The notes beneath the pieces are model-generated. The model was not told where the DNA came from. It worked only from the letters and a program-made list of their open reading frames with translations, and made no database searches. This document shows, piece after piece, positions 1-64,000 of a stretch of DNA of 64,000 nucleotides. The stretch is taken from NCBI RefSeq assembly GCF_027912415.1, contig NZ_CP115175.1, positions 2,170,001 to 2,234,000 on the forward strand, written 5' to 3'. The position numbers were made by a program, and so were the translations under genes. How positions within the stretch are numbered: position 1 is the first letter of the stretch; every line of letters begins with the position of its first letter. Origin of the DNA: Homoserinibacter sp. YIM 151385 (GTDB lineage: Bacteria; Actinomycetota; Actinomycetes; Actinomycetales; Microbacteriaceae).

Positions 1-972
1 GACGCCGGCACCGTCGCCTCCGACGCGGTCGTCACCTCCACGGCACGCGGCGGCGGGGCCCCGCAGGATGCGGCGAGCGGCTCGGTCGACCTCGTCCAGC
101 GTGCGGCCGTCGAGCTCGAGAAGACGCGGAGCCACACCGCGCCGGCACGCGAGGGCACGGTCATCGCCTACCGGCTCGTCGCCGAGAACACGGGCAACGT
201 GACGCTCACGGGCGTCGAGCTGGCCGACCCGCTGCCCGGGCTCGACGGCCTCCAGGTCACCTGGCCGACCGCCGTCGCGGGCGTCCTCGCCCCGGGCGCT
301 CGGGTCATCGGCACGGCGACCTACACGGTCACCGCCGCCGACGTCGACGCGGGCAGCATCGCCAACACGGCCTCCGTCACCGGGGCCCCGCCGGCCTCCG
401 TCGGCGGCACCGTCGGCGACACCGACTCGGCGACCGTCGCGGTGCCGAACCGCCCCGCGATCGGCATCGTCATGTCGGTGAGGATCGCGGACGGCCGGGC
501 CGGCTTCCCGGGCGACCGCCTCCAGTACACCTACGTCATCACCAACACCGGCGATCGGACGCTGACCGGCGTGCGCGTGGCCGACGACCACCCGCGGCTC
601 GGGGCGTTCGAGTATCTCGACTGGCCGGGCGAGCTCGGCGTCCTCGCCCCCGGGCAGTCCGTCACGGCGGTCGCGTACTACGCGATCATCGCCGAGGACG
701 CGGGGAGGATGGTGCCCGGGACCTCGCAGGCGATCGGCTTCGCCGACGGCGGCGCCACCACGGTGACCGACGAGGCGCAGGCGCCGATCGCGCTGCCCGC
801 GATGCCCGTCGTGCCCGGCCCGGCCGACCCGACGACGCCCACCACGCCGGGCGGGCTCGCGAGCACCGGCACCGACGCCGCCCTCTCAGGGCTCTCGGCG
901 CTGGCGCTCCTACTCTCTGGACTCGTGATCATCGTCGTCGGCACCCGCCGACGCCGGAAGGAGACTGCATGA
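1..972 (+). CDS. C-terminal part of a DUF11-repeat surface protein with LAxTG sorting signal (5' end outside window)
   Basis: The reading frame is open from base 1, so the gene starts upstream of the window. The visible part has at least two repeats of the DUF11 type (isopeptide-like adhesin repeats), each with the typical phrase of an asparagine-threonine-glycine turn followed by a predicted-strand stretch (NTGNVTLTGV; NTGDRTLTGV). The C-terminus carries LASTG (bases 856-870), then a hydrophobic helix and an RRRRKE tail. This is a cell-wall sorting signal of the LAxTG kind used by class E sortases in actinobacteria, so the product is probably anchored to peptidoglycan. The next gene overlaps the stop by 4 bases (ATGA). 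Total size and N-terminal domains are unknown. Confidence 0.85.
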   Translation, partial: DAGTVASDAVVTSTARGGGAPQDAASGSVDLVQRAAVELEKTRSHTAPAREGTVIAYRLVAENTGNVTLTGVELADPLPGLDGLQVTWPTAVAGVLAPGARVIGTATYTVTAADVDAGSIANTASVTGAPPASVGGTVGDTDSATVAVPNRPAIGIVMSVRIADGRAGFPGDRLQYTYVITNTGDRTLTGVRVADDHPRLGAFEYLDWPGELGVLAPGQSVTAVAYYAIIAEDAGRMVPGTSQAIGFADGGATTVTDEAQAPIALPAMPVVPGPADPTTPTTPGGLASTGTDAALSGLSALALLLSGLVIIVVGTRRRRKETA

Positions 973-1454
973 TCCCCCGCCGCACCCCGCTCCTCGCCTC
1001 CGCCGCGGCCGCCGGAGCGCTCGCCCTTTCGCTCGCGGGCTGCACCGGCTCCCCCGAGCCCGAGCCCACCCCGAGCGCCTCCGCCGACAAGCCCGCGGGG
1101 GTCACCGACATCGACGACGCGCCCGGCTCGGGGGAGGGCCTCGTGGGTGCGCTGGAGGACCTCGAGATCGCGACCTGCGAGCGTCAGGGCGACAAGTGGT
1201 CGCTCGGCGGCACCGTGACGAACTCGGCGACGAGCACCTCCGACTACCGGATCTACATCTCGCTCCTCGACGCCGCGGGCGACACCCGCGGCCTCACCCA
1301 GATCGACGTCGACGGCGTCGCGGCGGGCGCGAGCGACGACTGGTCCGAGTCGGTCGACATCGCGGAGGACGACCTCAGCTGCGTGCCGCGCGTCGAGCGC
1401 TACGAGGCCGGGGCCGGCGACGACGCCGGCAACGGCGACGGCTCGGACGGCTGA
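969..1454 (+). CDS. Small secreted lipoprotein
   Basis: A 161-residue product with a clear lipoprotein signal: positively charged start (MIPRRT), hydrophobic Ala/Leu stretch and the lipobox LAGC, so Cys25 is the likely lipidation site. A Pro/Ser-rich linker follows, then a beta-rich domain (about residues 55-145) resembling extracellular FxLYD-like domains that describe ligand-free Ig folds, ending in an Asp/Gly-rich tail. Two cysteines (in IATC and LSC) could form a disulfide. The ATG overlaps the stop of the surface protein, so the two are probably translated together and both sit on the outside of the membrane. Function is not recognised. Confidence 0.75.
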   Translation: MIPRRTPLLASAAAAGALALSLAGCTGSPEPEPTPSASADKPAGVTDIDDAPGSGEGLVGALEDLEIATCERQGDKWSLGGTVTNSATSTSDYRIYISLLDAAGDTRGLTQIDVDGVAAGASDDWSESVDIAEDDLSCVPRVERYEAGAGDDAGNGDGSDG

Positions 1455-1539
1455 GCCGCCGCACCGCACGCCGACCGCACGACGAGCGCGCCGCATCCCC
1501 GACGGGCGGCGCGCTCGTCTGCGTGCGCAGGCACTCGTC

Positions 1540-1737
1540 CGTCCCGGGACTCGGAGATCCGGCCCCGTGCGGCCGCCGGAAGCGCCTCCGGGCGCGGATC
1601 TCCGAGTCCCGGTCCACCGCGGCCGCAAGCCTGGGCGGTCGCGCCCCGCATCCACCCCGCGCCCGTCCCGGGACTCGGAGATCCGAGCCTGTGTGGCACC
1701 CGGAAGCGTCGCCGGACCGGGTCTCTCCGAGACGCGG
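1540..1737. repeat. Alternating inverted copies of a GGGACTCGGAGATCC motif
   Basis: The 310-base gap between the lipoprotein and the convergent YhgE/Pip gene holds no gene. It holds a 15-16-base motif three times in alternating orientation: forward near 1540-1561, inverted near 1595-1612, forward near 1663-1685, and a degenerate inverted copy near 1718-1737. Neighbouring copies can pair into hairpins. Its place between convergent genes suggests a bidirectional terminator array or a REP-like element. Confidence 0.6.
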
Positions 1738-1764
1738 CACGGCGGGCCGCGCCGGGCCGGCGGC

Positions 1765-3666
1765 TCAGCCGCCGAGCGGCGAGGGCCGCAGCTCCCGGAG
1801 GAGCCGGGTGCGGCTCTGCCGCGCGGCGCCCGCCGCCGCGAGCGCGAGCCCCGCGACCAGCCAGCCCGCGATCGGGAGGATCGCGCCGGGCAGGGCCGCC
1901 GCATCCCCGCCGTAGACGAGGATGCGGAGCCCGTCCACCGCGTGCGCCATCGGCAGCACCTGGTGGAGGGCCGCGAGCGGCTCCGGCAGCGTCTGCCAGG
2001 GGAAGGTGCCGCCCGCCGTCACGAGCTGCAGGATCATGAGCACCAGGCCGAGGAACTGGCCGACGCTCCCGAGCAGCACGTTGAGGGCGAGCACGATCGC
2101 CGCGAAGGCGGCCGAGACGAGCACCATGAAGCCGAGCATCCCGAGCGGGTTCGCGGGGGCGAGGCCGAGCGCCAGCACGACGACGAGGAACAGCCCGAGC
2201 ATCTGGATCGCGCCCAGCGCGGCCGGCGTCGCCCAGCCGGCGAGCGCGGTGGAGACGGGATGCCGTCCCGCGGTGAGCGCGCGGCGCGAGAGCGGGCGGA
2301 CGAGCAGGAACAGCGCGTAGATGCCGATCCAGGCGGCGAGGCTGATGAAGAAGGGCGCGAGGCCCGCGCCGTAGTCGGCGGCCTCGGTGAGGGCGTCCTG
2401 TGCGACCTCGACGGGCTCGGCGATCGCGTCGGCGCTCGCGGTCCGCTCCGCGGCCGTCGTGGCGGGCGTCTCCTCGACGCCGTCCCGGAGGCCGTCGCGC
2501 AGCTCCCGCGCGCCCGAGACGAGCTCGCCGGCGCCGTCGTCGAGCCGGGCGGCGCCCGAGGCGGCCGTCCCCGCGCCGCTCGCGAGCGCATCCGCCCCCG
2601 TCGAGGCCTCCGCGATGCCGCTCGCGAGCGCCGGGCTCGCGGCGGCGAGGCGCGCGGCGCCGTCGTCGAGCTCGGCCGCACCGCGCTGCAGCTCGGGAAG
2701 TCGGGCGGCCGCCGTCTGCGCCTCGCCCGCGGCGCCGGCGGCCGCCTGCCGGAGGCCGTCGAGCCGCGCGAGGATCGGCGCCTGCTGCTCCGCCGGGACG
2801 CCCGCCGCGTCCAGGGCGGCGACGAGGTCCGCGCGCGCCGCATCCGCCGCGCTCGACGCCTCGCCGACGACGCCCTCGAGGCGTTCGACCGCGGCCGCCG
2901 CCTCGTCGACCGCGCCGCGCACCTCGTGGACGCCGGAGGCGAGTCGCGCGGTCTGCGCGGGCAGCTCGCGCGTGCCGTCGCGCAGCTCACGGAGACCGCC
3001 CGAGAGCCGACCGGCGCCCGAGGCGAGGGAGGCGGTGCCGCTCGCGAGCGATCCCGTCCCGTCCTCGAGCGAGGCCGCCCCGCCCGCGAGCTCGCCGGCG
3101 CCGTCGGCGGCGTCGACGAGCCCCTCGCGCAGCTGCGCGACCCCGTCGAGGAGGGTCAGCGACGCCTCGCGCCCGAGCTCGGCCGTGACCTCCTCGCGCA
3201 CCGAGCGCGCCGCCTGCTCGGCGAGCGTCGTCGAGAGCGCGCTGTTCGTGTCGGAGGTGAGGAGCCCGAGCTGCGCCGTCGCCGGCTCGTCGCCCGAGGC
3301 GGAGGCGAGGTCGGCGGAGAAGTCGCGCGGGAACACGAGCGCGAAGTCGACCTCCCCGTCGCGGACGGCCGCGCGCGCCTGGGCGGCGCTGCCGAGCTCG
3401 CGCCAGCCGAAGGAGGCGTCGTCGATGACCGCGTCGGCGGCATCCCGCCCCAGCTCCCGCTGTTCGCCGTCGATGCTCGCGCCGCGGTCCTCGACGACGA
3501 TGCCCGCCGGCACCCGGTCGAGCGCGCCGTAGGGGTCGTGGTTGCCCCACAGGTAGAGGCCGCCGTAGGCGACGGGGATCGTCATGAGCGCGACGAGCGC
3601 GGCCACGCCGATGCGGGTGGCGGTGAGGCGCGCCAGCTCGGCGCGCACGGCGGTGAGGAATCGCAT
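1765..3666 (-). CDS. YhgE/Pip family membrane protein
   Basis: A 633-residue protein. It has one N-terminal membrane segment after MRFLTAVRAELARLTATRIG. A long extracytoplasmic region follows, made of many LxxGAxxLxxGxxxL-type repeats typical of YhgE/Pip proteins (phage-infection protein family, related to ABC-2 type permeases). The last third has about five to six membrane helices ending at LRPSPLGG. The start chosen is the ATG at 3666, where the family begins; the longer open frame upstream overlaps the next gene in another frame. It is the last gene of a TetR - ABC-like protein - Pip operon. In other species such proteins act in export or type VII-linked secretion and as phage receptors; the substrate here is unknown. 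Confidence 0.85.
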   Translation of the reverse strand: MRFLTAVRAELARLTATRIGVAALVALMTIPVAYGGLYLWGNHDPYGALDRVPAGIVVEDRGASIDGEQRELGRDAADAVIDDASFGWRELGSAAQARAAVRDGEVDFALVFPRDFSADLASASGDEPATAQLGLLTSDTNSALSTTLAEQAARSVREEVTAELGREASLTLLDGVAQLREGLVDAADGAGELAGGAASLEDGTGSLASGTASLASGAGRLSGGLRELRDGTRELPAQTARLASGVHEVRGAVDEAAAAVERLEGVVGEASSAADAARADLVAALDAAGVPAEQQAPILARLDGLRQAAAGAAGEAQTAAARLPELQRGAAELDDGAARLAAASPALASGIAEASTGADALASGAGTAASGAARLDDGAGELVSGARELRDGLRDGVEETPATTAAERTASADAIAEPVEVAQDALTEAADYGAGLAPFFISLAAWIGIYALFLLVRPLSRRALTAGRHPVSTALAGWATPAALGAIQMLGLFLVVVLALGLAPANPLGMLGFMVLVSAAFAAIVLALNVLLGSVGQFLGLVLMILQLVTAGGTFPWQTLPEPLAALHQVLPMAHAVDGLRILVYGGDAAALPGAILPIAGWLVAGLALAAAGAARQSRTRLLRELRPSPLGG

Positions 3667-3718
3667 GGGGTCTCCGGTGCGGGATGGATGCGGGGGCCGC
3701 GGTCGGCGGCCGGTGCGG

Positions 3719-4384
3719 TCAGAGCTCGAAGAGCGGCGGCGGGGTGCCGGCGGGCTCGAGTGCGCCTTCGGCGCCGAGCCCGCGGAGGGCGGCGGCGGTG
3801 GGGGCGTCGGTGGCGATCGCGATGGCGAGGCCGTCGCGAGCGAGGTCGAGGAGGTGCGGCAGCCAGTCGGCGGGATCGCCGCCGTGCCGCTCGGGCGAGC
3901 AGAGGACGAGCGCCTCGACGCCGGGCCGCCGGGCGGCGAGCGCGGTGAGGAGGCGGATGCGCGCGGCGGCCGGGACGGCGGCCGTGCGCGCGCGGCGCCA
4001 GGACTCGAGCCCGTGCTCGGCGAGCAGCGCCCGCACGTGCCGGCGGCCGGCGGGCCGCCCCGCGAAGGCGAGCTCCTCGGCGACGACGACGCCGAGCGGG
4101 ATGCCGGGGCCGGGCTCGGAGGCGGCGGGCGCGTCGACGACGGCGACGCGACGGCGGAGGGCGGCGGCGGCACCGCGCCCGGCCGTGCCCGCCGGCTCGT
4201 CGACGAGCACCTCGCCGACGTCCGCCGGGATGCGGCCCCCGAGCAGGAGCGAGAGCAGCTGCGCCCGCTCGGGGCCCTCGACCGCGATCGCGACGGGTGC
4301 GCCGGGGCGCAGGAGCGCATCCACGGGCGGCAGGGCGGCGGCGGGGCCGCGCCCGATGCCGGCGCCGCGCAGCCGGACCCTCAC
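3719..4384 (-). CDS. Degenerate ABC-transporter ATPase-like protein
   Basis: A 221-residue product starting at a GTG that overlaps the TetR stop (GTGA). The fold of an ABC nucleotide-binding domain is recognisable: a P-loop position reading VEGPERAQLLSLLLGG where a Walker A would sit, then PADVGEVLVDEP, and a Walker B-like strand VEALVLCSPERHG. The Walker A Gly-Lys-Ser/Thr is missing, so it probably does not hydrolyse ATP in the usual way. Sitting between a TetR regulator and a YhgE/Pip permease, it may be a structural or regulatory partner of the permease. The alternative is that it is a decaying ATPase, but the frame is intact. Confidence 0.7.
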   Translation of the reverse strand: MRVRLRGAGIGRGPAAALPPVDALLRPGAPVAIAVEGPERAQLLSLLLGGRIPADVGEVLVDEPAGTAGRGAAAALRRRVAVVDAPAASEPGPGIPLGVVVAEELAFAGRPAGRRHVRALLAEHGLESWRRARTAAVPAAARIRLLTALAARRPGVEALVLCSPERHGGDPADWLPHLLDLARDGLAIAIATDAPTAAALRGLGAEGALEPAGTPPPLFEL

Positions 4385-5076
4385 GAGCGCACGACCTGGA
4401 TCGCCTCGGTCGGCGGCCAGAGCGGGTCGACGTGCGGGCGGGGCGCGGTGAGCTCGGGTCGGCGCGCGACGACCTCGGCGGCCTCGCGCGCGCTGAGGCC
4501 GATCGTGGAGAGCGTCATGGCGACGACGAGCTCGCGGCCGGCGTCGCGGTCGAGCGGGCTCGTCGCGGACTCGGTGAAGACGTCGAGCACGACGGCGACG
4601 AGGAGTCGGGCGAGTCGCTCGGGGGCGACGTCCGCGCGGATCGATCCGGCATCCCGACCCTCCTCGATCGTCTCGACGAGGCGCGCGCGGAGGGGGCCCA
4701 GGCGGTCGTCGACGAGGGCGGCGCGCGGGCTGCGCACGGTCGCGAGGGTCATGGCGCGGACGTGCTCGATGTCGTCCCACGCGGCGGCGGCGATGAGCGC
4801 GATGCGGACGACCGGGTCCTCGTCGTCGACGGCCGCGACCGCCGTGAGCACGCGCTCGGTGCCGCGCACCGTGAGCTCCTCGAGGAGGGCGTCGCGGCTC
4901 GCGAAGTGGCCGTAGACGCTGCGGCGGCTGAGCCCGGCCTCGGCGGCGATGGCCTCGAGGGATGCGGCGGGGTCGTGCCCGAGGAGGGCGCGCGCGGCGT
5001 CGAGGATCGACTCCCGGTTGAGGGCGGCGTCGCGTCGCGGGGCGCGGCCGTGATGCGGGGCTCGAGGCGCGGTCAT
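4381..5076 (-). CDS. TetR family transcriptional regulator
   Basis: A 231-residue protein with the N-terminal TetR helix-turn-helix (about residues 20-66; AIAAEAGLSRRSVYGHFASRDALLEEL) and an all-alpha ligand-binding C-terminus. The ATG at 5076 lies 17 bases from a perfect 7-4-7 palindrome that is its likely operator. The gene leads the operon with the ABC-like protein (4-base overlap) and the YhgE/Pip gene, so it most likely represses all three and itself. Ligand unknown. Confidence 0.88.
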   Translation of the reverse strand: MTAPRAPHHGRAPRRDAALNRESILDAARALLGHDPAASLEAIAAEAGLSRRSVYGHFASRDALLEELTVRGTERVLTAVAAVDDEDPVVRIALIAAAAWDDIEHVRAMTLATVRSPRAALVDDRLGPLRARLVETIEEGRDAGSIRADVAPERLARLLVAVVLDVFTESATSPLDRDAGRELVVAMTLSTIGLSAREAAEVVARRPELTAPRPHVDPLWPPTEAIQVVRS

Positions 5077-5093
5077 GTCACGATGATACGAAA

Positions 5094-5111
5094 TTGCACA
5101 GCGTTGTGCAA
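5094..5111. promoter_or_regulatory. Palindromic operator TTGCACA-gcgt-TGTGCAA
   Basis: Perfect inverted repeat with 7-base arms and a 4-base centre in the divergent gap between the TetR gene (start 5076, minus) and purA (start 5167, plus). TetR proteins usually bind such sites next to their own gene, so this is the probable autoregulation site. It could also influence purA. Confidence 0.65.
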
Positions 5112-5166
5112 GATTGGGACCCGATAGGATCGGGTGCAATCCCGTCCCGATTGAAAGGGAGACGCC

Positions 5167-6453
5167 ATGCCCGCGATCGTCCTCATCGGCGCCCAGTGGG
5201 GCGACGAAGGCAAAGGCAAGGCGACCGACCTGCTCGGCAGCCGCACCGACTACGTCGTCAAGTTCAACGGCGGCAACAACGCCGGGCACACCGTCGTCAT
5301 CGGCGACGAGAAGTACGCCCTGCACCTGCTGCCCTCCGGCATCCTGACCCCCGGCGTCACCCCCGTCATCGCGAACGGCGTCGTCGTCGACATCGAGGTG
5401 CTCTTCGACGAGCTGACCGCGCTGAACGCCCGGGGCATCGACACCTCCCGGCTGCTCGTGAGCGCCAACGCGCACGTCATCACCGGCTACCACCGAACCC
5501 TCGACAAGGTCACCGAACGCTTCCTCGGGAAGCGCCAGATCGGCACCACCGGCCGCGGGATCGGGCCCACCTACGCCGACAAGATCAACCGGGTCGGCAT
5601 CCGCATCCAGGACCTCTTCGACGAGAACATCCTCCGCCAGAAGGTCGAGGGCGCCCTCGAGAGCAAGAACCACCTGCTCGTCAAGATCTACAACCGCCGC
5701 GCCATCCAGGCCGAGGAGATCGTCGACGACCTGCTCTCCTACGTCGACCGGCTGCGCCCCATGGTCGCCGACACCTCGCTCGAGCTCAACCGGGCGCTGG
5801 ATGCCGGCAAGATCGTGCTCTTCGAGGGCGGCCAGGCGACCATGCTCGACGTGGACCACGGCACCTACCCCTTCGTCACCTCCTCGAACGCGACGAGCGG
5901 CGGCGCCTCCACCGGCTCCGGCGTCGCCCCCAACCGCTTCGACCGGGTGATCGCGGTCGTCAAGGCGTACACGACGCGCGTCGGCGCGGGGCCCTTCCCG
6001 ACCGAGCTCTTCGACGACTCGGGAGAGTTCCTCCGCTCCGCCGGGTTCGAGTTCGGCACCACGACCGGCCGCCCGCGCCGCACCGGCTGGTACGACGCCC
6101 CCATCGCCCGCTACACGGCGCGCATCAACGGCGTCACCGACTTCGTGCTCACGAAGCTCGACGTCCTCACCGGCCTCGAGCGCATCCCCGTCTGCGTCGC
6201 CTACGACGTCGACGGCGTGCGCCACGAGGAGGTCCCGGTCTCGCAGTCGGACTTCCACCACGCGACCCCGATCTACGAGGAGCTCGAGGGCTGGAGCGAG
6301 GACATCACGGGCGTCCGCGAGTTCGGCGACCTGCCCGCGGCGGCGCAGCGCTACGTGCTCGCGCTCGAGGAGATGTCGGGCTCGCGCATGTCGGCGATCG
6401 GCGTCGGCCCGGGTCGCGACGCGATCGTCGTCCGGCACGACCTCCTCGACTGA
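5167..6453 (+). CDS. purA: Adenylosuccinate synthetase PurA
   Basis: A 428-residue enzyme that joins IMP and aspartate using GTP to give adenylosuccinate, the first committed step from IMP to AMP. The N-terminus has the family P-loop-like sequence [11 protein letters not shown] with the catalytic Asp and His region ([10 protein letters not shown]). The switch and IMP-binding segment [13 protein letters not shown] and the C-terminal GTP base-recognition region ([10 protein letters not shown]) are present. Length is normal. The ATG at 5167 is preceded by AAAGGGAG. It stands alone as a plus-strand gene. Confidence 0.97.
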
Positions 6454-6541
6454 GCGGGCACGCCGCCCGCGCTCCGCGCCGCTCCCGTACGGACACCCGA
6501 ACCGACCCGTGGACAGCCGCATCCCGCCCTCCCCGGTGCAG

Positions 6542-6553
6542 TAGACATGTCTA
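6542..6553. promoter_or_regulatory. 12-bp palindrome TAGACATGTCTA before the acetyltransferase gene
   Basis: A perfect palindrome 20 bases before the likely start of the acetyltransferase gene. The inner ten bases, AGACATGTCT, recur as a perfect palindrome at 28153-28162, also in an intergenic stretch. It may be a site for a shared dimeric regulator. No such regulator is identified. Confidence 0.3.
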
Positions 6554-6573
6554 TGGCGGAAGGAGGGCACGGG

Positions 6574-7227
6574 ATGACGGCGAGGGTTCCCGAGGAGCAG
6601 GCGCTCGAGGGGCGCTGGGTGCGGCTCGAGCCGTACCGCGCCGAGCACCTGCCCGGCCTCTGGGCGGCGCTCGGGCGCCCCGAGGTCTTCGCGGGCGGCT
6701 GGGGCGGCGGGCCCGCCGGCCTCCCCGCCGACGAGGCCGCCTTCCGCTCCTGGCTGCCGGCCTACCTTCCGCTCGAGCACGGGCGCCCCTTCGTCGTGCG
6801 CCTCCACGGCGGCGAGCACGACGGCGAGATCGTCGGCACCTCGAGCCTCAGCGACTTCGACACCCGGCGCGAGCGCGCCCACCTCGGCTGGACCGCCTAC
6901 GACCCGCGCGTCTGGGGAACCCAGGTCAACGCCGAGGCGAAACTGCTCATCCTCGGCCACGCCTTCGCGCACGGCTTCGGCCGCGTGAAGCTGCAGGCCG
7001 ACGCGCTCAACAGCCGCTCCCGCGCCGCGATCGCGGGTCTCGGCGCGCACTTCGAGGGCATCCGCCGCCGCGACCAGCTGCGTGCCGACGGCAGCTGGCG
7101 CGACGCCGCGATCTTCTCGATCGTCGTCGAGGAGTGGCCCGAGCTGCGCGCCGGCCTCGAGGCGCGGCTGGCCCGGCACGGGGAGGCGGCGGTCGCCTTC
7201 CGCGAGCCCGGGCCGTCCCGCGGCTGA
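6574..7227 (+). CDS. GNAT family N-acetyltransferase (RimJ/RimL-like)
   Basis: A 217-residue protein. The start at 6574 (MTARVPEEQ) is chosen because AAGGAGGG stands 6 bases upstream; an ATG at 6547 lacks such a site. It follows the RimJ/RimL-type plan: LEGRWVRLEPYRAEHLPGLW at the N-terminus, a central HLGWTAYDPRVWGTQVNAEAKLL segment typical of the acetyl-CoA pyrophosphate loop region, and DALNSRSRAAIAGLGAHFEG near the C-terminus. It probably acetylates an amino group of a protein or small molecule; substrate unknown. Confidence 0.85.
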   Translation: MTARVPEEQALEGRWVRLEPYRAEHLPGLWAALGRPEVFAGGWGGGPAGLPADEAAFRSWLPAYLPLEHGRPFVVRLHGGEHDGEIVGTSSLSDFDTRRERAHLGWTAYDPRVWGTQVNAEAKLLILGHAFAHGFGRVKLQADALNSRSRAAIAGLGAHFEGIRRRDQLRADGSWRDAAIFSIVVEEWPELRAGLEARLARHGEAAVAFREPGPSRG

Positions 7228-7298
7228 GACGCCGCCGCCCGGCGGTCAGCGCCGAGCCCGCTCGTCTGAGCCGCTCCACGGACCGTCTCGATGCCCGC

Positions 7299-7316
7299 GT
7301 CATCCCCCCGGATGAC
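7299..7316. promoter_or_regulatory. Inverted repeat GTCATCC-cccc-GGATGAC upstream of the disrupted ABC gene
   Basis: Perfect 7-4-7 inverted repeat 57 bases before the ATG of the ABC ATPase gene. It could be an operator of that transporter. No regulator gene is adjacent, so the role is uncertain. Confidence 0.35.
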
Positions 7317-7372
7317 CCGGTTCGCCCCCGCGGCCGACGCCCCGTCCCGTCAGCCCGGCGGAAGCTGGGGGC

Positions 7373-7557
7373 ATGACCGACCACCAGACCTCCGTCCAGC
7401 CCGCCGCGGCCGCCGGCGGCCCCCGCCCCGTCGTGCTCGCGGCCCGCGGCCTCGCGAAGCGCTACGGCATGACGACCGCGCTCGCGGGCGTGAACCTGGA
7501 CGTCGCGGCCGGCGAGTCCCTCGCGATCATGGGCGCCTCCGGCTCCGGCAAGACCAC
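7373..7557 (+). pseudogene. 5' part of an ABC transporter ATPase gene, cut inside Walker A by the island
   Basis: The start (MTDHQTSVQPAAAAGG) and the first strands of a MacB/LolD-type ATPase are present up to the P-loop ASGSGKTT, after which host sequence ends and the frame closes within four codons (CDK, stop). The remaining 556 bases are at 19625-20180. Joining base 7557 to base 19625 gives an uninterrupted 246-residue ATPase reading GSGKTTLLHALAG at the junction, which shows that one gene was split precisely. As it stands the ATPase cannot be made, so the partner permease at 20177 should be inactive. Confidence 0.93.
7550..7557 (+). repeat. Left attachment-site core (attL), AAGACCAC
   Basis: Eight-base direct repeat shared with 19617-19624, lying exactly at the two ends of the inserted segment and within the Lys-Thr-Thr codons of Walker A. 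Short core identity is typical of large serine recombinases, which cross over at a central dinucleotide. Confidence 0.85.
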
Positions 7558-7596
7558 GTGTGACAAATGACGCCACTATCGTCCGAGTTCACATTG

Positions 7597-7610
7597 TCTT
7601 AAAGTTAAGA
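7597..7610. promoter_or_regulatory. Inverted repeat TCTTAA-ag-TTAAGA in front of the AbrB-like gene
   Basis: Perfect 6-base arms with a 2-base spacer, 20 bases before the ATG at 7630 and A+T-rich in a G+C-rich setting. TAAGAT inside it could serve as a -10 box. AbrB/MazE-type proteins often repress their own promoter, so autoregulation is likely. Confidence 0.5.
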
Positions 7611-7629
7611 TAGATGAGACGATCGTGGG

Positions 7630-7980
7630 ATGTCCCTGGTTACCGGTCCGAGGCAGGTGAGCTCGCGGAGGATCGTCGGTCTGCCGCGTGCGCTTCTGCG
7701 CTCGGTCGGGCTCGAGCCGCCCGTGAAGGTAGCGTTGTCGGCGGACGAGGGCGCTCGCGAGACGATCTTGATCACCGCCATGGGCGTCGGGCAGGGCTTC
7801 AGCGCCTCGGTTTCATCCGTCGGCCAGCTGGTCCTACCTACCTCACTGATGACCGTGTTGAACCTGGATTCAGATCGGTCGGTCTACGTACGTGCTCGAG
7901 AGGACAGGACGGTGCTTGAGATGATGTCGCCGCGCCAGACTTTTGAGGTGGCACGGTCAGCGGAGCGGGTGGACCCGTGA
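7630..7980 (+). CDS. AbrB/SpoVT-like DNA-binding protein
   Basis: A 116-residue protein with two segments that look like swapped-hairpin AbrB/MazE domains: RQVSSRRIVGLPRALLRSVGLEPPVKV (about residues 8-34, strand - LPRALLR helix - strand) and VGQLVLPTSLMTVLNLDSDRSVYVRARE (about 64-91). The second has the characteristic LPTSLM.VLNL phrase. It overlaps the next gene by 4 bases (GTGA). AbrB-like proteins act as antitoxins or regulators, so with the partner below it might form a toxin-antitoxin or regulatory pair. First gene inside the left end of the island. Confidence 0.65.
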   Translation: MSLVTGPRQVSSRRIVGLPRALLRSVGLEPPVKVALSADEGARETILITAMGVGQGFSASVSSVGQLVLPTSLMTVLNLDSDRSVYVRAREDRTVLEMMSPRQTFEVARSAERVDP

Positions 7981-8579
7981 CGACGGTTCATCAACTTCGC
8001 AAGACGTCGTGGACGTCGACGGCCGCACGAAGGTGGCGATCGATCGATCTCGCCGAGGCCGCTCGGAGCGTCGTCTCGAACGTGGTCGGGCCGGGTGAGA
8101 CGCTGCCGCTCACCCGCTTTGCCGGGGCTTTGGTGTTTCCGGTCGTGGAGTGGCGGTCGGATTCTCTGTGGATGCGGCTCGACCGCGGGTTGAGTCCGCT
8201 CCTGCATCCCGCCGCGGTCGGTGAGGTGCTGAGTCGCTCGGGCTGGTGCAGGGACTACCCGAGCGTTCTTTCCATGGTGGGGTTCATCGGTGTTGCGCCC
8301 CTGTCGCAGGCGCGCGAAGAACTAGCGGGGCTGCGGTCGATGGGGCGGACTGTGGCGATGACACCGCGCTGGGCGGCGGCATCGTCGCTGGCGTTGGCGG
8401 AGTTCGATCTTCAAGGGACCGCGGTGGTCTCGTTGGAAGAAGAGCTGCAGGTTCTCGTCGACGGGGATGCCGGCATCCGCAGAGGATCGGCAATGTCTCC
8501 CGTCTGGCGACGCTTCTACGAGGAGCAGCTGTTCGACTGGGCGATGAAGACGGACTCTCTTCCGACCTCTACGGCGTGA
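7977..8579 (+). CDS. Island protein of unknown function, coupled to the AbrB-like gene
   Basis: A 200-residue soluble protein beginning with GTG inside the stop codon of the AbrB-like gene, so the two are translationally coupled. Visible features are a basic Trp-containing N-terminus (WTSTAARRWRSIDLAEAARSV), a central hydrophobic part and an acidic Trp-rich C-terminus (WRRFYEEQLFDWAMK). No membrane segment, signal peptide or known catalytic motif is seen. By position it may be a toxin or effector paired with the AbrB-like protein. The 3' end overlaps the convergent TGT-like gene by 11 bases. Confidence 0.6.
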   Translation: MTTVHQLRKTSWTSTAARRWRSIDLAEAARSVVSNVVGPGETLPLTRFAGALVFPVVEWRSDSLWMRLDRGLSPLLHPAAVGEVLSRSGWCRDYPSVLSMVGFIGVAPLSQAREELAGLRSMGRTVAMTPRWAAASSLALAEFDLQGTAVVSLEEELQVLVDGDAGIRRGSAMSPVWRRFYEEQLFDWAMKTDSLPTSTA

Positions 8580-9669
8580 CGCCACCCCAGGCGCCGAGGA
8601 AGTCCGGGTAGTCCCACTTCATCCCCGTGGTCGTCTCGATGTCGATGTGGGTGAACTGCGCGCTCCTGCACATGGAGCTCCAGGACGCCAGGCTCTTTTC
8701 GCGGTCGCCGCCGGACAGGACGTGTCGAGCGACCTCGGTCAGGGAGAGCAGGCTGTGGGTGAAGGCATGGGTCTCGTCGAGTATCGAATCCAGCCGCATG
8801 CCGCCGCACCGGTCGCAGGAGCAGAGCCAGTGCAGCTCGTCGGGGCTGAGCGCGATTGCGCGGCTGAGCGTATCCGTGCGGTGGAAGCTGAGTCCCCGCG
8901 GCAGGAATGCGGAGGGGAAGCCAGTGGTCCGGAACCCGCCGCCGGGCCTGGGCGGGTAGATGTGGCGGAGGCTGGTGTTGGTCCCCATCGCTCCGAACAC
9001 GGCATTGCCGGCCAGCGCGCCGATCGCGGCCTGGTCGGTGCGCATGATCGCGGACGGCACTGCGGAATCGAGAAGGTAGAGCAGGCCATCCACGGCCTTC
9101 TTGGAGGCCAGCGGGTCACCGGTGGATCCGAAGAGGTAGATCACCGGGATGCCGTGAGCTTCGACGGCGGCCCGCAGGTCTGCTGCGCGGGTGGTGACCC
9201 AATGTTTGTCCGCCGGGATGGCGAGGAAGAACCGGCCCGTGGCCTTCCGAGCCAGCTCGTCGCCACCGGCGAACAGCGCCGTCAGGTCGTCGTCGGCATT
9301 GCGGTCGACGTAGCCGCTGTCGGTGATGGCCCAGGGGATCCCGGCGTCCCACTGCCGCTGCAGCCACTCGAGGCTCAAGGGAGCGCTGGCCGAGACGCGG
9401 TTGGTGCCGTAGTACCGGTTCGCGTCGGCAAGCGCAGTGGCGGACTCCCCGGCGATCTCACGGTGCGTGGCAAGGGTCTTCTCGAGTGTGGTGTCGCGGG
9501 ACTTGCCGACGGGCATGGTGTAGATCGCGCCGACAGTCTCGGCCGCACACAGCTGCGCGACTGCCCGGACGCGGGCGTTGGGGGCGTGCACGAAGAACGA
9601 CTCACCGATCCCTGCCGCCGGGCGCAGCGACGGGGGGACCGGGCGTCGAAGAAGAGTCGGGTTACTCAT
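8569..9669 (-). CDS. tRNA-guanine transglycosylase-like protein (DpdA/Cap10-like superfamily member)
   Basis: A 366-residue protein starting at MSNPTLL; its ATG at 9669 overlaps the stop of the XRE-ImmA gene (ATGAGTAA), which decides the start. It carries the two hallmarks of the TGT superfamily. One is TDSG at residues 116-119, matching the TGT segment with the catalytic/base-binding Asp. The other is a zinc motif CSCDRC (Cys283, Cys285, Cys288) followed by AFTHSLL with His305, matching the C-x-C-x2-C...H site and its YIHHLI-like helix. The segment GAMGTNTSLRH also fits a TIM-barrel phosphate-binding loop. TGT proteins exchange guanine for 7-deazaguanines in tRNA; relatives act on DNA (DpdA) or accompany type IV CBASS. 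No preQ0 synthesis genes are adjacent, so substrate and role are open. Confidence 0.72.
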   Translation of the reverse strand: MSNPTLLRRPVPPSLRPAAGIGESFFVHAPNARVRAVAQLCAAETVGAIYTMPVGKSRDTTLEKTLATHREIAGESATALADANRYYGTNRVSASAPLSLEWLQRQWDAGIPWAITDSGYVDRNADDDLTALFAGGDELARKATGRFFLAIPADKHWVTTRAADLRAAVEAHGIPVIYLFGSTGDPLASKKAVDGLLYLLDSAVPSAIMRTDQAAIGALAGNAVFGAMGTNTSLRHIYPPRPGGGFRTTGFPSAFLPRGLSFHRTDTLSRAIALSPDELHWLCSCDRCGGMRLDSILDETHAFTHSLLSLTEVARHVLSGGDREKSLASWSSMCRSAQFTHIDIETTTGMKWDYPDFLGAWGGVTP

Positions 9670-10747
9670 CGAGGGCCAATCTGAGCGGGGGGCGGGTGGC
9701 GGCAAATTCGGGTGCTGCGAGGTAGTGCCGCCGGAACGCGGCCTCCGTCATGCCCGCGAGGCGAGCGAGATCGTCGTCGGAGTAGTCGTGCTCGCTGCGC
9801 TGCAACGCGATGATCTTGTCGACAACCGAGGGGTTCTCCCGGGCGACATCCCCTGGCTCGCTGGTGCGCCAGCCGAGCTTTCCGAGCCGGACCTGAAACT
9901 CGCGGTACTGCCGGTCGCTGATCGTCTCCAGATCGTGGGCCCGCCGAATGAGCGCAGCCATCGACATGCCCCACTGGGTCTTCAATGCCATCAAGCGCCG
10001 GAAGTCACTGGTCGTCAGCCCTTCCAGCTTCTCTCGGATCTCGCCGGCCGGAGCCAGGAACTCACCGGCGAATATGTTCGCCTCGGCCTCCTGGCTATCG
10101 ACCGGAAGCGCGTGCATAGCGAGGTGGCCGAGCTCGTGCGCCACCGTGAACCGCAACCGATCGGCGGAGAGATCGGCGTTGACGAGCATCATCGGGGGCC
10201 GTTGCGAATCCTGCGGCCAGGTGCTGACCGCGTCTTGTCCCGTGGTGCCGAACGAGCGGAACACCACCACCACGCCCGCCGACTCGACGAGGCCGATCAG
10301 GTTCGCGATGGGGCCCGACGGCACATTCCATCGATACCGAAGCTCGCGGGCGACTTCGGCGGGCCCACGGCCCGGTAGCACTTCGATGCGCTCGAGTGTC
10401 CGCGCTGGCGCGAGCTCGATGCCATCGAGAAGCCCTTCGACACTGATCCGCGACAGGTGCGTCACGGCCTCGATGCGCTTCATCGTGCTCACGCTCATCG
10501 TGCTGGCCCGACGGCGGTGCAGGCAGGTGATCTCGATCGAAGGCAGGGCTGCGTTGTGCTCCAGCGACTCGGGACGGCAGTCGAGTGCCTCAGCCAGGCG
10601 CTGCAGGCGCTCGGGGTCGAGCTCGATCGCTCCCGTCTCCACCTTCGAGATGACGGCCTGGCTCATCGTCGCCCGCTCAGCGAGCTCCGTCTGCGTCCAC
10701 CCCCGCGCCTCGCGGAGGAGGGTAACCATCGACTGCATCCCGGCCAT
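9662..10747 (-). CDS. XRE-family regulator fused to an ImmA/IrrE zinc peptidase
   Basis: A 361-residue protein. Residues about 4-62 form an XRE helix-turn-helix (LREARGWTQTELAERATMSQAVISKVETG). Residues about 140-240 form an ImmA/IrrE-type (COG2856) metallopeptidase with HELGH at 204-208 and the downstream acidic helix EAEANIFAGEFL that usually gives the third zinc ligand. The ATG at 10747 has GGAGAG upstream. Proteins of this type cleave or sense repressors (ImmA of ICEBs1, IrrE/PprI) and also act as regulators or antitoxins of neighbouring genes. The 8-base overlap with the TGT-like gene implies that this protein controls or protects against it. Confidence 0.85.
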   Translation of the reverse strand: MAGMQSMVTLLREARGWTQTELAERATMSQAVISKVETGAIELDPERLQRLAEALDCRPESLEHNAALPSIEITCLHRRRASTMSVSTMKRIEAVTHLSRISVEGLLDGIELAPARTLERIEVLPGRGPAEVARELRYRWNVPSGPIANLIGLVESAGVVVVFRSFGTTGQDAVSTWPQDSQRPPMMLVNADLSADRLRFTVAHELGHLAMHALPVDSQEAEANIFAGEFLAPAGEIREKLEGLTTSDFRRLMALKTQWGMSMAALIRRAHDLETISDRQYREFQVRLGKLGWRTSEPGDVARENPSVVDKIIALQRSEHDYSDDDLARLAGMTEAAFRRHYLAAPEFAATRPPLRLALDE

Positions 10748-10867
10748 GGCTCTCCTTCCGCCACAAGAATAGCAGACGCAAGATTTGCCGGGAGTTGTGA
10801 CACGGGCAATGCCACTGACTTTGACGAGCGGCGATGGCGGCCAGGGAATTCAGCTCTGGCCGCACCA
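10748..10867 (-). promoter_or_regulatory. Promoter region of the XRE-ImmA / TGT-like pair
   Basis: A 120-base gap between the end of the second recombinase gene and the XRE-ImmA start. It holds no gene. The part nearest the ATG is A+T-richer (AAATCT, TATTCT on the minus strand) and should contain the promoter, but no convincing -35/-10 pair or clean palindrome can be assigned. Confidence 0.35.
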
Positions 10868-12154
10868 TCAAGCGCCAGGCGGTTGGGTCGGCAGGAACCC
10901 ACAGATGACCGCCCGCCGGAACGGCAGTGATGCCGCCCATCGATGATGGAAGTCAATCGCCTCGAGGCCGAAGATTCGGGCCCGGCGGTACGCGGTGAAC
11001 GCGAGCGCGCCATCGAGCAGCGCTCGCTCAAGTGGCTCGCGCGCTGCGAGGTACGCGGAGTGATCGAGATGTCCGGTGCCGAAGGCGGCAGCGAGAGCAG
11101 AGAGCCGTTGGTGCGCAAGACGAACGGCGGGAAGCAGATCGCGAGGAGAAGATAGGCACGGCGCGGCCGCGATCGTGTACTGCTCCAGCGTGACGGCGGC
11201 GACCTGGGCGTCCAGCAGGTCGGCGTCGAAGGACGGGCCGGGACATCTCGCGGTCGCGGTGCGACAGCCGTAGATCCGGCGTCCGAAGCGGGTCACCCCA
11301 GCGACCATCCGCCGACCGCATCGTCGGCAGCGCAGGATGCCGCCCAGCAGGCTGGTCGACAAGCGGCCGGCATCGCGCGGCGGGAGAAGTAGTCCCAGCT
11401 GGACGAGCGCCGACTCCTCGTCGGAGATGAGCCGCTCCCAGGCCGCGTCGATGGGTTTCGCGGCCGGGCGCTGGAAGCGCCGGTGATGGAGCCGGTCGCT
11501 GGAGAGGATCGCGACGATGGTTGTGGCATTCCAGCGGTCCGCTCGCGGGGCCGGCACGCCGTCCCCGGCCAACTCGTGAGCGATCGCGGTGTGGGAGAGG
11601 CCGATGAGGTAGTCGTCGACGATTCGGCGCACAATCCCGGACTGGAGCGGCTCGAGCGTGCCGTCGTTCCGGTAGCCGGAGTGGCTTCCGCCGTGCAGCA
11701 GCCCGCTTCCGGCTCGCTGCTGCTGGGCACGGGCGACGCGAGCGCCTCGGTGGGCGGACTCGTAGTTCGCGAACGCGACGAGCTGCCGCGCGAACAGTCG
11801 CCCTTCGTGCCGGTTCAGGTCGAACGAGCCGCCCTGGACGGCCTCGATCCGGACCGGGCTGGTGTCGAGCAGGTCCAGGAGCTGCTCGAGCTCGTTCGGG
11901 CGCCAGTAGAGCCGGTCGAGATGCCAGACGATCACGGTCACCGCCTGCGCGTCCCCGATCCGTTGCAAGAGCTGCTGGTAGCCGGGACGGGCTCGCTCCC
12001 CGTAGGCGGAGACGGCTTCGTCGACGAACTCGATCGTGCGGGTATAGCCGAGGCGGGCGGCGAGGGCGGTGCAATCCTCGCGCTGTTGCTGGATGGACGC
12101 GTGCTCGCTGGTGGCAGAGATTCGCAGGTAGATCAGGGCGGTCTCGGGCTGGAT
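10868..12154 (-). pseudogene. Large serine recombinase 2, without a standard start codon
   Basis: The frame encodes a complete large serine recombinase: catalytic domain with YLRIS (catalytic Ser), the CTALAARLGY and WHLDRLYWRP segments, a recombinase domain, a zinc ribbon (RCRRCGRRMVAG...YGCR) and a C-terminal helical part. Between the stop of recombinase 1 (12230-12232) and the YLRIS motif there is no ATG, GTG or TTG in frame; the first is a TTG at 11968, after the catalytic Ser. GGAG at 12161-12164 lies 6 bases before an ATC (12152-12154) followed by QPETALIYLRIS, so the original start was probably ATG mutated to ATC. It may be silent or use a rare start. Confidence 0.75.
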
Positions 12155-12229
12155 GGTAGGCTCCGGTGCCGCAGCGCACTCCTGGCCGCCACTCCGCTGT
12201 GGGACGCGAGGGTGCGTGGCGGCGCGAGG

Positions 12230-13678
12230 TCAGGACGTGTAGGTGATGCGGATCCGGGCAGGGTCGAAGCCGCGACCCGGGCGGCCAGGCGCGATGGTGA
12301 GCTTGCGGATCAGCGTTGTGATCACCTCACGTCGATCGGCTACGTCAAGACGCCGCCACCAGGAATCCAGGCCGGCAGGATCGCCGACCGGCACGGTCCG
12401 CAGCGCGACGGCGCCGGCGGCTGCGAGCTGGTGGTGTGCCGCTTGCAGCGCTTCCTCTGCCGCGCGTTGCCCGACCACGCGTTCACTTGAGGTGATGCGC
12501 CTTGCGACGTGATCTTCCTCGAGCAACGCGATCCGCTGGTTGATCCCCACGATCTGTTCCAGCAGCACACTGATCGGCGAGGTGTCGGAGGCAGCCCGGG
12601 GCCGCCCGAGCCGGTGGAGGATGCGCCTGGTGACCTCGTCGTCAAGCAACGGGGCGCTGATGCTCAGACCGCCCCGTTCCGGATGAGAAGGGTCCTTCTG
12701 GCAGACGTATCGGAGGGTTGGGTTCGCGCCGGGGGCGGATGTGTGGCCGGCGATGGTCAGGCCTGCACCGCACTTGCCGCACCGTGCGATCCCGCCCAAC
12801 AGGCTCGGCCGCGCCGTCGTGGTGCGGCGCCGGGCCGGGTCGGCGAGGATCGCACGAATCCGCGCCGTCTCTTCCGGGGTGATGATCGGCTCTCAATCAC
12901 CAGGACCGAGGATTTCCCGCCCGCCGGCGGGATCCGCGCGGGTGCCGGGGGAGTACGCGCGCTGCCCGGAGATGCGCGCGGAGGCCAGCAGGCTGCGCAC
13001 CGTGTAAGGGTGCCACAGCCCCGACGTGCCGCTCCCGGCGCGCAGCGGCGGGATCTGTGAGCGGTTCAGCCAGGCGGTGATCGACCGGATCGACTCGCCG
13101 GCGAGGAAGCGGTCGGCCATCTGCCGGATCACCGCCGCCTGCTCCGGGATGAGCACCCCGCCCGGCCCGTAGCCGTAGCGGGACGGCCCATGCCAGCGGC
13201 CCTGCTCCGCGAGACGCTGGTTCGCGCGTTTGACCCGATCGGACTTGTGTCCGGACTCGTAGGCGGCGATCGCGACGAGCTGCCTGGCCATCAGCCGGCC
13301 CTCGTTCGTGTTCAGATCGAACCCGCCTCCTTGCACCGACTCGATCCGCACCGGGTGATGCTCGACCAGATCGATGAGGCTCTCCAGCTCACGCGGCTGC
13401 CGGTAGAGGCGATCGACATGCCACACCACGATGTGCGTAACACCGCCCTCCACCTGCGCGATGAGGGCGTCATAGCCGGGGCGCCGGCCCCCGTCGAATG
13501 CCGAGACGTCGTTGTCGATGAATACCGGCGGATCATCGAAACCCAACCGCGCCGCCAAGGCCAGGCAGTCCTCCTGCTGGCGCAGCACCCCGCCACGGAC
13601 CCCGGCGCGATCCTGCGAGATCCGCAGATACACCGCCGCAGCGGCCCGTTCCGCCCTGTCCGGGTTCAAGTCGTTCAC
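12230..13678 (-). pseudogene. Large serine recombinase 1, interrupted by one in-frame TGA
   Basis: Starting at GTG 13678, the frame gives a catalytic domain (YLRIS, Ser21; LALAARLGF; WHVDRLYRQPRELE), a recombinase domain, then a TGA at 12893-12895 (codon 262). The same frame continues without shift into EPIITPEETARIRAIL, a zinc ribbon (CGKCGAG...YVCQ) and a coiled-coil tail ending at 12230. The context GPGD-stop-EPII matches the family phrase with Trp before EPI, so a TGG to TGA change is the simplest explanation. The start lies 4 bases after the nuclease-like gene, so it was transcribed with the right-hand cargo. A readthrough product cannot be excluded. Confidence 0.85.
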
Positions 13679-13682
13679 GTGA

Positions 13683-15011
13683 TCATGAGTCCGGTGCCCC
13701 GGTCTCTACCCCGATGACGATGCTACGGCCAGCGTCGAGAGCGCTTTGGACGACGGATACAAGGTCGTCGGTTGCCGTTCCGCGTGTCCCGATAAGTCCC
13801 GTGCTGACCAGCGCAGCGAAGGATGTGTTGCCCAGAGATCTCGCCTTGAGTGGTCCTTCTACGATGCGGGCGGCGCCTCTTTCGCCGTGCATGGACGCCA
13901 TGAGCGATTGAACATAGTCGGTGGGCACGTAGCTGCCCGGCATCAGCTTGAGATCGTTTACGTCGAATGCCGCATTTCGGCGGCAGAACTTGAAGTAGGT
14001 GACGGGTGCGCCCAGCCGGTAGTTCAAGTGGTTCGACGAGTCGAATGCGGCCTGCTGATGGATCGACTCCACTGCGACAAGCCGCTGGCGCTCGAGCTCG
14101 AATTGTTGGTCGGGGTAGTAGACCCACTCGGCGGCGCGGTGCTCCATCATCTTGTACTGGACGAGCACGAACGATTCGTTCGAGTGGTTGTAGTAGATGA
14201 GATCGGCGCCGGTTGCCTTTTCGATCGGACCTTTGTTTGCGTTCACCACAGTCAGCGTCCGCTGCCCGCTATGAAAGGTCATCGCCGCTGCGTGCTCTGT
14301 CTCGAGGCCAACCCAGTCCAGGAAGTTCCGGGCGTCCTTATCGATCACTTGGTCTTCAAGCTGATGAGCATCCGCAAGCCGGGCGAGAAAGGGGGCCGAG
14401 GAGGTCTCCCGCGACATGTATCGCAGGCCCCCTCGAAGATTGGTGCTGCCTCCGAAAATCTCCGTGGCGACCATCACAGCGTCGCGTTCCTGGAGAAGGA
14501 TGCGCCCTTCTGCAGCGCTTGGGGGCGTGAAGGGACGAACGGAATCAGACAAGAACCTCAGCCTCGCGCGGGTGGGCTCCGCGATTCGAAGAAGTCCGTC
14601 CCAAACCCGCTGCGAGGTTTTCGGCGACAGGAGTCGACCGTCGAGCCCCTCCTCGAAGACGCGCTTCTGGTCTGTCGTGAGATCGATCTCTGCTCGCAGT
14701 TCATCGACATCGAGCAAGAAGTCGAACATGATCAGCGGATCGAATGCATACCGTGTCTGCACGGTAGTGGCGCGACCCGCGGGTCGCATGACGCCGGCAC
14801 CCACGATGTAAGCCCCAGGCGACGGGGCGGCGCCCCAGTCGGAGTACTCCATCGCATCCGAGTCAGCGAGCACGATGCATAGCCGCACGCTGCCGGCACC
14901 AGGAACTTCATCCCGACGCAGGGCGACGGTCATGCGTTCCGACGACTGAGCGCGCCGGTGGAAGGCATCCAGCTCGGCGCTGTCCGCGACGCGATAAAGG
15001 ACGACGTTCAT
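13683..15011 (-). CDS. Island protein with a PD-(D/E)XK nuclease-like motif
   Basis: A 442-residue protein of no family I recognise overall. Around residues 258-290 it reads GPIEKATGADLIYY, then FVLVQYKMME. The order Glu264, Gly-Ala-Asp270 and Gln285-Tyr-Lys287 on neighbouring strands matches the D-...-(E/Q)xK core of PD-(D/E)XK nucleases (Mrr-like QxK form). The N-terminal 200 residues have mixed alpha/beta character and no known motif. It starts 6 bases after the HEPN-like gene with a TGAGGTG ribosome site and is the last cargo gene before recombinase 1. A nuclease effector role is inferred; a catalytic test would decide. Confidence 0.6.
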   Translation of the reverse strand: MNVVLYRVADSAELDAFHRRAQSSERMTVALRRDEVPGAGSVRLCIVLADSDAMEYSDWGAAPSPGAYIVGAGVMRPAGRATTVQTRYAFDPLIMFDFLLDVDELRAEIDLTTDQKRVFEEGLDGRLLSPKTSQRVWDGLLRIAEPTRARLRFLSDSVRPFTPPSAAEGRILLQERDAVMVATEIFGGSTNLRGGLRYMSRETSSAPFLARLADAHQLEDQVIDKDARNFLDWVGLETEHAAAMTFHSGQRTLTVVNANKGPIEKATGADLIYYNHSNESFVLVQYKMMEHRAAEWVYYPDQQFELERQRLVAVESIHQQAAFDSSNHLNYRLGAPVTYFKFCRRNAAFDVNDLKLMPGSYVPTDYVQSLMASMHGERGAARIVEGPLKARSLGNTSFAALVSTGLIGTRGTATDDLVSVVQSALDAGRSIVIGVETGAPDS

Positions 15012-15017
15012 GGCACC

Positions 15018-15524
15018 TCAGAGCTCAGGAAAGATCTCAGCCACGAGGTCGTGGGAGCGGCGAACGGAGGAAACGGTAACGACGATCGGAAAGGCTGGGG
15101 CAGTCATCGGGTGCGCAGCCATGTTCCTCAACTCTCGGGCAAACGTCAGCGTCTCCACTACATCGGGCTCAGGGTCAGTCTCTCGTTCGAAGCGTGCAAC
15201 TAGTCGGCTGAATGTGGTGTTCTTGCCCGCGGTGAAACGGTAACGAAGAGCGGCCTCGACAGCCTGCAAACTCTTCTCCATCGCGAGGGCCGCGAACTCG
15301 TAGTGGATAACGCTCGTTCCGAGCAGGTCGACGGACAGTTGAAGGAGCGCGGCTACATCGGCGGGGGTGCTCGTCGTGCGCGCGAAGGTTTGGGCGTGTA
15401 CTGACACCGTCTCAGGGGTCATGAAGATCGGGCCTGACTCATTGCCGGTCGCGACGATTGACGAGTGCGTGGCTCGTTGGTCGAGCGCGAAGGTCCAGGC
15501 TGTCGGGTGGGGGTCGAATGTCAT
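15018..15524 (-). CDS. Small HEPN-like protein
   Basis: A 168-residue mainly helical protein with ARELRNMAAHP at residues 129-139. Arg133-Asn134-x3-His138 fits the R-x4-6-H signature of HEPN domains (DUF4145/AbiU2-like), and an upstream helix with a conserved-type Glu-Lys (ALAMEKSLQAVEAALRYRF, 79-97) fits the family fold. HEPN proteins are usually RNases or partners of nucleotidyltransferases in defence and toxin-antitoxin systems. The ATG overlaps the stop of the Cys/His protein (ATGA). The long N-terminal part is beta-rich and unknown. Confidence 0.6.
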   Translation of the reverse strand: MTFDPHPTAWTFALDQRATHSSIVATGNESGPIFMTPETVSVHAQTFARTTSTPADVAALLQLSVDLLGTSVIHYEFAALAMEKSLQAVEAALRYRFTAGKNTTFSRLVARFERETDPEPDVVETLTFARELRNMAAHPMTAPAFPIVVTVSSVRRSHDLVAEIFPEL

Positions 15525-15748
15525 AAGGTGGCCTGCAGGTCGGTCTCAAGCGCGGCGAGGTCTTTCCGGGCGGTGGCGATGAACTTGAGCCCGCAGTCGA
15601 GGCAGTAGTGAAAGTTGTCGCGTTCGATCTTGATCACCAAGATCCGGTCGCCCTTGAGGAGGACGTGGCGCTTGTTCCCTTTGCAGTAGTGCTTCTTGCC
15701 GGCGACACCGGCAGTGAGCGACTTGAGCAGAGATCGTTGGCTACCCAT
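15521..15748 (-). CDS. 75-residue Cys/His (zinc-finger-like) protein
   Basis: The sequence has HYC at 20-22, a His at 28, and HYCLDC at 47-52 followed by GLKFI. Cys22, His28, Cys49 and Cys52 could bind one zinc, with a strand pair VLLKGDRILVIK between them, like a PARP-type or ribbon finger. It overlaps the helicase stop by 8 bases and the next gene by 4, so it is made in step with both. A nucleic-acid-binding adaptor for the helicase or nuclease is plausible; this is inference. Confidence 0.6.
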   Translation of the reverse strand: MGSQRSLLKSLTAGVAGKKHYCKGNKRHVLLKGDRILVIKIERDNFHYCLDCGLKFIATARKDLAALETDLQATL

Positions 15749-17525
15749 GACGCAGCTCCTCTTCCACGCTGTCGACGATCTTCGGCAGTTCGTTGATGAG
15801 ATGGTCCAGGTCTGCGGCGGAGTACTCGCTGCGGGTGGTTGCGCCGCTGGGGACCGTCTTCCTGATCCGGAGGTCGATCGCGGACTTCACGACCTTGAAG
15901 TTCTCACGGGTCCTATCGAAGTCGCGGCCGGCGTGCTTGAGGCTGTGCTTGGCGAGGAGTTTGCCGACGGCGGTCTTCACGAGCTCGTCGAGAAGCGCCC
16001 GCTTCGCCTTACGGGACGCCTGCTTGGTGGGGGTGATCCGCTGCAGGCGGTCGAACTGCTCACCCGTGCTGATACCGGCATCTTTCAGGACTGCGAGCGC
16101 CGCTGCGACCTTGGGGTCGGCGGTGAGCAGGGTGAGGCTCTCGAGCAGGACATCGTCTTGAGCGGTGATCACTGGGAGGCTGCCGCCTCCGCCGTTGCCT
16201 CCGGGGCAGGGTTCGCGGGTCGGGGTGGGTTCGATGAGGTCTTCGTCGATCAGGTTGGCGAAGAACGCCTGGTCCGCTTCGGCGAACTGCTGGAAGTCCG
16301 TCCAGACCCCGGTGATGTTGCCTCCAACATGGAAGACCACCACTCCGTCGTTGACGGTGTCGAAGGGGTCTACGCCGGGGATGGTACGCATGATGCGGCC
16401 GACGAACTGCATGAACGGGCCAAGGTTGCTGAAGATGCTGAACACCGCGGCGACGCTGAGGTACGGGTGATCGAAGCCTTCGCCAAGCTTCCGCACCTGC
16501 ACGATGACGTCGAGCTCGTGGTTGTCGAGCTTCTCGTGGATCCGTTCGTTCGCCTTCTCCGCGAGCTGGCTATGGACGAAGTCGGCACGCATCCCCAGTT
16601 CGCGGTACTTCGCGACGACCTGCTTGCAGTGCTCCATGTTGAGAGCGGAGGCGATGATCTTCAGGCGGGGCTGTCCGGTGGCCTCTCGCATCTCCTGAAG
16701 CTTGCGGATGGATGCTTCGGCGATCGTGGTGAGGGTGGCCTCGGAGCTGACGATGCTGCGTCGGAAGCCGGCATCCTCCTCGCCGAGACGGCGCACCTCA
16801 TCCAGAGAGACCTCGACCTCGGCGTCTCCCTCGTGGCGAACGTAGTGCAGCGTCGTCGGGTTCAGTCGGTATCCGTTGATGCGCTTGACGTACCCCTTCT
16901 CGACGGCCTTGGAGATCGGGTAGCTGTAGATGACCTCGCCGGTCATCACTTTCCCGTCTGCTCGAGCCGGGGTCGCGCTCACGTTCAGGATTCGCGCATC
17001 GGGGAACTTGCGTCGCAGCACGTCCCAGCTCTCGGCGACGTTGTGGTGGCCCTCGTCGAAGAGGATCAGGTCAAAGAAGTCGCTGGGGAGCTTCGCGAGC
17101 CACTTGTTGTTCTCGCGCTGCAACTGCTGGATATTCGTGACGACGATGTCGGCTTCCTCAAGGTCGCCGACGTTGCTCGAGGCCCCGCGAATCTCCGCGG
17201 GCTCAGGGAACGCCTCGCGGTCGAGAACCTTCCGCTTCGTGTAGAAGTAGTTCGGGTTGCTCGGTGTGAGGTCGCCAAGCAGCTGGTCGGCGATCTTCAG
17301 GTTCGGCGCAACCAGTAGCGTGCGCCTCGACTTCACGGCGAAGGGCGCAAGGGCGAGGAGTCCGGACTTGCCGCACCCGACTGGCAGGACGACCGACACC
17401 TCGCGGCCGTCGGCAGCTTGAAAGTCGTGGTTTTCGATCGCCTCATAGGCGAGGATCTGCGGCTCGCGCAGCTCGGGATTGCCGGCAACCGTGGGGTGCG
17501 CGACGACGTACTGGTCGGTCTTCAC
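15741..17525 (-). CDS. SF2 DExH-box helicase (restriction/defence type)
   Basis: A 594-residue protein with all main SF2 motifs: Q-like start REPQILAYEAI (20-30), Walker A PVGCGKS (48-54), motif Ia VAPNLKIADQ, motif Ib/TNIQQL, motif II DEGHH (157-161), motif III SAT (183-185), motif V GEGFDHP and motif VI QFVGRIMRT. It resembles the helicase subunits of type I/III restriction and of several defence systems; a C-terminal helical part of about 170 residues follows a Gly-rich hinge. The GTG at 17525 with GGAG upstream is the start, as the nearby ATG runs into a stop. It heads the overlapping run helicase - Cys/His - HEPN - nuclease-like. Confidence 0.85.
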   Translation of the reverse strand: MKTDQYVVAHPTVAGNPELREPQILAYEAIENHDFQAADGREVSVVLPVGCGKSGLLALAPFAVKSRRTLLVAPNLKIADQLLGDLTPSNPNYFYTKRKVLDREAFPEPAEIRGASSNVGDLEEADIVVTNIQQLQRENNKWLAKLPSDFFDLILFDEGHHNVAESWDVLRRKFPDARILNVSATPARADGKVMTGEVIYSYPISKAVEKGYVKRINGYRLNPTTLHYVRHEGDAEVEVSLDEVRRLGEEDAGFRRSIVSSEATLTTIAEASIRKLQEMREATGQPRLKIIASALNMEHCKQVVAKYRELGMRADFVHSQLAEKANERIHEKLDNHELDVIVQVRKLGEGFDHPYLSVAAVFSIFSNLGPFMQFVGRIMRTIPGVDPFDTVNDGVVVFHVGGNITGVWTDFQQFAEADQAFFANLIDEDLIEPTPTREPCPGGNGGGGSLPVITAQDDVLLESLTLLTADPKVAAALAVLKDAGISTGEQFDRLQRITPTKQASRKAKRALLDELVKTAVGKLLAKHSLKHAGRDFDRTRENFKVVKSAIDLRIRKTVPSGATTRSEYSAADLDHLINELPKIVDSVEEELRHG

Positions 17526-17571
17526 TTACTGCTCCGAACATGATGGTGATGGGTTGGTGTTTATGCTGGGA

Positions 17572-17599
17572 GCGGGACCGCCCGCCAAGGCGGCCCCGC
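17572..17599 (-). terminator. G+C-rich hairpin between the small basic gene and the helicase gene
   Basis: Eleven-base arms (17572-17582 and 17589-17599) with one mismatch and a six-base loop. No run of T follows on the minus strand, so it may be an attenuating or RNA-stabilising hairpin rather than a full terminator, splitting the operon into two expression levels. Confidence 0.45.
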
Positions 17600-17624
17600 T
17601 TGGTTCACGCGAAGTCTCAGCCGC

Positions 17625-17750
17625 TCAGCTCTTGTTCTTGTGGACCACCGTCGTTCTCGGGTTGCGCTTCGCGTAGCTGAGCTTCACGAAGCGTCCCGAG
17701 ACGGCGCTGCGCGCGTGGCCGCGTGACGCGGCCGGTCTTCCCTTGGGCAT
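17625..17750 (-). CDS. 41-residue strongly basic protein
   Basis: Short frame MPKGRPAASRGHARSAVS... ending VVHKNKS, with 12 Arg/Lys and no acidic residue. The ATG at 17750 is preceded by AAAGAGGTGA at ribosome-site spacing, which supports real translation. It lies 37 bases after the kinase gene and 99 before the helicase gene on the same strand. The charge suggests binding to nucleic acid or ribosomes, or a small antitoxin-like or kinase-substrate role; Ser/Thr residues are frequent. No family name can be given. Confidence 0.6.
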   Translation of the reverse strand: MPKGRPAASRGHARSAVSGRFVKLSYAKRNPRTTVVHKNKS

Positions 17751-17787
17751 GTCTGTCACCTCTTTCCTTGAGGTCGTGCGAGGGTCA

Positions 17788-19335
17788 TCAGCTGGCCTCG
17801 CTTATCCAGTCGGCGATGCCGATCCGGATCGCCGGCGGCAGCGTGCGAACGGTGAAGTCGGTGATCGACCAGGCGACCTGGCTGCGGCTCACCGAGCGCA
17901 ACCCTTCGATGGCGGCCATCGACATCTCTTCCGACTTGACGTCCTGCAGGACCGAGACCAGCACGTCCCGCACGTGCCAACGGTTGTGGTCCGGGCCAAG
18001 GACGGCGAGGGCAGCGACCGCCATGCGCAGGATGCTGGAGTCGCCGGTGACATCGACGGCGCGGCGCATGAAGTTCGCGAGCACGTCGCAGTACTCGAAC
18101 GAGAAGCCCGTGCGCTTGACGTAGTCGGTGAACCGCTCGAACAGACGACGGAACGCGCCACGGTCCCGGTTCCAGAGGAACTCGATGGACGACGAGGTGC
18201 ACCACGGCAGCACGCGGCTGAGCGCCTTCATGTCGTCCTCGTCGGATTCGTCGAGAAGAGTGGCCCACTCGAGCATCTCGATCAGATCGGCCGGTGTCGT
18301 TGACGGGCTCAGCATCCGGTCGCGGAGCCGTTCAGCGGTCTGTTCGCGGGATTCCCAGTTCTCGTACTCCTGGTGAGTGCCGAGCGAACGCTCGACGGCC
18401 TCGAGGAACTCGGCGACAGAACCGTACCGGCTGGCAGGGTTGTTCGCGGTGGCGCGCTCGACGACGGGTCGCAGGGGCCCTGCCGCCATCTCGGTGTTCA
18501 CCGGGTACTCCTGGGTCACGAGTTCCTGCAGGATCTTGCCGAGGCTGTAGACGTCCGAGCGGTGATCGGCGCTGCGCGCTCGCGCCCACTGCTCGGGGGC
18601 CGCGTAGACCCAGGAGCCCATGCCTGCCCGGAGCGTCGATGTCAGAGGTGTGGTGCCCCGCTCGGCCTCAACCGCCAGGCCGAAGTCGGAGACGGCCCAT
18701 TCCCCGCTCTCGAGACGGAGCACGTTCGCCGGCTTCAGATCGCGGTGGTAGACGCCGTTGCTGTGGATGTATGTGAGTCCGGCGCAGATCTGGCGCATGA
18801 TGTCCACGATCAGTGGTGGGTTGCCGTCGACCTTCTCGATGAAGTCGGCCAGGCTGCCCTGCGCCAACGGCATCGCGTACCAGACGTCCTGCTCGTCGGT
18901 CTCGCCCTGCGCGATCACGGAGATCACGTTGGGATGGGTAAGCCCTTCCAGCAGCCGTAGTTCTCGCTTGAAGCGGCTGATCGCCTCCGGGTCCACGGTT
19001 GCCGTGTCCCGCAGGACCTTGACCGCAACGAGGTTCCCGGTCTTCCGGTCGGTTGCGCGGAAGACGTCGGCGAATCCGCCGCTTCCGATCGCCGGAAGTT
19101 CGAGGATGAACCGTCCACCCAGGGTCCGGACGGTGAGGTCGGACTTCGGGCGTCCGGCTTTCCTCTGCCGCAGGCCGGATCCGTTCCAGGCCTTGACGAC
19201 GTCCAGATCCCAAATGGGGCCTTGAGCGATCTCACCGACCGCATCCGGGAAGTCGGGTCGCTGGCGCAGCGCGGCGATCCGCTGGGGCGTCACTCCCAGT
19301 TCTTCCGCGACCTCGCTCAGTCCGCCGAGCCTCAT
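17788..19335 (-). CDS. Ser/Thr protein kinase with N-terminal DNA-binding helix-turn-helix
   Basis: A 515-residue cytosolic protein. Residues about 4-52 are an excisionase/MerR-like helix-turn-helix (LSEVAEELGVTPQRIAALRQRPDFP, then WDLDVVKAW). Residues about 75-340 are a Hanks-type kinase: glycine loop IGSGGFADVF (83-92), VAVKVL with Lys106, HRDLKPANVL (197-206), DFGL (217-220), APEQW (246-250). The last 170 residues are helical and unknown. There is no membrane segment, unlike PknB-type kinases. The start at 19335 has GGGAGGAG upstream; a longer frame reaching 19563 runs through the probable promoter. DNA-binding kinases occur in some defence systems; here it could sense infection or repress the operon. 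Confidence 0.85.
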   Translation of the reverse strand: MRLGGLSEVAEELGVTPQRIAALRQRPDFPDAVGEIAQGPIWDLDVVKAWNGSGLRQRKAGRPKSDLTVRTLGGRFILELPAIGSGGFADVFRATDRKTGNLVAVKVLRDTATVDPEAISRFKRELRLLEGLTHPNVISVIAQGETDEQDVWYAMPLAQGSLADFIEKVDGNPPLIVDIMRQICAGLTYIHSNGVYHRDLKPANVLRLESGEWAVSDFGLAVEAERGTTPLTSTLRAGMGSWVYAAPEQWARARSADHRSDVYSLGKILQELVTQEYPVNTEMAAGPLRPVVERATANNPASRYGSVAEFLEAVERSLGTHQEYENWESREQTAERLRDRMLSPSTTPADLIEMLEWATLLDESDEDDMKALSRVLPWCTSSSIEFLWNRDRGAFRRLFERFTDYVKRTGFSFEYCDVLANFMRRAVDVTGDSSILRMAVAALAVLGPDHNRWHVRDVLVSVLQDVKSEEMSMAAIEGLRSVSRSQVAWSITDFTVRTLPPAIRIGIADWISEAS

Positions 19336-19362
19336 GCTCCGCTCCTCCCATGATCGAAATTG

Positions 19363-19382
19363 TTGTCCATATGACAAGTATA
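19363..19382 (-). promoter_or_regulatory. Probable promoter with operator TTGTC-catat-GACAA before the kinase gene
   Basis: On the minus strand TATACT (19382-19377) is a good -10 box, directly followed by the 5-5-5 inverted repeat at 19363-19377, which would cover the transcription start 28-40 bases before the kinase ATG. A repressor bound here would block the promoter. The helix-turn-helix of the kinase itself is the obvious candidate. Confidence 0.5.
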
Positions 19383-19616
19383 TCACGGAAATGGTTTGGT
19401 TATGATCAACTATTAGTGAATCGAGTCGAAGCTCACGGGTGATTGCCCGAACCAGGTCGTTGGCCCGTGGGCGGAGGGCTCGCTGCCGCGCCCGTTCAGT
19501 GGGCTCGCGCGGAGGCGAGTGGAGGCGTAAAGCAAGCGTCCATGCGGCCGGGCGGAGCCACATAAACCCAGATCAAGCAGTACTTCTGGGGGAAAAATGT
19601 AGGGGGAATTGCAGCG
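19383..19616. other. Right end of the island, no gene seen
   Basis: About 230 bases between the kinase promoter and the right attachment core. No supported gene. The last 60 bases include purine runs (GGGGGAAAAATG, AGGGGGAA) that should form the attachment half-site arm recognised by the recombinase. Confidence 0.5.
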
Positions 19617-19624
19617 AAGACCAC
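19617..19624 (+). repeat. Right attachment-site core (attR), AAGACCAC
   Basis: Second copy of the 8-base direct repeat at 7550-7557. Host coding sequence resumes directly after it (CCTGCTCCACGCG, reading L-L-H-A) and continues the ATPase gene. Confidence 0.85.
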
Positions 19625-20180
19625 CCTGCTCCACGCGCTCGCCGGCATCACGGTGCCCGACGCGGGCGGCATCCGCCTCGCCCTCCCCGGCGCGCAGGTG
19701 CCGGACGTCGCCTCCCTCTCCGACCGCGAGCGCTCGCGCCTGCGTCGCGAGGCCTTCGGTTTCGTCTTCCAGCAGGGCTTCCTCGTGCCCGAGCTCACCG
19801 CGATCGAGAACGTCGCCCTCGCGCTCATGGTGACCGGCATCCGCCGTGCCGAGGCGGAGCGCCGCGGCGGCGAGTGGCTCGCCCGCCTCGGTCTCGGCGG
19901 CATGGAGGATCGGCGCATCGGCCAGCTCTCCGGCGGCCAGGCGCAGCGCGTCGCCATCGCGCGAGCCCAGGTGACCGGCGCCGGCGTCGTCTTCGCCGAC
20001 GAGCCGACGGGCGCGCTCGACTCGCGCACCTCGGGCGAGGTCATGGACGCGCTGCTCGGCGCCACCACCGGCGACGGGCGAACGCTCGTCGTCGTCACCC
20101 ACGACGCGGCGGTCGCGGCGCGCTGCGACCGCACCGTGCACATGGCCGACGGCCGCATCCTCGACGAGGTGTCGGCGTGA
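19625..20180 (+). pseudogene. 3' part of the split ABC transporter ATPase gene
   Basis: Continues the frame broken at 7557. It has the Q-loop (FVFQQGFLVPELTA), ABC signature LSGGQAQRVAIARA, Walker B VVFADEPTGALD and the H-loop VVTHDAAVA, as in MacB/LolD/FtsE-type exporters. It ends in a GTGA overlap with the permease gene. Without its own start and Walker A it cannot give a working ATPase. Confidence 0.93.
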
Positions 20181-21517
20181 TCGCCCGCCTGGCCTGGATG
20201 CTGGGGCGGCCGGGGCGCGGATCGCTCGGCCTCGCCGTCCTCCCCGTCGCCGCCTTCGCGGTGACGACGACGCTCATCATGACGGTGCTCGGCGGCGCCC
20301 AGGCCTTCTGGGGCGGCGGCGCCGGGGACGGCGCCGGGGACGAGCGCGTCATCTACGCCTTCCTCGCGGCCCTCGCGCTCGCGATCCTCGTCGTCCCGCT
20401 GCTGTCGCTCGGCGCCTCCGCCGCACGGCTCGCGACGCGCCGCCGCGACGACCGGCTCGCCACACTGCGCCTCCTCGGCGCGAGCACCGGCACGGTCTCC
20501 GCGATCACCGTCCTCGAGACGGGCGCGCAGGCGCTCATCGGCGGGCTGCTCGGCTGGGCGGGCGCGCTGGCGCTGACGCCCGCGATCGGCCTCATCCACT
20601 TCCGCGGCGCGCCGCTCACGGCAGAGGCCGTCATCCTGCACCCGGGGATCGCGACGCTCGTGGTGCTCGGGGTGTCGGTCGTCGGCCTCGCGAGCGCCAT
20701 GCTCGGCCTCCGGCGCGTGTCGCTGTCGCCCCTGGGCGTGCGGATGCGGAGCGACGCCGAGCGCTCGAGCTGGCCGGTCGCGGTCGTCGGCCTCGCGGTG
20801 CTGGCGCTCGCGGTCACGGCGACGAGCATGATCGGCGGGCTCGTGTCGGGGGCCGCGATGACGGTCGGCATCGGCGCCTTCGCGGCGACGCTCGCCGTGC
20901 TCGATCTGGTGGGGCCGTGGATGCTGCGGATCGTCGCGCGCGTCCGCCTCCGCCGTGCCTCGACGCCGGCCCGCCTGCTCGCGGCCCGCCGCATCCTCGA
21001 CTCCCCGAAGGACGCCTGGCGTCAGGTCTCGGGCGTCGCGATGGCGACGTTCACGGCCGTGTTCACGGGCATCGGCGTCGCCGTGCTCGAGCTGGCGGGC
21101 GGCATCGACCCGAGCGATCCGGAGGGCGGGATGCTGCTCGTCGACATCCGGACGGGCGTCATCGTGACGGTCGTCGGCGCGTTCCTCACGGTGGCGTGCT
21201 CGGTGGGCGTCAACCAGGCGGCCGGCATCCTCGACCGGCGCGAGCTCAACGTGAGCCTCGACCGCATGGGGGTGCCCCTGTCGACGGCGGATGCGGCGCG
21301 GCGTGGGGCGGTCCTCGTCCCGCTGCTCGCGACCTCCGTCTGGGCGGCGGCCTCGGCGGCGATCGTCGTGTTCCCGCTCGCCGGGATCGCGCTCATCTTC
21401 AACACGGGCACGCTGCTGCTCGTGGTGTCGTCGATCGGCGTCGGGGTCCTGCTCGTGGTGGGAGCGATCCGCGCCACGCGGCCGCTGCTGCGGGCGACCG
21501 TCGCCTCCGCCGGCTGA
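20177..21517 (+). CDS. FtsX/MacB-like ABC transporter permease
   Basis: A 446-residue membrane protein starting at a GTG inside the ATPase stop codon. It shows two FtsX-like cores, each with several membrane helices, and cytoplasmic loops beginning ARLATRRRDDRLATLRLLGAS and ARLLAARRILDSPKDAWRQVSG, the coupling-helix type of the family. With its ATPase it would form an exporter or membrane mechanotransmission complex of unknown substrate. The island in the ATPase gene also separates it from its native promoter 5' of 7373, so expression may be low. Confidence 0.88.
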   Translation: MIARLAWMLGRPGRGSLGLAVLPVAAFAVTTTLIMTVLGGAQAFWGGGAGDGAGDERVIYAFLAALALAILVVPLLSLGASAARLATRRRDDRLATLRLLGASTGTVSAITVLETGAQALIGGLLGWAGALALTPAIGLIHFRGAPLTAEAVILHPGIATLVVLGVSVVGLASAMLGLRRVSLSPLGVRMRSDAERSSWPVAVVGLAVLALAVTATSMIGGLVSGAAMTVGIGAFAATLAVLDLVGPWMLRIVARVRLRRASTPARLLAARRILDSPKDAWRQVSGVAMATFTAVFTGIGVAVLELAGGIDPSDPEGGMLLVDIRTGVIVTVVGAFLTVACSVGVNQAAGILDRRELNVSLDRMGVPLSTADAARRGAVLVPLLATSVWAAASAAIVVFPLAGIALIFNTGTLLLVVSSIGVGVLLVVGAIRATRPLLRATVASAG

Positions 21518-21580
21518 GGAGCGCCGCCGCAGCCGCCGCAGCCGACGCGTCCTGGCGCACCCGCCCGATACAGTCGGTGC

Positions 21581-21910
21581 ATGGCAGCGCAGGACCCCAC
21601 CACCGCCGAGCAGGACGCCGCCCGCGCGCAGCTCCTCGACATCCGCTCGAGCATCGACAACATCGACGCGGCCCTCGTGCACCTCCTCGCGGAGCGCTTC
21701 AGGTTCACGCAGCGGGTCGGCCTCCTCAAGGCGACTCACGGCCTCCCGCCGAGCGATCCGGACCGCGAGCGCGTGCAGATCGCGCGGCTCCGCTCGCTCG
21801 CGGAGGCGGCGCAGCTCGACCCGGCCTTCGCCGAGAAGTGGTTCAACTTCGTGGTCGCGGAGGTCATCCACCACCACGAGCGCCTCGCGGCGGAGCAGCC
21901 GGAGGCCTAG
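21581..21910 (+). CDS. Chorismate mutase (AroQ class)
   Basis: A 109-residue all-helical protein with the AroQ plan: first helix RSSIDNIDAALVHLLAERFRFTQRVGLLKA with the catalytic-type Arg and Lys positions, a middle helix starting DPDRERVQIARL, and a last helix ending VVAEVIHHHERLAAE. It converts chorismate to prephenate for Phe/Tyr synthesis. No signal peptide, so it acts in the cytosol. Stand-alone gene, with a repeat array downstream. Confidence 0.9.
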   Translation: MAAQDPTTAEQDAARAQLLDIRSSIDNIDAALVHLLAERFRFTQRVGLLKATHGLPPSDPDRERVQIARLRSLAEAAQLDPAFAEKWFNFVVAEVIHHHERLAAEQPEA

Positions 21911-21940
21911 CCGCCGCTCCGGGGGCCTCTCCCCTTCTCA

Positions 21941-22162
21941 CCCCTTCCGAAATGCAGGATGAACCCGCCCGAGACGGCCCGTCGCGACCGCGATGACGGC
22001 ACCTGGCGTCTCCCCGTCCTGCATTTCGGAAGTGGCGATGCCCGGGGCAGACCCCGCATCCCCCGTCCCCTTCCGAAATGCAGGATGGCGGCGATCTGCA
22101 GCCGGACGGGGCACCGGGGCGACGGGGAGACTGCGCGATCGGTCCTGCATTTCGGAAGGGGT
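21941..22162. repeat. Four alternating inverted copies of CTTCCGAAATGCAGGA
   Basis: Between the convergent chorismate mutase and metalloprotease genes the motif lies forward at 21941-21960, inverted at 22017-22035, forward at 22067-22087 and inverted at 22143-22162. Any adjacent pair can fold into a 16- to 20-bp hairpin. It is different in sequence from the arrays at 1540 and 54641. Probable bidirectional terminator or REP-like element. Confidence 0.65.
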
Positions 22163-22181
22163 CGGGTGGCCGCCGCTCCGG

Positions 22182-24746
22182 TCAGCCGCCGATCGTCGCG
22201 GCGGGCGAGGTGCTCCGCCGGAAGCTCTCGTCGCCGAGGTAGGTGACCGCGATCTCGCGGTTCGCGGCGTCGCGCGTCGGCACGTGCACCGTGATGACGC
22301 CGCCGCTGCCCGGCTCGAGGGCGGCGCGCGCGAGCGTGCGGCCCTCGGCCGTGAAGAGCAGCACGCCCGTCGGGGCGAGCCCCCGCCAGCCGCCGATACG
22401 GGCCCGCAGGGTCGCGTAGGCGGCGGTCTGCTCGACGACGTCGAGGGATGCCGTGGTGCTCCCGCGTCCGACGACGAGCGGCACGGGGGCCGAGTCGAGC
22501 GCGAGCCCGGTGCCCGCCTGCGTCCAGCGCACGGCGAGCTCGCGCGTGCCGGCGGCGAGCCCCGCGGGAAGCGGCGCGGCGATCGTGCCGTCCTCGTCGA
22601 GCGTCCAGGTGCCCGGGTAGAGGCCGCCGGTCGCGGGGTCGAGGAAGCGCACCGTGCCCGCGGCCGGGAGGTTGCCGGTGTCGGCGATGATGACGGCCTC
22701 GCCCTCGGCATCCTGGCCCGAGGCGGCGCCCTCGGCGGTGAGCATGAGGCGCACGCGATGGTTCTGCCGCTCGCTCCAGCCGCTCGTCCAGCGGATCGCG
22801 GGCGTCTCGGCGACGCCGTCGGCGAAGCCGGCGCGGCTCGCGGTGACGCGGGCGGTGATCTGCCGCCCGCTGTCGGCGGCGGTCGGGGTGAGGCTCGTGC
22901 CCGTCGCGCGCAGCTGGCCGTCGACGTACCAGCGGGTCGTCGTCGTCACGCCGGGGAGGCGGAAGCGCGCGCGCACCACCGTGAGCCGCGCGCCGTCCTT
23001 CGCGATGGCGGCCCCGAGCGGCGCCGCGCCGAGCTTCGGCTCGCGGCTCAGCTCGACGCGAACGCGGGCGCTCGTCGTGCCCGACCACTCGACATCCAGG
23101 CGGATCCGGCCGGAGCGGCTCGCCCAGCTCCCGTCGGTGTCGATCGCGAGGTCGCGGTAGCCCTGGCGGCTCGTCGCGTGCTGCGAGGTGAGCGCGAGGG
23201 TGTCGGGTGCGGTGCTGCGGCTCGGGTCGAGCTTGAGGATGCGGATGCCGTCGCCGAAGCGGGTCGCGTAGCCGTCCTCGGTCGCGCAGGATCCCTTGCC
23301 GCAGAAGCCGGCGGCATCCCGCATGGCCTTGATGCCGGCATCCTGCCCGACCGGGGTCCGCAGCTCGACCCAGTAGAGGACGCCGGTGCCGGGCTCGACG
23401 ATGCGGAGCACGCGCGGCCCGCTGCCGGTGCCGATGGCGCGGATCGTGCGGGAGGCGACGGCGTCGCTCTGGCCGGCGGGGAGCGCGAGCACCTCGCGCG
23501 AGTCGTCGCCGAGGAAGCCGAGACGGTCGAGGCCGGGGGCGGAGAGCGAGGGGATGCGGGGCTGGTCGGCGATCGAGAAGCCCATGACGTCGTACTGGTC
23601 GAGGTAGGGGTCGACGCGGCAGCCGGTCGGCGCCCAGGGGCCGGCGCCGTCGCGCGTGCCCTCGAGGGTGTCCGGTATCTCGCAGGTGTGGACGTTCGCG
23701 TGGCCGAGCCCGATGTTGTGCCCGAGCTCGTGCGCGAGGGTGTGGGCGTCGTAGCGGGTGCCGACGAGCGACTGGATGAGGCCGCCGTCGTCGCTCGTCT
23801 CGCCGAGCGTGCCGAGGCCGACGAAGCCGAGCGAGCGCCGGCAGCTGTCGCCGCCGTCGGGGGTGAGGACGACGAGGTGGCGTCCCGTGCCGGGGGCGAA
23901 GAAGCGGTCGGGGTCGGCGTTGAAGCGCGGGCCCGCCTCATCCCACCAGCGCGTGACGCTCGTCATGCCCGAGCCGCAGTCGATCGCGGAGGTGTAGCGG
24001 GTGAGGCCGGCGATGCCGACGCGGCTGATGACGCCGCCCGACTGCGCGGTCCAGTAGTCGCCGACCTGCGCGACGAGCGAGCGGACGGCGGCGTCGGCGA
24101 AGCTGCCGTGCGCGGCGCCGCCCTTCGGCCCGACGACGGCGATGTACAGGCGGTGCTCGAGGGCGGGCGCGCGCTGCGCGGGAGCCGGCTCGGCGACCTG
24201 CGCGGCGACGACGGGCAGCGGCTCGGCCTGCTCCTCCGCGACGGCGGCGGCGACGGCGCCGGCCTCGTCCTGCTCGGTGAGCGGCTCGTCCTCGGCGGCG
24301 GACTCGGCGGCGGCCTCCTCGGCCCTCTCGCCGGCCTCCGCGAGGAGCGCGGCGGGGAGCGCGAGCTCGAGCGCGACGACGGCGCCGGCGCCGGCCCCGG
24401 CGGGCGCGGCCTCGAGGCGGATGCGGGTGCCCTCCTCCGTGAGGACGGACGCGACCGGCTGGTCGGTCTCGGGCAGGTGCTCGTGGCCGTCGTCGCCGAG
24501 CTCGGCCTCCGGGAGGATCAGCTCGAGGCGTCCGCGGACGGCGAGGCGCGGCTCCCCCTCGTGCCGGGCGGCGTCGTCCTCGAGGGAGGCGGGTGCGGCG
24601 TCGTGGGCGTGCTCGGCGAGCATGCCGGCCGCGGCATCCGTCTCCACCGGGTCCGGGTCCGGGGACGCCTGGGCGCCCGCCGCCGAGAGCAGCGTCGCGA
24701 CGACGAGCGCGACGGCGCCCGCCGAGATGGCGGCGACTGCCCGCAT
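22182..24746 (-). CDS. Secreted zinc metalloprotease (metzincin) with Ig-like domains
   Basis: An 854-residue protein with a Sec signal peptide (MRAVAAISAGAVALVVATLL...AQA). An acidic Ala/Glu-rich propeptide-like region of about 180 residues follows, then a catalytic domain with the zinc motif HELGHNIGLGH (HExxHxxGxxH) and the Met-turn YDVMGFS, and C-terminal beta-rich repeats (GTVRFLDPATGGLYPG; GVLLFTAEGRTLA) like bacterial Ig domains. Three to four Cys pairs fit an extracellular protein. It resembles gametolysin/M11-type proteases. Substrates are unknown. The start has GGGGGA directly upstream. Confidence 0.85.
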   Translation of the reverse strand: MRAVAAISAGAVALVVATLLSAAGAQASPDPDPVETDAAAGMLAEHAHDAAPASLEDDAARHEGEPRLAVRGRLELILPEAELGDDGHEHLPETDQPVASVLTEEGTRIRLEAAPAGAGAGAVVALELALPAALLAEAGERAEEAAAESAAEDEPLTEQDEAGAVAAAVAEEQAEPLPVVAAQVAEPAPAQRAPALEHRLYIAVVGPKGGAAHGSFADAAVRSLVAQVGDYWTAQSGGVISRVGIAGLTRYTSAIDCGSGMTSVTRWWDEAGPRFNADPDRFFAPGTGRHLVVLTPDGGDSCRRSLGFVGLGTLGETSDDGGLIQSLVGTRYDAHTLAHELGHNIGLGHANVHTCEIPDTLEGTRDGAGPWAPTGCRVDPYLDQYDVMGFSIADQPRIPSLSAPGLDRLGFLGDDSREVLALPAGQSDAVASRTIRAIGTGSGPRVLRIVEPGTGVLYWVELRTPVGQDAGIKAMRDAAGFCGKGSCATEDGYATRFGDGIRILKLDPSRSTAPDTLALTSQHATSRQGYRDLAIDTDGSWASRSGRIRLDVEWSGTTSARVRVELSREPKLGAAPLGAAIAKDGARLTVVRARFRLPGVTTTTRWYVDGQLRATGTSLTPTAADSGRQITARVTASRAGFADGVAETPAIRWTSGWSERQNHRVRLMLTAEGAASGQDAEGEAVIIADTGNLPAAGTVRFLDPATGGLYPGTWTLDEDGTIAAPLPAGLAAGTRELAVRWTQAGTGLALDSAPVPLVVGRGSTTASLDVVEQTAAYATLRARIGGWRGLAPTGVLLFTAEGRTLARAALEPGSGGVITVHVPTRDAANREIAVTYLGDESFRRSTSPAATIGG

Positions 24747-24904
24747 GTTCCCCCCATGCGCACGAGGCCGGACCCCCTCCGGCGTCTCGCGCCCGTCCAT
24801 GCTCCCGCAGCGACACGCCGGCGCGTGATCCCCAGTCCGGGGGCATGGCCGGTGTACGGGGTGCGGGGGCGCCCGCCGCCGGAACCCGACGACGGCACCG
24901 GCGA

Positions 24905-27226
24905 TTAGACCGCGCGGACCTGCCCGAAGTGCTCCGGCAGGGTCGAGGCGTGCGCGCCGCGCAGCTCCTCGAGGCTCGCCGTGAACAGCCCCTGCACCTC
25001 GAGCGCCGCCTCCGCGCCGCGCGCATCGGTGACGCCGACGCGCAGCACCGGGTAGCCGCGACCCTCGCAGAGGCGCGTGAACTTCACGTCCTCCTCGCGC
25101 GGCACCGCGACGAGCACGCGCCCGGTCGACTCGCTGAACAGGGCGGTCGCCGCATCCACGCCGTCGCGCTCCATGAGCTCGTCGAGGAACACGCGGGCGC
25201 CGACGCCGAAGCGCAGCACCCCCTCGGCGAGCGCCGTCACGAGCCCGCCGTCGGCGAGATCGTGCGCGGCGTTGAGCAGCCCCTCGTGGGCCGCCGCCGA
25301 GAGCAGCGCCGCGAGCTCCTGCTCGCGCCCGAGGGACACCGCCGGCGGGCGCCCGCCGAGGTGCCCGTGCACGACGCCCGCCCACTGCGAGCCGTCGAGC
25401 TCGAGGGAGGTCGTGCCGAGCAGGTAGAGGTTGTCGCCGGAGTCCTGCCAGCCGGAGGGCACGCGGCGTGCGACGTCGTCGATCGTGCCGAGCACCGCGA
25501 CGACGGGCGTCGGGTGGATGGGGACGTCGCCCGTCTGGTTGTAGAAGGAGACGTTGCCGCCCGTGACCGGGATCCCGAGCTCGAGGCAGCCGTCCGCGAG
25601 CCCGGTGACGGACTGGCTGAACTGCCACATGACCTCGGGGTTCTCGGGGCTGCCGAAGTTCAGGCAGTCCGAGACGCCGACGGGCGTCGCGCCCGTGACG
25701 GCGACGTTGCGGTACGCCTCCGCGAGCGCGAGCTGCGCGCCCTGGTACGGGTCGAGGTAGCAGTAGCGGCCGTTGGCATCCGTCGCGACGGCGAAGCCGA
25801 GGCCCGACTCCTCGTCGACGCGGACCATGCCGCCGTCGTCGGGCGTCGAGAGGGCCGTGTTCCCGAGCACGTAGCGGTCGTACTGGTTCGTGATCCACGA
25901 CGTGTCGGCGAGGTTCGCGCTCGCGAGCAGCTGCAGCGCCTGCGCCTTGATCGCGGGGCCCTCGGTGGGGCGCTCGAGCACGGAGGCCGTGTCGGCGTTG
26001 ACGTCGTCGATCCAGGTCGGGCGCACGAGGGGGCGCTCGTAGACGGGGCCGTCGACGGCGACCGTGCGGGGGTCGACGTCGACGATCGTCTCGCCGTGCC
26101 AGTCGATGCGCAGGCGGCCGGTGTCGGTGACCTCGCCGAGGACGCTCGTCTCGACATCCCACTTCGCGGTCACCGCGAGGAAGCCCTCGAGCTTCTCGGG
26201 CGTGACGACCGCCATCATGCGCTCCTGGCTCTCCGACATGAGGATCTCCTCGGCGGTGAGCGTGGGGTCGCGCAGCAGCACCTCGTCGAGCGAGATCTGC
26301 ATGCCGCCGTCGCCGTTGGAGGCCAGCTCGCTCGTCGCGCACGAGATGCCGGCGGCGCCGAGATCCTGGATGCCCTCGACGAGGTCGCCCTGGAAGAGCT
26401 CGAGGCAGCACTCGATGAGCACCTTCTCGGCGAAGGGGTCGCCGACCTGGACGGCGGGGCGCTTGCGGCCCGCACCCTCCTCGAAGGACTCGGAGGCGAG
26501 GATGGAGGCGCCGCCGATGCCGTCGCCGCCCGTCCGCGCGCCGAAGAGCACGACCTTGTTGCCGACGCCGCGCGCGTTCGCGAGGTGGAGGTCCTCGTGG
26601 CGGAGCACGCCGACGGCGAGCGCGTTGACGAGCGGGTTCGCCTGGTACACCGGGTCGAACCAGGTCTCGCCGCCGATGTTCGGGAGGCCGAGGCAGTTGC
26701 TGTAGAACGAGATGCCCGAGACCACGCCGGGCACGACGCGCGCCGTGTCGGGGTGGTCGATCGCGCCGAAGCGGAGGGCGTCCATGACGGCGACGGGTCG
26801 GGCGCCCATCGAGATGATGTCGCGGACGATGCCGCCGACGCCGGTCGCGGCGCCCTGGAAGGGCTCCACATAGCTCGGGTGGTTGTGGCTCTCGATCTTG
26901 AAGGTGACCGCCCAGCCCTCGCCGATGTCGAGCACGCCGGCGTTCTCGCCCATCCCGACCATGAGGTTCTTCCGCATGTCGTCGGAGACCTTCTGGCCGA
27001 ACTGGCGCAGCCACACCTTCGACGACTTGTAGGAGCAGTGCTCGCTCCACATGACCGAGTACATGGCGAGCTCGCCGCTCGTGGGGCGGCGGCCGAGGAT
27101 CTCGCGGATCCGCTCGTACTCGTCGGCCTTGAGGCCGAGCGCGCCGTAGGGCTGCTCGCGCTCGGGCGTGGCCGTCGCGTTCTCGACGGAGTCGACGACG
27201 TGGGGGGTGGCGGCGGAAGTGCTCAC
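24905..27226 (-). CDS. purL: Phosphoribosylformylglycinamidine synthase subunit PurL
   Basis: A 773-residue enzyme of step four of purine synthesis, turning FGAR into FGAM with ATP and ammonia supplied by PurQ. It has the small-PurL plan with two AIRS-like halves: catalytic His in [33 protein letters not shown] in the first half, and [14 protein letters not shown] then [11 protein letters not shown] in the middle and second half. The start is the GTG at 27226 with CAGGAG upstream; no better ATG exists. purS and purQ lie at 30,054-30,997, separated by other genes. Confidence 0.96.
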
Positions 27227-27360
27227 GTGGGCTTGATGCTCCTGGATCGAGGGCGTGCCGGGCGACCCCTGAATCCTACCGGCGCGACAGCGGCTGGACG
27301 GCCCCCGAGCGTTCACCGGGCGCCCGGCGCCGGGACGCCCTCGCTCGCTAGCGTCGAGGC

Positions 27361-28134
27361 ATGACCGACACCACGCAGAAGGCCACCGCCCTCCAGCAGC
27401 TCCACGAGGCACCCGAGATCCTCCGGGTCGTCAACGTCTGGGATGCGATCACGACGAAGGTCGTCGCCGACCTCCCCGGCACGAAGGCGATCGCGACGGC
27501 GGGTCACTCGATCGCCGCGAGCCTCGGCTACGAGGACGGCGGGATGCCGCTCGACACCGCGCTCGGCGCGCTCCCGGCGATCGTCGCCGCGACCGACCTC
27601 CCGGTCACGGCCGACCTCGACGACGGCTATGCGGAGCCGGGCGAGACGATCCGCCGCGCGATCGGCCTCGGCGTCGTCGGCGCGAACGTCGAGGATCGCC
27701 TGAAGCCCCTCGACGAGTCGGTCGCCCGCGTCCGCGCGATCGTGCAGGCGGCGGAGGCGGAGGGCGTCGCCTTCCAGCTCAACGCGCGCACCGACGCGAT
27801 CGCCCGCGGCGGCGACAAGCCCCACGAGGAGAAGGTCGCGGATGCGATCGAGCGCGGGACGGCCTTCCTCGCGGAGGGCGCGAGCCTCGTCTTCGTGCCG
27901 GGCGCCCTCGACCGCGAGACGGTCTCGGCCCTCGTCGACGCCTTCGGGCCGCAGAAGCTCAGCGTCATCGGCCTCCCCGGCGCGCTCACGGCGGCCGAGT
28001 ACGAGTCGCTCGGGGTCGCCCGCATCTCCTACGGGCCGCTGACGCAGCGCGTCGCCCTGCGCGCCTACCGCGACCTCGCGGCATCCCTCTACGCCGACGG
28101 CGTCATCCCCGAGGACACCCCCGCCCTCAACTGA
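27361..28134 (+). CDS. Isocitrate lyase/phosphoenolpyruvate mutase family protein
   Basis: A 257-residue TIM-barrel protein of the ICL/PEPM superfamily. It has [20 protein letters not shown] (metal-binding Asp pair), [10 protein letters not shown] and NARTDA, which match the active-site loops of oxaloacetate decarboxylase/2-methylisocitrate lyase-like members. The catalytic Cys of true isocitrate lyase (KKCGH) is absent, so it is more likely a carboxyphosphonoenolpyruvate mutase-like or oxaloacetate hydrolase-type enzyme. Substrate uncertain. Divergent from purL. Confidence 0.85.
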
Positions 28135-28151
28135 CGCTGTCCGATCCGCAG

Positions 28152-28163
28152 GAGACATGTCTC
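28152..28163. promoter_or_regulatory. 12-bp palindrome GAGACATGTCTC
   Basis: Perfect palindrome 18 bases after the ICL/PEPM-family gene, sharing its inner ten bases with the one at 6542-6553. Possible protein-binding site of unknown factor. Confidence 0.25.
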
Positions 28164-28168
28164 TTGCG

Positions 28169-28198
28169 CGAGGGACGGCGGTGCGTCGCCGTCCCTCG
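28169..28198 (+). terminator. Hairpin terminator after the ICL/PEPM-family gene
   Basis: Perfect 12-bp stem with a 6-base loop (arms CGAGGGACGGCG and its complement), 35 bases after the stop at 28134. No T run follows, as is common in this G+C range. Confidence 0.65.
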
Positions 28199-28382
28199 GC
28201 GGCACGGGTGTCCGAAGGGCGTTCGGCGCGGCCCGGTGCGACGTCGGCCCGGGCGCGCGCACCCGGCTTGGCGCGAGGTGGGAGTCCGCGGGGATGCGCC
28301 GTGCAGCTCGGCAGGTGATGGTTAGCCTGGTCGTCCGCGACGGAGCGGTGCCCGAGTCCGCCGACACGGAAGGCCCCCGCCC

Positions 28383-29552
28383 GTGCCCTTCGCCCTCGTC
28401 TCCTGGCCGTCCTTCGCGATCGCGGCCGCGCTCGCCCTCGCCCTGGGCGTCGTCGCGGCCGCCATCCTCGGCCTCCCGATCCGCCTCCTCGCCCGCCGCC
28501 GCGGATGGTCGCCGCGCTTCATGGGCCGCGTGCTGCGGCCGCTGCGCGCGCTCCTCGTCGTCGTCGCGCTGCTCATCGCGGTCGAGCTGACGCTGCCCGC
28601 GCGCGCCGCGCTCCCGACGATCGAGCACGGCGCCCGCATCCTCATCATCGCCTCCGTCGCCTGGCTCATCGCGGGCGTCGTCTCCTTCGGCTTCGAGGTC
28701 GTGCTCGAGCGGCATCCCATGGACATGGCCGACAACCGCGTCGCGCGGCGCGTGCGCACCCAGGTCTCGATCCTGCGGCGCATCTCGCTCATCGCCGTCG
28801 CGATCGTCGGGGTCGGTGCGGTGCTGCTGACCTTCCCGGGCGTCGAGGCGGTCGGCGCGAGCGTGCTCGCCTCGGCCGGGCTCGCCTCCGTCGTCGCGGG
28901 CCTCGCCGCGCAGTCGACGCTCGCGAACGTCTTCGCCGGCCTGCAGCTGGCGTTCTCCGACGCGATCCGGGTCGACGACGTCGTCATCGCGGAGGAGGAG
29001 TGGGGCCGCATCGAGGAGATCACGCTCACCTACGTCGTCGTGCGGCTCTGGGACGACCGGCGGCTCGTGCTCCCGAGCACCTACTTCACGCAGACGCCGT
29101 TCCAGAACTGGACCCGGCGCGAGAGCGAGCTGCTCGGCGCCGTCGAGTTCGACGTCGACTGGCGCGTCGACCTCCGCGGGCTCCGGGATCGGCTCGACGC
29201 CGTGCTCGCGGAGAGCGAGCTCTGGGACGGCCGCACCAAGGTGCTCCAGGTGACGGATGCCGTCGGGGGGCTCATCAGGGTGCGCATCCTCGTCACGGCG
29301 GCGGACGCCGGCACGCTCTTCGACCTGCGCTGCCAGGTGCGCGAGGCGATGGTCGAGCAGCTCGTGTCGGCCGATCGACGGGGGCTCCCGGTGCAGCGGC
29401 TCGAACTCGGCCGCCGCGAGGATGCCTCGCCACGCCCCGCGCGCCGCGCGGCCGCCTCGCAGACGGAGGGGCTCTTCAGCGGCAGCCCCGAGGCGGACGC
29501 CAGGAACGAGGCCTTCACGCAGTCAATGCCCGTCGTGCCCGCGCGCGACTGA
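28383..29552 (+). CDS. MscS family small-conductance mechanosensitive channel
   Basis: A 389-residue membrane protein with four predicted helices before the MscS core. The pore helix segment ASVLASAGLASVVAGLAAQSTLANVFAGLQLAF and the beta domain with VDDVVIAEEEWGRIEEITLTYVVVRLWDDRRLVLPSTYF are typical. It would open under membrane tension to release solutes during osmotic down-shock. Start at GTG 28383 with GGAAGG upstream. The 70-residue C-terminal tail is unstructured. Confidence 0.92.
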   Translation: MPFALVSWPSFAIAAALALALGVVAAAILGLPIRLLARRRGWSPRFMGRVLRPLRALLVVVALLIAVELTLPARAALPTIEHGARILIIASVAWLIAGVVSFGFEVVLERHPMDMADNRVARRVRTQVSILRRISLIAVAIVGVGAVLLTFPGVEAVGASVLASAGLASVVAGLAAQSTLANVFAGLQLAFSDAIRVDDVVIAEEEWGRIEEITLTYVVVRLWDDRRLVLPSTYFTQTPFQNWTRRESELLGAVEFDVDWRVDLRGLRDRLDAVLAESELWDGRTKVLQVTDAVGGLIRVRILVTAADAGTLFDLRCQVREAMVEQLVSADRRGLPVQRLELGRREDASPRPARRAAASQTEGLFSGSPEADARNEAFTQSMPVVPARD

Positions 29553-29587
29553 GTCCCGCGGGCCGTCGGCGGCGGAGCCCCGCCGAG

Positions 29588-30046
29588 CTACTGCCCGCCG
29601 GGCGGGCCGGCGAGGAGCAGCGCCGCGAAGACCGCGGTGACGAGCGCGAGCGCGAGGCCGAGGAAGGCGAGCGGCCGGGCGAGGAACCAGCGCAGCAGCC
29701 GGTCGACGGCGCGGGCATCCCGCGGGTCGTCTCCCGCCTCGACGCGCCATGCGCCCTCGAGCCGCCCCGAGCGGTGCAGCCAGACGTCGACCGGGATGGT
29801 CGCGTAGGGGATCACCGCGCTGCCGACCGCGAGCACCGCGGTGCCGAGGCTCCAGCGCTGGTTGAGCGCCGTGACGACGGCGGTCGCTGCGTAGGCGAGG
29901 AACACGAAGCCGTGGATGCCGCCCCCGACCGTGACCGCGACTCGCAGCTCCGGCTCGACCGCGCGGATCGCGAGCCCCGCGATGAGCAGGGTCCAGGTGA
30001 CCGCCTCGGCGATCGCGACGAGACGGAAGAGCGACTTCGGGCTCAC
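29588..30046 (-). CDS. DUF3817 integral membrane protein
   Basis: A 152-residue protein with about four membrane helices and the DUF3817 phrases FRLVAIAEAVTW, GGGIHGFVFLAY and LGTAVLAVGSAVIPYATIPVDVWL. It is common in actinobacteria next to purine or guaA genes; function unknown. It starts 8 bases after the purQ stop and is likely in the same transcript. Confidence 0.85.
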   Translation of the reverse strand: MSPKSLFRLVAIAEAVTWTLLIAGLAIRAVEPELRVAVTVGGGIHGFVFLAYAATAVVTALNQRWSLGTAVLAVGSAVIPYATIPVDVWLHRSGRLEGAWRVEAGDDPRDARAVDRLLRWFLARPLAFLGLALALVTAVFAALLLAGPPGGQ

Positions 30047-30053
30047 GCCCCGG

Positions 30054-30752
30054 TCACGCCCGCGCGAGCGAGGACCGGATGACGCTCGTGAAGAAGGTGA
30101 GGCCGTCGACGCCGGAGCGCATGGCGGCCGCCGTGTCGGGGCCGAACCCGGCCTCCACCGCGTGCTCGGGGTGCGGCATGAGGCCGACGACGTTGCCCGC
30201 CGCGTTCGTCACGCCGGCGATGTCGTCGAGCGAGCCGTTCGGGTTGACGCCGACGTAGCGGAAGGCGACCTGGCCCTCGCCCTCGAGCCGCTTCAGCGTC
30301 TCGGCGTCGGCGATGAACCCGCCCTCGCCGTTCTTCAGCGGGATGGTGATCTCCTGCCCCCGCGTGAAGCCGTTCGTCCACGCCGTCGACGCGTTCTCGA
30401 CCCGCAGCACCTGGTCGCGGCAGATGAAGTCGCCGTGGTCGTTGCGGATGAGGCCGCCGGGGAGCAGGTGCGCCTCGACGAGGATCTGGAAGCCGTTGCA
30501 GATGCCGAGCACGGGGGTGCCGCGGCCGGCCGCATCCACGACCTCGCGCATGATGGGCGACTGCGCCGCGATGGCGCCGCAGCGGAGGTAGTCGCCGTAG
30601 CTGAACCCGCCGGGGAGGACGATCGCGTCGACGCCCTGGAGGTCGTGGTCGTCGTGCCAGAGCGCGACCGGCTCGGCGCCCGCGAGCCGGACCGCGCGCC
30701 GCGCGTCCCGGTCGTCGAGCGATCCGGGGAAGGTGACGACGCCGACGCGCAC
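30054..30752 (-). CDS. purQ: Phosphoribosylformylglycinamidine synthase subunit PurQ
   Basis: A 232-residue class I glutamine amidotransferase that gives ammonia to PurL. The nucleophile elbow is [11 protein letters not shown] (catalytic Cys), and the His-Glu of the triad is in [21 protein letters not shown] is family-specific. The GTG start overlaps the purS stop by one base (TAGTG), showing coupled translation with purS. Confidence 0.96.
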
Positions 30753-30997
30753 TACTCGGCGGCCTTCACCGCGACGACGTCCTCGATGACGCCGTTCGAG
30801 AGCAGGTCCTCGGCGAGGGCACGGGCCTCGGCCAGCGTCTCCTCGGTGATCTCGTCGACCGTGAGCTCGAAGCGCTTGCCGATGCGGACGTCGGTGACGC
30901 GGCTGCGGCCCTGCTTCGCGAGCGACCCGGCGACGGCCTTGCCGGCCGGATCCAGGAGCTCGGCCTTGGGCATGACCTCGACGACGATGGTGGGCAC
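30752..30997 (-). CDS. purS: Phosphoribosylformylglycinamidine synthase subunit PurS
   Basis: An 81-residue alpha/beta protein starting at GTG 30997 ([22 protein letters not shown]), with CAGGAG upstream. It bridges PurL and PurQ in the small-type FGAM synthase and helps to channel ammonia. Length and the segment VRIGKRFEL agree with the family. First gene of purS-purQ-DUF3817. Confidence 0.93.
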
Positions 30998-31037
30998 TCG
31001 TGGACTCCTGGCGGGTCGGGGGTGGGATGCCGTCAGT

Positions 31038-31751
31038 CTACCGGGAGCGGAGGGCCCGCCGGATGCCGTCCGCGAGGGCCGCGTAGCCGGCGGCGTCCGG
31101 GTGGAATCCGTCCGCCGCGGTGGAGGCGCCGTCGAAGCCGCGGGCGAGCGCGGTGCGCTCCTCCCGGGCGACGCGCGCGGCGGCGCGGACGAGTCCCTCG
31201 GAGGCGCGCCCGAGCGCGCGGCGGAGCGGCTGCGGGAGTCCGGGGAACGCGCCGAAGCGGGGTGGGGCGAGCAGCACGATCCGGCAGCCGTGCCGTGCAT
31301 CACGCAGCTCGCGCACCATCTCGCGGAGGTCGCCCGCGTAGGCGCGCGGGGAGCGGAGGTGCATGGCGTCGTTCCAGCCCGCCGCGATGACGGCGACGTG
31401 CGGGCGCTCGGCGACGGCATCCCCGAGGTGCGCGCCGCGGATCCGGTCGGCGGTGGCGCCGTGCTCGCCGACCGCCGTCCACACGACGCCGCGGCCGTCG
31501 TCGATCCCGGTGTCGGCGAGGATCGCGGCGACCCGCGGGGCGAGCGCGTCCTCGGCGCGCTCGACGCCGGTGCCGACCGCGGTCGAGTCGCCGAGCACGA
31601 CGAGCCGCCGCGCCTCCGGCTGGAGCGCGCCGCCGACCGTCGCGCCCGTCCAGGGAGGCGGGGGCGGGTCGAGGTGCGGCACCTCGCGTCGCAGCCGCCG
31701 CGCCTGCGCGAGCACGACCGGGGAGAGCAGGATCGCGGGGGCGCGGCTCAT
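31038..31751 (-). CDS. SGNH/GDSL family hydrolase
   Basis: A 237-residue esterase/lipase-like protein with block I VVLGDSTAVG (Ser), block III AGWNDA (Gly-x-Asn-Asp) and block V DGFHPDAAGY (Asp, His). No signal peptide is seen apart from a short N-terminal hydrophobic part. It overlaps the next upstream gene by 4 bases (ATGA) and is clearly its paralogue, so the pair arose by tandem duplication. Substrate unknown; acyl-ester cleavage is expected. Confidence 0.87.
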   Translation of the reverse strand: MSRAPAILLSPVVLAQARRLRREVPHLDPPPPPWTGATVGGALQPEARRLVVLGDSTAVGTGVERAEDALAPRVAAILADTGIDDGRGVVWTAVGEHGATADRIRGAHLGDAVAERPHVAVIAAGWNDAMHLRSPRAYAGDLREMVRELRDARHGCRIVLLAPPRFGAFPGLPQPLRRALGRASEGLVRAAARVAREERTALARGFDGASTAADGFHPDAAGYAALADGIRRALRSR

Positions 31752-32506
31752 CGGGCGAGCTCCAGGCGCTCGCCGACCCCGGCATCCCAGGCGTCGTCGA
31801 TCGCGAACTCGGCCCAATGGCGGTAGCCGCTCGCGCTCGGGTGGAAGAGGTCCTCGGCGAAGAAGCCCTCCGTGTAGACGCCCGCGGGCGGCGACATGTG
31901 GCGCCGCTCATCGCGCGCGACGACGCGGCGGGCGGCGCGCTCGAGGGCGCGGGTGTGCCGCCAGAGGGAGGTCGCGAGCGGCTCCGGCAGGAGGTCGAAG
32001 TGGACGAAGGCGGGCAGCGAGGACATGAGGATCGTCGCGTGCGGCCAGGCCTCGCCGAGCCGATCGAGCAGCTCCTCGACATCCCGCCTGAAGACGCGCG
32101 TCGAGCGCATCTGGAGGGCGTCGTTGGCGCCGGCGCTGAGGAAGACGAGGTCGGCGGGCTCCGCGAGCGCCTCTTCCATGAAGCGGTCGAGGAGCGCGCG
32201 GGAGCTCGCCCCGTTCTCGCCGACCGCGCGCCAGTGCACACCGCGGCCGAGGCGCTCCGCGAGCTCGGCGGCGAGGGCGCCGGGGAGGCCGTCCTCCTGG
32301 GTCTGCACGCCGACCCCGGCCGCGGTCGAGTCGCCGAGCACGAGGAGGCGCAGCGGGTCGGGGCCGGGCATCTCACCACGCCACGGGCGCTCGGCGTCGG
32401 GCAGGCGCGGCACGATGGCGCGGAGCTCGGTGGCCTGCCGGATGACGACGGGCCACTGGGCGGCCGCGATCACGCGGCTGAGCGAGAGGAAGCGAGGGGC
32501 GTCCAC
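31748..32506 (-). CDS. SGNH/GDSL family hydrolase, tandem paralogue
   Basis: A 252-residue protein starting at GTG 32506 (VDAPRFLSLSRVI). Block I LVLGDSTAAG, block III SAGANDA and block V DLFHPSASGY give the SGNH catalytic residues. It shares its N-terminal layout (a helix, a Pro-rich stretch, then RLLVLGDSTA) with the downstream copy at 31038-31751. It is translated first. Confidence 0.87.
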   Translation of the reverse strand: MDAPRFLSLSRVIAAAQWPVVIRQATELRAIVPRLPDAERPWRGEMPGPDPLRLLVLGDSTAAGVGVQTQEDGLPGALAAELAERLGRGVHWRAVGENGASSRALLDRFMEEALAEPADLVFLSAGANDALQMRSTRVFRRDVEELLDRLGEAWPHATILMSSLPAFVHFDLLPEPLATSLWRHTRALERAARRVVARDERRHMSPPAGVYTEGFFAEDLFHPSASGYRHWAEFAIDDAWDAGVGERLELAR

Positions 32507-32539
32507 CCGCGGGATTCTAGCCACGCCGCCCGAACATTC

Positions 32540-32599
32540 AGGTGAGTTTCTCCGCATTCGCCGCGGGGATCCGTGCGGCGAATGCGGAGAAACCCACCT
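32540..32599. terminator. Long hairpin after the VOC-family gene
   Basis: Arms of 25 bases (32540-32564 and 32575-32599) with one mismatch and a 10-base loop, between the VOC gene and the SGNH pair. Probably ends VOC transcription. Such long near-perfect stems recur in this chromosome (36645, 45096, 54647). Confidence 0.65.
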
Positions 32600-32607
32600 C
32601 ACGGGGC

Positions 32608-33468
32608 TCAGGTCGCCGCGCGCACCCGCACGAGGTTCGACCAGGGGTCGTCGAAGGCGAGGGTCCGCCCGTCGTCGCGGCCCGGGATGCCGTGGTGCGC
32701 CATCCGCTCGCCCAGCTCGCCGAGGTCGTCGGCGGTCGGCACCACGATGTCCACCTGCCCGAGGCCGAGGGTGCGCTGGCGGCGGCCGGCGCCCTGGCTG
32801 CGCCAGACGTTCATCGCCATGTGGTGGTGGTAGCCGCCGGCGCTCACGAAGAGGGCGGTGTCGGCGTATTCCGCGCTGACCTCGAAGCCGAGCCGCCGCA
32901 CGTAGAACTCGCGCGCCCGCTCGACGTCGCCGACGCTGAGGTGCACGTGCCCGACGACGGCCTCGCCCTGCCGGGGTTCCTCGGCGCCGGCCTCGGTGAG
33001 GTGCTCGGCGAGGAACCGGTTCGGGTCGAGGAAGACGGTGCCCATCTCGACCCGGCCGTGCACCCAGCTCCACTGCGTGCGGTCGCGGTCCCAGTAGAGC
33101 TCGACGCCGTTGTGCTCGGGGTCGTCGAAGTAGAAGGCCTGCGAGACGAGGTGGTCGCTCGATCCGGTGAAGGTCCCGGGATGCCGGCGCGCGACGGAGG
33201 AGACGGCGGCGGCGAGCGCGGCCCGGCTGTCGAAGAGGATCGCGGTGTGGAAGAGCCCGGCGTCGCGCGGTCCGGCGTGCCGGAGCTCGGGCGTGTGCTC
33301 GAGCACGATCACCGGCACGGCGCCGCGCCCGAGGACGGTGCGCCCGCCCTCCTGGCTCAGGACGTCGAGGCCGACGCCGTCGCGGTAGTACGCGGTCATG
33401 GCGTCGAGGTCGGCGACGTTGAGCGTCACCTGGCCCATGGCGGTGTCGGCGGCGAGCAGCTCGGTCAT
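32608..33468 (-). CDS. VOC family (glyoxalase/extradiol dioxygenase-like) protein
   Basis: A 286-residue protein made of two vicinal-oxygen-chelate modules. Metal ligands of the catechol 2,3-dioxygenase-like (CatE) type are visible: LFHTAILF (His), NGVELYW (Glu), VGHVHLSVGD (His). It may open or isomerise an aromatic or dicarbonyl compound with a divalent metal. Typical size for a two-module CatE-like protein. Substrate unknown. Confidence 0.85.
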   Translation of the reverse strand: MTELLAADTAMGQVTLNVADLDAMTAYYRDGVGLDVLSQEGGRTVLGRGAVPVIVLEHTPELRHAGPRDAGLFHTAILFDSRAALAAAVSSVARRHPGTFTGSSDHLVSQAFYFDDPEHNGVELYWDRDRTQWSWVHGRVEMGTVFLDPNRFLAEHLTEAGAEEPRQGEAVVGHVHLSVGDVERAREFYVRRLGFEVSAEYADTALFVSAGGYHHHMAMNVWRSQGAGRRQRTLGLGQVDIVVPTADDLGELGERMAHHGIPGRDDGRTLAFDDPWSNLVRVRAAT

Positions 33469-33634
33469 GCCCGACCCAACATGGGTGACGCATCAACCAT
33501 TCCCGGGCGAGCCGTCGTGCAGGACATCCGCGCCGCCCGTGGCCGCGCGCCGGCGCGTCGAGCCGGATCTCCCGCAGAACGGCAGGGACGAGGAGGGCGA
33601 CATCGGACGCGGACTCGCGCCCGACGCCCGGGCA

Positions 33635-34543
33635 TCAGGCCGCCTGGCCCGTCAGGCGCTCGATGAGCTCGCGATAGCGCGCCGCGGTCTGCTCCACGAT
33701 CTCGTGGGGCAGGAAGGGGGCGGGGTGGATCGAGCCCTCGTCCCAGTTCGCGGCGAGCCAGTCGCGCACGATCTGCTTGTCGAAGCTCGCGAGCCGGCCG
33801 GGCCCGCCGAGGGCGTACGCCTCGGCATCCCAGTAGCGGCTCGAATCGGAGGTGAGGACCTCGTCGGCGAGGACGATCGGCGCGTCCGGCCCCGCATCCC
33901 GATCCCGGCCGAACTCGAACTTGGTGTCCGCGAGGATCACGCCGCGGTGCTCGGCGATCGCCGAGGCCGCCCGGAACACCGCGAGCGAGGTGTCGCGCAG
34001 CGCCGCCGCATCGGCCTCGCCCACCAGCTCGACGGTGCGCTCGTAGCTGATGTTCTCGTCGTGCTCGCCGAGCGGCGCCTTCCAGGCGGGCGTGTAGATC
34101 GGCTCGGGGAGGCGGTCGCCGTTCTCGAGGCCGGCGGGGAGGGGGATGCCGCAGACCGACTGCGTCGCCTGGTACTCCTTCCAGCCGGAGCCGACGAGGT
34201 ACCCGCGCACGACCGCCTCGATCGGCAGCATGTCGAGCTCTCGCACGAGCATCGCGCGGTCGGCGACGGCCTCGGGCAGGAGCGCGCGCGCGCCGCCCGC
34301 GATCTCGTGATCCTCGACGAGGTGGTTCGGCACGAGCTCGCGCAGCTGGTCGAACCACCAGAGGCTGAGGCGCGTGAGCAGCGCGCCCTTGCCGGGGATG
34401 CCCGGCTCCAGCACGTGGTCGAAGGCGCTCACCCGGTCGGAGGCGACGACGAGGATGCGGCCCGGCTGCTCGGGCGAGCGGTACAGGTCGCGCACCTTGC
34501 CCGAGTAGACGTGGTCCCAGCCCTCGACGGAGTCGCCGGTCAT
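33635..34543 (-). CDS. purC: SAICAR synthase PurC
   Basis: A 302-residue enzyme joining aspartate to CAIR with ATP. It has SGKVRDLY, VASDRVSAFDHVL, RGYLVGSGWKEY, and LADTKFEFG, all standard. The ATG at 34543 overlaps the purD stop (ATGA), so the two are translated together. The N-terminus matches the longer actinobacterial form. Confidence 0.96.
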   Translation of the reverse strand: MTGDSVEGWDHVYSGKVRDLYRSPEQPGRILVVASDRVSAFDHVLEPGIPGKGALLTRLSLWWFDQLRELVPNHLVEDHEIAGGARALLPEAVADRAMLVRELDMLPIEAVVRGYLVGSGWKEYQATQSVCGIPLPAGLENGDRLPEPIYTPAWKAPLGEHDENISYERTVELVGEADAAALRDTSLAVFRAASAIAEHRGVILADTKFEFGRDRDAGPDAPIVLADEVLTSDSSRYWDAEAYALGGPGRLASFDKQIVRDWLAANWDEGSIHPAPFLPHEIVEQTAARYRELIERLTGQAA

Positions 34544-35799
34544 CGGGCGACCTTCTCCGCGATGTCGCGGCGGTAGTGCGATCCCTCGAGCCCGATGACC
34601 TCGAGCGCCGCGTACGCCTTCGCCCGGGCCGCCGCGAAGTCGGCGCCGCGCGCGACGACGCTGAGCACGCGGCCGCCCGTCGCGACGAAGCGCCCGTCGA
34701 CGAGCGCGGTCGCGGCGTGCGCGATCGCGACATCCCGCACCTCGTCGAGCCCGGTGATCTCGCGCCCCGTGACGGGGCTCTCCGGGTAGCCCTCGCTCGC
34801 GAGCACGACCGTCACGGCGGCGTCGGGCGAGAAGGCGGGATACGGCAGGCGGCCGAGCGCGCCGGTCGCGGCGGCGAGCAGCAGCCCCGAGAGCGGGGTC
34901 TCGAGGCGCGGCAGCACGACCTGCGTCTCGGGGTCGCCGAAGCGCGCGTTGAACTCGATGACGCGGATGCCCTGCTCGGTGATGATGAGGCCGCAGTAGA
35001 GGAGGCCGACGAAGGGGGTGCCCTCGTCCTCGAGTCGGCGGATGGTCGGGAGCGCGATCGTGTCGACGACCTCGTCGACGAAGTCGGCCTCGCTCTCCCA
35101 GCGCTCGGCGAGCCAGGGGAGCGGCGAGTAGGCGCCCATGCCGCCCGTGTTCGGGCCGGTGTCGCCGTCGCCGGCGCGCTTGAAGTCCTGCGCGGGGCTC
35201 AGCGGGAGCACGTCGTGGCCGTCCGCGAGGAGGAACAGCGACACCTCCTGGCCGTCGAGGAACTCCTCGACGAGCACCCCGCCCTGCTGGAGGTAGAAGC
35301 GCGCGTGGTCGAGGGCGGCCTCCCGGTCGTCGGTGACGATGACGCCCTTGCCCGCCGCGAGCCCGTCGGCCTTGACGACGTAGGGGGCGCCGAACTCGGC
35401 GAACGCCGCCTCGACCTCCTCGACCGTCGTCGCCTGCACCGCGCCGCCGGTCGGCACCTTCGCCTCCGACATGATCCGCTTCGCGAAGGCCTTCGAGCCC
35501 TCGAGCGCGGCGGCGGCCCGGTCGGGCCCGAAGACGGGGATGCCGGCGCGGCGCACGCGGTCGGCGACGCCCGCGACGAGCGGCGCCTCGGGGCCGATGA
35601 CGACGAGCTGGAAGGCGTTGTCGGCGGCGAACTCGGCGACCAGCTTCGGGTCGGAGGCGTCGATCTTGACGGTCTCGACCTGCTGTGCGAGGCCCGCGTT
35701 GCCGGGGGCGGCGACGATCTCGTGGCCGGCATCCTCCGCGAGGAGGGCGGAGACGATGGCGTGCTCGCGCGCGCCGGAGCCGAGGACGAGGATCTTCAC
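34540..35799 (-). CDS. purD: Phosphoribosylamine-glycine ligase PurD
   Basis: A 419-residue ATP-grasp enzyme for step two of purine synthesis. N-terminal [18 protein letters not shown]-binding [13 protein letters not shown], and the metal-binding [12 protein letters not shown] are present. First gene of the purD-purC pair, divergent from the sterol-carrier-like gene. Confidence 0.97.
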
Positions 35800-35836
35800 C
35801 GCAACAGGCTACCGGCGCATTGTTAGCGTGGAGTGC

Positions 35837-36214
35837 ATGGCGAAGTCGAGGATCGTGGCCATCGTCGGGGAGGCGGCCGTGCGGCAGGCCGTCGCGGGCG
35901 AGACGGATCGGCAGGGCACGGCGCTCGCCGTGCGGTACCTGCTGCAGGTGCTCGCGGACGCGGCGCCGGGGGCGTCCGTCGAGGTGCGGGTGCCGCCCTT
36001 CGGGGCGGTGCAGGCGATCGAGGGGCCGGGGCACACCCGCGGCACCCCGCCGAACGTCATCGAGACGGACGCCGAGACCTGGATCGCGCTCGCGACGGGC
36101 TCGCTCGCCTGGGGGGATGCGGTGGCCGCGGCGAGCGTGTCGGCCTCCGGCTCGCGGGCCGACCTCTCGGCCCATCTGCCGCTCGCCTGGGACGACCCCA
36201 CGGTGCTCGGGTAG
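35837..36214 (+). CDS. Sterol-carrier-like (SCP2-type) small protein
   Basis: A 125-residue soluble protein with the phrase [26 protein letters not shown] and [15 protein letters not shown], as in the actinobacterial sterol carrier family usually located beside purD. Probable binding of a hydrophobic ligand; role unknown. It shares the 37-base gap with divergent purD. Confidence 0.75.
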
Positions 36215-36278
36215 GCGATCCGGTCTCCCCGCGGACGCGGCGTCGCCGGCGCCCAGGCGGCTCTGGGAGAATCGGGGC

Positions 36279-36641
36279 ATGAACGATTCGACGGCAGGCG
36301 GCCCTGCGCCTGACCTCGATCGGCCAGAGTCCCACGGGTCGACCCGGGTCAGCATCCGTCGAGCTCCCAAGCTCGGCGTCTTCATCGTCTTCGGCGCGCT
36401 CGCCGGACTCCTCGCCACCCTGTTCGTCACGGGGCTCTATCCCGCCGATCCGAGGGTCGGCTTCGCGGCGCTCTTCGGCTACTTCGCGCTGTACGGGGTG
36501 CCGGCCGGCATCCTCCTCGGCGCGGTGATCGGCCTCGTCGTCGATGCGGTCTCGCGTCGGCGCGCGAAGACGGTCGTCGTCGAGCGCGAGGTGGAGCGGG
36601 CTCCCGCGGCGCCGGCCGCGCCGCCCGAGCCCGAGCACTAG
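36279..36641 (+). CDS. Small two-helix membrane protein
   Basis: A 120-residue protein. After a 27-residue polar N-terminus come two membrane helices (LGVFIVFGALAGLLATLFVTGL; FGYFALYGVPAGILLGAVIGLVVDAV), then a charged Ala/Pro-rich tail. Conserved next to purD in related actinobacteria as far as I recall; function unknown. Confidence 0.7.
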   Translation: MNDSTAGGPAPDLDRPESHGSTRVSIRRAPKLGVFIVFGALAGLLATLFVTGLYPADPRVGFAALFGYFALYGVPAGILLGAVIGLVVDAVSRRRAKTVVVEREVERAPAAPAAPPEPEH

Positions 36642-36644
36642 CCC

Positions 36645-36721
36645 CTTCGGGAGGGTTTTCCGCCGACACGCCGCCGGTGCGGCCGCGACACGCCGCCGGG
36701 ATGCCGAAGACCCTCCCGAAG
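36645..36721. terminator. Bidirectional terminator-like inverted repeat
   Basis: Arms CTTCGGGAGGGTTTT (36645-36659) and AAGACCCTCCCGAAG (36707-36721), one mismatch, between convergent genes. The 47-base loop contains a direct repeat of CGACACGCCGCCGG. Confidence 0.6.
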
Positions 36722-36731
36722 CAGGGGGAGG

Positions 36732-38594
36732 CTAGGCGACCGCGTGCCGGACGAGGCGCTCGAGCGTCGCGAGGCCGTCCGAGGAGAGCACGCTCTCGAG
36801 GTGCCCCTGCACGCTCGCGACCTTCGGCCCGCGGAGCGCGTGCACGACGCCCGTCGCCGCATCCGCGCTCACCTCGAGGCCGTGACGCGTGCGCGTGCCG
36901 GCGGCCGCATCCGGGCCCGGCTCGACGCGCGCCGCGAAGGTGTTGTAGAAGCCGATCGCCGGCCGCTCGCCGAAGACGTCGACCTCAAGCCGCACGCCCT
37001 GGCGCGGCGCGAGGAGCGGCTCGATCTCGAGCCCCTCGCGCATCGCGAGCACCTGATGGCTGAGGCACACCGCGAGCGTGGGGAGGCCGGCGTCGAGGCG
37101 CTCGCCGAGGCGGCGGTGCAGGGTCGCCATGCGCGGATCCTGCAGACGCCGGGGGTCGCCCGGGCCGGGCCCGAAGACGACCAGATCGGCCGACGCTCCC
37201 TCGGGCACCGCATCCCAGTGGACGACCCGCGCATCCAGCCCCAGGTGCCGGAGCTGGTGGGCGAGCATCGTCGTGAACTGGTCCTCGTGGTCGACGACGA
37301 TCGCCGAGAGGCCCGTCAGCTCGGAGGGCGCGGGCGGCGACTGCGGCCGCAGCCAGAACGCGGCGAGCCGGTCGTTGCGCGAGGCGAGCGCCTCCGCGAC
37401 GCCCGGCTCCTCGTACAGCACGGGTGCCGGCGCGGCGGCGGGGCGCTCGACCGCGCCGATCGCCATGAGCACGCCGGCCGCCTTCGCGTGGGTCTCCGCG
37501 ACCTCGCCCTCGGGCGTCGAGTGGCGCACGAGCGTCGCCCCGACGGGCACCGTCACGCGGCCCGCGTCGTCGAGGTAGGCGGTGCGGATGAGGATGGGGG
37601 CGTCGAGCGAGTAGCCCTCGGCACCCGGCGAGGCGCCCGGCTCGAAGAGCGCGAGCACCCCCGAGTAGTAGCCGCGCGGCGCCGTCTCGTGCCGCGCGAT
37701 GACCGCGCAGGCGTTGCCCATCGGCGAGCCCGTGACGGTCGGGGCGAACATCGTGAGGCGCAGCACCTCGCGCACGTCGAGGTCGGTGCGGCCCTCGAGC
37801 ACGTACTCGGTGTGGGTGAGGCGCGACATCTGCTTGAGGTACGGGCCGAGGATGCGGCCGCCGTCGGGGCAGACGGCGCTCATCATCTTCATCTCCTCGT
37901 CGACCACCATGAAGAGCTCCTCGCTCTCCTTGACGTCGGCGAGGAACTCGAGCAGCGCCTCGCCCGTCGGCGCGGTCGCGCCGTGCCGGAAGGTGCCCGA
38001 GATCGGGTTCATGCGGGCCGTGCCGTCGTCGACGCTCACGTGGCGCTCCGGGGTGGCGCCCGCCGCCGCGAGACCGGGCGTGCGGATGGCGAACGTCCAG
38101 TACGCGCCCTGCTCGTGCTCGAGCAGCGCCCGCATCCAGCTCAGCACCGCCTCGCCGGGGGCCGCCCGCGTGCTCGACACGAAGTCCCGCCGGATCACGA
38201 AGTTCGCGCCCTCGCCGCGGCCGATCTCCTCCTCGATGACCTGGCGCACGGTCGCGCCGTAGGTGGCGTCGGGGATGTCGAAGCCGGCCGCCTCGATCGC
38301 GACCGGCTCGGCGGGGAGCAGCGCCAGCGCCTCCGCGAGCGGCACGAGCTCGCGCTCGCGCACCACGAGGCAGCGCAGCGGCGCCTCGTCGTCGTGCGCG
38401 TCGAAGCCGCGCTCGCGGACCTGGCGGAACGGGACGAGCGCGAGCACCGTCGAGCCCTCGAGCGGGATGTCGGCGAGCCGCTCGACGTCGACGACGTCGC
38501 CGACGAGCACGTCGACCTCGGGGGCGCCGCGGCGGTGCAGCACGGCGAAGGGGAGGGCGTCGTCGTGGAGGAGGGATGCGAGGAGCGCGGTCAT
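36732..38594 (-). CDS. Fused anthranilate synthase (chorismate-binding domain plus glutamine amidotransferase)
   Basis: A 620-residue protein. Residues about 1-410 are a chorismate-binding TrpE-like domain (NPISGTFRHG, EELFMVVDEEMKMM, GSPMGNACAVI). After a Pro/Ala-rich linker, residues about 430-620 are a class I amidotransferase (LAVCLSHQVLA with the catalytic Cys; VQGHLESVLS with the His-Glu). The layout is that of TrpEG/PhzE-type enzymes, which make anthranilate (or 2-amino-2-deoxyisochorismate) from chorismate and glutamine. A leader peptide with two adjacent Trp codons upstream supports tryptophan synthesis over phenazine. The start at 38594 has AAGGA upstream; a longer frame runs through the leader. 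Confidence 0.88.
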   Translation of the reverse strand: MTALLASLLHDDALPFAVLHRRGAPEVDVLVGDVVDVERLADIPLEGSTVLALVPFRQVRERGFDAHDDEAPLRCLVVRERELVPLAEALALLPAEPVAIEAAGFDIPDATYGATVRQVIEEEIGRGEGANFVIRRDFVSSTRAAPGEAVLSWMRALLEHEQGAYWTFAIRTPGLAAAGATPERHVSVDDGTARMNPISGTFRHGATAPTGEALLEFLADVKESEELFMVVDEEMKMMSAVCPDGGRILGPYLKQMSRLTHTEYVLEGRTDLDVREVLRLTMFAPTVTGSPMGNACAVIARHETAPRGYYSGVLALFEPGASPGAEGYSLDAPILIRTAYLDDAGRVTVPVGATLVRHSTPEGEVAETHAKAAGVLMAIGAVERPAAAPAPVLYEEPGVAEALASRNDRLAAFWLRPQSPPAPSELTGLSAIVVDHEDQFTTMLAHQLRHLGLDARVVHWDAVPEGASADLVVFGPGPGDPRRLQDPRMATLHRRLGERLDAGLPTLAVCLSHQVLAMREGLEIEPLLAPRQGVRLEVDVFGERPAIGFYNTFAARVEPGPDAAAGTRTRHGLEVSADAATGVVHALRGPKVASVQGHLESVLSSDGLATLERLVRHAVA

Positions 38595-38647
38595 CGGTGC
38601 GGGGTCCTTCTCGGTCGGGGCCGGCATCCGTCCCGCAGAGACGCGAA

Positions 38648-38671
38648 ACGACCGCCGGGTTCGGCGGTCGT
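38648..38671 (-). terminator. Attenuator-like hairpin between the Trp leader and the anthranilate synthase gene
   Basis: Perfect 10-bp stem (arms ACGACCGCCG and CGGCGGTCGT) with a 4-base loop, followed on the minus strand by TTTCG. It lies 24 bases after the leader peptide stop and 53 before the gene start, the right place for a transcription attenuator. Confidence 0.7.
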
Positions 38672-38694
38672 GCGTGGTGCGCGCGTCGGTCCGC

Positions 38695-38736
38695 CTAGGA
38701 GGCGGGCCACCAGGAGGCGGAGCGGGTCGCGAGCAT
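38695..38736 (-). CDS. Trp leader peptide MLATRSASWWPAS
   Basis: A 13-residue frame with two consecutive Trp codons (TGG TGG), placed directly upstream of an attenuator hairpin and the anthranilate synthase gene. Ribosome stalling at these codons when charged tRNA-Trp is scarce would favour an antiterminator. This is the classical design of trpE leaders, also known from streptomycetes and corynebacteria. Too short to be caught by usual gene finders. Confidence 0.8.
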   Translation of the reverse strand: MLATRSASWWPAS

Positions 38737-38774
38737 GCGGTCACCCTACCGCACCGCGGCGAGGCGTCGACGGC

Positions 38775-40232
38775 TCAGCTGAGCTGGTTCGCCTCGACCC
38801 AGGCGAGGTACTCCGGCGTGACGGTGCCGGTCACGTACTCGCCCGTGAAGCAGCTCATCTCGAGCGCCTCGATGGAGCTGCCCTCGAGGATCGCCGACTG
38901 CATGTCCGCGACCTCCTGGTAGATGAGGTGGTCGGCGCCGAGCTCGAGCGCGATCTCGGGGATCTTGCGGCCCGCGGCCACGAGCTCCTCGCGGCTCGGC
39001 ATGTTGATGCCGTAGACGTGCGGGAAGCGGACTGGCGGGGCCGCGCTCGTGAAGGTCACCGAGTTCGCGCCCGCCTGCCGGGCCATGTCGACGATCTCCT
39101 TCGAGGTGGTGCCGCGCACGATCGAGTCGTCGACGATGAGCACGTTCTTGCCCTTGAACTCGGAGCTCATGGCGTTGAGCTTCTGCTTGACGCTCTTCTT
39201 GCGCTGCTCCTGGCCCGGCATGATGAAGGTCCGGCCGACGTAGCGGTTCTTGTAGAAGCCCTCGCGGTACTCGATGCCGAGCTTCCGCGCGACCTGCATG
39301 GCGGCCGGGCGGGAGGAGTCCGGGATCGGCATGACGACGTCGATGTCGCCCGCCGGCGCGTGGGCGGCGATCGTGTCGGCGAGCCGGTCGCCGAGACGCA
39401 GCCGCGCGTCGTAGACCGAGATCCCGTTCATGATCGAGTCGGGACGCGCGAGGTACACGTACTCGAAGGAGCAGGGGATGAGGCGGGGCGCCTTCGCGCA
39501 CTGGCGCGAGGACATCTCGCCCGAGCGGCTGATGTAGATCGCCTCGCCGGGGGCGACGTCGCGGACCACCTCGTAGCCGCCCGACTCGAGCACGAGCGAC
39601 TCGCTCGCGACGACCCACTCCTCGCCGACGAGCCCGGCGCTGCGCTTGCCGAGGACGAGCGGGCGGATGCCGTAGGGGTCGCGGAAGGCGAGGAGTCCCT
39701 GCCCGGCGATGAGCGCGATCGCGGCGTAGGAGCCCTCGACCCGCTCGTGGAGGGTCTCGATCGCGTCGAAGACCTGGTCGGGGTCGAGGTCGGTGCCGCG
39801 CACCTGCGCCTGGAGCTCGTGGGCGAGCACGTTCACGAGGAGCTCGGTGTCGGAGCTCGTGTTGAGGTGCCGGCGGTCGACGCGGAAGAGCTCCTCGGTG
39901 AGCTCGCGCGTGTTCGTGAGGTTGCCGTTGTGGATGAGGACGATGCCGTAGGGCGCGTTCACGTAGAACGGCTGCGCCTCCGTCTCCTTGCCGGCGTCGC
40001 CGCGGGTCGCGTAGCGCACGTGGCCGAGGCCCATGGTGCCGAGCAGCGAGCGCATGTCGCGCGTGCGGTAGGCCTCGCGCACCTGGCCGCGGGCCTTGTG
40101 CATGTGGATGATGCTGCCCTCGCTGGTCGCGATCCCGGTCGAGTCCTGACCGCGGTGCTGGAGGAGGGCGAGGCTGTCGTAGACCTGCTGGTTGACCGGG
40201 CCGGAGGAGACGATGCCGACGATGCCGCACAT
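38775..40232 (-). CDS. purF: Amidophosphoribosyltransferase PurF
   Basis: A 485-residue enzyme of the first step of purine synthesis (PRPP plus glutamine to phosphoribosylamine). Mature-type N-terminus MCGIVGIVSS with Cys2 as the glutaminase nucleophile and no propeptide; HNGNLTN and SSDTELL in the amidotransferase; PRPP loop VLIVDDSIVRGTTS and the PDSSRPAAM loop in the transferase. The four-cysteine iron-sulfur type is hinted at by Cys in RQCAKAPRLIPCSF and a Cys near the C-terminus (EMSCFTGEY). Confidence 0.97.
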   Translation of the reverse strand: MCGIVGIVSSGPVNQQVYDSLALLQHRGQDSTGIATSEGSIIHMHKARGQVREAYRTRDMRSLLGTMGLGHVRYATRGDAGKETEAQPFYVNAPYGIVLIHNGNLTNTRELTEELFRVDRRHLNTSSDTELLVNVLAHELQAQVRGTDLDPDQVFDAIETLHERVEGSYAAIALIAGQGLLAFRDPYGIRPLVLGKRSAGLVGEEWVVASESLVLESGGYEVVRDVAPGEAIYISRSGEMSSRQCAKAPRLIPCSFEYVYLARPDSIMNGISVYDARLRLGDRLADTIAAHAPAGDIDVVMPIPDSSRPAAMQVARKLGIEYREGFYKNRYVGRTFIMPGQEQRKKSVKQKLNAMSSEFKGKNVLIVDDSIVRGTTSKEIVDMARQAGANSVTFTSAAPPVRFPHVYGINMPSREELVAAGRKIPEIALELGADHLIYQEVADMQSAILEGSSIEALEMSCFTGEYVTGTVTPEYLAWVEANQLS

Positions 40233-40415
40233 GCGGGTGGAGACTCCAGGTGGATGCGAGGTGACGGGTGCCCGACCGGGCACGGTCGATTCTCCCACAG
40301 TGCGGGCCGCCGTGCGGACGGCCGGGTCTGGAGCGGGGACGTCGAAGCTCACGTCCTGGGCGGACACGGGCTGCCTCGACGACGCTTCGCGCCGCGAGCA
40401 GGGGAGGATGGGCCC

Positions 40416-40760
40416 GTGGAGTACCGCTTCTCGCCACCGCCCGGTTGGCCTGCACCGCCCGCGGGCTGGACGCCGCCTCCCGGGTGGACGCCGGATCCCG
40501 CGTGGCCACCCGCCCCGGAGGGCTGGACCTTCTGGGAGCCCGTCGGGGATGCGGCGGCGCCCGCCCCGGAGCCGGTCGCCGCGGCGCCCGGGGTGCGGAT
40601 CATCGCCTCGCCGTACGACTCGCAGCTGCCGGTCTCGCAGCCCGCGCAGGGCGGCCTCTCGCACGGCGCGAAGCTCGCGATCGCCGGGGGCGGCGCGGGC
40701 TGCCTCGTCATCGTCGCCGGCATCGTCGTCTTCGGGATCTTCCTGTACTACCTCGGCTGA
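40416..40760 (+). CDS. Small Pro/Trp-rich tail-anchored membrane protein
   Basis: A 114-residue protein from GTG 40416. The N-terminus is a DUF2510-like series of PPGWPAPPAGW/PPGWTPDPAWPPAPEGWTFW, followed by a variable linker and one C-terminal helix (GGAGCLVIVAGIVVFGIFLYYL). The stretch GAGGATGGGCCCGTG before and over the start is repeated before the next gene, whose N-terminus is homologous, so the two arose by duplication. Function unknown; a scaffold or signalling role at the membrane is possible. Confidence 0.75.
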   Translation: MEYRFSPPPGWPAPPAGWTPPPGWTPDPAWPPAPEGWTFWEPVGDAAAPAPEPVAAAPGVRIIASPYDSQLPVSQPAQGGLSHGAKLAIAGGGAGCLVIVAGIVVFGIFLYYLG

Positions 40761-40818
40761 TCCGGCCGACGTCCGCTCGAAGTCCCGAGTCGGGCTCATC
40801 ACGAGAGAGGATGGGCCC

Positions 40819-41919
40819 GTGCTGTACGCCTTCAACCCGCCGCCCGGCTGGCCGACGCCCCCACCGGGTTGGCAGCCGCCGCAGGGCTGGCGACCGGACC
40901 CCGCCTGGCCGCCCGCGCCGCATGGCTGGCAGTTCTGGGTGCCGGTGCCGCCCGCGCAGGCCGTGCCGCAGCATCCCGCGCCGCAGCAGGCCGCCCCGCG
41001 CCCCGACGCGCCGGCCCCCCGGCGCGGCGGGGGCGGCGCGATCGTCGCCATCGTGCTCGTCCTCGTCGGCCTCTTCGTCGTGCTGCCGGTCGGCTTCGGC
41101 GCCGTCGTGCTCGTCGGGGCGCTCGCGGGCGGCGGCAGCGGCAGCACCTCGCCCGGCTTCGGGACCGGCGAGGACGATGACGCGACCGCGCTCGCCGCGG
41201 CGCTCGACGAATGGGATGCGGTGCTCGAGGAGACCGCGGCCTTCCAGCGCAAGCACTACTTCGGCTACAGCCACGGCTCGCTCGAGAGCGACCTCGAGTG
41301 GAACACCGAGCGCGTCGCCGGCGCGGGCGAGGACCGCTTCGCGGCCGGCACCGTGGAGTCCGCGGTCGCCTCCATGCGGTCGGCCCTCGACGGCGCGCGC
41401 GCCGAGGTCGCGGAGTGGAGGTCGACCTTCAGCGCGAAGGGGGAGCGGCGCGGCAACCGCACGGGCACCCGAGCCGAGGAGGTCGTCGACCGGATCAGCG
41501 GCCTCCGCGCGAAGATCGTCTTCGACCGCAAGTGCAAGGGGAAGGACGTCCTCGCCTGCGTCCTCGGCCGCGACCCTGCCACGATCCACGTCGCCGAGCG
41601 CCTCCGCGGGCTCTCCGACGCCGACCTCCGCGCCCGCTACGGCCTCGACTGGAAGCAGCTCATGCTCCACGAGTACGCGCACGTCGTCCAGAACCGCATG
41701 GGCTCGCGCCTCCTCGAGAACGAGGAGTTCCAGCGCCTCTACGTGGAGGTGAAGGTGCCCTCCGCGTTCACGGGCGACGACGCGAGCTGGCCCGACGAGC
41801 AGAGCGCCGACTGCATGACCAAGGTCAAGGATCCGAGCTACTGGGCCACCTACCCCGGTGTGACGTGCACGCCCGAGCGACTCGCCTTCGCGAAGCGGAT
41901 GTGGGCCCTCGACGTCTGA
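40819..41919 (+). CDS. Membrane-anchored putative zinc metallopeptidase with Pro/Trp-rich N-terminus
   Basis: A 366-residue protein. Residues 1-45 repeat the Pro/Trp-rich module of the preceding gene, followed by one membrane helix (about 75-103) and an outside domain. That domain contains HEYAH (within MLHEYAHVVQNRMG), a HExxH zinc site, and four to six cysteines. A distal Glu in SWPDEQSADCM could be the third ligand, as in putative neutral zinc peptidases. Start GTG 40819 has GAGAGGATG upstream. Substrate unknown. Confidence 0.75.
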   Translation: MLYAFNPPPGWPTPPPGWQPPQGWRPDPAWPPAPHGWQFWVPVPPAQAVPQHPAPQQAAPRPDAPAPRRGGGGAIVAIVLVLVGLFVVLPVGFGAVVLVGALAGGGSGSTSPGFGTGEDDDATALAAALDEWDAVLEETAAFQRKHYFGYSHGSLESDLEWNTERVAGAGEDRFAAGTVESAVASMRSALDGARAEVAEWRSTFSAKGERRGNRTGTRAEEVVDRISGLRAKIVFDRKCKGKDVLACVLGRDPATIHVAERLRGLSDADLRARYGLDWKQLMLHEYAHVVQNRMGSRLLENEEFQRLYVEVKVPSAFTGDDASWPDEQSADCMTKVKDPSYWATYPGVTCTPERLAFAKRMWALDV

Positions 41920-41959
41920 GCGGACCGGCGGCCTCCGCCGCCCCCGGTACCCTGGGCTC

Positions 41960-43069
41960 GTGAGCGGGAACACCTACGCGGAGGCCGGCGTCGACACGGC
42001 CGCAGGAGACCTGGCCGTCGAGCTGATGAAGTCCGCCGTCGCGCGGACGCACGGCAGCGAGGTCCTCGGCGGGGTCGGCGGATTCGCCGGGCTCTTCGAC
42101 GTGTCCTTCCTCAAGGCCTACACGCGGCCGCTGCTCGCGACGAGCACCGACGGGGTCGGCACGAAGGTCGCGATCGCGCAGGCGATCGACAAGCACGACA
42201 CGATCGGCCAGGACCTGGTCGGCATGGTCGTCGACGACATCGTCGTGGTCGGCGCGAAGCCGCTCTTCATGACCGACTACATCGCCTGCGGCAAGGTGGT
42301 GCCGGAGCGCATCGCCGACATCGTCGCCGGCATCGCGCGCGCCTGCTCCGACACGGGCACCGCGCTCGTCGGCGGCGAGACGGCCGAGCACCCCGGCCTC
42401 CTCGGGGTCGACGACTACGACGTCGCGGGCGCCGCGGTCGGCGCCGTCGAGGCGGATGCCGTGCTCGGCGCCGACCGGGTCCAGGACGGCGATGTGGTCC
42501 TCGCGATCGGCTCGAGCGGCCTCCACTCGAACGGCTACTCGCTGGTGCGCCACATCCTCGCCTCCCGCGGGATCGGGTTCCGCGACCACTCGGCGGAGCT
42601 CGGCGGCACGGTCGGCGAGGTGCTCCTCGAGCCGACCCGGCTCTACACCTCGCCGCTGCTGCGCGTGCTCGCCGATCCGCGTCTCGGCGCGGGCGTGCAC
42701 TCGCTCAGCCACGTGACGGGCGGCGGCATCGCCGCGAACCTGGCCCGCGTTCTCCCCCGCGGCTCGCGCGCCGAGCTCGAGCGCAGCACCTGGTCGCCCG
42801 CGCCCGTCTTCCGGGTGCTCCTCGACATGCAGGGCTCGCCGCTCGAGTCGGCGGAGGCGACCTGGAACCTCGGCATCGGCTTCTTCGCCGTCGTCGCCCC
42901 CGCGGTCGCCGACGACGTCGTCGCGAAGCTCGCGATCGACGGGATGCCGGCCTGGGAGGTCGGACGGGTCGCCCTCGGCGGCGACGCGCCCCAGGGCGAG
43001 GGCTGGGAGCAGGGCGCCAAGGGCGTCGACGGCGGCGCCGTGCGCCTCACCGGCCGCTACGCGGACTGA
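41960..43069 (+). CDS. purM: AIR synthase PurM
   Basis: A 369-residue enzyme turning FGAM into AIR with ATP. Family phrases SGNTYAEAGVDTAAGD, TSTDGVGTKVAIA, LVGGETAEHPG, and SHVTGGGIAANLARVLP are present. Start GTG at 41960. It and the next small membrane gene are probably cotranscribed. Confidence 0.97.
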   Translation: MSGNTYAEAGVDTAAGDLAVELMKSAVARTHGSEVLGGVGGFAGLFDVSFLKAYTRPLLATSTDGVGTKVAIAQAIDKHDTIGQDLVGMVVDDIVVVGAKPLFMTDYIACGKVVPERIADIVAGIARACSDTGTALVGGETAEHPGLLGVDDYDVAGAAVGAVEADAVLGADRVQDGDVVLAIGSSGLHSNGYSLVRHILASRGIGFRDHSAELGGTVGEVLLEPTRLYTSPLLRVLADPRLGAGVHSLSHVTGGGIAANLARVLPRGSRAELERSTWSPAPVFRVLLDMQGSPLESAEATWNLGIGFFAVVAPAVADDVVAKLAIDGMPAWEVGRVALGGDAPQGEGWEQGAKGVDGGAVRLTGRYAD

Positions 43070-43080
43070 CGGCGGCGCTC

Positions 43081-43353
43081 GTGAGCGGCACGCTGCCCCG
43101 CGTCGCGGGCGATCCCACGCCGCCCGACCCGCGCATCCGCGGCACCTGGAGCCTGGGGCTCGGCATCGCCTCGCTCGCGCTCGGCTTCATCTGGGTCGTG
43201 CCGGTCGTCGCGATCGTGCTCGGCGTCTCCTCGCGTCGCCGCGAGCCGGAGGCGCGGCGGCGGGCGCTCGGCGGGATCGTGCTCGGCGCCGTCTCGCTCG
43301 CCGCGTGGGTGCTGTTCGCGGGGCCGCTGCTCGACCTCATCGGGTTCTTCTAG
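43081..43353 (+). CDS. DUF4190-like small membrane protein
   Basis: A 90-residue protein from GTG 43081 with two helices (LGLGIASLALGFIWVVPVVAIVLGVSSRR and ALGGIVLGAVSLAAWVLFAGPLL), the first with the SLALGxxWxVPVxAIVLG phrase of DUF4190. It follows purM by 11 bases. Function unknown. Confidence 0.75.
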   Translation: MSGTLPRVAGDPTPPDPRIRGTWSLGLGIASLALGFIWVVPVVAIVLGVSSRRREPEARRRALGGIVLGAVSLAAWVLFAGPLLDLIGFF

Positions 43354-43374
43354 ACCCGACGGGGCGGAGTCGGC

Positions 43375-43584
43375 TCAGGCCGACTTCGACTCGCCCGTGC
43401 CGTACTCGTCGGCCTCGTCGTCGCCCTCGGCGTCGGCGTACTCCGACCACTTCTCGAGGTCCTCCTCGAGTCGCGGGTTGCCGCCGAGCTCCTTCTCCAG
43501 GGCACCGTAGTTCGTGTCGGGGCTGAAGTACTTCAGCTCGCGAGCGACCTTGGTGTGCTTTGCCTTCTGACGGCCGCGCCCCAT
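43375..43584 (-). CDS. DUF3073 family protein
   Basis: A 69-residue protein starting MGRGRQKAKHTKVARELKYF, the invariant beginning of DUF3073, then an acidic C-terminal half (DEADEYGTG). The family is nearly universal in actinobacteria and often adjacent to purM. Function unknown; the basic head could bind RNA. Confidence 0.93.
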   Translation of the reverse strand: MGRGRQKAKHTKVARELKYFSPDTNYGALEKELGGNPRLEEDLEKWSEYADAEGDDEADEYGTGESKSA

Positions 43585-43755
43585 GCGTGACCCCCTCATG
43601 ATTCAGGATGGCGAACAGGACAGAAATCTGGCGGGCAGTCTATCACGCGAGGCTCCACGCGCCTGGCCGCCGGGGTCCGCCGGAGCGGCCGGCCGCATCC
43701 CGATCGGACACCGGACTCCCGGCCGGGAGTGCGCCGTGTTCGCTACCCTTGCCGG

Positions 43756-44853
43756 GTGACCGCCCCGGGATTCGACACCTCCGTCGTGGTCGTCGGCGCG
43801 GGGCAGGCGGGTCTCTCGGTCGCCTACTACCTCCGGCGCCTCGGGCTCGACCCCGGCAACGACGTCGTGCTGCTCGATCGCGGTCCCGGCGCCGGCGGCG
43901 CATGGCAGTTCCGCTGGGAGGCGCTGCGCCTCGGCTACGCGCACCGCGTCAACGACCTCCCGGGCATGGACGAGCTCGGCGTGAGCTTCGACACGGCCGA
44001 CCGGCAGGCGCCCGCGCGCGACGTCGTCGCCGACTACTACGCCCGCTACGAGAAGCACTACGCTCTGCAGGTCGTCCGCCCCGCCGACGTGACGCGCGTG
44101 ACCTCGCTGCTCGACGGGTTCCGGGTCACCTTCGACCAGGGCGACGGGCCGGTCGACGTGACGACGAGGATCCTCGTCAACGCGACCGGCACCTGGGGCG
44201 CCCCCTTCATCCCCTGGTACCCGGGGATGAACTCCTTCCGCGGCCGCCACCTCCACACGGTCGACTACGTGGATGCCGAGCAGCTCCGCGGGCAGCGCGT
44301 CGCCGTCGTGGGCGGCGGCACGAGCGCGATCGGGTTCCTGCTCGAGCTCGAGAAGGTCGCCGAGAGCATCACCTGGGTTTCGCGTCGACCCATCGAGTTC
44401 CTCGAGGAGCAGGAGCTCAACATCGAGGCGGGCGGCGCCGCGGTCGCACAGCAGGACGAGGCCGCCCGCGCGGGTCGGGCGCTGCCCTCGATCGTCTCGA
44501 CGACCGGCGTGCCGCGCAGCCGCCGCATCCAGGCCGCGATCGATCGCGGCCTCCTCGTCGCGGAGCCCATGTTCAGCTCGATCGAGCCGGACGGCGTCCG
44601 GTGGGCGGACGGCCGGTTCCAGCAGATCGACACGATCATCTGGGCGACCGGGTTCCGGCCGGAGCTCCGGCACCTCGCGCCGCTCAAGCTGCGCGAGAAG
44701 TCGGGCGGCGTGACGGTCGGGCAGGGCGCGTCGTGGCGCAACTCGCGCATCTTCTTCGCCGGCTACGGGCCGACGGCCTCGACGATCGGCGCGAACAAGG
44801 TGGGGCGCACGATCGCGCGCCAGGTCGTGGCGACGCTGTCGAGCCTCGGCTAG
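43756..44853 (+). CDS. FAD/NAD(P)-binding monooxygenase-like oxidoreductase
   Basis: A 365-residue protein. The N-terminus has an FAD-binding GxGxxG (VVGAGQAGLSVAYYL); a second nucleotide site VAVVGGGTSAIGFLLEL lies near residue 185 for NADPH; WATGFRPE near 295 is the typical C-terminal ATG motif. It fits flavin monooxygenases or thioredoxin-reductase-like disulfide oxidoreductases without a CxxC, so monooxygenase is preferred. Substrate unknown. The stop overlaps the convergent MORN-like gene. Confidence 0.85.
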   Translation: MTAPGFDTSVVVVGAGQAGLSVAYYLRRLGLDPGNDVVLLDRGPGAGGAWQFRWEALRLGYAHRVNDLPGMDELGVSFDTADRQAPARDVVADYYARYEKHYALQVVRPADVTRVTSLLDGFRVTFDQGDGPVDVTTRILVNATGTWGAPFIPWYPGMNSFRGRHLHTVDYVDAEQLRGQRVAVVGGGTSAIGFLLELEKVAESITWVSRRPIEFLEEQELNIEAGGAAVAQQDEAARAGRALPSIVSTTGVPRSRRIQAAIDRGLLVAEPMFSSIEPDGVRWADGRFQQIDTIIWATGFRPELRHLAPLKLREKSGGVTVGQGASWRNSRIFFAGYGPTASTIGANKVGRTIARQVVATLSSLG

Positions 44854-45086
44854 TCGCCGAAGTCGGTGTCCTTGTAGGGGTCGCCGGCCCGGTCGTAGGT
44901 GGTCCAGATGCCCACCCGCCGGCCCCGGTCGAACTCGCCGGAGCGCATGCGGGTCCCGTCGAGCCGGAACCACATCCACTCGCCGTGCATCTCGCAGTCG
45001 AGCATGAGCCCGCGCCCGCGGATGCTGCCGTCCCGGTGCCGCTCCACGTGCTCCGTCGCCTCGCTGCCGCTCACGCTCCCGACCAT
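44850..45086 (-). CDS. Small MORN/YwqK-like repeat protein
   Basis: A 78-residue protein with two repeats of the form G..(L)...GEWMWFRLDG and GEFDRGRRVGIWTTYDRAG, the variant-MORN pattern of YwqK antitoxin-like proteins. No toxin gene is adjacent. It overlaps the end of the monooxygenase-like gene by 4 bases (CTAG). Function unknown. Confidence 0.75.
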   Translation of the reverse strand: MVGSVSGSEATEHVERHRDGSIRGRGLMLDCEMHGEWMWFRLDGTRMRSGEFDRGRRVGIWTTYDRAGDPYKDTDFGD

Positions 45087-45095
45087 ATCCCCCGC

Positions 45096-45165
45096 CGACA
45101 GTGCCCGAACAGCCTCGAGCGCGCCCGGAGTTTGGGGCGCGCTCGAGGCTGTTCGGGCACTGTCG
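45096..45165. terminator. Perfect 31-bp hairpin
   Basis: Arms 45096-45126 and 45135-45165 are fully complementary, with an 8-base loop. It lies directly before the start of the MORN-like gene and after the end of the debranching enzyme gene, both on the minus strand, so it can terminate the latter. A stem of this length without mismatch is rare for a terminator. Confidence 0.7.
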
Positions 45166-45211
45166 CGTGTGCGTGTGCGTGTGCGTGTGCGTGTGCGCGT
45201 GCGTGTGCGCG
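45165..45211. repeat. GCGTGT microsatellite-like tract
   Basis: About 47 bases of alternating purine-pyrimidine made of GCGTGT/GTGCGT units, touching the 31-bp hairpin and ending 14 bases before the stop of the debranching gene. Alternating G/C-T/A runs favour Z-DNA and slippage. Confidence 0.75.
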
Positions 45212-45224
45212 GGTGAGGAGAGGG

Positions 45225-47117
45225 TCAGCGGAGCGCGGCGTGCACGGCGACGGCGGCGGCGGCGCTCCAGGCCTGCGGGCGGCAGGCCGCCGGATAGGGG
45301 GCCGGGGCCGCCCGCTCGCCCGCGGCATCCCCCGAGTGCAGCTCCGGCATCCGGTACCCGAAGGCGGCTGCGGCGCGCAGCAGCCCCTCGGCGAGCAGCG
45401 CCGCCTCCTCGTGGAAGCCCTCGCGCGCGAGCCCGTGGACCGCGATCGCGGTGTCGTGGGTCCACACGCTGCCGCCGTGGTACGACAGCGGCCAGTACCC
45501 GCGCTCGAGCGTCGACATGGTGCGCAGCCCGAAGCCGGAGGCGAGCTGCGGCGAGGCGAGGCGGGCGGCGACGAGCGCCGACTCCGCGGGATCGAGGAGG
45601 CCGGTGCCGAGCAGGTGGCCGAGGTTCGAGGTGAGCGAGTCGACCGGCTGCTTCGCCGCATCCAGCGCGATCGCCGGATAGCGGCCGGTCTCGTCCTCGA
45701 CCCAGAAGCGCTCGCCGAAGCGGCGCCGGAGCCGCCCCGCCCAGGCGCGCCAGGTCTCGCCGGCGCCCGCGCCGCGCAGCGCGTCGAGCAGCTCGGCGCC
45801 GCCGACGGCCGCCTCGTAGGCGTAGGCCTGCACCTCGCAGAGCGCGATCGGGCCGTCGGCGAGCCGGCCGTCGCGCCACTGGACGCTGTCGCCGGAGTCC
45901 TTCCAGCCCTGGTTCGAGAGGCCCGTGCCGGTCTCGTCGACGTACTCGAGGAGGCCGTCGCCGTCGCTGTCGCCGAAGTCGCGCATCCAGGCGAGCGCCG
46001 CCTCCAGCGCGGGGAGCAGCTCGCGCACCTCCGCCTCCGGCATCCCGTGCCGCCAGGCGTCATGGAGGAGGCAGATCCAGAGCGGCGTCGCGTCGACGGT
46101 GCCGTAGTAGAGCGGCGGGAGGCTGACGCCCTCGCCGGGGATCTCGAGCGTGCCGCGGCGCAGCTCGTGCATGATCTTGCCGGGCTGCTCGGCGGTCGCC
46201 GCCACCCGATCCCGCCCCTGGAGCCCGGCGAGCACGCGCAGCGTGGAGGCGGCGAGCGCCGTGCCGGTCGGGAGGAGGAGGCGGGCGGCCCACAGCGAGT
46301 CGCGGCCGAAGAGCGTCAGGAACCAGGGGGCGCCGGCGGCGAGGAACTCGTCCTCGCCGTGCGCGGTGCGGAGCCGGAGCGCGTCGAGGTCGCCGAGGGC
46401 GCGCTCGAGCCAGCGGCCCAGTCGGTCGTCGTCGGGCGCGTCGGGCGCGGCCCAGGGGGCGGGCCCCACGGCGGGGCGCACGACGGCGTCGGCGTCCTCG
46501 GCGCGGATCCGCCAGCTCGCGGTGGCGCGGCCGCGCGGCGGCACGGCGAGGGGGATGCGGAGCAGCACCCCCGCCTGCCCGATCGCGACCTCGGCGCCGG
46601 GCGCCTGCACGCGGGCCGTCACGGCATCCCCCGACCAGACGGCGCCGTCCGGCTCGGGCAGCGCCTCGACGGGGATCGAGGGGGCGCCCTGCTTGACGGC
46701 GTCCATGGGGTCGAGGGCGGGGCGCAGGCGCACCTCGATGTCGAGCCGCAGCTCGCGGTCGAGGCGGGAGACGATCGTGAGCTCGTCGAGCACGCCGTCG
46801 GCGAGCGCGGTGCGCTCGAGCTCGGAGCGGAGGTCGGGGTCGGCGACGCGGTCGTCGTCGAGCTCGCGGTGGAGGCTCGTGACGCGGAGGCGGTCGGCCG
46901 CCTCGAGGGAGGTCGCGATGTGCTCGCCCGCGCGCCCCGCGATGGCGACGGCGAGTGCGGAGACGACGCGCACATCCGAGAGGTAGATGCCGTCGATGGG
47001 GGCGGCGCCGATGCGGCCGTCGGGCCGCGACCAGGCCTGGGCGGGTGCGCGGAGCACGATCGCGGCGTCGTGGAGGAGCGGCTGGAGCCGCGGCTCCTCG
47101 TCGGGGTGGTGGGGCAT
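45225..47117 (-). CDS. Glycogen debranching enzyme-like glycosidase
   Basis: A 630-residue protein with an N-terminal glycogen-debranching domain (about 10-220) and an (alpha/alpha)6 catalytic domain like GH15/GH63/GH133. Typical phrases are FLTLFGRDSLWAARLLLP, KIMHELRRG, YYGTVDATPLWICLL, SNQGWKDSGDSV and SFHGG-like LSYHGGSVWTHD. Such actinobacterial enzymes (amylo-alpha-1,6-glucosidase family) act on alpha-glucans or sucrose-type sugars in the cytosol. It is divergent from a LacI gene with one operator between, so it is probably induced together with the sugar importer. Start ATG 47117 with GAGG upstream. Confidence 0.85.
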   Translation of the reverse strand: MPHHPDEEPRLQPLLHDAAIVLRAPAQAWSRPDGRIGAAPIDGIYLSDVRVVSALAVAIAGRAGEHIATSLEAADRLRVTSLHRELDDDRVADPDLRSELERTALADGVLDELTIVSRLDRELRLDIEVRLRPALDPMDAVKQGAPSIPVEALPEPDGAVWSGDAVTARVQAPGAEVAIGQAGVLLRIPLAVPPRGRATASWRIRAEDADAVVRPAVGPAPWAAPDAPDDDRLGRWLERALGDLDALRLRTAHGEDEFLAAGAPWFLTLFGRDSLWAARLLLPTGTALAASTLRVLAGLQGRDRVAATAEQPGKIMHELRRGTLEIPGEGVSLPPLYYGTVDATPLWICLLHDAWRHGMPEAEVRELLPALEAALAWMRDFGDSDGDGLLEYVDETGTGLSNQGWKDSGDSVQWRDGRLADGPIALCEVQAYAYEAAVGGAELLDALRGAGAGETWRAWAGRLRRRFGERFWVEDETGRYPAIALDAAKQPVDSLTSNLGHLLGTGLLDPAESALVAARLASPQLASGFGLRTMSTLERGYWPLSYHGGSVWTHDTAIAVHGLAREGFHEEAALLAEGLLRAAAAFGYRMPELHSGDAAGERAAPAPYPAACRPQAWSAAAAVAVHAALR

Positions 47118-47173
47118 GAGCTGGCTGGTCCTCGTTGACAGGTCCGGTTCTGCGGGTAACATAACACCGATGA

Positions 47174-47187
47174 TTTGATCGTTCAAA
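47174..47187. promoter_or_regulatory. LacI-type operator TTTGATCGTTCAAA
   Basis: Near-perfect palindrome (arms TTTGA/TCAAA, centre with CG) in the 101-base divergent gap between the debranching gene and the LacI-family gene. The central CG and length fit LacI/GalR operators. It could control both transcripts. Confidence 0.7.
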
Positions 47188-47218
47188 GAACGGTCGGGAT
47201 CGAGTCGAGGGAGACGCG

Positions 47219-48376
47219 ATGACGGCACGAGCATCCGGCGGGCAGACCGCCTCGCTGCCCACCGTCGACGACGTGGCGAAGCTCGCCGGGGTTTCCCGCC
47301 AGACCGTCTCCAACGTCCTCAACACGCCCTCGATCGTGCGCGACGCGACCCGCGAGCGGGTGCAGACCGCGATCGACGAGCTCGGCTACCGACCCCACGC
47401 GAGCGCCCGCCGGCTGCGCACCCGCTCGAGCTCGACCATCGGCATCCGCCTCGACCCCATGAGCCGCAACGGCGTCTCCGGCTCCGTGCTCGACCGCTAC
47501 CTGCACGCGCTCGCCGAGCAGGCCGACGCCCGCGGGATGCGGATCATGCTCTTCACCGCCGCCGACCAGGCCGAGGAGATCGCGCAGTACCGCCGTCTCC
47601 GGGACGGCGCCGACGTCGACGCGCTCGTCGTCACGGCGACCGGCTACGACGACCCGCGCATCGCCTGGCTCGCCGCCGAGCGGGTGCCGTTCATCGCGTT
47701 CGGACGCCCCTGGGGCCGCGAGGGCGAGGACGATCCGGCGCGCCGCTGGGTCGACGTCGACGGCGCCGCCGGCACCCGCGATGCCGCCCGCCACCTCCTC
47801 GGGCGCGGCCACGAGCGCGTCGGCTGGCTCGGCTGGCCCGCCGGCTCCGGCACGGGCGACGACCGCCGCCGCGGCTGGGCGCAGGCCATGGCCGAGCGGC
47901 TCGGGACGGGGGATGCCGCCCTCGCCGCGCTGAGCATCGAGGCCGAGGAGGGGGTCGCCCCCGGTCGCCGCGCCGTCGAGCAGCGCCTCGCCGAGGCGGG
48001 CGGCGACCCTGCGCGGGCCGGGCTCGAGGCGCTCGTCTGCGCGAGCGACTCGCTCGCGCTCGGCGCCATGATGGCCGTCCGCGAGGCCGGGCACCCGCGG
48101 TTCCCCGTCATCGGCTTCGACAACACCCCCGTCGCGCAGGCCGTCGGCCTCTCGAGTGTCGACCAGCGCCTCGACGAGGTCGCCGCCGCCACCCTCGAAC
48201 TGCTCATGGGAACGGAGGGGACCCGCGTGCTGCCGTCCGGCACCGCATCCGCGGGCCCCGGACGCCGGCTCGTGACCCCCAAGCTCGTCGTCCGCCGGTC
48301 GAGTCACCTGGCGCCCATCGATGAGGAACCCGCCGCCGGCGAGGACGCCGGCGCATCGCAACGGAAGGAACACTGA
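47219..48376 (+). CDS. LacI family transcriptional regulator
   Basis: A 385-residue repressor. The helix-turn-helix and hinge are TVDDVAKLAGVSRQTVSNVLNTPSIVRDATRERVQTAIDELGYRPHASARRLRTRSS, followed by a periplasmic-binding-protein-like sugar-sensing domain (about 70-350). The last base of its stop is the first of the next ATG, so it is the first gene of the ABC importer operon. The sensed sugar is unknown; an alpha-glucoside is likely from context. Confidence 0.93.
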   Translation: MTARASGGQTASLPTVDDVAKLAGVSRQTVSNVLNTPSIVRDATRERVQTAIDELGYRPHASARRLRTRSSSTIGIRLDPMSRNGVSGSVLDRYLHALAEQADARGMRIMLFTAADQAEEIAQYRRLRDGADVDALVVTATGYDDPRIAWLAAERVPFIAFGRPWGREGEDDPARRWVDVDGAAGTRDAARHLLGRGHERVGWLGWPAGSGTGDDRRRGWAQAMAERLGTGDAALAALSIEAEEGVAPGRRAVEQRLAEAGGDPARAGLEALVCASDSLALGAMMAVREAGHPRFPVIGFDNTPVAQAVGLSSVDQRLDEVAAATLELLMGTEGTRVLPSGTASAGPGRRLVTPKLVVRRSSHLAPIDEEPAAGEDAGASQRKEH

Positions 48377-49602
48377 TGCACACCAGGAAGCTGGGCGCCG
48401 CCGTCATCGCGATCGGGGCCGTCGCCGCGCTCGCCGGATGCTCGGGAGGCGGAGGAGGCCAGGGCCCGGAGGGCGCCTCCCTGACGATGCTCATCGGCTC
48501 GAGCGGCGACGCCGAGACGGCCGCCGTGCAGGCCGCCGCCGACGCCTGGGCCGAGGAGAACGGCGCCGAGGTCGAGGTGGTCGCCGCGAGCGATCTGACG
48601 CAGGAGCTCGCGCAGGGCTTCGCGGGCGACGACGCCCCCGACGTCTTCTACATGAGCTGGGACCAGTTCGCGACCTACGGCGCCAACGGCTACCTCCAGC
48701 CCTACGCCGAGGACCTCCCGAACGCGGGCGACTTCTACCCGGGCCTCGTCGACACCTTCACCTATGACGGCGCCTTCACCTGCGCCCCGAAGGACTTCTC
48801 GACCCTCGGCCTCATCATCAACACGGAGCTGTGGGCGGATGCCGGCCTCACCGACGCCGACATCCCGACCGACTGGGACGGGCTCGAGGCGGTCGCGACG
48901 AAGCTGACGACGGATGACGCGGTCGGCCTGAGCTTCGGCGCCGAGTACCAGCGCATCGGCGTCTTCATGGGTCAGGCGGGCGGCGGCCTCGTCGACGACG
49001 ACGGCACGACCGTCACCGCGGACAGCCCCGAGAACCTCGCGGGACTCGAGTACGTGCAGAAGCTCTACGACGAGGGCGTGCTGCGGTTCCCGGCCGACAT
49101 CGACGCCGGCTGGTCGGGCGAGGCGCTCGGCGCCGGCAAGGCCGCCATGGTGATCGAGGGGCCGTGGATCAAGGGCATCGAGGGCGACTTCCCCGACACC
49201 GAGTACGCCGCGTACGAGCTCCCGGCCGGCCCCGCGGGGAAGGCGACCTTCTCCTTCACGAACTGCTGGGGCATCCCCGCCGACTCGGACACCGCGGAGG
49301 CCGCGACCTCGCTCGTCGAGTACCTGACGGGCGACGAGCAGCAGCTCGCCTTCGCGGACGCCTTCGGCGTCATCCCCTCGACGGAGGCCGCGGCGGCTGA
49401 GTACGCCGAGAAGTACCCCGAGAACGCCTCCTTCGTGGCGGGCGCCGAGTACGCGGTCAGCCCCGTCAACTTCGACGGCGCCGCCGCGGTGGTCTCCGAC
49501 TTCAACTCGCAGCTCGGCGACCTCGGCAAGGCGGACGGGGCGGCGCTGCTCGGCTCGCTCCAGTCGAACCTGCAGGCCGCCCTCGACGAGGCCAACGGGT
49601 AG
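48376..49602 (+). CDS. Sugar ABC transporter substrate-binding lipoprotein
   Basis: A 408-residue family 1 solute-binding protein. Signal peptide with lipobox LAGC (Cys at about 24), a Gly-rich linker, then the two-lobed fold with APDVFYMSWDQFATYGANGYLQPYAEDL and AAMVIEGPWIKGIEGDFP, typical of maltose/oligosaccharide binders. GGAAGGAA precedes the ATG. It delivers sugar to the two permeases downstream; no ATPase gene is present, so a shared MsiK-like ATPase probably serves it. Confidence 0.93.
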   Translation: MHTRKLGAAVIAIGAVAALAGCSGGGGGQGPEGASLTMLIGSSGDAETAAVQAAADAWAEENGAEVEVVAASDLTQELAQGFAGDDAPDVFYMSWDQFATYGANGYLQPYAEDLPNAGDFYPGLVDTFTYDGAFTCAPKDFSTLGLIINTELWADAGLTDADIPTDWDGLEAVATKLTTDDAVGLSFGAEYQRIGVFMGQAGGGLVDDDGTTVTADSPENLAGLEYVQKLYDEGVLRFPADIDAGWSGEALGAGKAAMVIEGPWIKGIEGDFPDTEYAAYELPAGPAGKATFSFTNCWGIPADSDTAEAATSLVEYLTGDEQQLAFADAFGVIPSTEAAAAEYAEKYPENASFVAGAEYAVSPVNFDGAAAVVSDFNSQLGDLGKADGAALLGSLQSNLQAALDEANG

Positions 49603-49679
49603 CCGGACCGGTCCGGTCGGGGGCGCGACCTCGCGCCCCCGGCGGGACCACCCGCCGTCCTGACGGAAGGAGCGAGCAC

Positions 49680-50801
49680 ATGGCGAAGGGCATCCGCGGC
49701 AGCGAGGCCCGCTACGGCTGGGCGTTCACGGCGCCCGCGATCCTCATCATCGGCGTGTTCCTGGTGCTGCCGATCCTGCTGGCGCTCTACGTCAGCTTCG
49801 GGGACTGGAACGGACTCGGCTCGCCGCTGCAGCGCAACGAGCTCGTCGGCGCCGACAACTACGCGGCGATCCTCGTCGAGTCGGGGCTCGCGCAGCGCGA
49901 CTTCGGGCTCTCGCTCCGCAACAACTTCTTCTACGTCCTGCTCGTGGTGCCGCTCCAGACGGCGCTCGCGCTGTTCCTCGCCGTGCAGGTGAACCGCCGG
50001 GTGCTCCGCGGGCGGGGCTTCTTCCGCACCGCCTTCTACTTCCCGAGCGTGACCTCCTCGATCGCGATCACGACGATCTTCCTGTGGCTGTTCCTCGGCT
50101 CGGGCGCCGTCAACGCGACCCTCGCCGTCCTCGGCGTCGACGGGCCGAACTGGATGGCGGACTCGACGGGCCTCATCCACGGCGCCCTCGCGGGGCTCGG
50201 CGTCGCCGGCCCGCCCGAGGCGCTCGCGGGCGCCGGCCCGCTCGGCCTCACCTGGTGGGACTGGCTGTCGGGGCCGAGCGTCGCCATGACGGTGCTCATC
50301 ATCATGGCCGTGTTCACGACCTCCGGCACCTTCATGCTGCTGTTCCTCGCCGCCCTCCAGAACATCTCGGGCGAGATCGACGAGGCCGCGTCCATCGACG
50401 GTGCGGGGTCGGTCCGCAAGTTCTTCTCGGTGACGCTGCCGATGCTGAAGCCGACGCTGTTCACGGTGCTGACGCTCGGCCTCATCGGCACCTGGCAGGT
50501 CTTCGACCAGGTGTACCTGATCCAGGACGGCGACCCCGGCAAGACGACGCTGACGCCCGCCTACCTCGCCTTCCTCACCTCCTTCCGCGAGCTGAACTGG
50601 GGCGAGGGCGCCGCGATCTCCTTCATCCTGTTCGGCATCATCGTCGCCTTCACGCTGCTGCAGCGCTTCGTGCTGCGGGATCGGGATCGCGGCCGCGGCG
50701 GGGTGCGGCGGGCCGAGAAGGCGGTCGCCCGGCTCCAGGCGGATGCCGAGGCGGCGAAGGCGGGCGCCGCGCCCGTCGCGCGCGAGGGAGGACGGCCGTG
50801 A
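49680..50801 (+). CDS. Sugar ABC transporter permease (MalF type)
   Basis: A 373-residue membrane protein with six core helices and the EAA loop EIDEAASIDGAGSVRKFFSVTLPML for ATPase docking. An unusual hydrophilic insertion of about 50 residues (TLAVLGVDGPNWM... to ...TWWDWLSG) lies before the fourth helix. GGAAGGAG precedes the ATG. The C-terminal Ala/Arg-rich tail of about 45 residues is cytosolic. Coupled by a GTGA overlap to the second permease. Confidence 0.93.
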   Translation: MAKGIRGSEARYGWAFTAPAILIIGVFLVLPILLALYVSFGDWNGLGSPLQRNELVGADNYAAILVESGLAQRDFGLSLRNNFFYVLLVVPLQTALALFLAVQVNRRVLRGRGFFRTAFYFPSVTSSIAITTIFLWLFLGSGAVNATLAVLGVDGPNWMADSTGLIHGALAGLGVAGPPEALAGAGPLGLTWWDWLSGPSVAMTVLIIMAVFTTSGTFMLLFLAALQNISGEIDEAASIDGAGSVRKFFSVTLPMLKPTLFTVLTLGLIGTWQVFDQVYLIQDGDPGKTTLTPAYLAFLTSFRELNWGEGAAISFILFGIIVAFTLLQRFVLRDRDRGRGGVRRAEKAVARLQADAEAAKAGAAPVAREGGRP

Positions 50802-51697
50802 GCGCCGCGACCGGCACCGCGCCCCCCGCCCCCGCCCGGGCGGTCGCCGGGCGCCGCCGCCGGGTGCGCCCCCGCGTCCTCCTCGGGGCGGGCGCCGGGT
50901 ATCTCATCCTCATCGCGCTCGCGCTCGTCTACATCTACCCCTTCCTCATCTCCGTCTCCGGCAGCTTCAAGACGGATGCCGACGCCACCCAGAACGCGCT
51001 CTCGCTCATCCCCGAGACCTGGTCGACCGCGGCCTACGAGCGCCTCTTCACCTCGGTGCCGCTGCTGCAGTGGGCCGGCAACTCGCTCCTCGTCACGCTC
51101 TTCGTGACGGCGGGACGGGTGTTCTTCGACTCGCTCGCGGGCTACGCGCTCGCGCGGCTGCAGTTCCGGGGGCGCGGTGCGATCTTCGCCGCCCTCATCG
51201 CGGTCATGGCGGTGCCCAACGTCGTGCTCCTCATCCCGCGGTTCCTCGTGCTGAAGGAGCTCGGGATGTACAACACCTACGCGGGCATGATCGTGCCGAT
51301 CATGATCGACGCGGCGGGCATCTTCATCATGAAGCAGTTCTTCGAGTCGATCCCGGTGTCGGTCGAGGAGGCGGCGCGCATCGACGGCGCGGGCGTGTTC
51401 CGCACCTTCTGGACGATCGTGCTGCCGATGGCGCGGCCGGCGCTCGTGACGCTGTTCATCCTGAGCTTCCAGGGCTCCTGGAACGAGTTCGCGCACTTCG
51501 TCGTCTCGCGCAACGACACCGACCTCGCGACGCTCACGACGGGCGTCGCATCCCTCACCTCGGGGCAGCTCGGATCCGGCAACCAGTATCCGCTGCAGCT
51601 CGGGGCGGCGGTGCTCATGTCGATCCCGGTGGCGGTGCTGTTCTTCGTCTTCCAGCGGCGCATCATGTCGACCTCGGAGGGCGCGGAGAAGGGCTAG
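50798..51697 (+). CDS. Sugar ABC transporter permease (MalG type)
   Basis: A 299-residue membrane protein starting at a GTG within the stop of the first permease. Six helices, with SGSFKTDADA after the first helix and the EAA loop SVEEAARIDGAGVFRTFWTIVLPM. It completes the importer with the binding protein and MalF-type partner. Its stop overlaps the end of the convergent small gene. Confidence 0.93.
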   Translation: MSAATGTAPPAPARAVAGRRRRVRPRVLLGAGAGYLILIALALVYIYPFLISVSGSFKTDADATQNALSLIPETWSTAAYERLFTSVPLLQWAGNSLLVTLFVTAGRVFFDSLAGYALARLQFRGRGAIFAALIAVMAVPNVVLLIPRFLVLKELGMYNTYAGMIVPIMIDAAGIFIMKQFFESIPVSVEEAARIDGAGVFRTFWTIVLPMARPALVTLFILSFQGSWNEFAHFVVSRNDTDLATLTTGVASLTSGQLGSGNQYPLQLGAAVLMSIPVAVLFFVFQRRIMSTSEGAEKG

Positions 51698-51981
51698 GGG
51701 CCGGTGGTCTCGCCCCACCAGCGTGCCGTCGTGAACTCGAGGCCGTGCTCGCGGAGGCGCTGCGCGAGCCGGTCGTACTCGGCGTCGAAGCTCTCGCGCT
51801 GTCCCGGCTCTCGGAAGTCGCCGGCCATCTCGTCGAACTCGAGCTGGAAGCGCCGAGCCCAGGCGCGCAGCTCGTCTCTGAGGTCGGCCGGAAGGTGCCG
51901 GACCGGGCTCGCGTCGGGGTCGACGTAGTCGTTGAATGGCCAGTCGGTGTAGTTCGCCGTGAACTCGAGTGCGGTCGGCAT
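51694..51981 (-). CDS. 95-residue acidic protein, possible immunity protein
   Basis: Soluble, acidic, helical product (MPTALEFTANYTDWPFNDYVDPDASP..., ending RWWGETTGP) of no known family. It starts 10 bases after the toxin-like gene on the same strand and has several aromatic and Asp/Glu residues, as small immunity proteins do. The immunity role is inferred only from order, size and charge. Confidence 0.5.
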   Translation of the reverse strand: MPTALEFTANYTDWPFNDYVDPDASPVRHLPADLRDELRAWARRFQLEFDEMAGDFREPGQRESFDAEYDRLAQRLREHGLEFTTARWWGETTGP

Positions 51982-51991
51982 CCTGGTCTCT

Positions 51992-52345
51992 TCAGCAACG
52001 TGAGGTCGTGCTCGGAATCGAGGTGATGACGATCCGATTATTGCGCGAGACGAAGACGCTCGGGTTGATGGTCTTCCAGTACCTCGGCTTGCCATTGACG
52101 GTGCGGTACAACTCGATCGGCGTCGAGTAGCAGCGCTTGTTCCCTGGCCGCGTCGACGTGCGGCTCGGCGATGCCAGCGCATTTCTCGACGTCCACAGCA
52201 TGAAGTCGTCCCAAAGGCCCGGCCCGGGCATCTGGCTGATCCACTCCGACTGGTGCCGACTCCGGATGTGAACATAGCCTGCTCCCGAGTCGCCGCAACG
52301 AAGCTTGACCGTCGCGTCCAGTCTCGACGTCATCGACGCGACCAC
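51992..52345 (-). CDS. 117-residue C-terminal toxin-domain-like protein, probably truncated
   Basis: The product has YVHIRSRHQSEW and WDDFMLWTSRNALASPS near the N-terminus and GKPRYWKTINPSVFVSRNNRIVITSIP at the end: conserved-looking His, Arg and Trp residues in the arrangement of C-terminal RNase-type domains of polymorphic toxins. The start given is the GTG at 52345. The frame stays open to a stop at 52499-52501 with more protein-like sequence but no standard start, so this is likely the severed tail of a larger secreted toxin. Base composition is clearly less G+C-rich than its neighbours. Activity unproven. Confidence 0.5.
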   Translation of the reverse strand: MVASMTSRLDATVKLRCGDSGAGYVHIRSRHQSEWISQMPGPGLWDDFMLWTSRNALASPSRTSTRPGNKRCYSTPIELYRTVNGKPRYWKTINPSVFVSRNNRIVITSIPSTTSRC

Positions 52346-52511
52346 CGTGTCGCCGAGGCCTGCGTTGCATGCCGCGATCGTGACCGGGTCGAGGGCCGGC
52401 GAGACAGCGTCGCGTGCGGCGGGCTCGTCGGTGAAGTCGGTCTGCAGCAGGGGTTCCCCGCGATACCAGGACCCCGACGCGCGCGTCAGACGCCGCGCCT
52501 AGGGTGGCGGC

Positions 52512-53660
52512 ATGCTCACCGCGATCGCCGTCGACGGCTACCGCTCCCTCCGCTCGCTCGTCGTGCCGCTCGAGCGCCTGACGCTCGTGACGGGCGCGAA
52601 CGGCGCCGGCAAGTCGAGCCTGTACCGCGCGCTGCGGCTCCTCGCGGCGGCCGGCGAGGGGCGGATCGTGGCGGCGCTCGCCGAGGAGGGCGGGCTGGCC
52701 TCCACCCTGTGGGCCGGCCCCGAGGGCGGTCCGCGCCCCGGCGTCGCGACGCAGGGCGGCGTCCGCCAGCAGCCGGTCGCCCTGCGACTCGGGGTCGGCT
52801 CGGACGACTTCGGCTACGCGATCGACCTCGGCGTCCCGCAGCCCTCCCGCAGCGCCTTCTCGCGCGATCCCGAGATCAAGTCGGAGGCCGTCTGGTCGGG
52901 GCCGCTGCTGCGCCCGGCGACCCTCCTCACCGAGCGGCGCGGTCCGCTCGTGCGCACGCGCGGGGCGGAGGGCTGGCGCGACACCGAGCTCCGGCTGCCG
53001 CCGTGGTCGAGCGTCGTCGCCGAGCTGGGCGACCCGCGCGAGGCGGCGGAGGTCCTCAGCGTCCGTCGATCGCTGCGCGCCTGGCGCTTCTACGACGCCC
53101 TCCGCACCGACCGCGACGCCCCCGCCCGCACCCCGCGCGTCGGCACGCGCACGCCCGTGCTCGCCTCCGACGGCGCCGATCTCGCGGCCGCGCTGCAGAC
53201 GATCCGCGAGATCGGCGACGGGGACGCGCTGGATGCGGCGGTCGCGGACGCCCTCGACGGCAGCCGCCTCGAGGAGGTCGCCCCCGTCGACGGCCGCTTC
53301 GCGCTGCGCGTCCGGCAGCCGGGGATGCTGCGGCCGATGGAGGCCGGCGAGCTCAGCGAGGGCACGCTCCGCTTCCTGCTCCTCGCCGCCGCGCTGCTGA
53401 GCCCGCGGCCCGCGGAGCTGCTCGTCCTCAACGAGCCGGAGGGCAGCCTCCACCCGCAGCTCATCGAGCCGCTCGCCGCCATGATCGGCCGGGCGGCCGA
53501 GGAATCCCAGATCGTCGTCGTGAGCCACTCGGCCGATCTCGCCGCCGGGCTCCGGCGGCACGGCGCCGCGCATCACGAGCTCGTGAAGGCCGACGGCGAG
53601 ACGCGCATCGCCGACACGGGCCCGCTCGAGGGGCCGCCCTGGGCCTGGCCGTCCCGCTGA
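52512..53660 (+). CDS. AAA family ATPase of the SMC/RecF-like (AAA_21) type
   Basis: A 382-residue protein. Walker A GANGAGKSS (residues 28-36) after MLTAIAVDGYRSLRSL, signature-like ELSEGTLRFLLLAAALL, Walker B LLVLNEPEGSLHP and the VVVSHS His. There is no TOPRIM or nuclease domain and no membrane segment. Such stand-alone ATPases are predicted DNA-repair or defence-related proteins of unknown partner. It lies beside the toxin-like remnant but has host-like base composition. Confidence 0.85.
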   Translation: MLTAIAVDGYRSLRSLVVPLERLTLVTGANGAGKSSLYRALRLLAAAGEGRIVAALAEEGGLASTLWAGPEGGPRPGVATQGGVRQQPVALRLGVGSDDFGYAIDLGVPQPSRSAFSRDPEIKSEAVWSGPLLRPATLLTERRGPLVRTRGAEGWRDTELRLPPWSSVVAELGDPREAAEVLSVRRSLRAWRFYDALRTDRDAPARTPRVGTRTPVLASDGADLAAALQTIREIGDGDALDAAVADALDGSRLEEVAPVDGRFALRVRQPGMLRPMEAGELSEGTLRFLLLAAALLSPRPAELLVLNEPEGSLHPQLIEPLAAMIGRAAEESQIVVVSHSADLAAGLRRHGAAHHELVKADGETRIADTGPLEGPPWAWPSR

Positions 53661-53682
53661 GGCCCGCCGATAGGGTCGGGGC

Positions 53683-54558
53683 ATGAGCACCGTCGACCCG
53701 GCCGCCGTCCGCCGCGAGCGGCGGGAGCGCCAGCGCGGCAGCACGGGCGCGCTCCTGCTCACCGTGCTCGGCGGCCTCCTCCTGCTCATCGCCGGCGCCG
53801 TGTTCGGGCTCGGCTTCGGATCCGCCCTCGACACCTTCCGGATCATGAGCCTCAACAGCGTGTTCGCGGGCTGGGAGACCTCGATGCCGCTCGGGGCGGC
53901 CTCCTCGGGCATGCTCATCCCGGCCGGCGTCTTCGGCGGGATCGCCGCGGGCGCGTTCTACGCGTACTGGAACCGCCGCTTCGCGGGCGGCCCCGGCCTG
54001 CGGCTGGCCGGCATCGGCCCCGCCCCCATCGCCCTCGTCGGCAGCGCGGTCGGCGTCTCGCTCGCGGCGGCCATGTGGACCGAGCCCTTCGCGGTCGGCG
54101 TCGCGGTCGACCCGAGCTTCGGGAACGATGAGCCGTGGGGCGCATGGGAGTGGATCGCGTACTGGGCCGTGTACTGGGTTCCGGCGCTCGCGATCGTCCT
54201 CGCGATCCTCGTGATCGCGCTCGGGGCGAGCACGCGACGCGCCGCGAGCGGACGCGAGGCGCTCATCCGCGAGCTGCTCGTCAGCGGGCGGCGCGTGCCG
54301 GGCGAGGTCACCGAGGCAGAGGTGCCGCACGGCGACTCCGACCGGGTCGGGATGCCGTGGACGGTGCGCTTCGTCGACCAGTCCGGCACGCCCCGCTGGG
54401 TCGTCGAGCAGGGGATATTCCGGCGGACCGCGGCGCCGCGCCTCGGGCAGCAGGTGACGGTGCTGTTCGACCCCGCCCGCCCGGAGGACCGCCGGCGTAT
54501 CTTCGTCGCCCTCGGCGAGGGCGCCGACCCGGCCGCCTACTCGGCGCACCGGTTCTAG
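53683..54558 (+). CDS. DUF3592-like membrane protein
   Basis: A 291-residue protein with about four helices in the first two thirds and a C-terminal beta domain. That domain has GRRVPGEVTEAEVPHGDSDRVGMPWTVRFVDQSGTPRW and QQVTVLFDPARPEDRRRIFV, the pattern of DUF3592 (a value-conversion-like OB domain between membrane helices). Function unknown. Confidence 0.7.
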   Translation: MSTVDPAAVRRERRERQRGSTGALLLTVLGGLLLLIAGAVFGLGFGSALDTFRIMSLNSVFAGWETSMPLGAASSGMLIPAGVFGGIAAGAFYAYWNRRFAGGPGLRLAGIGPAPIALVGSAVGVSLAAAMWTEPFAVGVAVDPSFGNDEPWGAWEWIAYWAVYWVPALAIVLAILVIALGASTRRAASGREALIRELLVSGRRVPGEVTEAEVPHGDSDRVGMPWTVRFVDQSGTPRWVVEQGIFRRTAAPRLGQQVTVLFDPARPEDRRRIFVALGEGADPAAYSAHRF

Positions 54559-54640
54559 GCGCCGCGGGGGCGCATCCCGGGTGCCGTGCGTGCGCCGCGC
54601 CGGCGACCCCTCCCACCTCGCGCGAGGAGCGCTCGCACGC

Positions 54641-54880
54641 GCGGGTGAGGGGTCCCATATGACGGGTTTCGGAGGCTCGAACCCGTCATATGGGACCCCT
54701 CGCGGGCGGGAAGCGCGGGATGCGGAGCGCGCTTCCGATGAGGGTTCGATTTCCGTCCGCTATGGGCGTCGTCAGGGGCGGACTCCGACCTTTCGCGCGA
54801 GACGCGCCCGTCTGCGCGGGTGAGGGGTCCCATATGACGGGTTTCGGAGGTTCGAAGTCGTCATATGGGACCCCTCGCGG
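54641..54880. repeat. Two copies of a 65-bp hairpin element
   Basis: The 400-base gap after the DUF3592-like gene has no gene. A hairpin element beginning GAGGGGTCCCATATGACG occurs at 54647-54701 (22-bp perfect stem) and again at 54822-54876 (18-bp stem). The copies share nearly all bases, including the loop TTTCGGAGG(C/T)TCGAA. They differ in sequence from the arrays at 1540 and 21941. Confidence 0.7.
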
Positions 54881-54941
54881 GGTGCGGGGTGCGGGGTGCG
54901 GGGTGCGGGGTGCGGGGTGCGGGGTGCGGGGTGCGGGGTGC
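54879..54941. repeat. Nine tandem copies of GGGGTGC
   Basis: Exact 7-base tandem repeat, nine units, directly after the second hairpin element and 20 bases before the stop of the first crcB gene. A candidate variable-number repeat. Confidence 0.9.
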
Positions 54942-54961
54942 GGGCAGCCCGCGCCGGGACG

Positions 54962-55342
54962 TCAGCCGGCGAGCGCGCGTGCCGCCGCCCAGGCGAGGGC
55001 CGCCGCGCCGACGCCGAGCACGAGATTCGAGGCGACGCTCGCGAGCGCGGCCCGCGCGCGCCGCTCGAGCACGAGCTGCACGGTCTCGACGGAGAAGGTC
55101 GAGAAGGTCGTGAGCCCCGCGCAGAAGCCGCTCACGATCACGTACCGCAGGGCGGCATCCAGGATCCCGGCCTCCGAGAGCCCGAGCACGGCGCCCGCGA
55201 CCGCCGAGCCCGCGACGTTCACGACGAGCACCGCCCACGGCAGCCGCGCCGGCCGACCCGCGAAGGCCAGCGTCACGGCGTAGCGCAGCGCCGCGCCGAG
55301 CGCCCCGAGCGCGAGGGCCGCCACGACGAGGCCGCCGCTCAC
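54962..55342 (-). CDS. crcB: Fluoride channel FluC/CrcB, subunit 2
   Basis: A 126-residue protein with four helices, the family phrases GALGAALRYAVTLAF, VNVAGSAVAGAVLGL and the channel segment GFCAGLTTFSTFSVE with its Phe and Thr-Thr-Phe. It exports toxic fluoride. The GTG start overlaps the stop of the other crcB (GTGA). Paired genes form heterodimers in many actinobacteria. Confidence 0.92.
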   Translation of the reverse strand: MSGGLVVAALALGALGAALRYAVTLAFAGRPARLPWAVLVVNVAGSAVAGAVLGLSEAGILDAALRYVIVSGFCAGLTTFSTFSVETVQLVLERRARAALASVASNLVLGVGAAALAWAAARALAG

Positions 55343-55800
55343 TCGTCCGCCCCGATCGCCGGGCCGCGGCGCAGCCGCCGGCCGTGGAGCGTCGCCCCGA
55401 GCCGCAGACCGAGCCACGCGGCCGCGAGCCCGAGCGCGAGCGACACGACGAGGTACAGCGCGGCGAGTCCCGCGGCGCCCGCCTCCGCCATCGCGAGGAG
55501 CGAGAGCGCCAGCGCCGAGAATGTCGTGAAGCTGCCGAGCAGCCCCGCCCCGAGCCCCGCCCGCAGCCAGGCGGGCGCCACCGGCCAGAGGCCCGCCACG
55601 AGGATGCCGAGGGCGAGCGCGCCGAGGAGGTTCGCCGTGAGCGTCGACCACGGCCAGGTCGCGTCCGCGTGCGGCAGGAGGGCGTCGAGCGCGAGCCGCG
55701 CCCCCGAGCCGAGCACGCCGCCTGCCGCGACCGCCGCGACGGCGGACGCCTGCTCCCGGGACGCGCGCATCCCGGCCGGCCCCCGCATCCCGTCCCTCAC
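55339..55800 (-). CDS. crcB: Fluoride channel FluC/CrcB, subunit 1
   Basis: A 153-residue protein; helices with GGVLGSGARLALDAL, TLTANLLGALALGIL and GLLGSFTTFSALALSLL. The GTG at 55800 overlaps the stop of the APC transporter gene; an internal ATG at 55788 or 55770 is possible. Together with the next gene it forms the fluoride channel. No fluoride riboswitch is seen, as the genes have no leader of their own. Confidence 0.9.
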   Translation of the reverse strand: MRDGMRGPAGMRASREQASAVAAVAAGGVLGSGARLALDALLPHADATWPWSTLTANLLGALALGILVAGLWPVAPAWLRAGLGAGLLGSFTTFSALALSLLAMAEAGAAGLAALYLVVSLALGLAAAWLGLRLGATLHGRRLRRGPAIGADE

Positions 55801-57863
55801 CGGCGACGCCTGGCGGGCGCGATCGGCTTGCGCACGACCCGCTTCGGCGGGCGCACCGGCTCGCCGCGGCGCTCCTGCCCGGGCAGCGGGCGCGAGCGGC
55901 GGCCGTAGAGGAGATCGGAGGAGTCGAGCAGCCAGGGCACGAGGGTCACCATGACACCGTGCACGAGCATGAGCTTGTGCCGGATGCGGCGCGCCTTGTG
56001 GTTGTGGAGGAGGTTCTCCCACCAGTGCCCGACGATGTACTGCGGCGTGTAGACGGTCACGACCTCGCTGCCGTGCTCCTCGCGGCGCGCCTTGATGTAC
56101 CCGATGAGCGGCACGCTGATGTCCCGGTACGGGGAGTCGAGGATGCGGAGCGGCACCTGGATCCCGAGCTCCTCCCACTGCCGCTCGAGACGCTCCGCCG
56201 ACACGTCGTCGATCGCGACGTGCACCGCCTCGATCGAGGAGTGCCGCGCCGAGATCGCGTAGTCGAGGGCCTTGAGCACGGGCTTCTGCATGCGCCCGAC
56301 CAGGACGATCGCGTGGTCGCCGTCCGCACCGAAGGCGGTCGTCTCGTCGGCCTCGATCTCGGCCTCCACATCCCGGTAGTAGCGGTGCACGCCGAGCATG
56401 AGCACGTAGAGGATCGGCATCACGACGAAGACGATCCAGGCGCCGTGCGTGAACTTCGTGATCGTCACGACGACGAGCACGCTCAGCGTCATCGCCGCAC
56501 CGAAGGCGTTGATCGCGAGGCTGCGCCACAGCGCCCGGCGGGGCTGCGGCGACTCGCCGGGCTCGAGCGCCGCATCCCCCTCGTGGAGGAGCCGCCACCA
56601 GTGCCGCACCATGCCCGACTGCCCGAGCGTGAAGGAGACGAAGACGCCGATGATGTAGAGCTGGATGAGGGCCGTCACATCCGCCCGCTCGACCGCGACG
56701 ATGACGACCGCGGCGAGCGCGAGCGCGATGACGCCGTTCGAGTAGATGAGCCGGTCGCCGCGGGTCGAGAGCGACTTCGGCGCGTAGCCGTCCTTCGCGA
56801 GCACCGAGCCGAGCAGTGGGAAGCCGTTGAAGGCGGTGTTCGCGGCGAGGAGCAGCACCGCGGCCGTCGCCGCCTGGATGACGAAGAACGGGATGCTGGC
56901 CCCGCCGAAGACGCTCGCCGCGACCTGGGCGATGAGCGAGCGCTGCGGGGTCGACTCGCAGTCGGCGAAGCCGACGAGGTGGCAGGCGTCCTCCGCGTAC
57001 CGCACGCCCGAGATGAGCGCGACCGCCGTCAGGCCGACGAAGAGCGCGATCGCGATGCCGCCCATCAGCATGAGGGTGCGCTGCGCGTTGCGGATCTTCG
57101 GGACGCGGAACGCGGGCACGCCGTTCGAGATCGCCTCGACCCCGGTCAGCGCCGAGCAGCCGCTCGAGAAGGCGCGGAGCAGCAGCAGCACGAAGGCCGC
57201 CTGCGAGGTCTGCTCGACCTGCACCTCGAAGCCGGCGCTCTCGGCGACCGGCGGGTCGCCGAGGGCGGTGCGGACGAGCGCCGTGACGATCATGATCGCG
57301 ACCGAGCCGACGAAGAGGTAGGTGGGGATCGCGAAGGCCTTGCTCGACTCGCGGACGCCGCGGAGGTTGACGGCCGCGAGCACCGCGATGAAGCCGACCG
57401 CCATCGGCACCCGCCAGGCGTGGAGCTCGGGGAGGGCCGAGATGATGTTGTCGACGCCGGAGGAGACGGACACGGCGACCGTCATGACGTAGTCGACGAG
57501 GAGCGCCGCCGCGACGATCAGCCCCGGCTTCTCGCCGAGGTTCTTGTGCGCGACCTCGTAGTCGCCGCCGCCCGAGGGGTACGCCTTGATGAGCTGGCGG
57601 TACGACACGACGACGACCACGAGCAGCACGACGACGGCGGCCGCGACCGGCGGCGCGAAGGCGAGGAAGGCGGTGCCGCCGAGGAGCAGGATCATGAGCA
57701 GCTCCTGCGGCGCGTAGGCGACCGAGGAGAGCGGGTCGCTCGCGAAGATGGGGAGCGCGTAGCGCTTCGGCAGGAGCTGCCCCTCGAGCTTGTCGGTCGA
57801 GAGCGGCTCGCCGATCAGCCAGCGCTTCGGCGAGCGCCCTGCATCTGTCACGAGCGGCGACAT
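55797..57863 (-). CDS. APC superfamily amino acid/cation transporter
   Basis: A 688-residue protein with about 12 membrane helices beginning LSTDKLEGQLLPKRYALPIFASDPLSSVAYAPQELL and a cytosolic C-terminal part of about 170 residues resembling a universal-stress-type domain (HAIVLVGRMQKPVLKALDYAIS). This is the large APC family group that includes KUP-like and ComYB/YdaO-linked transporters. The ATG at 57863 is used; a TTG at 57887 is possible. The two crcB genes follow with overlap. Confidence 0.87.
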   Translation of the reverse strand: MSPLVTDAGRSPKRWLIGEPLSTDKLEGQLLPKRYALPIFASDPLSSVAYAPQELLMILLLGGTAFLAFAPPVAAAVVVLLVVVVVSYRQLIKAYPSGGGDYEVAHKNLGEKPGLIVAAALLVDYVMTVAVSVSSGVDNIISALPELHAWRVPMAVGFIAVLAAVNLRGVRESSKAFAIPTYLFVGSVAIMIVTALVRTALGDPPVAESAGFEVQVEQTSQAAFVLLLLRAFSSGCSALTGVEAISNGVPAFRVPKIRNAQRTLMLMGGIAIALFVGLTAVALISGVRYAEDACHLVGFADCESTPQRSLIAQVAASVFGGASIPFFVIQAATAAVLLLAANTAFNGFPLLGSVLAKDGYAPKSLSTRGDRLIYSNGVIALALAAVVIVAVERADVTALIQLYIIGVFVSFTLGQSGMVRHWWRLLHEGDAALEPGESPQPRRALWRSLAINAFGAAMTLSVLVVVTITKFTHGAWIVFVVMPILYVLMLGVHRYYRDVEAEIEADETTAFGADGDHAIVLVGRMQKPVLKALDYAISARHSSIEAVHVAIDDVSAERLERQWEELGIQVPLRILDSPYRDISVPLIGYIKARREEHGSEVVTVYTPQYIVGHWWENLLHNHKARRIRHKLMLVHGVMVTLVPWLLDSSDLLYGRRSRPLPGQERRGEPVRPPKRVVRKPIAPARRRR

Positions 57864-57937
57864 TACTCCTGTGCCGTCTCGAATCAAGAGCGGGAGGCGT
57901 CAGGATTCCGTGAGGATCCCGGCGTGCGGGCGGGGCC

Positions 57938-58399
57938 TCAGGCCGCGAGGGCGACCGCGCCGAGGACGAGCGCCCCGACCGTCAGCGCCGTGCGCACGTG
58001 GTTGAGGCCGAGCCAGCGCCGGTGGAAGGCGTCGCGTGCCGCCGCATCCTCGTCGCGGGATCGCTCGAGCGCCTCGTTGAGGGGCACGTTGCCGCTGATC
58101 GTCACGAAGACGGCGGCGACGGAGGCGGCGGTCGCCCCGACCGTGAGCCAGGCGGCGAGCGGCGAGCCCTCGGCGACGACGGCGGGGATCGCCGAGCCGA
58201 AGGCGAGCGTCGGCGCGAAGATCGCCCCGAGGAACAGCGGGTTGAGGACGGCGCGGTTGATGTCGCGCATGCCCTCGACGTACGTGCCGTCGCTCGCGCG
58301 GTCGAGCCCGCGCATGATGCCCGTCGAGAAGGCGTAGAAGATCCCCGCCGCGAGCCCCGCGAACACGACCGCGACGACCCCGAGCACCTGCGCCGCCAT
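57938..58399 (-). CDS. DUF1772 (anthrone oxygenase-like) membrane protein
   Basis: A 153-residue protein with four helices, FYAFSTGIMRGL, RDINRAVLNPLFLGAI, TISGNVPLNEAL and WLGLNHVRTALTVGAL, all typical of DUF1772. Distant relatives are anthrone oxygenases; enzymatic role here unknown. It begins 4 bases before the PadR stop region and may share its transcript. Confidence 0.85.
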   Translation of the reverse strand: MAAQVLGVVAVVFAGLAAGIFYAFSTGIMRGLDRASDGTYVEGMRDINRAVLNPLFLGAIFAPTLAFGSAIPAVVAEGSPLAAWLTVGATAASVAAVFVTISGNVPLNEALERSRDEDAAARDAFHRRWLGLNHVRTALTVGALVLGAVALAA

Positions 58400-58402
58400 C
58401 CG

Positions 58403-59038
58403 CTACCCCCTCAGGTGCGCGAGCAGCTCGCGCCGGACGCGCTGCAGCCCCTCGCGGAGCTGCTCGACCGCCTCGCGGTCGAGGGTCGCCGAGGCGGCCG
58501 CGCCGCGCAGCTCGGCGCGCAGCTCCTGCCGGAACTCGCCGAGCAGCAGCTCGGCCTCGTGGAGCTGCAGCCGGGATGCCGTGCGGGCGTCCCCGGGCGC
58601 GCTCTGCTCCTCGACGTGGGCGCGTCGCTCCTCGCGGCGGGCGTCCTGGCGGGCCTCCCGCGCCGCGTTCGCGAGATCCGCGCGAAGCGACCTCATCGCA
58701 TCCCCGACGCTCGAGCGGACCTCGTCGGCGAGCCGGCGCACCGAGTCGTCGACGGCGGACTCGATGCCGTCGAGCTCGTGCTCGCGCGACTGCAGCTCGG
58801 CGCGGCCGGTGGGCGTGATCTCGTAGACGGACTTGCGGCCGTCGACGGTCTTCTCGACGAGCCCCTCGTCCTGCAGCTTCGCCAGCCGCGGGTAGATGGT
58901 GCCGGCACTCGGCACGTAGGTGCCGCCGAAGCGGTCGCTCAGCGCCTGGATGAGCTCGTAGCCGTGCATGGATCGCTCGGCGAGCAGGCTCAGCAGGTAG
59001 AGCCGCAGGTGGCCGTGGGCGAAGACGGGGGGCGTCAT
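58403..59038 (-). CDS. PadR family transcriptional regulator
   Basis: A 211-residue protein. Residues 1-85 form the PadR winged helix (HLRLYLLSLLAERSMHGYELIQALSDRFGGTYVPSAGTIYPRLAKLQDEGLV). The rest is a long charged helical, coiled-coil-like tail for dimerisation. The ATG overlaps the stop of the DUF4097 gene (ATGA). It probably represses both genes through the two CGATATATCG palindromes before the DUF4097 gene. Confidence 0.92.
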   Translation of the reverse strand: MTPPVFAHGHLRLYLLSLLAERSMHGYELIQALSDRFGGTYVPSAGTIYPRLAKLQDEGLVEKTVDGRKSVYEITPTGRAELQSREHELDGIESAVDDSVRRLADEVRSSVGDAMRSLRADLANAAREARQDARREERRAHVEEQSAPGDARTASRLQLHEAELLLGEFRQELRAELRGAAASATLDREAVEQLREGLQRVRRELLAHLRG

Positions 59039-59835
59039 GCGAGCGCCCCGTGGAGGACGCTGACGTCGCCCGAGACGGTGTTGGCCGTGAAGTCGAGCCA
59101 GCGGCCGTCGAGCTCGCCGATCCGGTGAGTGTACCGACCGCGGACGCCGCGCACCGCGAGCTCGTCGAGCTGCAGCTTGCCGCCGACCGTGTTGATCGTG
59201 AAGGAGACGGGGACGCCGTGGGCGAGCCGGGCGCTGACGTCGCCGGAGACGGTGTTGATGCGCACGGTGTCGGGGGTGCCGTCGAGGTCGAGGAGGACGT
59301 CGCCGGAGACGCCGTCGCTCGAGAACTCGCGCACCTCGCCCGAGACGGCGACGTCGCCCGAGACCGTGTTGACGCCGACCCTGCCGCTGTGGCCGCGGAC
59401 GGCGAGCTCGCCGCTCACGGCGTTGAGCTTGAGGTCGCCGACGACGCCGTCGATGACGAGGTCGCCGGAGACGGTGCTCGCGGCGACGTCGCCGCGGAGG
59501 CCGCTGACGAGGGCGGTGGCGCTCACGACGCCGAGCTTGAGGGCGACGTCGCGCGGGACGGCGATGCTGAGCTCGGCGCGGTCCTTGCCGGTGAAGCTGC
59601 GGAACAGGTCGGTCCAGTTCTCCCAGCCGAGCTGCGGGTGGTCGACCTCGAGACGGTCGCCGTCGAGGGTGATCCGCAGCGGCTTGCCGGTGACGCCGTG
59701 CACCTCGATGCGCACGCCCGGCTCGTCGCGGGCGACGATGTCGACGCTGCCGCCGACGAGTCCGACCTTGAGGGCGCGGACGCCCTCGACGTCGATCGAC
59801 TTGGGGCCGTCGACGAGCCACTTCTCCTGGGCCAT
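59035..59835 (-). CDS. DUF4097 family beta-helix-like protein
   Basis: A 266-residue protein built of many xxVSGDVxxx repeats (STVSGDLVIDG, NAVSGELAVRG, NTVSGDVAVSG, and so on), the hallmark of DUF4097/DUF2807-like right-handed beta-helices. No signal peptide. Often paired with PadR regulators; may act in envelope-stress signalling. First gene of the operon, start ATG 59835 with GGGAGG upstream. Confidence 0.85.
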   Translation of the reverse strand: MAQEKWLVDGPKSIDVEGVRALKVGLVGGSVDIVARDEPGVRIEVHGVTGKPLRITLDGDRLEVDHPQLGWENWTDLFRSFTGKDRAELSIAVPRDVALKLGVVSATALVSGLRGDVAASTVSGDLVIDGVVGDLKLNAVSGELAVRGHSGRVGVNTVSGDVAVSGEVREFSSDGVSGDVLLDLDGTPDTVRINTVSGDVSARLAHGVPVSFTINTVGGKLQLDELAVRGVRGRYTHRIGELDGRWLDFTANTVSGDVSVLHGALA

Positions 59836-59850
59836 CTCGGCCTCCCTTCT

Positions 59851-59890
59851 CGCGATATATCGCGTGGTGTGCGAGTCACGATATATCGCG
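59851..59890. promoter_or_regulatory. Two PadR-type palindromes CGATATATCG
   Basis: CGCGATATATCGCG is a perfect 14-bp palindrome at 59851-59864; a second copy with core CGATATATCG lies at 59879-59888, centres 26 bases apart. They precede the DUF4097-padR operon. ATAT-based palindromes in a G+C-rich promoter fit PadR operators. Binding by the adjacent PadR is inferred. Confidence 0.72.
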
Positions 59891-59931
59891 TTCCCGCGTC
59901 GCGCAAGCGTTCGTCGAGAACCGGGGCTTGC

Positions 59932-59950
59932 GGTTGACGCCGCGTCAACC
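59932..59950. promoter_or_regulatory. MerR-type operator GGTTGAC-gccgc-GTCAACC
   Basis: Perfect 7-5-7 inverted repeat that includes TTGACG as a -35 box and lies 15 bases before the MerR-family ATG, with TACCGT as a possible -10. Dyads of this shape between promoter boxes are bound by MerR/TipA proteins and give autoregulation. Confidence 0.72.
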
Positions 59951-59965
59951 CCTACCGTGAACGGC

Positions 59966-60733
59966 ATGGACCGCAGCATCCAGGAGATCGCCCGCATCGC
60001 GGGCACCACCAGCCGCACGCTCCGCCACTACGGGGAGCTCGGTCTCCTGGTGCCCAGCCGCATCTCGAGCGGCGGGATGCGGCACTACGACGCCGAGGCG
60101 CTCGTCCGGCTGCAGCGCATCCTGCTGCTCCGCGAGCTCGGCGTCGGCCTGCCCGAGATCGCGCGCATCCTCGATGGAGCGCGCGAGGACGTGCCGGCGC
60201 TCCGGACCCACCTGGCGCAGCTCGGCCGGGAGCAGGAGCGGCTCGCGCGGCAGATCGCCGCGGTCGAGCGCACCATCGAGCAGATGGAGAAGGGAGTGGA
60301 GCCCATGGCCGAGGAGATGTTCGAGGGATTCGACCACGCGCAGCACCGCGCGGAGGTCCAGGAGCGCTGGGGCGAGGAGGCCGCCGCGCGCGGCGACGCC
60401 TGGTGGCGCGGCATGACGGAGGTCGAGCAGCGCGACTGGCAGGCGCGCGTCGCCGAGCTCTCGACCGCCTGGAGGGAGGCCGCCGCGCGAGGCGTCGACC
60501 CGGCGGGCGAGGAGGCGCAGGCGCTCGCCGCGCGGCACGCCGCCTGGCTGCGCGCCGTGCCCGGCACGCCCGGCGACGGCGGCGCTGACCGCGAGGGCTT
60601 CGCGGCGTACCTGATGGGACTCGGCGAGATGTACGTCGCCGACCCGCGGTTCGCCGCGAACTACGGCGGCCAGCCGGGCGCGCGCCTCGTGCGGGACGCG
60701 CTCGCGGTGCACGTCGAGCGCGAGCTCGGCTGA
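59966..60733 (+). CDS. MerR family regulator with TipAS ligand domain
   Basis: A 255-residue protein. N-terminal MerR winged helix (IQEIARIAGTTSRTLRHYGELGLLVPSR...MRHYDAEAL), a dimerisation coiled coil (about 85-115), then the TipAS-type antibiotic-sensing domain (FEGFDHAQHRAEVQERWGEEA... to the C-terminus, with YLMGLGEMYVADPRFAANYGG). It should activate or derepress its promoter on binding thiopeptide-like or other amphipathic drugs. Its start is almost leaderless relative to the operator. Confidence 0.92.
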   Translation: MDRSIQEIARIAGTTSRTLRHYGELGLLVPSRISSGGMRHYDAEALVRLQRILLLRELGVGLPEIARILDGAREDVPALRTHLAQLGREQERLARQIAAVERTIEQMEKGVEPMAEEMFEGFDHAQHRAEVQERWGEEAAARGDAWWRGMTEVEQRDWQARVAELSTAWREAAARGVDPAGEEAQALAARHAAWLRAVPGTPGDGGADREGFAAYLMGLGEMYVADPRFAANYGGQPGARLVRDALAVHVERELG

Positions 60734-60757
60734 GCGCCGGCGGGCCGCGCCGGCGGC

Positions 60758-60874
60758 TCAGGGGATGCGGAGCGGATCGGTCGGGAGTGCGCGGTAGCCG
60801 TCGCGCTCGACCACGACGACCGTCGCGATGCCCGCCCAGAGGGCGAGCGACGCGAGGCAGAGCAGCGTGATCAT
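60758..60874 (-). CDS. 38-residue single-helix membrane peptide downstream of yczE
   Basis: Frame MITLLCLASLALWAGIATVVVVERDGYR... ending DPLRIP: one membrane helix and a short polar tail. Its ATG overlaps the yczE stop (ATGA) and AAGGAGGTG stands before it at good distance, strong signs of translation. Small actinobacterial peptides of this shape (VERDGYRxxPTDP) often sit at operon ends. Function unknown. Confidence 0.72.
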   Translation of the reverse strand: MITLLCLASLALWAGIATVVVVERDGYRALPTDPLRIP

Positions 60875-61545
60875 GCAGGCACCTCCTTCGTCGACTCGGG
60901 GGAGCTGGGATCCCCGGGTGCCGTCGCCTCGGGAGCAACGGGCTCCGGCACCCGGAGAAGCGGGAGGGTCACGCCGACCATGGGGCCGATGAGCAGCGCG
61001 AAGGCGACCGTGCCGAGGCCGACGTTCCCGCCGAGCAGCCAGCCGGTGCCGAGGACCGCGATCTCGATCGCCGTGCGGACGACCCACACCGGCCAGCCGG
61101 TGCGCGCGTGGATGCCGGTCATGAGCCCGTCGCGCGGGCCCGGCCCGAAGCGCGCCCCGATGTAGAGGCCGGTCGCGACCGCGAGCAGGGCGAGCCCCGC
61201 GGCGAAGAGCAGGATGCGGGCGGGCAGCGCCTCGACGCCGCCCGGCATCTCGGGGATGAACAGGAAGCCGAGGTCGGCCGCCGGCCCCACGATGAGCACG
61301 TTGAGCACGGTGCCGATGCCGGGCTTCTGGCGGATGGGGATCCAGGCGAGGAGCACGACCGCGCCGACGAGCACCGTGATGAGGCCGAAGCCGAGGCCGG
61401 TCTGCTTGGCGATGCCCTGCGTCAGCACGTCCCACGGGGCGACGCCGAGGCCGGCGCGCACCATCATCGCGAGCGAGATCCCGTACAGCACGAGGCCGAC
61501 GAGGAGCTGCGCGATGCGGCGGGTGAGGAGCAGGCGCTGGGACAT
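60871..61545 (-). CDS. yczE: YczE/YitT family membrane protein
   Basis: A 224-residue protein with five to six helices, MVRAGLGVAPWDVLTQGIAKQTGLGFG and GARFGPGPRDGLMTGIHARTGWPVWVVRTAIE, which are family marks. YczE-type proteins are regularly divergent from a MocR-type regulator (YczR), as here. Proposed roles include transport or surfactin-linked functions; substrate unknown. Confidence 0.87.
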   Translation of the reverse strand: MSQRLLLTRRIAQLLVGLVLYGISLAMMVRAGLGVAPWDVLTQGIAKQTGLGFGLITVLVGAVVLLAWIPIRQKPGIGTVLNVLIVGPAADLGFLFIPEMPGGVEALPARILLFAAGLALLAVATGLYIGARFGPGPRDGLMTGIHARTGWPVWVVRTAIEIAVLGTGWLLGGNVGLGTVAFALLIGPMVGVTLPLLRVPEPVAPEATAPGDPSSPESTKEVPA

Positions 61546-61553
61546 GATGCAAT

Positions 61554-61589
61554 CCAATTCCCCGATTGGTCTTCATGCAAGGTGCCAAT
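61554..61589. promoter_or_regulatory. Three CCAAT/ATTGG half-sites between yczE and the MocR gene
   Basis: CCAAT at 61554-61558, ATTGG at 61565-61569 and CCAAT at 61585-61589 form two overlapping inverted pairs in the 61-base divergent gap. MocR/YczR proteins bind repeats of this kind, so the regulator probably acts on both promoters here. Confidence 0.6.
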
Positions 61590-61606
61590 CCGGGTACCGT
61601 GGCGGC

Positions 61607-63031
61607 ATGGCATCCCTCTCCTCGCGCTCATTGGCCACCCTGGCGACGGGCTGGCGCGATGCCACCACCGGTCCGGCCTACGGCGCGCTCGCCGACCGGA
61701 TCCGCCTCCTCGTCATCGACGGCCGCATCCCGCTCGGCACGCGGCTGCCGGCCGAGCGCGAGCTCGCGGCGCAGCTGCAGCTCAGCCGCACGACCGTGAG
61801 CGCCGCCTACGGGCAGCTCCGCGACACCGGCTACGTCGACAGCCTCCGCGGCTCGGGCAGCGTCGTCCGCCTCCCCGCCCGCGCCCCCGACCCCGGCGTC
61901 ACCACGACCCCCGAGTTCCTCGACCTCTCGAAGGCGACCATGCCCGGCATCCCCGCCGTGCTCGGCGCGACCGAGCGGGCCGCGGTGCTGCTGCCGCAGT
62001 ACTTCGGGGAGTCCGGCTTCGACGCGCTCGGCCTCGACATCCTCCGCCAGGGACTCGCCGACCGCTACACGCGGCGGGGGCTCCCGACGAGCGCCGACGA
62101 GATCATGGTCACGGTCGGCGCGCAGAGCGCGATCGCGCACGTCGCCCGCACCCTGCTCGGGCGCGGCGACCGCGTGCTCGTCGAGTCGCCGAGCTACCCG
62201 CACGCCTTCGAGGCGCTGCGCGCGGCCGGCGGCCGGCTCGTGCCGGTGAGCGTCTCCACCGAGGACGGCTGGGACGAGCTCGCCATGGAGCAGGCCATCC
62301 AACGCACGAGCCCCACGCTCGCCTACCTCATGCCCGACTTCCACAATCCGACCGGACGCTCGATGAGCCCTGAGCTGCGGCGCCGGGTCATCGCGCTCGC
62401 GCAGCGCCAGGGCACCACGCTCGTCATCGACGAGACCATGAGCGGGCTCGGCCTCGACGGACAGCCCGAGGCGCCGCCCTTCGCGATCTTCGGCGGTCCC
62501 GTCATCACGATCGGCTCGGTCGGCAAGAGCGTCTGGGGCGGGCTGCGCATCGGCTGGATCCGCGCCGACCGCGAGATCATCCAGCGCATCGCGCGCATGC
62601 GCTTCACCTACGACCTCGGCACTCCCGTGCTCGACCAGCTCATCGTCGCCGACCTGCTGCCCGACTACGAGCAGATCCTCGCCGACCGCCGCATCTTCCT
62701 CCGCGAGAACCGCGACCGGCTCGCCGCGCTCCTCGCCGACCGGCTGCCCGCCTGGCGGATGCCGCACGTCGAGGGCGGGCTCACCGCATGGGTGAACCTC
62801 GGCACGCCCGTCAGCTCGCAGCTCGCGCTGGCGGCCCGGAGCGAGGGCGTCGTCATCGCGGCCGGTCCCCGCTTCGGGCTCGACGGGGTCTTCGAGCGCT
62901 ACCTCCGCATCCCCTTCAGCCACCCCATCGAGGACCTCGAGCGCTCGGTCGAGGCGCTCGAACGCGCTTGGGCGCAGATCTCGCGGCACCCCGTCGCGGT
63001 CACGGGCGCGGATCTCGCGCAGGTGGTGTAG
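61607..63031 (+). CDS. MocR/YczR family regulator (GntR-type helix-turn-helix plus aminotransferase domain)
   Basis: A 474-residue protein. Residues about 20-90 are a GntR winged helix (YGALADRIRLLVIDGRIPLGTRLPAERELAAQLQLSRTTVSAAY). Residues about 120-470 are a class I aminotransferase fold with the PLP lysine region IGSVGKSVWGGLRIGW and MPDFHNPTGRSM. It binds PLP and regulates the divergent yczE. YczR-type proteins are common partners of YczE. Confidence 0.93.
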   Translation: MASLSSRSLATLATGWRDATTGPAYGALADRIRLLVIDGRIPLGTRLPAERELAAQLQLSRTTVSAAYGQLRDTGYVDSLRGSGSVVRLPARAPDPGVTTTPEFLDLSKATMPGIPAVLGATERAAVLLPQYFGESGFDALGLDILRQGLADRYTRRGLPTSADEIMVTVGAQSAIAHVARTLLGRGDRVLVESPSYPHAFEALRAAGGRLVPVSVSTEDGWDELAMEQAIQRTSPTLAYLMPDFHNPTGRSMSPELRRRVIALAQRQGTTLVIDETMSGLGLDGQPEAPPFAIFGGPVITIGSVGKSVWGGLRIGWIRADREIIQRIARMRFTYDLGTPVLDQLIVADLLPDYEQILADRRIFLRENRDRLAALLADRLPAWRMPHVEGGLTAWVNLGTPVSSQLALAARSEGVVIAAGPRFGLDGVFERYLRIPFSHPIEDLERSVEALERAWAQISRHPVAVTGADLAQVV

Positions 63032-63092
63032 GCCGTGTTGCCGAGCACCTTCGGCCTCCGCGCGAGCAGGCCGTGAACGCGCGTCGCGTGAT

Positions 63093-63250
63093 GTGACCTC
63101 GGATAAAGCCTGGGCTGCGATCGGGCCGTTGTTTCTGAGGATGGAGCCGCCGCAACGTTGTCGAGCTGTGCTTCGACAAGCTCGAGCAGTGGCGCGGGAT
63201 CGCGATGCGCTCCGACAGGGTCGCCCGCCGGAAATCCGCCCGCCAAGATG
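63093..63250 (+). pseudogene. IS5-family transposase remnant
   Basis: Two fragments in different frames: an N-terminal VTSDKAWAAIGPLF (from 63093), matching the usual start of IS5-type transposases, and a C-terminal RNVVELCFDKLEQWRGIAMRSDRVAR (from 63151), matching the family ending around its catalytic Glu (RNVVERCFNRLKQWRGIA-like). The whole middle is deleted. No clear terminal repeats are seen. It marks the change from host-like to less G+C-rich sequence. Confidence 0.75.
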
Positions 63251-63452
63251 TGATGCGGGGAAGCCTTCACTACCTCGCATTTCGCCGGGCGACTAGCCGA
63301 ACAATTGCTCTGCCCCGCACAGATCCTCCGACCCCGACCAGTCATAGCCCGGCAGGATTCCAACTTCGCGAGCGCCAGTTTCCACGAAGGCCAACGGCAG
63401 CGATTCCGCAGCCGCGAGTGGACGAGTGGATGGAATCAGAAGGGCGTGGTGG
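63251..63452. other. Non-coding stretch after the transposase remnant
   Basis: About 200 bases with lower G+C than the main chromosome. No supported gene, RNA or repeat is seen; open frames here lack ribosome sites and family resemblance. Confidence 0.5.
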
Positions 63453-64000
63453 TCAGGACATGGCGAGAGAGGCCCACGAGCTTTCGAAGAGCTTGGCTTT
63501 GCCGGTGGTGGACCACAGTTGCAGACAGAACAGTCGCCAGTACATCGCCCAGAGTTCGTCGTGCGGGGCGAGGTAGGTGACGTTCAGGCCGAGACCCCGT
63601 GCGGTCTCGTGAGAGATCATCTGCCCGTGTGAGTGCCACTTCTTGGTGTCGCTGAGCTGGTTGGCGATCTCGGTGGCGCGGGCGTCGTCATTGATCATCA
63701 CCTGGCCGAGGAGGGCTTCGGCGATGGAGCGGGATCGTTTGATCATGCGCTCTAGCTTGCGGACAGTGGCCGGTTCCATCTTGCCGAGCATGAGCCGGGC
63801 GACGGGGTCGTCGGGTTTGTCTTTGAGTCGTTCAGCGTGGAGGTGAAACGCGTCGAGGTAGCTCTGCGCGGAGAGTTGCTGCATGTGACCGTTGGAGTCG
63901 GGGAGGTCGACTTGCGGGTCGATCGCGCCGAGCTCGGAGGAGTCGGACATGACGATGGTGTTGGCACCGAGCGCGATGAGGGTGGCCGCGCTCTTGGCGT
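63453..64000 (-). CDS. Serine-dehydrogenase-proteinase/SppA-like protein, C-terminal part (gene continues beyond the window)
   Basis: The frame is open to base 64000. It begins AKSAATLIALGANTIVMSDSSELGAIDPQVDL, the highly typical segment of the SDH proteinase family (ClpP/crotonase fold, SppA-like), in which Lys-Ser-Ala-Ala-Thr follows the catalytic site. The remaining part has IKRSRSIAEALLGQVM and THGQ-like KKWHSHGQMISHETARGLGL, also family features. The internal ATG at 63950 is not the start. A membrane-linked serine peptidase is expected. Located beside an IS remnant in less G+C-rich DNA, so probably accessory. Confidence 0.75.
   Translation of the reverse strand, partial: AKSAATLIALGANTIVMSDSSELGAIDPQVDLPDSNGHMQQLSAQSYLDAFHLHAERLKDKPDDPVARLMLGKMEPATVRKLERMIKRSRSIAEALLGQVMINDDARATEIANQLSDTKKWHSHGQMISHETARGLGLNVTYLAPHDELWAMYWRLFCLQLWSTTGKAKLFESSWASLAMS

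Follow-up and report, generated by a model that had tools for sequence, protein, structure and literature searches.

The six genes described here, carried on a mobile island within the window (by which we mean the whole 64,000-nucleotide stretch analysed), have the look of a defence, of a kind not yet described, against DNA that invades the cell. The conserved core of the set is two genes, encoding an SF2 helicase and a Cys/His protein; kinase, helicase and Cys/His protein together are an actinobacterial cassette, and the HEPN-like and nuclease-like proteins are an add-on to that cassette. The features, in window coordinates, are the following.

7550..7557, no strand: island left end, core AAGACCAC in the Walker-A codons of a split ABC-ATPase gene
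10868..11968, minus strand: large serine recombinase 2; the listed frame begins within the resolvase domain
12230..13678, minus strand: large serine recombinase 1, with one in-frame stop at about 12893
13683..15011, minus strand: nuclease-like protein of the PD-(D/E)XK kind, QxK variant; D270, Q285 and K287 invariant
15018..15524, minus strand: HEPN-like protein; RNxxxH (R133/H138)
15521..15748, minus strand: Cys/His zinc protein with a predicted PARP-finger-like fold, core gene; 75 aa; candidate ligands C22, H28, C49, C52
15741..17525, minus strand: SF2 (ResIII/XPB-like) helicase, core gene; GTG start; ResIII match and helicase motifs
17625..17759, minus strand: basic peptide; 44 aa, GTG start
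17788..19335, minus strand: excisionase-like HTH, Ser/Thr protein kinase and C-terminal region; 515 aa; Pkinase match
19617..19624, no strand: island right end, same core AAGACCAC; the second half of the ABC-ATPase gene begins here

The layout given in the first-pass annotation of this DNA is borne out: all six genes are encoded on the minus strand, with overlaps of 8 bases (helicase/Cys/His) and 4 bases (Cys/His/HEPN) and a 6-base gap (HEPN/nuclease), preceded by gaps of 28 bases between kinase and peptide and 99 bases between peptide and helicase. Compared with locus L002 (Compostimonas), the six genes are under purifying selection, with dN/dS values of 0.023 for the kinase, 0.080 for the helicase, 0.067 for the Cys/His protein, 0.245 for the HEPN-like protein, 0.137 for the nuclease-like protein and 0.32 for the peptide (the last over only 44 codons); because the changes are mainly silent, the genes are more than chance reading frames. 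The mobile island claimed in the same annotation is also real. About 12 kb long, it splits an ABC-ATPase gene inside its Walker-A codons, the left half ending at about 7558 and the right half running from 19617, and both ends carry the 8-base repeat AAGACCAC. The flanks match adjoining positions of a single gene in three same-genus genomes, and the island has a G+C content of 0.656, as against 0.76 (positions 1-7550) and 0.748 (19617-32000) on either side. The reading frame of serine recombinase 1 is open in loci L002 and L003, unlike the window copy.

What does not hold is the idea of a single conserved six-gene operon. Window positions 10902-19398 share 93.4% DNA identity and the same gene order with L002 and L003, which are almost identical to each other over this block, and the flanks differ among the window and these two genera. 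The first-pass annotation had named a lack of conservation of the four-gene run elsewhere as grounds for refutation, and this is half borne out: the run, from helicase to nuclease, is found in these two loci but not in the other three of five close relatives (L004-L006), where HEPN and nuclease are absent. In those three, DNA similarity ends at 15521 in L004, 15537 in L006 and 15540 in L005, never more than 20 bases from position 15521, where the Cys/His gene ends. Proteobacterial loci have the helicase and the Cys/His protein by themselves, lacking kinase, HEPN and nuclease. The zinc protein beside its helicase occurs in actinobacteria and in alpha- and gammaproteobacteria, and it can fit on plasmids of about 6 kb.

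The zinc protein follows the helicase in all 21 loci found via the helicase, at helicase identities down to 34-36%, and the two frames overlap in 18 of the 19 loci measured, with start codons assigned by hand. The 21 comprise L002-L010 and L021-L032, with the window's own entries (L001, L020 and L033) and those reached through the zinc protein (L015-L019) excluded and with pairs that are near-duplicates over the match (L002/L003, L025/L032, L026/L027) kept; the match in L021 is partial. Four of them (L007-L010) were fetched from the 188 plasmid records that match the helicase, and in two of these four a small gene was already listed under the match. Eight of the 21 went into building the zinc-protein profile, although tblastn with only the window protein as the query recovered these eight as well.

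The weight of the Cys/His protein was missed in the first-pass annotation: it is the most informative part of the set, being the constant partner of the helicase and having a predicted PARP-finger fold. It has no significant match in Pfam, NCBIfam, PHROGs or PADLOC. AlphaFold models it confidently (pLDDT 88.9), with a predicted fold resembling that of PARP zinc fingers: of its best 20 PDB matches by Foldseek, 19 come from the fingers of PARP-1 or DNA ligase III. These 19 have probabilities of 0.69-1.00 and rmsd values of 1.4-3.3 A (no more than 2.0 A in 14 of them), with weak E-values of 0.24 and worse, none below 0.001. Among the 50 viral structure matches listed, two are named zf-PARP and one is a PARP-type protein, all at modest probability. 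The PARP-1 and DNA-ligase-III fingers bind DNA breaks, and it is with a PARP finger that eukaryotes detect breaks. The likeness to zf-PARP (PF00645) would lie in this predicted fold and in a second ligand pair that sits beside a long helix in the model, whereas the sequence match is not significant: PF00645 weakly matches 3 of 21 zinc-protein members (best E 0.0079), and the Churchill zinc family matches 4 of the 21 with a better E of 0.0014. The candidate ligands, at positions strongly constrained among the relatives, read C-x5-H and C-x2-C, in the order C,H,C,C, instead of the CxxC...HxxC (C,C,H,C) of PARP fingers. Neither this ligand order nor the profile scores, which lie below the curated cut-off of 39.3 bits, fit PF00645. 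A PF00645 search of the genome itself did not find the zinc protein at E<=1; of 149 actinobacterial genomes searched, 13 had matches to the family at E<=1, all of them short of the cut-off, and this genome was not among the 13.

The domain calls of the first-pass annotation stand for the other proteins, and the motifs that it named are intact. The helicase matches Pfam ResIII at 5.2e-24 and has SF2 motifs I, II, III and VI, its signature residues being K53, DEGHH at 157, SATP at 183, EGFDH at 349 and GRIMR at 376. Its best PADLOC match is PbeA (1.2e-15, residues 65-384), and the 11 PADLOC families that it reaches at E<=1 include none named for Hachiman; the library, we assume, holds HamB models. 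The protein is rare in the order: at E<=1e-60, it turns up in 3 of 396 genomes, this one included. Among 710 phage records with a helicase match, none covers 80% of the protein, and blastn found no DNA in E. coli genomes resembling the helicase/zinc-protein pair of a Klebsiella plasmid.

The kinase matches Pkinase at 1.1e-40 with its motifs intact (K106, HRD at D199, DFG at D217, APE), and its N-terminus matches PHROG 597 (DNA binding) at 1.1e-6 and, weakly, PHROG 66 (excisionase). It is 86-99% identical across all five close relatives, and a Streptomyces plasmid holds a 50% relative without helicase or zinc protein. The basic peptide was detected by tblastn in L002-L004, and not in L005 or L006; stretches related to it occur in 17 plasmids, and for 14 of these the organism name is mycobacterial.

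The two add-on proteins are recognized by their motifs. The HEPN-like protein is probably an RNA-cutting enzyme and shares RN-x3-H (the HEPN Rx4-6H motif) with its three relatives L042, L014 and L043. None of Pfam, NCBIfam, PHROGs and PADLOC gives a significant match for it, its relatives approach DUF4145 at 3.2e-4 and 0.087 (both under the cut-off), and its AlphaFold model, made from three sequences, is poor (pLDDT 44.5). In the nuclease-like protein, which is probably a DNA-cutting enzyme, we recognize the D...(D/E/Q)xK catalytic set of PD-(D/E)XK nucleases: D270, Q285 and K287 are invariant in 10 of 10 aligned rows, as are E219, D226 and E264. That alignment includes eight of nine plasmid relatives, H3 having been omitted as a near copy of H2. 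The protein has no Pfam match at E<=1, no significant NCBIfam, PHROGs or PADLOC family, only chance matches to solved structures by sequence and no match in phage records at E<=1e-5; the ten-row family has no DUF1837 match at E<=0.1. Scans of IMG/VR with either protein alone as the query returned no relative, and the nuclease alignment as the query returned two.

How, then, might these pieces work together? The reading that we favour, at somewhat less than even confidence, is an accessory defence cassette built in layers, with a helicase and zinc-finger core, a kinase, and an added HEPN and nuclease. We infer that it is cargo defending against foreign DNA, with roles for break sensing, kinase control and effectors; the nuclease and HEPN activities are predicted. 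The zinc protein would bind aberrant DNA, such as nicks, free ends or gaps from phage or plasmid entry, and would bring the helicase there or activate it on the spot. In actinobacteria, the HTH-kinase ahead of the pair, with the basic peptide in some copies, probably controls the pair's expression or activity. In this island and its two relatives, the QxK nuclease and HEPN added behind the pair would be DNA-cutting and RNA-cutting effectors. The logic would be Hachiman-like, with finger and helicase as the sensor and nuclease and HEPN as the effectors. A bolder version, which we hold to be possible and rather doubtful, is a bacterial immune core on mobile elements: a PARP-like finger standing on its own would detect DNA that is broken or entering the cell and would load a dedicated SF2 helicase, with interchangeable effectors behind (here the QxK nuclease and a HEPN RNase) and a kinase in front.

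It may instead be, though we think it rather unlikely, that the kinase-helicase-zinc cassette and the genes for HEPN and nuclease are independent defence modules stacked in one mobile hotspot, with transcription but no mechanism in common. Besides the loci that lack HEPN and nuclease (L004-L006), all ten loci with nuclease relatives and all three with HEPN relatives are without helicase or zinc protein, and the nuclease relatives adjoin AAA/OLD-like, HipA, DUF6119 or UvrD genes. Against such stacking, the frames overlap or sit 6 bases apart, and the same order at 93.4% DNA identity recurs in the window and in two genera with differing flanks. Moreover, HEPN stands beside a QxK-type nuclease again in L061, where the gene 158 bases upstream of an AIPR protein that carries a QSK motif encodes a HEPN relative, with no other gene in between; a D12 methylase and a gene weakly like DpnII are their neighbours.

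Two further alternatives concern the core pair. We consider it improbable that the pair works not in defence but in replicating, repairing or maintaining the element that carries it. In two small plasmids from enterobacteria, of which one is typed Col(Ye4449), the helicase does overlap a rep (Replicase/PriCT) gene, and the pair is frequent on small mobilizable plasmids (14 of 20 typed mobilizable in one plasmid set). However, of 1432 plasmids that match a rep+helicase query somewhere by blastn, which would miss distant helicases, only 12 hold at least 80% of it, and 59 of 60 among the matches listed hit the rep part only; a replication role is weakened because so few rep-matching plasmids carry the query at that coverage. 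The pair is also found in actinobacterial genome contigs and beside defence genes: L005 lies near a CBASS cyclase, SLATT, a NACHT protein and a PD-T4-5-like gene, L004 near DUF4238 and PDC-M36A, and L016 and L017 near DpnII and BsuBI/PstI restriction genes. PADLOC names 7 of 10 such neighbours, two weakly, the ten having been hand-picked for a defence-like look without a control set. A toxin helicase with a zinc-protein antitoxin, like PsyrTA/RqlHI and of benefit through plasmid addiction, seems very improbable. A large gene overlapping a small one, both carried on small plasmids, would suit it, as would a weak partial PADLOC match of the helicase to PsyrT (E 3.6e-4), but that match spans residues 274-381 only and eight others are stronger, and the small gene comes second and is strongly constrained at its zinc-ligand positions.

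Returning to the layered cassette, Hachiman and other guards made of a helicase and a nuclease must somehow distinguish abnormal from normal DNA, and the likely sensor here is a separate 75-residue protein whose predicted fold is experimentally tractable. If the PARP-like reading is true, the core would be what prokaryotes have in place of the sensing of breaks by PARP fingers in eukaryotes; if the zinc protein binds DNA breaks, prokaryotic immunity would be linked to the finger with which eukaryotes detect them. The layered design itself, with a core pair, a kinase and added HEPN and nuclease, bears on how effectors join a sensor.

As the first-pass annotation had proposed, the set has no place in a described system so far as the Pfam, NCBIfam, PHROGs and PADLOC profiles go. 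In contrast with the PARP-1 and ligase-III fingers, the zinc protein is a stand-alone 75-aa bacterial protein beside a helicase. The kinase shares its kinase domain (up to 4.7e-53) with the defence-island Ser/Thr kinases of PADLOC (PD-T4-6, Stk2, MAD6) but differs from them in its N-terminal HTH, its own C-terminal region and its helicase and zinc-protein operon. The interplay of a UvrD-type helicase with prophage kinases in P. aeruginosa (PMC4410645) serves here only to illustrate that helicases and kinases on mobile DNA can work in concert. HEPN endoRNases are tied to restriction enzymes and SF-II helicases in PMC3710099, which lists DUF4145 as fused to REase and SF-II helicase; RNxxxH and a helicase and nuclease neighbourhood are the likeness, whereas the HEPN-like protein here is a separate gene and reaches no HEPN profile. 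PbeA, the helicase's best PADLOC match, is described in PMC10853773 as a fusion of helicase and HKD nuclease, accompanied in PbeABCD by a CxC ABC ATPase and a DndE cognate; the six proteins here show no HKD or ABC-ATPase match in Pfam. Hachiman (PMC12278908) consists of the HamA nuclease and the HamB helicase, and is alike in pairing a helicase with an effector nuclease. A HamB-type helicase profile and a HamA (DUF1837) effector were both looked for and not found: the helicase and nuclease here have no Hachiman-named PADLOC match (E up to 1) and no DUF1837 match in Pfam. In Hachiman's place stands a different arrangement, in which the fixed partner of the helicase is a separate zinc protein and the nuclease is optional.

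The gene coordinates bear out the arrangement given in the first-pass annotation, six minus-strand genes with overlaps proposed as a defence operon, and among their products (an HTH-kinase, a basic peptide, a helicase, a Cys/His or zinc protein, a HEPN-like protein and a nuclease-like protein) the helicase and zinc protein form the core. In a Cys/His profile search, the zinc protein lies directly behind the helicase in 21 of 21 loci: five from a helicase search of genome contigs, two from whole genomes of the order, ten from IMG/VR and four from plasmids, the last fetched out of 188 plasmid records in the helicase search. Eight of these loci contributed to the profile, and a tblastn search using only the window protein detects them as well; the remaining 13 played no part in building it, and among them L003 (Microbacterium) is a near copy of L002 (Compostimonas). 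At one locus (L021/L060), the match spans only about half of the zinc protein. Of 19 loci measured, 18 have overlapping frames; the overlap is 8 bases in ten and 11 in six, lengths that depend on the start codons assigned in this analysis. A search with the Cys/His protein itself picks up 20 plasmids at E <= 0.01. On a Zymomonas plasmid (L015:5813-7222), the annotation breaks the helicase into pieces and the first cysteine of the zinc protein is missing, which suggests that the two decay jointly. We recognised no description of the pair in the open literature, as judged by titles and abstract starts with subscription papers outside the scope, nor in a check by words of PMC10853773, PMC12839542 and PMC13092281.

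By profile the helicase belongs to SF2 (ResIII 5.2e-24, Helicase_C 1.8e-07), and among proteins of solved structure its sequence comes closest to the XPB-like XPBII (4.5e-15). The pair is rare, with a patchy distribution: within the order, the helicase search hits 3 of 396 genomes at E <= 1e-60, and within the phylum 1 of 396 at E <= 1e-80, the genome under study counted both times. On enterobacterial plasmids the pair is cargo, since 1432 plasmids match a rep-plus-helicase query somewhere, of which 12 contain 80% or more of the query. The kinase (Pkinase, 1.1e-40) retains K106, HRD and DFG, and its residues 1-65 hit a DNA-binding PHROG (1.1e-6) and, weakly, excisionase families; a divergent member of the helicase family with a fused N-terminal MerR HTH (L060:273-2330) echoes this HTH.

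What kind of protein accompanies the helicase? Its AlphaFold model (pLDDT 88.9, pTM 0.71; built from 13 sequences) was compared with the PDB by Foldseek, and 19 of the top 20 matches are zinc fingers of PARP-1 or of DNA ligase III (probability 0.69-1.00, E from 0.24), 14 of them at 2.0 Å or less over ~55 columns; no E-value falls below 0.001, and lower-ranked matches include SH3 and RING-complex chains. In a viral structure library, the best match (E 0.013) is nameless, and the 50 matches listed include two zf-PARP proteins and one PARP-type protein (probability 0.57-0.90). By sequence, 3 of 21 members match zf-PARP (best E 0.0079) and 4 of 21 match Churchill (best E 0.0014), too weakly for assignment to either family. 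Because of these weak E-values and sequence matches, a PF00645 search of its own genome that did not find the zinc protein, and a candidate ligand order of C,H,C,C, we call the protein PARP-finger-like and do not file it under zf-PARP.

The remaining genes are layered around the pair. The cassette of kinase, helicase and zinc protein is shared by the window and every one of the five relatives whose helicase is more than 84% identical (L002-L006). The basic peptide was found in the window and in three of those relatives, and HEPN and nuclease stand behind the pair only in the window, L002 and L003. An 8.5-kb block that begins upstream of the kinase and reaches into recombinase 2 is 93.4% identical to the window in L002 and L003; overall these two agree with each other at only 12959 of 19782 positions, so the common block sits in different surroundings. 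DNA similarity to the window stops at 15521 (L004), 15537 (L006) and 15540 (L005), at or near the end of the zinc-protein gene (15521), and HEPN and nuclease are thus an addition behind a finished cassette. In the proteobacterial and IMG/VR loci that have the pair, kinase, HEPN and nuclease are all absent.

The six genes occupy one end of an island of ~12 kb, inserted at the Walker-A codons of an ABC-ATPase gene:

ends ~7558: ABC-ATPase first half, translation ...GASGSGKTT
7550-7557 and 19617-19624: 8-base core AAGACCAC, present at both island ends
10868-13678: recombinases 1 and 2
13683-19335, minus strand: the six genes
starts 19617: ABC-ATPase second half, translation KTTLLHALAG...

The window flanks map to adjoining positions of one open frame in three same-genus genomes, and G+C is 0.656 in the island versus 0.76 and 0.748 in the flanks. 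A recombinase target inside so widely conserved a motif could permit insertion in many hosts. The window copy itself may be immobile, since recombinase 1 has one in-frame stop (the frame is open in L002 and L003) and the listed frame of recombinase 2 begins within its own resolvase domain. Also on the island (8569-10747), an XRE/IrrE protein matching PADLOC RmrA (1.9e-57) overlaps a 378-aa protein with no family match; we take these to be, possibly, a RosmerTA-like pair.

The case for a proposed defence function draws on gene neighbours, on the rarity and cargo status of the pair, and on a HEPN-nuclease neighbourhood at L061 (below). PADLOC names seven of ten neighbours at L004-L006, two of them weakly, the ten having been chosen for looking defence-like and scanned without a control set. 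An SMODS/AGS_C cyclase (PADLOC 1.5e-161), SLATT, a NACHT protein and a PD-T4-5-like gene are found at L005, and DUF4238 and a PDC-M36A match at L004. Directly behind the L006 cassette (10944-14019) are a P-loop-kinase-adenylosuccinate-synthetase fusion, DUF7002 and a MazG-like protein, a possible nucleotide-based system for which we claim no defensive role. Plasmid loci L016 and L017 adjoin DpnII and BsuBI/PstI restriction systems; mainly plasmid and toxin-antitoxin genes surround the pair at L018 and plasmid loci L007-L010.

The nuclease-like protein matches no family in Pfam, NCBIfam, PHROGs or PADLOC, and its relatives come from nine plasmid records (27.6-33.6% identity) and two IMG/VR contigs. 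E219, D226, E264, D270, Q285 and K287 are retained throughout an alignment of ten rows, made up of the window protein, its L002 counterpart and eight plasmid proteins (two of the rows, from Pseudomonas, are nearly one protein, and one of these is shortened); D270, Q285 and K287 presumably constitute the QxK form of a PD-(D/E)XK site. Gene neighbours at L012 and L034-L037, namely AAA/OLD-like ATPases with UvrD genes, HipA, DUF6119 and restriction genes, suggest that the relatives are a defence family of their own. For the HEPN-like protein (P0002), the predicted model is poor and unusable; RNxxxH is retained in three further relatives, and two relatives touch the HEPN family DUF4145 at 3.2e-4 and 0.087, both under the cut-off. 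At L061:5552-7893, the gene directly preceding that of an AIPR protein with a QSK nuclease motif encodes a relative of P0002, and a D12 methylase and a weakly DpnII-like gene adjoin them; this is an independent case of HEPN adjoining a QxK-type nuclease. A HEPN survey describes several instances of HEPN fused to restriction nucleases and SF-II helicases (PMC3710099).

Do these layers work as one system? Cassette, HEPN and nuclease may instead be separate modules stacked together, a reading favoured by loci in which the parts occur alone: helicase and zinc protein are absent from 10 of 10 loci with nuclease relatives, from 3 of 3 with HEPN relatives and from a Streptomyces locus whose kinase relative is 50% identical. 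Our confidence in the main explanation, that the parts act jointly, is therefore kept short of even.

In that main explanation, the zinc protein would recognise breaks, the helicase would act at them, nuclease and HEPN would be the effectors where present, and the kinase would provide control, all of which is inference past the predicted PARP-finger fold. The zinc fingers of PARP-1 bind both single-strand and double-strand breaks (PMC3094755). The proposal is drawn by analogy with Hachiman, in which HamB detects DNA damage and switches on the HamA nuclease (PMC12278908).
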